Part shown: positions 1 to 28,253 of the stretch, piece by piece
How the letters are laid out: each line of letters begins with the position of its first letter
Position numbering within the stretch: the stretch's first letter is position 1
IMG/VR virus record: IMGVR_UViG_3300042383_001364
Coordinates: 1-28,253 of that record
Strand: one strand, 5' to 3'
Length of the DNA stretch: 28,253 nt
DNA from: a virus
Notes under the pieces: generated by a model
What the model saw: the letters and a program-made list of their open reading frames with translations, nothing else
Told to the model about the DNA's origin: nothing
The model's database searches: none
Program-made: the position numbers and the translations under genes

Positions 1-3000
1 GCATTAACTCTTTATTTATGTCTTTCCCGCTACCTTTTCTCGCGGTAACGCCAATTGATTGATAAACATCTTCCTGATTGTCGGGCAAAGCGTTAATAGT
101 ATATTCTAATGTTTCAACAAAATTTAATGGCGGAACTTCGTAGCCTTTTTTTAGAGCATCATCTCCTGCTGCTAATTCTTCGTTTTTTAATTCTTCCCGC
201 AAAACCTCTTTTGTTTTGAAGCCAACATCAGCTACTGCTGGCGTGGCAATTTTAACAGCGGTCATGCTTGAAAGCGGAATAAACTCGCGTGGCGAATGTG
301 CCTGATATTTCAAATCCAACATGGTGTCCAGCCAGCCATATCCGCCATTCCGCATGTATCGCCTCAATTTATTGAGAGCTTTTCCTGTGTTGTGCTGCAA
401 AGCGTAGGCGTCATCGATAGCTTTGATTTTTTGATCCTGTGTTTTTGCCTCAACAACATTTCGAAGACCTTCTGCAATATTGCCCCAATTTTTACCACCG
501 TATGAAGGATTCCACCTTCCTTCTCTATATAGCGTTTCGGCGATAGATGCAAAATTAGACAAAGAAACGCCTGTTTCCTCAAGAGCTTTTCTTACTGCCG
601 CATACGAAATTCGATATGATTTCTCGCTGTCTTTCGTTATTCTTGCAGCGCGAGACTCTGGCTGAATGCTCTCCACATATGTTTCCATGTATTTAGGAAC
701 TTGTGTGCTATCAAGAAAATTATATGCATCCAGAAGTTCTTTATATTTCTGCATGAAAGGATTATTCATCAAATAATCAAGATCAGCAGGCTGGCGGTTG
801 TCATAAACATGGCGCAATTCCGCCGAAACGGAAAACAGCAAAGCGTCTTTCATGTGCTGTTGTGCTTCATTACTCAATTTCTCAACAGCGTCATTTAAAT
901 TATCGATGTAGGCTTCATAGCGTTTCCCGCGAACGACACCTTCTCCTTCATTTATCAATGGAACAAAACCTTTCGTGTAAGGATCAGAATACAGATTCCC
1001 CAAACCCGCAGAAGTTGTCAAAAGATAGAAATCCGCCATCAGCGTTCTCGGGTCTTTAGGAATCGAATAACGCACATACGGCAAAGAAGCGATTCCGCTT
1101 CCTGTGAATTGCGTGGCTTCTCGCAAATCTTTATCTACATATCTTGAATATGCGCGAGTGTCTTTAGCGTTTGATATTGTGTCGAACGCTGACTGCAAAG
1201 AACCGGAATTCTCAAATTTGCTGAACAACAACTCTTGTGTGTTGTGAATGGCGTTATTCAGCCTATCCATGTAAAACAGTTTGTCGTTTCGCGTTTTTGC
1301 ATTTTCGAGATCGCCAATAAATCCTGTCACTAAATTCCACAGGTCATTTCTTCGGCGCATATCGCTCCTGTAGGTGCCTTTCATCAGGCGGTCGAGCGCT
1401 TCCCCCGTATTCGCCTTTGCAAGCGCGTCTGGAGTAACAAACGAATCAACCCTTCCCCTACGAATATATTTGTCGATTTGTTTTTTTACCAAATCTTTGA
1501 AAACATCCAAATAAAGAGCTTTGTATTTGTTTAGATATTCAGATTGCAATTCTTTGCCGTAACTATTGGTCGGCTCTGGCTCGGTGCTGATCCAGTAAAG
1601 ATTGTATAGCGCGCGAGGCGTTAGGCGCGTTTCAGCCTCTTGCCCTTCTTCCAAACCATATTCTTGGGATGGCTTGGATGTTGGCATGTATTGTATGTCA
1701 GGAGAAATTCTGCTCAGTTTTGAATACCCTTCGCCTTCCCATTTGCCGCCGTCCCAAGCAATTTCTTTGAACAATCTATCTCTCGCCTTTGATGCTTCTG
1801 GCGAAACGCTGTGTGACGCTATAAATTTTTTCCCATATTTTTGCGCGTATTTAGCAATCTCCCGATATAGTGCCTGCCCGTAACCTTGCCCTCGGTATGG
1901 TGTCGCTATTTCTGTATAGTCAACGCTGACGGCAGTTGGTCTGTCTTCGTGTTCTGCTCGTAATTCTGCGTATCCAATTACATTTTTACCGAGTTTTTTA
2001 TAGCGGCTATTTTCAATTGAATCCCGAATTCTGCTGCGAGTGCTGCCTTCTGGCAAACTAATAATTATTCTTGCGACATCAAAAAGATCTATATCTTTAC
2101 CTTCCTCAATACTAACTTCGTATTCGGGAAGTTGTGCTGCCATTTCCGCAAGTGTTTTCTGATCTGGAACAGGCATGTATTGTATGTCCGAAGCCATGCG
2201 ATTTGTTTCAGGCAAATCAGCCTGTTTTTGTTCAGCGCCAACCTCATTTTCTTCTTTTATTTCGGGTTGGATTGGCTGCTGGGTTTTCGCTTTTTGCGCC
2301 TCGTATTCCTGCAGAGCCGCTTCAGTTGGCGCGTCATAATCAACAACCGATTCCCCGTCCTCCATAACAGGAACGAATTCTGGATCGAAAATAGAAGTTA
2401 CGCGAATTGTTGGATTTTCTGCATCTCCGCCAATCATCAAAGTTTCAAATGGGCGAAGTTCATTTGCGTTGCGCAATTCAAGCTCCAATTTTTCAACATT
2501 GTCCTGCGCGATTGCTTTACGGATTTTTGTTGCTGTAACTGTTCCCCCAATATTGTCCATGAACTGCTCTGGCGTTTGTTCTCCAGCCAGAGCATTGTTA
2601 ACAGGCATATAGTTGATTTTTGCCAATTCATAATTGAAGGGCATTTTTTGTTGCATGCTCTCTTCAAATTGAGTTATGCGATCAAGCCTGCGCGACCTTA
2701 CAATAACATCCAGAGAGTCTTTTCCTTTTCTCCTCGGCAAAGTTGACCTTTCTGGATTCGCGTCTTTTGTGTCTTTTGTGTAAACATTAAAAAGGTCATT
2801 GATCTTGTTTTTTTTGCGCCGAGCAATGAAAGGGTCAGGGTCCAAATCGGTTTCTCCAACATGCCCTTCGGCGTGGTTTTTCAATAAAACCATAACGCTA
2901 TCCCAGAACCTTCCCAAATCCCCGTTCCATGGTGCCAAATTCATTTTTTTCTGCGCTGCCCAAGCGTCGGCTTTATCTTTCATTCGCGAAACCGACATTG

Positions 3001-6000
3001 TGGTCACAAGGAAATTTCCATCTTTTGAAAAATGAAAACCAATCGGTATTTCGTCGCGAATGCGCGGAGATAATGCTTTGTATTTTCCGTTCAACAATGC
3101 GGGTTGATACTCAAAAAGCATCCTTGTCCCGTCTTTTCGCCTTAAAATATCATTGGTGAAAATAATCAGGCGTTTGATTTGTGGCGCGACAATATTATTT
3201 GGCAAATTTAATACAGCCTCAACTTGCGACTTGCTTAAAGCGCCCCTGTATTGCCCGCTCCCAATATCTTGCATCTTTGTTCCGGAATCGTCTTCTGGCG
3301 CTGTGTCAAAAGCATTTTTGATCATCGCCGTCCTCGCAGTAATCCGCCGCCTCATCTCTACAGGAGAGAGAATAATCGGCGTTCCGTCTGCTTTCCGAGC
3401 GACTCGCGTATCGACAGTCAATTTTACATTGTTCGGCAAAGAGCTAAACAAATCGTCCGAACCGACATCCACGGGATTTCCGTCTGAATCAATGAGTTTT
3501 CCATCTTGGGTTGTGTAGACATCCAAAAACGGATTTATTTGAGCGTTTGGCGGAACAACAATTTCTGTAACAGTTCCGTCTGGCGCGGTCGCTTTGACAA
3601 TTACCTCAGTTTCGAAAATTCCAATATCCTTGTTTTTGTCTTGAAGAATTCGACTGTCTAAAACTTTAATCCAAGGAATATCCGGCTCATTAACTTCCTC
3701 TCCGCGATTATAGGTCAGCGTCTGATTAAGATCGCGCTGCCCTCTTTGATATTCGCGAAACATCGCCAGCATTTCTGGCGTAAATTTCATGTTTAGGGTC
3801 TCGCTAACGCCTCCGTTATTATCAAAAATAACGCCAGCTTTACGCAAACCTTCTTTGATTACTTTTAGCTTTCCATTTCTTGTGGCAACCTCAAGCCAAT
3901 CCATGATTGCCCGTCCTTGGTCGTCTATGCTGGCTCGCAATCCGTTATTATAGTCTCCGGATGTTGACGCCAATTCTGAAATAATCTCTTCTTTGATGTA
4001 GGTCCGCAATTTGCCAACATTTCCACCAAATGAAGCCAAAAACGATGCGCCACCATCAGCGGGAGACATCTTTTTGGCATATTCGATAGCATAGCGGTCC
4101 AAATCCGCGTCTGAATAATACCCTGACGGAACTGTTTCGTAGGTTCCGTCCAGATTTCGGATTTTTTGATCAAAAAGAAAATTGCGAAGCGGTTGCTGTA
4201 GCTCTTGAACTTCTTTAAAACCATTCAGACCATGCTGAATTTCATGCGAAACGACATCCCTAAAATTAAATCCTCTGTTTGTTAGATGTTTAATCAAATC
4301 GGCATTGACAACAACAGTTGCGCCCTGTTGATTTACTTTTCTTAGATGAATGGGAACGCCCTGCGGATTTTTTTCATCTACTTTGTCTTCCTGTATAGCA
4401 AATCCGCGAGAATTCTTTGCCTGATCAACTTCTGCGCGATACCTATTCACCAATTCGGTTGCCTGTTGAAGCGCAACAGCGTCCCCAAAACCCATATTAT
4501 CGATTACCCGCTCGGCTTCCCGCAGTTTATCTCCATACAGATTCCGAATAAATGTGTCGGCGTCAGCGTCTTGCAATACAACCAATCGGAAGTTTTGCAA
4601 GCCGGACGCCGCAACAACTGCTTGAGCTTGGTCGAGATTGTCTAAAAAAGCTAACTCAACCTGTCTATCAAATTCTTTTTGTGTTTCTGGCGTAGCTTTA
4701 TCCAGCGCGGCTCTTTGATTTTTTGCGCCAACTATTTGTGTTTCGATAAACGCGGAATCTGCCGGATTTATCGTTCTTGCTTTCTGTTTTTCAAGATCAG
4801 CAATATGAGCGTCCAGCGCAGATTTACGCTTATCAATACTCGACAAAGAAGTTAATGTTTGTCTGAATTCTGGAGTTATCTGCGCCCTAAAACGCGCCAG
4901 ATCAGCGTCCTCGTCTCTGCGTATTTGCGCTGGGTCTGGAATTATCAACTGACTGATTCGTTCTGATGCAGTCAAAGTTGGGTCTATAAGAGTCTGTGCG
5001 CGTTGCGGAATTCGTGCGCCAGCCAATCCGCCAACCCCCCACCCATAACCAAACATATATCCGCCTTGTTCGGCAGTTTCTATGTCTGGAAGTCCCATTA
5101 GCGTGTTGAGCGCCGCGCCATTTACCGCAGGCTGAATAATCGCGTTGCTTTGCCGAATCATCCAATCTGCTGTTTTTGCTCTGGCGATGCCGCCCCTGCC
5201 CTCTGCGCCAAACAGTTTTCGCGTAAATTCTGAACTTTCCGCGTCGCGTCCTGCCCGTTCAAGCATTCCGCGTCTTCCCGCTGTTCCGCCAACATCGACT
5301 TGCCGCAAGACATCTTTCACAACTCGCGCCGTTCGCGTTGTTGGCTTGGCAATTGCCATAATAGGAATTGCGGCGGTGTTGACCGTGCCTTTGACCCAAG
5401 TGTCAGGATCATTGACAGTATATTCACCAATTTTTTTTGCGGCTTCTTGTGCAAATTCGACGCCTTTTTCAACGCCTGCGGAAGTTTTTTCGATACCGCC
5501 AGCAACATATTTCAAGCCTTGCAAGGTCTTGTTTGTAGCTGCATCTAAAGCCTTCCCTGTTTTTTTCCCGATAAATTCTGTTGCTTTGTTTGCGCCGGGA
5601 ATCGCAACAGGCGAAAAGAATTCTCCTGCCGCGCTAATCTGCTGATCAATTTCTTCTGCCGTCAAACCAGCTTCTTTGGCGAGTTCCTCATACATCTGCC
5701 CTGCCATGGCAATCTCTTCGGGACTTCCGCCTTGCGCTTTAACAACTTGCGCGGCGAGCGCTTTCAGCAAATCGTTCTCACCAATGAGCGCAGCGGCACG
5801 GTCCGGATTCGCCTCAACCATTGCTCGCTGGATTTCGCGCATTCCTTCGCGAAGTTGGTATTTTCTCCAGCGTTCTTCTTTGGGAACGCCAAACGCCTTG
5901 TCTGTAACCGATGTCCCATACGCGGCTCCGCGAATCCCAGTATAAACCATTTCCTCAATATCAGTCGCGGTTCCGATCGCAAACGACCGCCAAGAATTGA

Positions 6001-6427
6001 TAAAATCCTCTCGGATTTTTTTCCCTTCTTCTGGCGTGTATGAGGTCCCGTATACTTTTTCGCCAGCTTTGACCTGACTTGGGTCAGCGGTTATTGCTGG
6101 CAACGCGAGGAGCGGTTTAATTGCGCCTTTCCACGCGAGTTTTGCAGCGCCTGTGCCTATATCTGCAACTGCTTTTTCAAGCCCAGCTGCCGCTTGCGGC
6201 AAATATTCATCAATTTGTTGCAGTAATCCTTTTTTGTCTTCTTCCTCCCAAAGTATTCTCTCCTGTTCTTCGGTCAGTTTTTCGCCGCTTTCTTTCAGTT
6301 TTTTTAATTCACGCGGTTCTTTGACATGAACAAGATTTTCTGGAAGCGTTTCCTCTGGCGGGGACCAAATTTTTGTTTCGTCTGGCGGAGACCAGACTTT
6401 TGTTTCTTCGGGTGGTTGCCAAGCCAT
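1..6427 (-). CDS. Giant polyvalent phage protein (zincin + GNAT), C-terminus off the window
   Basis: Open without a stop from the ATG at 6427 to the left edge: at least 2142 aa. The start overlaps the upstream stop by one base (TAATG). Visible in order: three tandem 9-residue repeats around WSPPEET (residues 3-29); charged helical sequence; a Gly-rich stretch containing MFGYGWGVGG; a zincin-type site SHEIQHGLNG with H728, E729, H732 and possible third ligand E813, E814 or E818; an unassigned middle; a linker INYMP (1271-1275); a linker DIQYMP (1414-1419); a GNAT acetyltransferase domain with the acetyl-CoA loop RGQGYG (1512-1517); a second DIQYMP (1577-1582); then a long alpha-helical region. 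Large multidomain proteins of this kind are known from phages as polyvalent proteins, thought to be packaged and injected with the DNA. Being last in a virion-gene block fits that. The targets of the protease and acetyltransferase are unknown, and ejection is inference. Confidence 0.85.
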   Translation of the reverse strand, partial: MAWQPPEETKVWSPPDETKIWSPPEETLPENLVHVKEPRELKKLKESGEKLTEEQERILWEEEDKKGLLQQIDEYLPQAAAGLEKAVADIGTGAAKLAWKGAIKPLLALPAITADPSQVKAGEKVYGTSYTPEEGKKIREDFINSWRSFAIGTATDIEEMVYTGIRGAAYGTSVTDKAFGVPKEERWRKYQLREGMREIQRAMVEANPDRAAALIGENDLLKALAAQVVKAQGGSPEEIAMAGQMYEELAKEAGLTAEEIDQQISAAGEFFSPVAIPGANKATEFIGKKTGKALDAATNKTLQGLKYVAGGIEKTSAGVEKGVEFAQEAAKKIGEYTVNDPDTWVKGTVNTAAIPIMAIAKPTTRTARVVKDVLRQVDVGGTAGRRGMLERAGRDAESSEFTRKLFGAEGRGGIARAKTADWMIRQSNAIIQPAVNGAALNTLMGLPDIETAEQGGYMFGYGWGVGGLAGARIPQRAQTLIDPTLTASERISQLIIPDPAQIRRDEDADLARFRAQITPEFRQTLTSLSSIDKRKSALDAHIADLEKQKARTINPADSAFIETQIVGAKNQRAALDKATPETQKEFDRQVELAFLDNLDQAQAVVAASGLQNFRLVVLQDADADTFIRNLYGDKLREAERVIDNMGFGDAVALQQATELVNRYRAEVDQAKNSRGFAIQEDKVDEKNPQGVPIHLRKVNQQGATVVVNADLIKHLTNRGFNFRDVVSHEIQHGLNGFKEVQELQQPLRNFLFDQKIRNLDGTYETVPSGYYSDADLDRYAIEYAKKMSPADGGASFLASFGGNVGKLRTYIKEEIISELASTSGDYNNGLRASIDDQGRAIMDWLEVATRNGKLKVIKEGLRKAGVIFDNNGGVSETLNMKFTPEMLAMFREYQRGQRDLNQTLTYNRGEEVNEPDIPWIKVLDSRILQDKNKDIGIFETEVIVKATAPDGTVTEIVVPPNAQINPFLDVYTTQDGKLIDSDGNPVDVGSDDLFSSLPNNVKLTVDTRVARKADGTPIILSPVEMRRRITARTAMIKNAFDTAPEDDSGTKMQDIGSGQYRGALSKSQVEAVLNLPNNIVAPQIKRLIIFTNDILRRKDGTRMLFEYQPALLNGKYKALSPRIRDEIPIGFHFSKDGNFLVTTMSVSRMKDKADAWAAQKKMNLAPWNGDLGRFWDSVMVLLKNHAEGHVGETDLDPDPFIARRKKNKINDLFNVYTKDTKDANPERSTLPRRKGKDSLDVIVRSRRLDRITQFEESMQQKMPFNYELAKINYMPVNNALAGEQTPEQFMDNIGGTVTATKIRKAIAQDNVEKLELELRNANELRPFETLMIGGDAENPTIRVTSIFDPEFVPVMEDGESVVDYDAPTEAALQEYEAQKAKTQQPIQPEIKEENEVGAEQKQADLPETNRMASDIQYMPVPDQKTLAEMAAQLPEYEVSIEEGKDIDLFDVARIIISLPEGSTRSRIRDSIENSRYKKLGKNVIGYAELRAEHEDRPTAVSVDYTEIATPYRGQGYGQALYREIAKYAQKYGKKFIASHSVSPEASKARDRLFKEIAWDGGKWEGEGYSKLSRISPDIQYMPTSKPSQEYGLEEGQEAETRLTPRALYNLYWISTEPEPTNSYGKELQSEYLNKYKALYLDVFKDLVKKQIDKYIRRGRVDSFVTPDALAKANTGEALDRLMKGTYRSDMRRRNDLWNLVTGFIGDLENAKTRNDKLFYMDRLNNAIHNTQELLFSKFENSGSLQSAFDTISNAKDTRAYSRYVDKDLREATQFTGSGIASLPYVRYSIPKDPRTLMADFYLLTTSAGLGNLYSDPYTKGFVPLINEGEGVVRGKRYEAYIDNLNDAVEKLSNEAQQHMKDALLFSVSAELRHVYDNRQPADLDYLMNNPFMQKYKELLDAYNFLDSTQVPKYMETYVESIQPESRAARITKDSEKSYRISYAAVRKALEETGVSLSNFASIAETLYREGRWNPSYGGKNWGNIAEGLRNVVEAKTQDQKIKAIDDAYALQHNTGKALNKLRRYMRNGGYGWLDTMLDLKYQAHSPREFIPLSSMTAVKIATPAVADVGFKTKEVLREELKNEELAAGDDALKKGYEVPPLNFVETLEYTINALPDNQEDVYQSIGVTARKGSGKDINKELM
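6347..6421 (-). repeat. Three 27-base tandem repeats at the start of the giant gene
   Basis: Residues 3-27 of the giant protein read W-(Q/S)-P-P-(E/D)-E-T-K-(V/I) in three successive copies, the last incomplete. The DNA copies differ by several bases. It makes a Pro/Glu/Trp-rich, probably flexible, N-terminal extension. Confidence 0.85.
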
Positions 6428-7413
6428 TATTTAGGTTTTTGTCTAAGTTCAAGTTCGCCTGTCGTCGGATTTTTCCAATAAAAAGGACCAGCTGGAATTT
6501 TTAGATATTCCTCTTGATTTGTCACAACAGGATAATTTTTGATTGGCGTCATTTGAGTCTGTTTTTCGCCAGTTTCATATTCCTTTCGCATTTTTATCTC
6601 TTCTTCCTCAAGAATTTTCTTTTGTTCCTGTGTTTTGCGAAGGATGTCAGACAAATTGGTTGTAAATTGATCAGATCGCATGTCCGGATCGATTGAACCT
6701 TGCAAAGAAGCCAACAGACCAAGCTCTTTGTCTGATAAAGCGCCAAGACCCGAGGAGCCTGTTTTTGACTCCGCTTTCATCTTCATCAGCTGCTCGAAAG
6801 CAACATTGCCTTGCACATTTTTTACAAGAATGCGAATATCATTAGCATCTGTGTCGAACGGTAAATATTGAACATAGCTCCCCAATTTCCCAACATCCGG
6901 CAGAATTCCTTTATCTGCCAAATTTTGAATCGCTTGGATTTGTTTTTCCATCGTTCCAAGCATTTCTTTTCCGGTATTAATCCTATTTAGTTCAACGGAC
7001 AAATCCGGTTTAGGAGCGTATTCTACAGTTTTTTTGCCGTCTGCATATTTTACCGATTGGACTTCCATGTTTTTCCGCTCTGGATCGGGCGGAATCAGAT
7101 AATAATATGGCTCGCGAGTTCTTTCGTCTATTTCCGTTACAAGTTCAACATCGTCGCCAGTCAATTCTTTATATTTATCTCTCGCATACGCAGCGTCCCC
7201 TATTCCCGCATACGGAGCGCCAATAAGTTCGTCCAGAACTTCGTATTTATTGAGGTCGCGAGGTTTTGGCTGATAGGTTCCAGCCGCGATTTTTGCGGCG
7301 ACTTGCTCGAAAATATCGTTTTGCGGTTTTTGCGCAGTTCCAAGCGCCGGATACGGCGTTGGGCTTGGAGTTGGCGCGGGGATTGCGGCGAGGGCAGGAG
7401 TTGCTGGTGGCAT
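6427..7413 (-). CDS. Putative internal virion protein, 328 aa
   Basis: 328 aa. The N-terminus is rich in Pro and Ala (first 30 residues) and the rest is mostly charged helix. The central part reads KMKAESKTGSSGLGALSDKE, followed by LASLQGSIDP. From memory, this kind of segment (a Ser/Gly turn, then GALS-x-x-E and a Gly-x-Asp loop) occurs in internal or structural proteins of podovirus-like phages. The C-terminus has YPVVTNQEEYLKIPAGPFYW, similar to the short 'PVV-x-x-EEY-x-x-(I/L)-P-x-G' tail module seen on other phage virion proteins. The gene follows the previous one with a single spacer base (TAAAATG) and overlaps the giant gene by one base, so the three are probably translationally coupled. 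No enzyme motif is visible. The structural role is inferred from these motifs and position. Confidence 0.75.
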   Translation of the reverse strand: MPPATPALAAIPAPTPSPTPYPALGTAQKPQNDIFEQVAAKIAAGTYQPKPRDLNKYEVLDELIGAPYAGIGDAAYARDKYKELTGDDVELVTEIDERTREPYYYLIPPDPERKNMEVQSVKYADGKKTVEYAPKPDLSVELNRINTGKEMLGTMEKQIQAIQNLADKGILPDVGKLGSYVQYLPFDTDANDIRILVKNVQGNVAFEQLMKMKAESKTGSSGLGALSDKELGLLASLQGSIDPDMRSDQFTTNLSDILRKTQEQKKILEEEEIKMRKEYETGEKQTQMTPIKNYPVVTNQEEYLKIPAGPFYWKNPTTGELELRQKPK

Positions 7414-7414
7414 T

Positions 7415-7945
7415 TTAATAGTATCCGGCTTGTCTTGCTAATTCTTTTGCTTTTTCAACATCACCGCCAGCTTCTGCTAAAAATTCAGCCGCGATGTCTT
7501 CTGTAAGAATCTTTTCTCCGGAAGGAATGTCATTTCCTCGCGTGTTCCAGTATCCTTGGGGTCGCGCTTCTTTCGGCAATGAATCATCCATGCGTCGCTG
7601 TATCTCATCGATTTTAGTTTGCGTTAGTTGATTTTTCAGAGAATCATACTGTTGATTATCCCCAAACCGAATGCCAGCAAGTTCTTTTGCTCTTTCGTGT
7701 TCAGTCTGCGATTTTGCATCAGCGAGTTTTTCGGCTCTGGCGCTTTTCATCGCTCCAGTAACGCTTCCCATTGCCGAAAGCGCTCCATCTGCCAAACCTT
7801 TCCACATATCTGTTCTTCCTTGGTAGAAGGCTCGCGCAACAACCGATGGATCATGTTCAATGAACTGGAATTTCTCGGGAACGGCAAAATTGAAACTACC
7901 GCCGCTCCGAAGTGGCGCAAGATTTGCGAGACTCGTTGATTGCAT
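7415..7945 (-). CDS. Putative internal virion protein, 176 aa
   Basis: 176 aa. The N-terminal third is mixed (MQSTSLANLAPLRSGG), followed by a small-residue helix (GLADGALSAMGSVTGAMKSA) that could be membrane-active or pack against other helices, then a charged coiled coil to about residue 130. The C-terminus ends AAEFLAEAGGDVEKAKELAR, followed by QAGYY. This short helix-turn-helix with an AGGD turn resembles C-terminal pieces I associate with other phage virion proteins. It is preceded by a strong ribosome-binding site, GGAGGA, which lies inside the last codons of the upstream gene. It sits between the FGGx-tagged proteins and the 328-aa protein, so I place it with the internal head proteins. 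No catalytic motif is seen. Confidence 0.72.
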   Translation of the reverse strand: MQSTSLANLAPLRSGGSFNFAVPEKFQFIEHDPSVVARAFYQGRTDMWKGLADGALSAMGSVTGAMKSARAEKLADAKSQTEHERAKELAGIRFGDNQQYDSLKNQLTQTKIDEIQRRMDDSLPKEARPQGYWNTRGNDIPSGEKILTEDIAAEFLAEAGGDVEKAKELARQAGYY

Positions 7946-7947
7946 AA

Positions 7948-8529
7948 TTAGGCTCCTCCAAAAACTAATCCAGTTGTATTTGGCGGGGAAAAGGATTGGT
8001 TGAGTTGACGATTTGTCCCGCCCGATTCTTCGTTAATTGTTTTTGTTGCCGCTGCCATAGCGCTACGATTGTCTGGAGTTGCCGCTGCCCCCGTTGTTGA
8101 TTTTGCGGCATCAATTTTCGGCGCAGAATAACCGCTTGCTTGATAAGTTGACTGATTTGATGGAACGCCAGAACTTTGAACTGATTGCGCAGCAGAATCT
8201 AACTCTTGACCTATTGAGGTTTGATTTGCGAGAGCAAGTTCTCTTGCGCGAGTGGATTCCATGTCAATTTGGCGATTTCTGGCGGCTTCTTCAGCGGCTT
8301 TTTTCTCTTCTTCCAGCGCTTTTTCAGCTGCTGCTAATTGTTTATCAATTACAGCTTGCTGTTGCGCCATTTGCTGTCGAAGCGCATCCGCTTGGCTCGT
8401 TTGTGCGTTATTTTGCGCAATATCCTTTTTAGGAACCTCGACTCGCAGACGCCCATTGTATAAATAATATTTTCCGCCGCTTTCGTTGGCGGTTCTTCCT
8501 TTGTATTGTCCAGATGTAACTTTTGGCAT
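7948..8529 (-). CDS. FGGx-tagged coiled-coil protein 4 (193 aa)
   Basis: Last of four consecutive proteins sharing a C-terminal peptide. The N-terminus (MPKVTSGQYKGR, then KYYLYNGRLRVEVPKKD, about residues 1-36) looks like a small beta-domain. Residues about 45-105 are an Ala/Gln/Glu-rich coiled coil (QQMAQQQAVIDKQL, AEEAARNRQI). A low-complexity Ser/Ala linker follows. The end is SGGTNRQLNQSFSPPNTTGL followed by VFGGA, closely matching the ends of the two genes before it. The start is one base after the previous stop (TAATATG). Function unknown. The position between a YkgJ gene and giant virion protein genes suggests a small virion component, possibly in the head interior. Confidence 0.8.
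   Translation of the reverse strand: MPKVTSGQYKGRTANESGGKYYLYNGRLRVEVPKKDIAQNNAQTSQADALRQQMAQQQAVIDKQLAAAEKALEEEKKAAEEAARNRQIDMESTRARELALANQTSIGQELDSAAQSVQSSGVPSNQSTYQASGYSAPKIDAAKSTTGAAATPDNRSAMAAATKTINEESGGTNRQLNQSFSPPNTTGLVFGGA
7954..7959 (-). promoter_or_regulatory. GGAGGA: Gly-Gly codons of FGGx protein 4 and ribosome-binding site of the 176-aa protein
   Basis: The Gly codons of VFGGA are GGA GGA, ending 8 bases before the ATG at 7945. Confidence 0.78.
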
Positions 8530-8530
8530 A

Positions 8531-9058
8531 TTACACTCCTCCGAAGGTTAAACCAGAAGTGTTTGGCGCTTGAAACTGATTTTGCTGTTGATTTGTTCCG
8601 CCACCACCAGCATTCAATTTTTGCGCCATCACAGCTTGAGTTGTTTGCGTTAATGGAGTTGGCGAAAACTGTTGAGCGGGAGCTGGCTGTTGCTGATTTT
8701 TCCCATAAGCACCAACTGTAAACGGATTCATAGCTGCATACTGTTGCGCAGTTGCGACTATTGGTTGCGCAAGCGTTGACGCAAGTTGCTCATCGATCAT
8801 TCCTCGATTTGCATCTGCAAACATTTTGGCACGCATGGACTCGGCGTTTGCTTGATTTACACGCTCGCGCTCCATTGCGGCAGCTTTATCTGCCTTTTGT
8901 TGATCTGCAAGCTGTTGTTTTAATTTGTCGATTTCCGCTTGCGATTGCTTTATTCCGGTTTGCGTTGCTGGCGCACCGCTTGTTTGTTTTTGTGTAAGTG
9001 CAGTCAGCGGAAGTAGTTTTCCGTTGAATCTGCCGCGACTTCTTCCTCTTCCGCCCAT
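8531..9058 (-). CDS. FGGx-tagged coiled-coil protein 3 (175 aa)
   Basis: 175 aa starting MGGRGRSRGRFNGKLLPL, a basic Gly/Arg N-terminus that could bind nucleic acid. Residues about 37-80 form a coiled coil (QAEIDKLKQQLADQQKADKA, AAMERERV). Then comes Ala/Gln-rich linker, and the end is GGGGTNQQQNQFQAPNTSGL followed by TFGGV. The similarity to neighbours is concentrated in the final ~25 residues. The middle differs in length and composition. Four bases separate it from the upstream stop, and GGAGGA of the upstream FGG codons lies about 10 bases before its ATG. Function unknown; probably the same class of virion component as its neighbours. Confidence 0.8.
   Translation of the reverse strand: MGGRGRSRGRFNGKLLPLTALTQKQTSGAPATQTGIKQSQAEIDKLKQQLADQQKADKAAAMERERVNQANAESMRAKMFADANRGMIDEQLASTLAQPIVATAQQYAAMNPFTVGAYGKNQQQPAPAQQFSPTPLTQTTQAVMAQKLNAGGGGTNQQQNQFQAPNTSGLTFGGV
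8537..8542 (-). promoter_or_regulatory. GGAGGA: Gly-Gly codons of FGGx protein 3 and ribosome-binding site of protein 4
   Basis: The Gly codons of TFGGV are GGA GGA, ending 7 bases before the ATG at 8529; the stop TAA lies between them. Confidence 0.78.
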
Positions 9059-9062
9059 ATGA

Positions 9063-9629
9063 TTATGTTCCTCCGAAAACCAGTCCGCTCTGTTGGGCGG
9101 CGAGGTTTTGTTGGTTGGTTGTTCCTCCGGTTTGTTGGTTTAATGCCTCTGCAGTTGTTGCTGCAGGGTTCAAAACAGACATTTGCCCAAGCAAATTTGA
9201 TGGCGTCTGTGGCAGCGTCCCGCTTGCGGCTCCCAATTGTTGTAGAGCATCAGCTTTGCTGGTTGCAAGATCGAAACCTCCTGTTGCGGTTTCCGCCCCG
9301 CTTGAGATTGCTTGTTGATATTGATCAGAGGCGGCTTGGTCTTGTAACTGTTGTGTCGTATTAAGACCTGTAAGCTGGCTGGCAATACTTTGTTGGTTTT
9401 GCGCTGCCGCTTGTTGCGCCGTATTTGACTGCGTCTGTATAGCCGCATCTTTTGCCGCTTGTTCTGCGGCTTTCCTTTGAATGTCCGCTTGTTCAAGTTG
9501 ATATTTCAACATTGCCATTTGAGCTTCCATTTGTTGTTGCATCATTTGCTGCTGCATTTGCATCATAGCAGCTTCATGTTGTTGTTGCCGTCTGATGTCT
9601 CCAGAGCTTGGTCCTCCTCCGCCTCCCAT
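9063..9629 (-). CDS. FGGx-tagged coiled-coil protein 2 (188 aa)
   Basis: I place the start at the ATG at 9629 (MGGGGGPSSGDIRRQQQ), not at the in-frame ATG at 9668. The 9629 start has an AAGGA site 10 bases upstream, matches the MGG starts of its neighbours and removes an overlap. The protein has 188 aa. Residues about 12-65 are a very Gln/Met-rich coiled coil (HEAAMMQMQQQMMQQQMEAQ), continuing as an Ala/Gln helix. The end has GGTTNQQNLAAQQSGL followed by VFGGT. This copy lacks the (F)xxPNT part of the tag seen in the two genes after it. Function unknown. The composition resembles phage internal head or ejection proteins, but there is no recognisable domain. Confidence 0.78.
   Translation of the reverse strand: MGGGGGPSSGDIRRQQQHEAAMMQMQQQMMQQQMEAQMAMLKYQLEQADIQRKAAEQAAKDAAIQTQSNTAQQAAAQNQQSIASQLTGLNTTQQLQDQAASDQYQQAISSGAETATGGFDLATSKADALQQLGAASGTLPQTPSNLLGQMSVLNPAATTAEALNQQTGGTTNQQNLAAQQSGLVFGGT
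9069..9074 (-). promoter_or_regulatory. GGAGGA: Gly-Gly codons of FGGx protein 2 and ribosome-binding site of protein 3
   Basis: The two Gly codons of VFGGT are GGA GGA, and they end 10 bases before the ATG at 9058. Confidence 0.75.
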
Positions 9630-9638
9630 ATTGTTTTT

Positions 9639-9643
9639 TCCTT
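9639..9643 (-). promoter_or_regulatory. Ribosome-binding site AAGGA that decides the start of FGGx protein 2
   Basis: AAGGA lies about 10 bases before the ATG at 9629, in the only 25-base gap of the FGGx block. It favours 9629 over the in-frame upstream ATG at 9668. Confidence 0.75.
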
Positions 9644-9654
9644 TCTTGTTTGTG

Positions 9655-10179
9655 TTAAATTCCGCCAAAAGTTATATCACTAATTTTAGGCGGCGTGAAC
9701 TTGTTTGCCAATTGTGTTTTTTCATACTGTGAAGATTTTGGCAAAAAAGAATACTCCACAGAGATTGCTGGTTTGCTGGAAAAATTTTGCATGCCGCTAT
9801 CTGCTGCCGCAAGTTGCGATCGAATATTCTGCTGTTGCGCAGCATTTTTTGCTTGCAAGTCAGCCGCAAGTCGCGCTTGAGAATCTGCGGTAGTTTTTTG
9901 ATTCTGTTGCAAAACAGACATCATCGCAGGATTTTGGCTCTGCTGTTGCATCATCTGCTGCATTCCAGAAAAATCATATGGTCTATAAGCTGATTGTTTT
10001 GGACCTTGAAACATTTTAGCCAACGCTCCGCCATAATTAGGATCAAGAGTGAAAGGTTTTCTCCCTCCCCCCAGCGTTGCTCCCGGCAAAATATTCATAG
10101 GATCCATTATATTTAATGGATCAATAACTCGCCGGATCGGTTGATATACCCTGCCTAATGCTTTTTGAAATCCTCCCAT
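9655..10179 (-). CDS. FGGx-tagged protein 1 (174 aa)
   Basis: The start is taken at the ATG at 10179 (MGGFQKALGRVYQPIRRV), one base after the upstream stop (TGATATG). A longer in-frame reading to 10290 would run 110 bases into the upstream gene. The N-terminus is basic and could form an amphipathic helix. A Pro/Gly-rich stretch follows (DPLNIMDPMNILPGATLGGG), then a Gln/Met coiled coil (about residues 70-125, SGMQQMMQQQSQ) and a C-terminus FTPPKISDITFGGI. This is the most divergent of the four tagged proteins, but it keeps the F-x-P-P, the hydrophobic pair and FGG. Its two Gly codons are GGC GGA, not GGA GGA, so the peptide is conserved here without forming a good ribosome-binding site. Confidence 0.78.
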   Translation of the reverse strand: MGGFQKALGRVYQPIRRVIDPLNIMDPMNILPGATLGGGRKPFTLDPNYGGALAKMFQGPKQSAYRPYDFSGMQQMMQQQSQNPAMMSVLQQNQKTTADSQARLAADLQAKNAAQQQNIRSQLAAADSGMQNFSSKPAISVEYSFLPKSSQYEKTQLANKFTPPKISDITFGGI

Positions 10180-10180
10180 A

Positions 10181-10456
10181 TCAAATGCCTTTCTTTTTTC
10201 GCGCCTCAAGACAAAGTTCTGAGCCAACAACAAATTTTTTACACGCTTCGGGTCTGCAATTATAAACAGAACAGTTAACAGAGACGCCAACTTCTCCGTT
10301 TAGGGCGATACACCTGTTGTTGTTGGTTTTCATTAACGGATAGTCTTTGCGAATCCAGTTGTTCGGTATTCCCGCTGCATCGGTTTTGTCTCTCTTGAGG
10401 ATTGGCCACGACCATTTGTAGCTGCAACAGGCTCCACAGGATTGGCAGTCGAACAT
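10181..10456 (-). CDS. YkgJ-family cysteine-cluster protein
   Basis: 91 aa. The N-terminus MFDCQSCGACC gives C4, C7, C10, C11. Further on come C49 (RCIAL), C62, C67 and C72, with the family signature Y-x-x-RP-x-x-C followed by F (residues 65-75). This arrangement, CxxCGxCC then C-x-x-L and an RPxxC-x-x-F ending, is that of the YkgJ family (Zn or Fe-S cluster proteins of unsettled biochemical role). The start must be at 10456 because the first cysteine motif begins at residue 4. That makes the first 124 bases overlap the end of the PAPS-reductase-like gene in another frame. The pairing suggests that the two act together or are moved together. No obvious ribosome-binding site precedes it. Confidence 0.85.
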   Translation of the reverse strand: MFDCQSCGACCSYKWSWPILKRDKTDAAGIPNNWIRKDYPLMKTNNNRCIALNGEVGVSVNCSVYNCRPEACKKFVVGSELCLEARKKKGI

Positions 10457-11298
10457 ATTGATTTATTTTTATTCCAGTCAACAGGTTTAAACCCAAGGTC
10501 CTCAATAACAATGTCTTCATATGGGGCGTATGCGCTTATATTTGAAATTTGAGACTTCAACTTTGGGCAATAAACATATTTTCCAGCATGCCTGTCAACA
10601 CAATTTAGACAAGTCGGAATAAAATCGGCATTCATCGACTTGTCGGGATTGTTTTGCCATTTCCCAGAAACTTTCAAATACCGCGTTGGGTCGAGCGGAA
10701 CACCTTCTTCCTCCAAATACTGATAAACATCTTCATCCGTCCAATCCCGCAATGGATACAAACTAATTGGGGAGCCTTCGGCATATCGAATGTGTGTGGT
10801 TACCGCAACTCGACCTTTGATTAAATCTGTGTCTGTGTTTTTCGTTCCAATATAAACAGACTCCCAAATAAAATTGAATGTTCCCGTTGGTCTTTGAAGA
10901 AAATCGTCAACCGCGCACAAAAACTTCTCGTCGCCTTTTGGTCTTTCTGTGCCGAGAGACATAACCATGCATTTGCTTCCCCATTGAAAATATTTCAACA
11001 AGTCGAAGCGCACTTCTCCGGTTTCGACATCTGGTCCATCAGCAAGTGCCATTTTAAGCGCAGGATAGTCATAAACATTCAAATCCCATTTTTTAATCAG
11101 CATGTCTGAATATTCATAACGCTCGCGAAATTTCGGTTCTCTAAATTGAACAATTGGAAGATCAAGGCATGCTTTATATTTTAACAAATGCAGCATCGCC
11201 GTGCTGTCTTTTCCTCCAGACCAGAACACAACAGCTTTAGGAAATCTTTTATTCCAGAGATTTATTAATTCTACTGTTTTATTTACTAATTCTTTCAT
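10333..11298 (-). CDS. PAPS-reductase-like (adenine nucleotide alpha-hydrolase fold) enzyme
   Basis: 321 aa. The PP-loop SGGKDS at residues 27-32 after a hydrophobic strand (AVVFW) identifies the phosphoadenosine phosphosulfate reductase / ATP pyrophosphatase superfamily. Residues 230-247 have TCLNC (C230, C233) and later YCPKL (C244), a cysteine set like that in many phage-encoded members and possibly a metal or Fe-S site. 'ISLYPLRDWTDEDVYQYL' is the usual family segment after the substrate-binding region. The last 41 residues (281-321) overlap the YkgJ gene and look like a non-conserved tail. The real reaction is uncertain: cellular relatives reduce PAPS or activate sulfur for nucleic-acid modification. 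It is the only clear metabolic-type enzyme in the window. A 20-base A-rich gap, without a ribosome-binding site, precedes it. Confidence 0.88.
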   Translation of the reverse strand: MKELVNKTVELINLWNKRFPKAVVFWSGGKDSTAMLHLLKYKACLDLPIVQFREPKFRERYEYSDMLIKKWDLNVYDYPALKMALADGPDVETGEVRFDLLKYFQWGSKCMVMSLGTERPKGDEKFLCAVDDFLQRPTGTFNFIWESVYIGTKNTDTDLIKGRVAVTTHIRYAEGSPISLYPLRDWTDEDVYQYLEEEGVPLDPTRYLKVSGKWQNNPDKSMNADFIPTCLNCVDRHAGKYVYCPKLKSQISNISAYAPYEDIVIEDLGFKPVDWNKNKSICSTANPVEPVAATNGRGQSSRETKPMQREYRTTGFAKTIR

Positions 11299-11318
11299 TT
11301 TTAGTTTTTATTTAGTAT

Positions 11319-12182
11319 TTATATCATTGCCGCTGCTGCAAGACCAACTGCGCCGAGTGCAGCGCCACCAAGAATCCCTGCCATTTGTTGATCTCCCTGC
11401 GACTTTGCTCCTGCCATCTGATTGTATGCGTTGGCATCTCCCAACACAGAATTTATCAACATTTCTTGATAATCGCGTGTTGCCTGATTGCTTGACTGTA
11501 TTCCAGACAGGGTGCTTCCCATCATTTTTTCCATCCAATCTTGATAGGATTGCCCAAGACCGAAAACATTTTGCAATTGCTGTTGTTGCCATGCGTTTTG
11601 CATGCCAATGTTTCCAGCTTTTGTGGTTTCCTGCATTGTGATTGCAGCTGAAGGATCAAGCCCACCCATCGGCGCTTGCTGTTGAGCCAGCCACGCCTGT
11701 TGCAATCCTATATCCTCCTGAATCCGCCTCCTTCCAGCTTCCGTTGTTGCATCGAAAATGGCAGACCTTCCAACTGTGCTGGACGGATCAATTCCGCTTG
11801 CGGCAACACTTGCCAAACCTCTCTCCCTCGCCCAGCGGTCCATAAAAGCGGGGAAATTTTCTTCAGATGTTGCATCTTTTATCCGCTGGCTAATTCCGGC
11901 TCGCATTTGTGCCGTCGCAGGGTCTGTGTATTGCTCGGCTTTGCGTGAACGCAGTAGATTGCCAAGACCAAATTCATGCGCTTGCCTCGAAAGCGCATCA
12001 ATGTCTGTCTGTTGCATGATAGGAGGCATTTTGGAAGCAAGTTCCAAATTTTTCCTATGCAATTCCATTGCGCCACCGCCCATGTCTGTCGCCGCACGCA
12101 AAAATTCCCATGTCATGCGATTGTCGGGCGGCGGAATCATATTCGCCACATTATAAGTTCTTGGTGCTGGTGCGCTTCCCAT
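11319..12182 (-). CDS. Putative internal virion (ejection-type) protein, 287 aa
   Basis: 287 aa, mainly alpha-helical, Ala/Gln/Met-rich. The middle reads ERGLASVAASGIDPSSTVGR, then long Gln-rich helices (LQQAWLAQQQAPMGG, MQNAWQQQQLQNVFGLGQ). The C-terminus is a hydrophobic Gly/Ala segment, GILGGAALGAVGLAAAAMI, which could insert into a membrane. This layout, a helical body with a small-residue hydrophobic end, is common in internal proteins located after the nozzle gene in podovirus genomes. It is the only gene in the right half of this block with a textbook ribosome-binding site (AGGAG, 12188-12192). No homologue can be named with confidence. Confidence 0.75.
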   Translation of the reverse strand: MGSAPAPRTYNVANMIPPPDNRMTWEFLRAATDMGGGAMELHRKNLELASKMPPIMQQTDIDALSRQAHEFGLGNLLRSRKAEQYTDPATAQMRAGISQRIKDATSEENFPAFMDRWARERGLASVAASGIDPSSTVGRSAIFDATTEAGRRRIQEDIGLQQAWLAQQQAPMGGLDPSAAITMQETTKAGNIGMQNAWQQQQLQNVFGLGQSYQDWMEKMMGSTLSGIQSSNQATRDYQEMLINSVLGDANAYNQMAGAKSQGDQQMAGILGGAALGAVGLAAAAMI

Positions 12183-12187
12183 TTTTT

Positions 12188-12192
12188 CTCCT
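12188..12192 (-). promoter_or_regulatory. Ribosome-binding site AGGAG for the 287-aa protein
   Basis: AGGAG directly follows the stop of the GNAT-like gene and is 5 bases before the ATG at 12182. It is one of the few clear Shine-Dalgarno sites in the window, so this gene probably starts independently of the gene before it. Confidence 0.85.
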
Positions 12193-12570
12193 TTATAGGC
12201 TATAAATTTCTCGATGCAAACGATGCAAACCGAGTTTAGCCATTATATCATTTGTGAATGCAATTCTTTCACTTTCGAGGGGAACACCAATATAACCAAC
12301 TGTTCCGCTAACTTGCGCGTAAACTTTTAGATCATGCATGCACTGCAAAACATCTCTCGGTGTTGTGAATTTTGGGTGGAATGCAGGATAAATTGTCGGA
12401 ATGAAGACATGATCCGAATAACCGAACAGTTGATTTTCTTTGTAAAACCCAACAACATTGATTTGCGGGTGATCGTAAATTTTATGATTGAAGTCTTCCG
12501 CAAAATCAACAAGCTCCAAAAACTCGCCGCTGTCTCTTGGAATTGGTCGGTATTCTATTTGTTTTGTCAT
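12193..12570 (-). CDS. GNAT-like protein, 125 aa
   Basis: 125 aa. It has the general outline of a small acetyltransferase-fold protein: a helical N-terminus (EFLELVDFAEDFNHKI), a strand (QINVVGFYKENQLFGYSDHV) in the place of the GNAT beta2-beta3 hairpin, and a C-terminal 'AKLGLHRLHREIYSL', like the usual final 'LGF...Y' strand. A convincing acetyl-CoA loop (Q/R-x-x-G-x-G/A) is not visible, so it may be degenerate or a different fold. It lies four bases after the 85-aa gene in the block following the nozzle gene. The call is tentative. Confidence 0.6.
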   Translation of the reverse strand: MTKQIEYRPIPRDSGEFLELVDFAEDFNHKIYDHPQINVVGFYKENQLFGYSDHVFIPTIYPAFHPKFTTPRDVLQCMHDLKVYAQVSGTVGYIGVPLESERIAFTNDIMAKLGLHRLHREIYSL

Positions 12571-12574
12571 GTAT

Positions 12575-12832
12575 TTATATAGCTCCTACTGTTATTTGAT
12601 TTTTTAGCGTCTGGTTGGGGACATAGTTTTTATAGCGACTCGCCTGTTCTGCTATAGCGTTGCTGCGTTGTTTTATAGTGCCACACACGCAACACGGCAA
12701 GCAAGAAGTTTCTTTTGGATTTATAAAATTTATTGCAGAATACAATGGAACCACTCCGTCATCGTTGAATGGAAAAACAAATCGATACGGAAAATCTGTA
12801 ACAGGAATAGATGCTGTAGTGATAGATGGCAT
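12575..12832 (-). CDS. Hypothetical protein, 85 aa, cysteine motif
   Basis: 85 aa, not recognised. A central CLPCCVCG gives four cysteines in a cluster, which could bind a metal. The first half contains short beta-like segments (YRFVFPFNDDGVVPLYSAIN) and the C-terminus is polar. One base separates it from the stop of the nozzle gene (TAAAATG), so it is probably translated by coupling to it. Its place directly after the nozzle suggests a small virion or assembly factor, but nothing in the sequence proves this. Confidence 0.65.
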   Translation of the reverse strand: MPSITTASIPVTDFPYRFVFPFNDDGVVPLYSAINFINPKETSCLPCCVCGTIKQRSNAIAEQASRYKNYVPNQTLKNQITVGAI

Positions 12833-12833
12833 T

Positions 12834-14972
12834 TTATTCGCAAGGATTTTGTGTGCGATATTCTTGTGCTGCGGCTATCGCTGCTTGTTCGGCAAGTTTT
12901 GAAGCCTCCGCTTCTGCGTGTTCATAGTTGATAAATGATAAAAATGAAGCTGTAGCTGTTGCCGCAACTGTTGGAGTCAAAGAGGGCGCAGGACATTCCA
13001 AGTTAATTGTTTTTGAAATTTGCGCATACCATGATTTTTGAGAGCCATCAGTTTGAGCATAACGGTCCGGCAAAGAATCTATTACTATGTTCTCCCCTCC
13101 CTGACCCACGACACAATATTTTGTTTCGTCTTTTTGCGGAACGCCCAATGCTTTTGTGGCATACGGGTCCATAAAAACGCGAATAATTTCGACGCCAAGC
13201 TGACCGCACCATTCAATTAATATTGAAAAAGCCTTGTCAATATCAATTGAGTATTCGTTTTCACAAGTGGTGTAGTCGGCGGTTCTTTGAGCCGTTTCGG
13301 TTATTAGCCTTCGGTATTGCGTCTGCAAATACCCGAGGTTTTGAATCTCTTCTTCATATGGCGTGTCTCTCCATTGAAATTCGTCAGTAACCGCGAGTAG
13401 CCGTTTATGCAAAATTTCTTTGTATTTGCCTTTACTGCCACGAAACGAAACCGAAACATCTGTTATGCCGCCAATTTCAGATGTTTCTATTTCAGCATAA
13501 ATGAACTGTTTGTAATCCATTCCATCGCCCATTTGCGCTGTTTCAATCTGGCTATAAATACGATTTTTTTTCTCTTGCGTCGATCCGTCTGGAAGTATTT
13601 CAAGGTAACTATCGTATTTTTGCGGAACGAAACACTCCCACAAATGATTGTATGAACCATCTGTTGTCGCGGCGTAATCCACAGAAAAATGAAAGCATCG
13701 CTGTTGTCCGCCAACTGTTCCCGTTGTCCATTCTATCGGGCGAGTTCCCGTCCAAACACCACACCACGCAGGCGTTCGTGTTGATGTCCACTCTGACGCT
13801 GCGGCATAATCCAAAACCATTGTCTCTGAATTGAGGCGTTCAAGATGGGGAACGCTGATCAAAATGTAATTTTCAAAAGAAGCGGAACATATTTTTGTAT
13901 TATCGCCAGCCATGAACCTTTTAGTCCGCGCCATTTCGACATCTTTATACAAAACCTGCGACGACAAATATGAAGCTGCCGCCACATCTGCCGCAACCAG
14001 TCCCCCTTGCGAATACCACCACATTTGCCCAGCTTGAAACGCAATGCTTTTCCCCGCCACGCATCCGACAGTTGGATATAGAGTATTTTGGAAGTTTAGC
14101 GTGCTTGTCCATGCAGACCTATCTAAAATTCCGCTGGCAAGTGAAAAAGTAGCTCTGTCTGTAAAAACGATGAGTCGTGTAGAGGTGTCTTGACCAACAT
14201 AAGACACAAGACCTGTTATTGGTCGAGAAAAAGCAAAATCCCCTCGCCCTGCTCCTGATTTCCTTTCTTCCCAAGATGTCGGGTCTGCGAGATCAGATGC
14301 CAATACAATATTTTTGTTGGCTATCCACAAACGATTTCCGGAAAATGCCATCCAAGTTCCCGTGGGAATATCTTTAGATTGTGAACCTGTTTTGTTTGAG
14401 CCATCCCAATAAGCGGGTGCGCTTATGCCATCTTGAATAAAAACAACACGATGAGACGGCGTAACGATTTCGTTTTTACCCGTCGAGATGTTCGCAGATT
14501 GCGTTGCCAATGCAAAAACAAAATTTTCAACATCTGGGTCCATTTGAACATTGGACAACTTATACTCATTCCAATCTTTTGGCTGTTCCAATGGAAAAGG
14601 AGCATAATATATCGATCCATTCACCGCAAAGACAATATACGGCAATTCATCGGCAACAATTCCCTCTCCGTCTGGTGTAAATATTTTTGCCTTGGTTGCA
14701 ATTGTTACACCATTAACTTCAGAAATACTTGCCGCAGTTTTTTGGCGATTCGCTGCGAAGAAAATTCCGCCTTGAAAATTTCCTGCTGGCAATGACAAGC
14801 GCATCGCCATGCCGGGACGGGTTTGCGCCAATCCGCCTCTTACTTGAATGTTTACGCCCCATTTAAATTGATTTTCCGGCAAAAGCCACGGATTGCGAAC
14901 AGAATTAACACCAGCAAACCATCCGCTGGTTACTTTTTGAATTCTTCCAGATGTTACTTGAGGAGATTTCAT
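12834..14972 (-). CDS. Tail nozzle protein (T7 gp12 / P22 gp10-like)
   Basis: 712 aa. The N-terminus has GWFAGVNSVRNPWLLPENQF, then NIQVRGGLAQTRPG (about residues 17-54). This 'G-V-N-x-x-x-x-P-x-x-L-x-x-N-x-x-x-x-x-N-x-x-x-R-G-G-x-x-x-R-P-G' pattern is typical of the podovirus tail nozzle / DNA stabilisation proteins. The body is beta-rich with repeated aromatic blades (for example GTWMAFSGNRLWIANKN, TRLIVFTDRATFSL), as expected for a beta-propeller nozzle. It is directly downstream of the adaptor-like gene with a one-base overlap (TGATG), the usual order adaptor then nozzle. The protein closes the tail tube and keeps DNA in the head. The C-terminus ends in an Ala/Glu-rich helix. Length fits the family. 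Confidence 0.85.
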   Translation of the reverse strand: MKSPQVTSGRIQKVTSGWFAGVNSVRNPWLLPENQFKWGVNIQVRGGLAQTRPGMAMRLSLPAGNFQGGIFFAANRQKTAASISEVNGVTIATKAKIFTPDGEGIVADELPYIVFAVNGSIYYAPFPLEQPKDWNEYKLSNVQMDPDVENFVFALATQSANISTGKNEIVTPSHRVVFIQDGISAPAYWDGSNKTGSQSKDIPTGTWMAFSGNRLWIANKNIVLASDLADPTSWEERKSGAGRGDFAFSRPITGLVSYVGQDTSTRLIVFTDRATFSLASGILDRSAWTSTLNFQNTLYPTVGCVAGKSIAFQAGQMWWYSQGGLVAADVAAASYLSSQVLYKDVEMARTKRFMAGDNTKICSASFENYILISVPHLERLNSETMVLDYAAASEWTSTRTPAWCGVWTGTRPIEWTTGTVGGQQRCFHFSVDYAATTDGSYNHLWECFVPQKYDSYLEILPDGSTQEKKNRIYSQIETAQMGDGMDYKQFIYAEIETSEIGGITDVSVSFRGSKGKYKEILHKRLLAVTDEFQWRDTPYEEEIQNLGYLQTQYRRLITETAQRTADYTTCENEYSIDIDKAFSILIEWCGQLGVEIIRVFMDPYATKALGVPQKDETKYCVVGQGGENIVIDSLPDRYAQTDGSQKSWYAQISKTINLECPAPSLTPTVAATATASFLSFINYEHAEAEASKLAEQAAIAAAQEYRTQNPCE

Positions 14973-17900
14973 CAGCTAATAAAAACATCTGTTCCGTCGC
15001 CATAAGTTATATTATTTATTTGCGGGGGAGTCATGGCGTGTCCGTCAATGTATTCTTGCTGGTTTTTCAAATAATTCAAAGCGATTGCCCAATACCTTGC
15101 GGCTTGCTCGGCAAAATCTTTGTCTTCCATGTCAACCGCGTGAATTGCCGCAATTATTGCGCGTTCGTGTTCAATCGGAATATAATCGTAAATAGAAGTA
15201 ATAAATGGCGCAGAAGGTCGATATGCGATGCGAACCCATGCACAGGGTTTCCCAATTCTAATCCTGCGATACTGTGGATTTATCTCCGAAGGATGATAGC
15301 GCCCAATTAGCGTCATATCATTAGATCGACCCAAATCCCAAGCATATAAAGAAACATATCCATCGGTTATTGGTTTCTCAATTTGCGAGACTGTTTTAAC
15401 TACAACTTTTTCATCAATTGCGTCAATGTAGAACTCGCTTTCAGCAGAATTTCCTGGAGTTAAATATTTTACAATATTTGCTACACCTCCAGATTGAGCG
15501 CTTTGTTTTGTCGTGTAAAGCTCGAAAGAGTTTTCGTCAACTCTTCGCACATAATACAAAACTCCAGCGCTAAGACCGCTTGGCAAAGAATCTCCGTTTG
15601 CTGATCGCACAGAAACAGCTTGTCCGGTTGCAAACAAACTATGGCTGCACACAATTTTACTTGATGGTTGCGGGGCAACTGTTCTTTCAATATCCAATAT
15701 AAGTTGTCCTGTTCCTCCGTCCCCTAAAATTATTTGATTGTTGTTTGTGTCGAATATTTGAACGGAATTCCCAACAAGTTTTATTTTATATGAAACCGCT
15801 TCTAAAATTGGAGACGGCAATGTTCCGGAACTACGAAAAGAAACAATTTCATCATCCTGTAAATAATTTACTGAATCTGGTTTTATTAAATTGTTATACG
15901 GCAAAGAACGAACCGGATACCGCAAAGCAAAATAGGTTTGTCCTGTTCCGAAAGAAACAACTTTAATTAGATCGTTGTCAACTTCGGCAATCTGCGCAAC
16001 TCGATCAGAGATTTTAGTCAGAAAATATTGTGTTACTCCGTTGTCAATTGGAGGATTAGTTGTCGGAAGTTGAAAATCCGTTCCAAAATATATTCCTTGA
16101 CCTGATGGAATGTTTGAAAAATCACCTCTCCAGCGATTTGTGAAACTTACACCAAATGAGCGAGACAATACAGTATAAAAAGTTCCGCTTCCGCCGCCTG
16201 TTAAATTAAATTTTGAAAAATCTGCATTTTTGATTGTGAAAACACCAGAATTTGTATCAAGCGGAGCTTCTGCCCGATACGCCGTTCCAGACACAATTGG
16301 ATTTGGAAGCGTTCCGGTGCTTGAAAATTCAACGAACACACCCGTTGATGGCGTCAAAACTACAGCTGGACTTGATGTGTAACCAGTTCCAGAAGTTATA
16401 ATATTTAGACCAACAACTTCTCCGGAAAAAACTTCTCCAGCGGTTGTTGCGTTCGGAGTTCCCGAAGGAACAGCAAAAGTAAATGTTAATCCCGCAGGGT
16501 TTGGAACCAATGCTTGAATTGTTCCAGTTGCTGGGGTTGCTGGGCTTCCAGTTACTGTATAATAAAATTGCGTTGGGTTTATTACGGTAATCGAAAAAGT
16601 TCCGTTATACTGAGCTTGCGCGGCTCCAACAATTTCAACAATTTGTCCTGTGGAATAATTGTGAGGCGTTGAAGATGTAACAATGGCTCTCGTTGTATTA
16701 ATTAGATCGCTTCTTGCTATAGTGACATTTGTTGATAATGTCGGAACTGTTAGAACAGTTTTATCGCCATTGAAAGGCACCGCAGGCTGGCAGTTCAGCA
16801 ATGTAACGATAGAATTTTTGTTGAAACCATGCGGAAGCGAAGTTGTCGCGGTTGCCGTTGTCCCAGATACTGATATAGAAACAAGATCGATCACCGAATT
16901 GTTTACAACAGCTTGGGCAGTTGCTCCGGAACCGCCACCGCCAGATATTTGCACCTGCGGCGATTGCCGATATCCGCTTCCTCCGGAAATTTTCGTGAAA
17001 TACGAGACAAACGATGTTTGTATCGTTGCGGACGCTGTTGCTTGCGCTGGCGACCCCCCAGTCGGAGCGGCGATAGTAATCGCGGGAGGATCAGTATACC
17101 CAAGTCCGGGATTCGTAATAATAATCTGTTCTAATTTCGTGCTTGTAGTATTGATAATCGCGTAGCCTGTTGCTGTAACGGCTTGCTGATTTGAACCAAT
17201 CGGCGGATCGGGAGGGTCGGAAAATGTTACTGAAGGAACTGTGGCGTATCCGTTTCCCTGCGCTGTGACTTGAACGGCTCGCACGGAACCAGTAACAACG
17301 GCTTGGAATGAAGCGCCGGAACCGCTTGGGGTCGAAATATTTAGACCTGGCGCTGTTACTTGGGATGTCTCGCCAGAGCGAAAACTTGAAGCGATTAGTT
17401 TTACAACAAAATTAGTTCCTGTTCCGGCATCAATAAGCTCAACAGGATTTACGGCAGAGGTAGGAGTTGAGGCAAGAGCATCAGCTTGCGATTCGTGTAA
17501 AGTGATTGTAAACGAATCTATAATGTTAACAAAATAATTTGCGTTCGCGATGAGCGGATTTGGGAGAGTTCCTCCAGATGTGAATACTTGCACTTGGTCG
17601 CCCTGCAAAAAATAATGCTCAAGTGAAAATGTTAGTTTTGTTTCTGGAACAATTTCTTTGCGAAGATCGACTAAAATTGTATCTGTGGTTCCTGTTGTGT
17701 AAACTGGATTTGTAGAATTTTGAGCATCGCTCAAAGATTCGTAAATTTCCATGCTGGTTCCATTAATCAGATTTCCAAAATAGGTGACCTTTTCTTTCAA
17801 CGGCGCAGGAAGCGCCTGCCCAGCAGGAAACGCAATCGGATTTGCGGCGCTCAAAGAAATAATTGGCGTCCCGCTAAAGGATAGAGCCGTTACAACTTGA

Positions 17901-18709
17901 CTTGGTTTGCTGTCGCGAATGCGCAGCGTGCCAGCGCCAACTATGCTCTGCAAAATAATCGGATAGGAACCAAGTGTAGCGTTGATCTGATCTCTATAAA
18001 GTTGAATTGTTTCCGAATCCACAACGCCAACATATAAAACATCGCCGTTCGACAGCGGGACAGGAATAACACCGCTTGTGTTTTGAATGTTGACGCCCTC
18101 TCCGGAAGAAAGGGTGTGCGGACCAAATGATTTGAAAAACGAAATTGGTTCTATAGCTACTTTCCGCGTTTCGACAGTTTCGGAATCCGGCAAAATTACA
18201 CCCAACGGATAGTCCGACTGCGAATGAATTTTGACTAAAATTCCATCAACACCAATTCCGTTTTCAAGTTGACTGCGAAGCGGAAGATTTTGAGAGTTTG
18301 TTCCAAGAATGCGCAAAATTTTCCCAGCATCATTATCCAATTCCGCAACAGCGACCAATTGCGAAGGCTGAATAATGTCCATCATTGTCGCCGTGTATCC
18401 CCTATCATCCCAAGCCCAAGTAACCGGATTGAATCTTCCCCCTTTGTTAATATGATATTGGAACAGCCGATTTCTGAAATAAAGCGGACTTCCATCAACA
18501 TTCACAGCCAGCGGAGTATCGACGCCGCGAGGAAGCACAACGCTCATTTTGTCCCATCCTGTGCAGATGTCTATTTCTGCAGTCGAATGAGTCCAATGCC
18601 CAGCCTCTAATAGCGTTTGAACAGCTTGAGAAATTTTTCGGAAAACCTTTTCGTTAATGGTTGTCCCGAGAATTTCCGCGCATTCATCGAATATTTGGGA
18701 TACAAACAT
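14972..18709 (-). CDS. Head-tail adaptor-like protein with a very large beta-repeat insert (1245 aa)
   Basis: 1245 aa. Residues about 1-170 (starting MFVSQIFDECAEILGTTINE, then VLPRGVDTPLAVNVDGSPLY) and the last ~130 residues (RRIRIGKPCAWVRIAY, IPIEHERAIIAAIHAVDMED) look like the two ends of a helical adaptor / tail-tubular-A type protein, as does its position before the nozzle. Between them lie about 900 residues of beta modules: at least four 'GTLP-x-P-(I/L)...Y' modules (near 17565, 16310, 15820, 15590) and four 'G-x-GY-x-x-x-P-x-(V/I)' modules (near 17255, 17105, 16970, 16385). Such modules occur in phage tail proteins as surface-exposed decoration. Ordinary adaptors are about 200 aa, so this one is several times enlarged. 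The gene follows the 98-aa gene by one base (TAAAATG). Structural role likely; the adaptor assignment is an inference. Confidence 0.78.
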   Translation of the reverse strand: MFVSQIFDECAEILGTTINEKVFRKISQAVQTLLEAGHWTHSTAEIDICTGWDKMSVVLPRGVDTPLAVNVDGSPLYFRNRLFQYHINKGGRFNPVTWAWDDRGYTATMMDIIQPSQLVAVAELDNDAGKILRILGTNSQNLPLRSQLENGIGVDGILVKIHSQSDYPLGVILPDSETVETRKVAIEPISFFKSFGPHTLSSGEGVNIQNTSGVIPVPLSNGDVLYVGVVDSETIQLYRDQINATLGSYPIILQSIVGAGTLRIRDSKPSQVVTALSFSGTPIISLSAANPIAFPAGQALPAPLKEKVTYFGNLINGTSMEIYESLSDAQNSTNPVYTTGTTDTILVDLRKEIVPETKLTFSLEHYFLQGDQVQVFTSGGTLPNPLIANANYFVNIIDSFTITLHESQADALASTPTSAVNPVELIDAGTGTNFVVKLIASSFRSGETSQVTAPGLNISTPSGSGASFQAVVTGSVRAVQVTAQGNGYATVPSVTFSDPPDPPIGSNQQAVTATGYAIINTTSTKLEQIIITNPGLGYTDPPAITIAAPTGGSPAQATASATIQTSFVSYFTKISGGSGYRQSPQVQISGGGGSGATAQAVVNNSVIDLVSISVSGTTATATTSLPHGFNKNSIVTLLNCQPAVPFNGDKTVLTVPTLSTNVTIARSDLINTTRAIVTSSTPHNYSTGQIVEIVGAAQAQYNGTFSITVINPTQFYYTVTGSPATPATGTIQALVPNPAGLTFTFAVPSGTPNATTAGEVFSGEVVGLNIITSGTGYTSSPAVVLTPSTGVFVEFSSTGTLPNPIVSGTAYRAEAPLDTNSGVFTIKNADFSKFNLTGGGSGTFYTVLSRSFGVSFTNRWRGDFSNIPSGQGIYFGTDFQLPTTNPPIDNGVTQYFLTKISDRVAQIAEVDNDLIKVVSFGTGQTYFALRYPVRSLPYNNLIKPDSVNYLQDDEIVSFRSSGTLPSPILEAVSYKIKLVGNSVQIFDTNNNQIILGDGGTGQLILDIERTVAPQPSSKIVCSHSLFATGQAVSVRSANGDSLPSGLSAGVLYYVRRVDENSFELYTTKQSAQSGGVANIVKYLTPGNSAESEFYIDAIDEKVVVKTVSQIEKPITDGYVSLYAWDLGRSNDMTLIGRYHPSEINPQYRRIRIGKPCAWVRIAYRPSAPFITSIYDYIPIEHERAIIAAIHAVDMEDKDFAEQAARYWAIALNYLKNQQEYIDGHAMTPPQINNITYGDGTDVFIS

Positions 18710-18710
18710 T

Positions 18711-19007
18711 TTAGCTTCTTGAGCTTAATTCATTTGCAAACATTGCCAATTCTGCCATATCAGCCTCTTTCGGAGACATTTCCTCGCCAAGCGGAGGAAT
18801 TTCCTCGCCGCCTTCAGCTGAAGACATTTTTTGCATGTCAAACTGAGATTTCAACCCATCAACCATCCCCGCGAGTTGAATGACAGCTTCGTGAAGTTTG
18901 TCAAACTCGGCTTTCGGAATTGTCAGAGTAACTTCACCAACTTCTGATTCTTGTATTTCTGTAGGTGTGGGAGGCATTTCGCCGCCAATGCTTCGTGGAG
19001 TTGTCAT
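18711..19007 (-). CDS. Small acidic protein, 98 aa
   Basis: 98 aa. The first part is Pro/Glu-rich (MPPTPTEIQESEVGEVTLTI). A predicted helix follows (KAEFDKLHEAVIQLAGMVDG), and an acidic C-terminal region comes last (AEGGEEIPPLGEEMSPKEAD). Its start overlaps the previous stop by one base (TAATG), and one base separates its stop from the adaptor-like gene. Both composition and size would fit a scaffold-like, capsid-associated or chaperone factor. No family is recognised. I cannot tell whether it is part of the virion. Confidence 0.68.
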   Translation of the reverse strand: MTTPRSIGGEMPPTPTEIQESEVGEVTLTIPKAEFDKLHEAVIQLAGMVDGLKSQFDMQKMSSAEGGEEIPPLGEEMSPKEADMAELAMFANELSSRS

Positions 19008-19411
19008 TAGGATTCGATTTCTATTTCTATTTTGGGTTTTTTTGTTTCATCTTCCGCTTCAGACAGACCTTTTTCGATCTCGTCTTCATCGGATTCTTCT
19101 TCTTCCTCTGGTTCTTCCGCCTGTTCAACGCCATCGGCTTTTATGCCGCAAATACACAACTCTACACTATGGCGATTTTTTGTTTCTCCATTTATAGTGG
19201 TAGATTCTTTTCGGTCCATAACTTTTTTGAAAAAAATTGTTGCCTCTCCAGAAGAAGGCAATTTTTCCAAACCTTTCACATCCGAAAAATACAAAGACGG
19301 ATAGTGGTATTCTGTTTTTTCCATCGGCTCCCCCAGATCAATAGGTGACATTTTCTCTCCGAGATCAACAAATCCGGATGGCATTTTTAGTTTTGTTTTT
19401 TCGTATGGCAT
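19007..19411 (-). CDS. Hypothetical protein with acidic tail, 134 aa
   Basis: 134 aa. The N-terminal ~90 residues look like a small beta-domain (TEYHYPSLYFSDVKGLEKLP, then GEATIFFKKVMDRKES). The C-terminal third is an acidic, Glu-rich tail (EEPEEEEESDEDEIEKGLSE). Small proteins with 'YPS-(L/F)-x-x-S' and a single 'GEATI-x-F' strand occur near head genes in many tailed phages, sometimes as suspected capsid accessory proteins. I recognise the style, not a specific family. It overlaps the next gene by one base and is four bases after the LamG-like gene, so all three share one transcript. Function unknown. Confidence 0.68.
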   Translation of the reverse strand: MPYEKTKLKMPSGFVDLGEKMSPIDLGEPMEKTEYHYPSLYFSDVKGLEKLPSSGEATIFFKKVMDRKESTTINGETKNRHSVELCICGIKADGVEQAEEPEEEEESDEDEIEKGLSEAEDETKKPKIEIEIES

Positions 19412-19415
19412 AATC

Positions 19416-20234
19416 TTAAAGCGCCCAGCGCGTTTTTAAATATCTGTTTATTGCATCGATTTCTGTCTGCGTCATTGCTTGTGTGCGAATATAAATCAGA
19501 ACTTCATTTAGCATTGCATTTGCGAAATGGGTAGGTGTATATGAAGCGGTTGTGTGATGAGCGCCAAATATTAACCTTTGGGGTTGGGTGCTTGGTGCAT
19601 TATTTGAGCTGATTGTAAGTTGCTTTGTTAGCGACCCATTAGTATACCACTGGGCTTGCGTTTGCCGGATTTGGGTTTGCGGAAAACAGTATGCAAAAAG
19701 AGTTGTATTAGTATTTGTGTAAGGGGCATCGGAACGCAGAACCCAGTTTCCATTTGTCCACCAAAACATATCCAATTGCCCTTGAACGCCTCCGGCGGTT
19801 GCGGAATTGTCCCATCGACGCATCCACCATGATCCAGATGTTGCGGATGCTGTTCCTCCGCTTTTAGAAATTGGATAATACAATCCTGTGGCAACATAGG
19901 AATTGAATTTCATCACTGTGAACAAATACATCATTCTTCCGTTATCAATTCTTGCTGAAGAATTGTTTGGCGCAGATATATATTGATTCGTCCCATTAAA
20001 ATTAACGCCACGCAAAGAATTCACTGAATTTACCAGCGTTGGTCGATTTGCGTCCGGCGCAGTTAAGTGATATCCATTTCCCGACTGATCTTCCCAGCGC
20101 CCAATAACTCCATTAACGGCTGTTTGGGTTGTCCCAGCCGCTGTTGTAAATACTCCAACATTGGCATCATACCAGCAATCCAAACCACGCACTTGTTTTG
20201 GATTGGTTATCCTTCGTTTGCCAATGATAAGCAT
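19416..20234 (-). CDS. LamG / concanavalin-like lectin protein
   Basis: 272 aa. The sequence has the standard start of a concanavalin A-like (LamG) jelly roll: GLDCWYDANVGVFTTAAGTT, IGRWEDQSGNGYHL, then RGVNFNGTNQYIS (the 'W-x-D-x-S-G-N-G' and 'V-x-F-x-G' strands). The end has MLNEVLIYIRTQAMTQTEID, the last strand and helix usual in such domains. In phages this fold is used for carbohydrate binding on fibres or as virion decoration. It is directly after the large collagen-like fibre gene (one-base gap, TAAAATG), so it may be a receptor-binding partner or a capsid/tail decoration. No catalytic residues visible. Confidence 0.8.
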   Translation of the reverse strand: MLIIGKRRITNPKQVRGLDCWYDANVGVFTTAAGTTQTAVNGVIGRWEDQSGNGYHLTAPDANRPTLVNSVNSLRGVNFNGTNQYISAPNNSSARIDNGRMMYLFTVMKFNSYVATGLYYPISKSGGTASATSGSWWMRRWDNSATAGGVQGQLDMFWWTNGNWVLRSDAPYTNTNTTLFAYCFPQTQIRQTQAQWYTNGSLTKQLTISSNNAPSTQPQRLIFGAHHTTASYTPTHFANAMLNEVLIYIRTQAMTQTEIDAINRYLKTRWAL

Positions 20235-20235
20235 T

Positions 20236-23694
<3,459 letters not shown>

Positions 23695-23696
23695 AA

Positions 23697-25838
23697 TTAA
23701 GAAATGTTTGCTCGGAGTTCACGCCAGTCTGTGTTCAAAACATGTCCAGTTCCGGTTGTTTGCCGCCACCATCCAGTAACTACATATTGGTTAGGAGATG
23801 TTCCAGCAACTTCGGGTGTATTTTTGCGGACAATTGTTCCTTCAATATATTTTCCAGTTGATGGAATCGCATCAGAAACAGAAGTTGGCATTGTGGTTAT
23901 TTTGCCAAATGTGGCTGAAGTTGGGTTTGCGTCAATTGTTATGTAGGTAAAATTGAAAACAGTCGGCGCAAATCCAACGCCGCGATTGCCAGAGTTGACA
24001 TTTGGAGAAACAAGGTCGGCGTATACATAGTTATTCCCAAAATATGCCATTCTTAATGCTGTTGTGCATACGCTTCCGCAATTTTTGAATGAATTTCCCT
24101 CAATTATGCAGGATTGTATTGTGCCAGAAAATTGAATCGCGATAGAAGTGGTAACACTTGACCAAGTATTATCACTTACATGTTCGGCGCTCCTTCGAAA
24201 CGGATCAAGATCAAAAATATTGTTTCTAATTACGGCGTTGCTGTTTCCAGAACCCGTGTCAGTTGCGAAAGCGATGCCGCATGTCGGATAATCGTAAATA
24301 TTATTGGCGTCTATCAAAACATCATTGAAGTCAATAATATTTCCGGTTCCGGACGATACAAATTGAATCGCCGAAAAACCAATTCCGCCTCCAAAGAGCG
24401 TGTTATTTGCAATTGATATTCCAACAGTTGGCCCGTAAACGCTAATACCATGCGTTGCAAAAGTATTGCTGGTTATTGTTGGATTGCTGAAAAAACCAAC
24501 AGTATTTCTATCAAACAAAAGTCCGTATCCGTAATCAGCATAAACAGAAGCCGTGTTTGATAAAGTTCTACCTATTATATTATTGCTAACAGAAATCCCG
24601 TGTTGACCAATATTTACAACATTGGACAAACCAACATCTTGAACATAATTATAGGGATATGGAACCGAATTTACCATCGGTTCGTTGTTTGTGCCAAGTG
24701 TTGAGTTTGATCTTGTAGTTGCAGTTAAAACAATAACTTGACTTGTTCCAAGCGATCCAAATGTATCTAAAATAACATTATTTTGAATTGAAATTGCAAA
24801 CTGCGGCGTGTCGCCTTCTGTTAATGGGGCATTTTGCATTACAACATTAATTGCGTTCCGTGTCATTCTTCGAAAGACATTGTTAGAAATCACACAGGTC
24901 TTGACGCCAAGAGCTTTTACAGTTTGGCACTCTTCAAAAGAATTATTTGATATTACTATTCCTTCTGAAGTTAACGGAAGCGTGCTGTCCGAACTTACAA
25001 CAACTGCATCATCTGCAACGCGGAATAAGTTGTTTCCGGCAATAACAACATTTTGACTTGCTGTGCAACGAATCCCGTCACGCACACAATATTCAATGCG
25101 ATTTCCAAGGAAAATTGCATTCCGAACATTTGCAAATGCTGTCGCCATATATCGCGTTGCGCGAATTGTCACATTGGTAAACCGAAGATTTGTTATTGTT
25201 GCCCCTGTAAAACATTGCTTGTTATTTGTTTCATTCGTATAAGTAAGCGCCGTTCCCTCGACTTTGAAACTATCAAACCAAATGTTTTCGGAATTTGCTT
25301 CAACAAAAAGCATGTCGTTTCCACTTCGAACGACAGTTGGCTTGTCGTCAAAGAAAATTACACTTTGATCGCCCATTCCTCTCATCGTTACATTCGATTT
25401 CATTATGAGCGTTGATCCGGCATTGTCGGATTTGCGCCAGCGCCCAGAAGGTATAAAAACAACGCCACCGCCAGCCGCAGACGCAGCGTTAATAGCTGCT
25501 TGAATCGCTGGACCGCAGTCAACTGTCCCGCCGGAAATAGCTCCAAATTGTCGGATGTCATAAACAGTATTGTTTTGCGATACCCAACTGTTGAAAACTC
25601 GCATTATATAGCACAGCAATCCCTCGCCTGACTCTCTCGGAATTGATGGCACCTGCGCAGAATTATTCGGATCGCACGGGATTGACCATTTTACCCTGCC
25701 AGCTTCAACATATTTATTTATTTGCCCGTATAGCGCGGATGTCAAATTTTCTACCATTGACGGAACGCTTTCCGGACTCACTTGCGGATAAGGTATGTCC
25801 TGCCTGCAAATATCTGTGTATCCGTTTTCGCAACTCAT
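23697..25838 (-). CDS. Tailspike, right-handed beta-helix (pectate-lyase-like)
   Basis: 713 aa. Residues 1-90 are the same module as in the collagen-like fibre that follows (C3, C11, C55, C76). At about 93-140 comes the typical start of a Pectate_lyase_3 domain: [40 protein letters not shown]. The next ~500 residues are beta-helix rungs with repeated 'N-x-(I/V/F)-x-x-(N/C)-x-(I/F)' strands and Asn ladders ([44 protein letters not shown]). The last ~100 residues differ and include [20 protein letters not shown], a short C-terminal domain. Phage proteins of this class bind or degrade surface polysaccharides. No specific catalytic site can be stated. Four bases separate it from the lysis enzyme gene. 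Confidence 0.88.
25569..25838 (-). repeat. N-terminal anchor module, copy A (tailspike)
   Basis: The first ~90 codons of the tailspike match the first ~90 codons of the collagen-like fibre at 23425-23694. Shared at the peptide level: [21 protein letters not shown]-x-INK, IPCDPNN, IPRE-x-GEGLLCY. The DNA differs at many third positions, so the duplication is not recent. Confidence 0.85.
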
Positions 25839-25842
25839 AAAA

Positions 25843-26382
25843 TTATTGTTCTATTAACAAATAGGGAATTGTTTGCTGAGAATACCTGTCCATTTCTCCA
25901 TATACAAGTTCAATAAATGAATTGTATTGGGATGGAACAATTGTTTGGCAACCTGCTGAACTGGTAGAATTTCTGGAGCCTCTATGGATGTTTATCGCGT
26001 ATCCGTCATCCGGTCCAATTCCGTCTCTCATTACTGGCAGCGCCTCATCTTTTGTTGCCGGACGGAGTGCCGGATAGCCTTCCCCGCGAGAAATACCATG
26101 CCTGCCGCGCCTATAACGATGAACTCCCGTCATCAAAACTGCAATTCCGCGCCTGTGCGTGCTGGGGTCGGTGTTTGCGTTATATGAAACATAGGCTGTT
26201 GGGCTGATAACGAAAATTGCATCATCATAGATGCCTCTATCGTTCTTTCCGCGCTCTCCCATGGCGTTTTTGTAATATCCGCGAACGCCAAGAAGCGCAA
26301 CTTTGTCTTTCACGCCAGCCTTCAGCAAATAACGCTCGGTTATTTCCCGTTTTTGTTGCGGTCTGGAGGCAGGGACAAGCAT
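25843..26382 (-). CDS. L,D-transpeptidase-like (YkuD-type) enzyme, probable endolysin
   Basis: 179 aa. The C-terminal half contains YAINIHRGSRNSTSSAGCQT (residues 128-147): a His (H133), a Ser pair (S141, S142) and a Gly-Cys (C145), the order of the L,D-transpeptidase active site H-x(n)-(S/T)-x-G-C. An upstream 'VLMTGVHRYRRGRHG' (82-96) can be the preceding core strands. The H-to-C distance (12 residues) is shorter than in most cellular YkuD enzymes. There is no signal peptide. It follows the holin-like and lipoprotein genes, so a muralytic role in lysis is the simplest reading. A cell-wall-modifying role in the virion is the alternative. One base separates it from the upstream stop. Confidence 0.78.
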   Translation of the reverse strand: MLVPASRPQQKREITERYLLKAGVKDKVALLGVRGYYKNAMGERGKNDRGIYDDAIFVISPTAYVSYNANTDPSTHRRGIAVLMTGVHRYRRGRHGISRGEGYPALRPATKDEALPVMRDGIGPDDGYAINIHRGSRNSTSSAGCQTIVPSQYNSFIELVYGEMDRYSQQTIPYLLIEQ

Positions 26383-26383
26383 T

Positions 26384-26563
26384 TTACTTCCGCTTGTCTT
26401 TACGAATCACATTGATCAAACCAACCGCCCCCAAGCCTGCGGCAAGAATCGCATTCTGTAGCTCTGGGTCGAGCTTTAAGCCTGCCGCAGTCGCAATAAG
26501 AATCAAACCGCGCCATGTGCTGTTTTCGGAGAGACGATCTAATAGTGCGTTTAGTATTTTCAT
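26384..26563 (-). CDS. Small holin-like hydrophobic protein, 59 aa
   Basis: 59 aa. The start ATG at 26563 overlaps the upstream TGA (ATGA). Two hydrophobic stretches are visible: RGLILIATAAGLKL (about 18-31) and NAILAAGLGAVGLINVI (about 37-53), separated by a short polar 'DPEL' turn, then a basic tail RKDKRK. Two short hydrophobic helices with a positively charged C-terminus are typical of small phage holins. The genes on both sides (a lipoprotein and an L,D-transpeptidase-like enzyme) support a lysis role. Because it is short, it could also be another small membrane protein. Confidence 0.72.
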   Translation of the reverse strand: MKILNALLDRLSENSTWRGLILIATAAGLKLDPELQNAILAAGLGAVGLINVIRKDKRK

Positions 26564-26718
26564 TTTTTTGTTCCTTTCGGTTCTGGGAGTTCATAAGTAA
26601 ACCTTCCGTATTCGGTTTCAAAACTAATTCCCAAAGTTGTGCATCCAGTTAAAAAAAACACGCCCAAAAAAATCCAAGCAACCAGAATGAGAATTGATGC
26701 GATTTTATTTGTAATCAT
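26560..26718 (-). CDS. Small lipoprotein, candidate outer spanin, 52 aa
   Basis: 52 aa. M-I-T-N-K then a hydrophobic segment (IASILILVAWIFLGVFFLTG) ending in the lipobox LTGC, with the acceptor cysteine C26. The mature part has only 27 residues (CTTLGISFETEYGRFTYELP and a short basic end). This is the form of a type II signal peptide followed by a short outer-membrane-anchored peptide, as in Rz1-type outer spanins. It overlaps both neighbours by 4 bases (ATGA): the coiled-coil membrane protein upstream (possible inner partner) and the holin-like gene downstream. The lipobox argues for a Gram-negative host. Confidence 0.8.
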   Translation of the reverse strand: MITNKIASILILVAWIFLGVFFLTGCTTLGISFETEYGRFTYELPEPKGTKK

Positions 26719-27002
26719 GTAGTTTCGAGCTTTCTTTCAATTCTATCAAGGACAGACATATTTCTTCCTATCATTTGGTTTGAAATGTTCAAAACCTCCA
26801 GCATCTCTTTATTTGCTGTTTTCAAATGCGTGTTGAATTCATTTTGAACCATCTCCATTTTTTTCTCCATTTTATCCAATCTTCCCGTGAAGTATTTGAA
26901 AAGAGTTGAAACGGCAAACATACCAATAATCAAAAGAGCAACAAACATCCATCTGTCTGATTGAGTTGCGGCAAGTGTTATTGTGTCAATAATATTAGAC
27001 AT
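26715..27002 (-). CDS. Single-TM coiled-coil membrane protein (inner spanin or other lysis factor), 95 aa
   Basis: I place the start at the ATG at 27002 (MSNIIDTITLAATQSDRWMF); an in-frame ATG 57 bases further upstream exists, but would overlap the previous gene by 65 bases. A GGGGAA stretch lies about 4 bases before the chosen ATG. One TM helix at about residues 18-37 (WMFVALLIIGMFAVSTLFKY) is followed by a charged coiled coil to the C-terminus (GRLDKMEKKMEMVQNEFNTH). An N-terminal TM plus coiled coil next to a small lipoprotein gene is the gene pair layout of inner/outer spanins. Positive charges directly after the TM argue for a C-terminus inside the cell, which does not fit a spanin well. 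A holin-associated or other role stays possible. Confidence 0.75.
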   Translation of the reverse strand: MSNIIDTITLAATQSDRWMFVALLIIGMFAVSTLFKYFTGRLDKMEKKMEMVQNEFNTHLKTANKEMLEVLNISNQMIGRNMSVLDRIERKLETT

Positions 27003-27195
27003 AAAATTCCCCAGTATCTGGATTGTAGAATTTCCCGATGTTTGAAAAGTTATATTCAACAGGAATACACACTTCTTCTATTTCTGTTTCTCCTGTTTCT
27101 GGATAATTGGATACAGTGTAAATTCGAGAACCTTGTTCTGCATTTGAGAAACGCAACAATTGGTAGTTATTTAATTTGTTGAATATTCCAAACAT
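26995..27195 (-). CDS. Hypothetical protein, 66 aa
   Basis: 66 aa, not recognised. Short beta-like pieces are visible (NYQLLRFSNAEQGSRIYTVS) and the C-terminus is IGKFYNPDTGEFYV. The repeated aromatic-x-x-x-T-G-x-F form of the end is like short modules on phage fibre-assembly or virion accessory proteins, but this is weak. It starts one base after the collagen-like gene (TAATATG) and its last 8 bases overlap the next gene. Because it lies between a fibre gene and the lysis cassette, it could be an accessory of the fibre. Confidence 0.65.
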   Translation of the reverse strand: MFGIFNKLNNYQLLRFSNAEQGSRIYTVSNYPETGETEIEEVCIPVEYNFSNIGKFYNPDTGEFYV

Positions 27196-27196
27196 A

Positions 27197-28253
27197 TTAT
27201 AAGTCCCTCAATTTTGTTATTTGAAATCTCATTGTGTCCAGCCCATTTCCGGGTGCAGCTTGTGCAAAAATCGATTGCGAAGAACTGTTAAATACAGCCG
27301 CCCAATATTGAGCCGTAGTCACCCGAATGATAGTCGACGCCTGCACCGTTATCGCTCCGTTTGCAGGAGTGCTTGTATTTGCTGGTCGCTGCGCTGAAAC
27401 AAACCTATCAAATACCAATGTGCCACCCGAAGTCAGAGATGTGAACAGCATTAAATTAAATTGAGTTTCAAGTTTTATATCAAAAGCGTATACTTGAACA
27501 TAAAAATTAAAATATCCTGTCGAATTAACAAGAACTCGCGCACCCGTGCTGTTCGCGTTGAACAACTGAAACAACGATGTATCCGAATTCCATTGTGTTC
27601 CGCTCCAAGATGGGAAAAAATCCTGAGCTGCGCTTGCGATAGTTTGATTCGACGCAGGATTCCAACCAAGCTGAACAGCTTGAACTGAAGACGGTCCAAT
27701 CGGTCCTGTTGCTCCAGTCGCCCCTGCTCCGGTTGCGCCAGTTGCGCCAAAGATTCCTGTAGCTCCGGTGGCTCCAAAAATTCCTGTCGCTCCCGTAGCG
27801 CCTAAACCAGTTGCCCCAGTAGAGCCAGTTACTCCAGTCGCCCCCGTAGAGCCAATCCCTGTCGCTCCGGTAGCGCCTGCGCCCGTTGCTCCCGTTGCGC
27901 CAATCCCTGTTGCTCCAGCGATTCCAGTCGCCCCAGTTGAACCAAACGCTCCTGTTGCCCCAGTCGCGCCAGCGATTCCTGTTGCCCCAGTCGCGCCAAG
28001 CGCACCAGTCGCCCCAGTCGCGCCGAAACTTCCAGTAGCACCCGTAGCACCCGCAACTCCCGTCGCACCTGTCGTCCCATTCAATCCTGTAGCTCCTGTT
28101 GATCCTGACAAACCAGTAGCGCCCGTGCTTCCATTTACGCCTGTGCTTCCCCGTAATCCAGTTGCTCCCGTTGCGCCTTGCGCTCCGGTTGTGGTTACAA
28201 TCAAAGATAGATTATGATTGTTTGCAAAATTTGACGATCCCATTCCTGATGAC
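27197..28253 (-). CDS. Collagen-like phage fibre/decoration protein; start at or beyond the right edge
   Basis: An ATG at 28243 opens a 348-aa frame, but the frame is open for three more codons (S-S-G) to the edge, and the last base, G, would complete ATG if the two bases beyond the window are AT. The AGGA directly touching the ATG at 28243 is too close to act as its ribosome-binding site. So the true start is probably just off the window ([10 protein letters not shown]...). Residues about 19-185 are collagen-like triplets, nearly all G-A-T or G-x-T. The C-terminal ~160 residues form a beta-rich domain ([20 protein letters not shown], and a last strand [11 protein letters not shown]) that could be a C1q/TNF-like trimeric head. 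It is the first gene visible of the array. Confidence 0.8.
27700..28190 (-). repeat. Collagen-like G-A-T triplet repeat tract
   Basis: An imperfect 9-base periodicity coding for G-A-T-G-A-T-G-x-T runs through this whole stretch. The Thr and Gly codons vary, so it is a conserved peptide repeat, not an exact DNA repeat. On the plus strand it reads as the complementary P-V-A-P-V-A pattern, which is a shadow. Confidence 0.9.

Follow-up and report, generated by a model that had tools for sequence, protein, structure and literature searches.

Four consecutive genes in a viral DNA fragment encode proteins that differ over most of their length but all end in FGGx. The question raised by this locus is whether such an end is a recognition peptide carried by divergent neighbours and, if so, what it might recognise. 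The original prediction proposed that the end directs the proteins into the procapsid or docks them on a common partner, namely the portal, the core or a giant protein encoded nearby. We examined the window, which is the entire IMG/VR record of 28,253 bases and likely a fragment, together with its relatives in viral contigs.

The four tagged proteins and their neighbourhood

The minus strand holds the main genes of the window. In the order of transcription, collagen-like fibres and a spike are followed by a neck/tail structural protein (14972-18709) and a 712-aa virion protein (12834-14972). Small genes, a 287-aa MGS protein, a PAPS-reductase-like gene and a CxxCxxCC protein come next, and the four tagged genes, two more genes and the giant protein of at least 2142 aa complete the series. 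The features are as follows.

14972..18709, minus strand: large virion structural (neck/tail) protein, 1245 aa, presumed adaptor-like; its end, HAMTPPQINNITYGD, is the top tag-like segment outside the tagged genes
12834..14972, minus strand: conserved virion protein, 712 aa, presumed nozzle-like; matches PHROG 511, 'internal virion protein'; bait for relatives
11319..12182, minus strand: MGS protein, 287 aa, hydrophobic C-terminus, gp14-like position, untagged
9655..10179, minus strand: tagged protein 1, 174 aa, body family F1 (21 members in relatives), ends NKFTPPKISDITFGGI
9658..9705, minus strand: C-terminal tag of protein 1; GG is GGC-GGA, and the next ATG lies 25 nt past the stop, so that this is not that gene's Shine-Dalgarno sequence
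9063..9629, minus strand: tagged protein 2, 188 aa, body family F0 (the commonest, 67 members); predicted helix 9-110 and low-confidence tail
9066..9113, minus strand: C-terminal tag of protein 2; upstream part worn, SGLVFGGT kept
9069-9074, minus strand: GGAGGA in the tag of protein 2, also the Shine-Dalgarno sequence of the gene starting at 9058
8531..9058, minus strand: tagged protein 3, 175 aa
8534..8581, minus strand: C-terminal tag of protein 3, NQFQAPNTSGLTFGGV
8537-8542, minus strand: GGAGGA in the tag of protein 3, 7 nt before the next ATG
7948..8529, minus strand: tagged protein 4, 193 aa, with a different N-terminus (MPKVTSGQYKG)
7951..7998, minus strand: C-terminal tag of protein 4, QSFSPPNTTGLVFGGA
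7954-7959, minus strand: GGAGGA in the tag of protein 4, 8 nt before the next ATG
7415..7945, minus strand: untagged 176-aa protein, after the tagged set
6427..7413, minus strand: 328-aa protein; matches PHROG 2534, 'released from the phage upon host infection' (E 9.9e-8)
2..6427, minus strand: giant protein, at least 2142 aa, truncated by the window end; GNAT domain; untagged in complete relatives

The four minus-strand reading frames and their ends (SDITFGGI, SGLVFGGT, SGLTFGGV and TGLVFGGA for proteins 1-4) were reproduced, as were the MGG start in three of the four and the longer shared ends (TN-Q-NQ and PNT-x-GL-x-FGG; TNQQN and SGLVFGG). The FGGx observation was right, and understated. 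Pairwise identity of the four bodies, tags excluded, was 0.22-0.36 as compared with 0.19-0.23 for shuffled bodies. Being barely above the shuffled level, it rules out recent tandem duplicates, the finding that the original prediction had named as one that would overturn it. Proteins 3 and 4, the pair with a body identity of 0.36, may be distantly related. In score against the tag profile, protein 2 (18.6) lay below the other three (32-42).

Profile comparison and PDB searches revealed no homology of the neck/tail protein to the T7 adaptor gp11, nor of the 712-aa protein to T7 gp12. Thus, the T7 homologue names are unsupported, and 'adaptor-like' and 'nozzle-like' are by position only. A PDB sequence search with the 287-aa MGS protein likewise gave no match. 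AlphaFold2 (AF2) modelled the neck/tail protein poorly (mean pLDDT 46); the model suggests that both ends contain helices and that the C-terminal tail is non-helical.

Extent and conservation of the tag

With the 712-aa protein as query, 210 relatives were found in viral contigs, with 64-77% identity for the best 80 of the 210, and a second query yielded a further group at about 56-66% identity. Complete-looking relatives were about 60-63 kb. Direct searches for relatives with protein 3 or the 328-aa protein as query returned nothing. Among 50,697 phage records, no match was found for the 712-aa protein, nor for the PHROG-assigned terminase and the putative portal of one relative (G001), which suggests an uncultured lineage; only partial, domain-level matches were seen for the giant and the neck/tail protein. 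The tagged phages look like a large uncultured group of short-tailed type.

An alignment of 183 tags defined a conserved unit of about 16 residues, N-x-F-x-h-P-x-x-x-[GND]-[LI]-x-F-G-G-x-COOH, with N at position -16, F at -14, P at -11, [GND] at -7, [LI] at -6 and F at -4, followed by G, G and a free residue. FGGx-type ends were the selection criterion for these tags, and the invariance of GG is thus not independent evidence. F-14, P-11 and L-6, only loosely required in the selection, carried 3.9, 3.8 and 2.9 bits of information, and F-4 carried 4.4 bits.

The tag was confined to one place in the genome. The 712-aa protein led to 20 dereplicated loci in which the interval was complete; each had one to four tagged genes, and tag ends occurred in 0/140 of the other complete ORFs of these loci. 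A locus set found partly by the tag itself gave 31/31 tagged and 0/196 among the others. In five complete relatives, [FYL]GGx ends were seen in 11/42 genes of the tagged interval and in 0/293 elsewhere. Per genome, one to five neighbouring genes were tagged (the run of five, in L006, includes two with degenerate ends). In all loci examined they lay between the tail/neck genes, where neck/tail naming is positional, and the gene for the largest internal protein.

A pattern search of phage sequences, as the original prediction had suggested, matched at least 119 stretches in viral contigs, and among the matches listed and read nearly all were ORF ends in this gene neighbourhood. In cellular genomes (257 Gb) the same pattern occurred six times, each time in a short open frame, which is about the chance expectation. 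Together with the counts of 0/293 and 0/140, this rules out a chance or compositional motif.

The original prediction would have been contradicted by loss of the FGGx end in relatives. The end was kept in all complete intervals, but some protein 1 orthologues end in FGS, FGK, FSGK or NF, and the last residues are therefore not strictly required. These degenerate ends also bear on a reading in which a protease, of the phage or of the host, cleaves at GG-x or close to it. An invariant GG followed by a free residue would suit such a signal, as would the HEIQH of the giant protein, which resembles a zinc-protease motif. However, conservation, spacing included, reaches 14 residues upstream, removal of one residue would have no obvious use, and no protease of such kind was identified; we regard processing as very improbable.

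The bodies behind the tags were diverse. Without the tag they fell into 44 groups by a strict criterion. Body length in relatives was 88-615 aa, and the bodies resembled one another little or not at all. Searches of the tagged proteins against PHROG, Pfam and PDB sequences gave no convincing match; enzymatic or otherwise recognisable domains were sought in the large bodies and not found, and the N-terminal domain of family F7 had no match in phages. Taken together, the tag is conserved at the peptide level, confined to one gene position and carried by different bodies.

Could the tag instead be the best-kept part of an expanded, fast-diverging family, its C-terminus preserved by packing against its own kind? 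Many bodies have a Q/A/M-rich helix and an MGG start in common, beyond the tag, and the whole tagged group may on this ground share common descent. Family F0, that of protein 2, has a second conserved motif, ATGGG[YF]D-ALxNLG, and so some members have more in common than the tag. The tagged genes are neighbours in a row, and the body identity of proteins 3 and 4 points the same way. Against this, the tag also sits on bodies of 408-615 aa and behind other N-termini with no detectable relation, and it is predicted to be disordered in the one AF2 model. In this model, of protein 2, a helix spans residues 9-110 and pLDDT falls below 50 over residues 163-182. The long helix is thus followed by a tail, predicted to be disordered, that carries the tag, an arrangement to be expected of a docking peptide. 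We consider the self-packing family unlikely, though it is the strongest of the competing readings.

Codon choice within the tag

In three of the four window genes the 3' end reads TTY-GGA-GGA-NNN-TAA, which places GGAGGA 7-10 nt before the next ATG. The first gene has GGC-GGA and 25 nt from its stop to the next ATG. This arrangement would also follow if FGG were a mere translation of the next gene's GGAGGA laid over the 3' end of the preceding gene. With a near start defined as a next ATG within 12 nt of the stop, GG was coded GGAGG in 103/155 tags with a near start and in 1/28 without one; 32% of internal GG pairs are coded in this way (baseline). The Fisher p of 1e-10 for this contrast is too optimistic, since the sequences are related, but its direction is clear.

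However, the tag persisted without Shine-Dalgarno-type codons and without a near start: codons other than GGAGG were used in 27/28 tags lacking a near start and in 52/155 of those with one. The codons varied throughout (F was TTT in 34 and TTC in 33; GG was GGAGGA, GGCGGG, GGTGGA, GGCGGA and others), and protein 1 of the window itself uses GGC-GGA. Furthermore, F, P and L are conserved up to 14 residues upstream, and other genes of the same genomes lack GGx ends. As sole cause of the tag the Shine-Dalgarno sequence is rejected, a reading that we put at next to no probability, and it remains a second use of the same bases. It is clear that the peptide is kept regardless, with its codons chosen as a ribosome-binding site where a gene closely follows. 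The doubling of the GG codons as the next gene's ribosome-binding site had been missed in the original prediction.

Candidate partners and proposed role of the tag

If the tag were read by a common partner, tags of the same genome might be expected to resemble each other. Tag identity was 0.41 within genomes as compared with 0.36 between them, a difference reached in 5/5000 permutations; in the same test, body similarity was not clearly raised within genomes. This likeness may alternatively stem from gene conversion at the tag. The proposal of a tail-end recognition peptide on divergent neighbours is thus supported by one gene position in all complete related loci, different bodies, variable codons and within-genome resemblance.

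Docking on the giant protein, one of the partners first considered, fared less well. In one locus (L155), BLAST matched neither the 647-aa protein encoded ahead of the giant nor the visible start of the giant (its first 486 aa were compared) to the other relatives, and the tags were intact. This argues against either protein as partner, and both are disfavoured.

We also scanned all other proteins of seven genomes, the final 35 residues of each, with the tag profile. In 7/7 genomes the best non-tag hit was the end of the neck/tail protein (HAMTPPQINNITYGD in the window), and it ranked first among 39 conserved families in a full-length scan. It keeps the spacing P-x-x-x-[GN]-[LI]-T-[FY]-G, with P-x-x-x-N-I-T-Y-G-D in the window against P-x-x-x-G-L-T-F-G-G in the tag. 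In permutations over whole proteins the score was reached in 24/300 and 19/300 cases and was not significant; with C-termini only, it was reached in 6/3000 and 4/3000. As this look-alike was noticed after the fact, we treat it as a suggestive lead and not as a result. A more specific guess, and a weaker one, is that the tag and the neck/tail C-terminus share a binding site. A shared portal/neck site is attractive because the C-terminal helix of the T7 adaptor embraces the portal stem (PMC6702177).

The best explanation, to which we give about an even chance, is that the tag is a C-terminal docking motif that loads small internal or ejection-type proteins onto a shared virion partner. A tagged protein would consist of a variable body, often with a basic or Gly-rich N-terminus, a long Q/A/M-rich helix, a flexible linker and the tag, a short linear motif that would bind one conserved component of the particle. 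One to five interchangeable internal or ejection-type proteins would be held through it in the procapsid or neck and would leave the particle together with the DNA, while the GG codons, in a second and independent use of the same DNA, would serve as Shine-Dalgarno sequence of the next gene. We infer that the tagged proteins are in the virion and that the tag binds a virion partner in the portal/neck region and not the giant. The match of the neighbouring 328-aa gene to a PHROG of ejected proteins, found also for its G001 relative, is consistent with docking.

The same ejection-type neighbourhood would fit a role after ejection instead of during assembly, in which the tag, for example, anchors the proteins in the nozzle, in the outer membrane or on a host factor; in T7, once ejected, gp14 and gp6.7 build a channel within the nozzle (PMC11784390). 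A phage partner agrees better than a host partner with the co-variation inside genomes and the strict synteny, and a post-ejection role appears quite improbable to us.

Docking during assembly has parallels in known phages. A capsid targeting signal of P1 DarB, modelled on that of T4 IPIII, sends internal proteins to the head and is also effective on foreign cargo (PMC9024508), and a title cited in PMC8402733 states that the T4 capsid targeting sequence permits proteolytic processing. These signals, like the tag as proposed here, are terminal regions for targeting to the head; they differ in being N-terminal and in belonging to myoviruses, whereas the tag is C-terminal and on several neighbouring proteins. 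In short-tailed P22, several internal proteins (gp7, gp16 and gp20) are likewise loaded during procapsid assembly. Counted against docking, gp7 and gp20 bind the procapsid through N-terminal parts, the scaffold being needed, and the passages on these proteins describe no shared tag (PMC8402733); the T7 positions and roles used here are by analogy. The crAss001 virion holds cargo at portal, tail barrel and muzzle; it has other gene sets, and the passages on this cargo mention no common terminal tag (PMC10172136).

T7 gp14, gp6.7 and gp7.3 are likewise small proteins, internal or ejected. Of these, gp6.7 connects the portal barrel with gp14 and gp15, and gp7.3 has its anchor close to the junction of adaptor and nozzle (PMC11784390). 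The tagged proteins had no convincing sequence or profile similarity to a known T7 core or ejection protein, and gp14, gp7.3 and gp11, checked for the tag, lack it. T7 gp6.7 ends in SAFGGKK and has SVEFGG at residues 31-36, but the FGG end is not kept among gp6.7 relatives, and we rejected kinship through it.

Outside phages, encapsulins offer a likeness: their C-terminal targeting peptides bring various cargo proteins into a shell of HK97 fold. Encapsulins are bacterial compartments, and binding of the present tag to a shell would be conjecture. Our literature search, among open-licence papers, found no common C-terminal tag of phage internal proteins, in agreement with the original remark that no phage family with this tag was described. 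In the literature found, comparable signals in other phages have so far been mainly N-terminal.

More tentatively, and with a chance well short of even, the tag and a conserved neck/portal or procapsid site may form a modular cargo system, in which one C-terminal peptide, possibly imitating the neck/tail C-terminus, loads a swappable set of one to five unrelated proteins (88 to 615 aa) per particle for injection. How short-tailed phages choose internal proteins for packaging and ejection is poorly understood, and in the literature found the signals are N-terminal and were studied singly. If the docking reading is true, the tag would make internal proteins of uncultured phages searchable, loading would be testable by one tag-swap experiment, and the tag may offer a handle for protein delivery. 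The six bases that act as both peptide tag and ribosome-binding site are a case of overlapping codes.

Termini of proteins in the tagged-gene interval

In five complete relatives (G001, G003, G004, G008 and G009), an MGG N-terminus was found in 20 of the 42 genes lying between the gene for the 712-aa conserved virion protein and the giant gene, as against 4 of 293 genes elsewhere. This enrichment covers both the untagged and the tagged proteins of the interval. Separately, a longer version of the C-terminal tag, P-N-x-x-[GQ]-I-Q-I-G-[DE] plus further residues, was observed on three neighbouring genes of another compared locus (L318, 16048-18412), whose products end in KFGGS, NRFE and KLGGS.

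Neighbouring genes

Two genes of the window share 124 nt (10333-10456), which each reads in its own frame:

10181-10456, CxxCxxCC gene
10333-11298, PAPS-reductase-like gene

The latter has the long form, which spans 318-321 aa in several relatives; a short form of 277-282 aa, with its stop close to the following start, is present in other relatives.

The neck/tail protein, 1161-1713 aa long across relatives, matches numerous virion structural, baseplate and fibre PHROGs in its central part. Big beta-rich insertions were also seen in this protein (window 14972-18709; 2587-7728 in locus L178). The giant protein (window 2-6427) carries a GNAT acetyltransferase domain at residues ~1479-1538, and its HEIQH sequence is similar to a zinc-protease motif.

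Likeness to T7 gp6.7

L329 365-631, T7 gene 6.7

The FGG of T7 gp6.7 (residues 34-36) stands at the start of the loop touching gp15. At about residues 31-36, gp6.7 relatives (L330-L339) for the most part retain a motif of the kind [GS][IV]x[FYW]G[GADE]. The likeness to the GLxFGG of the tag is a short one.
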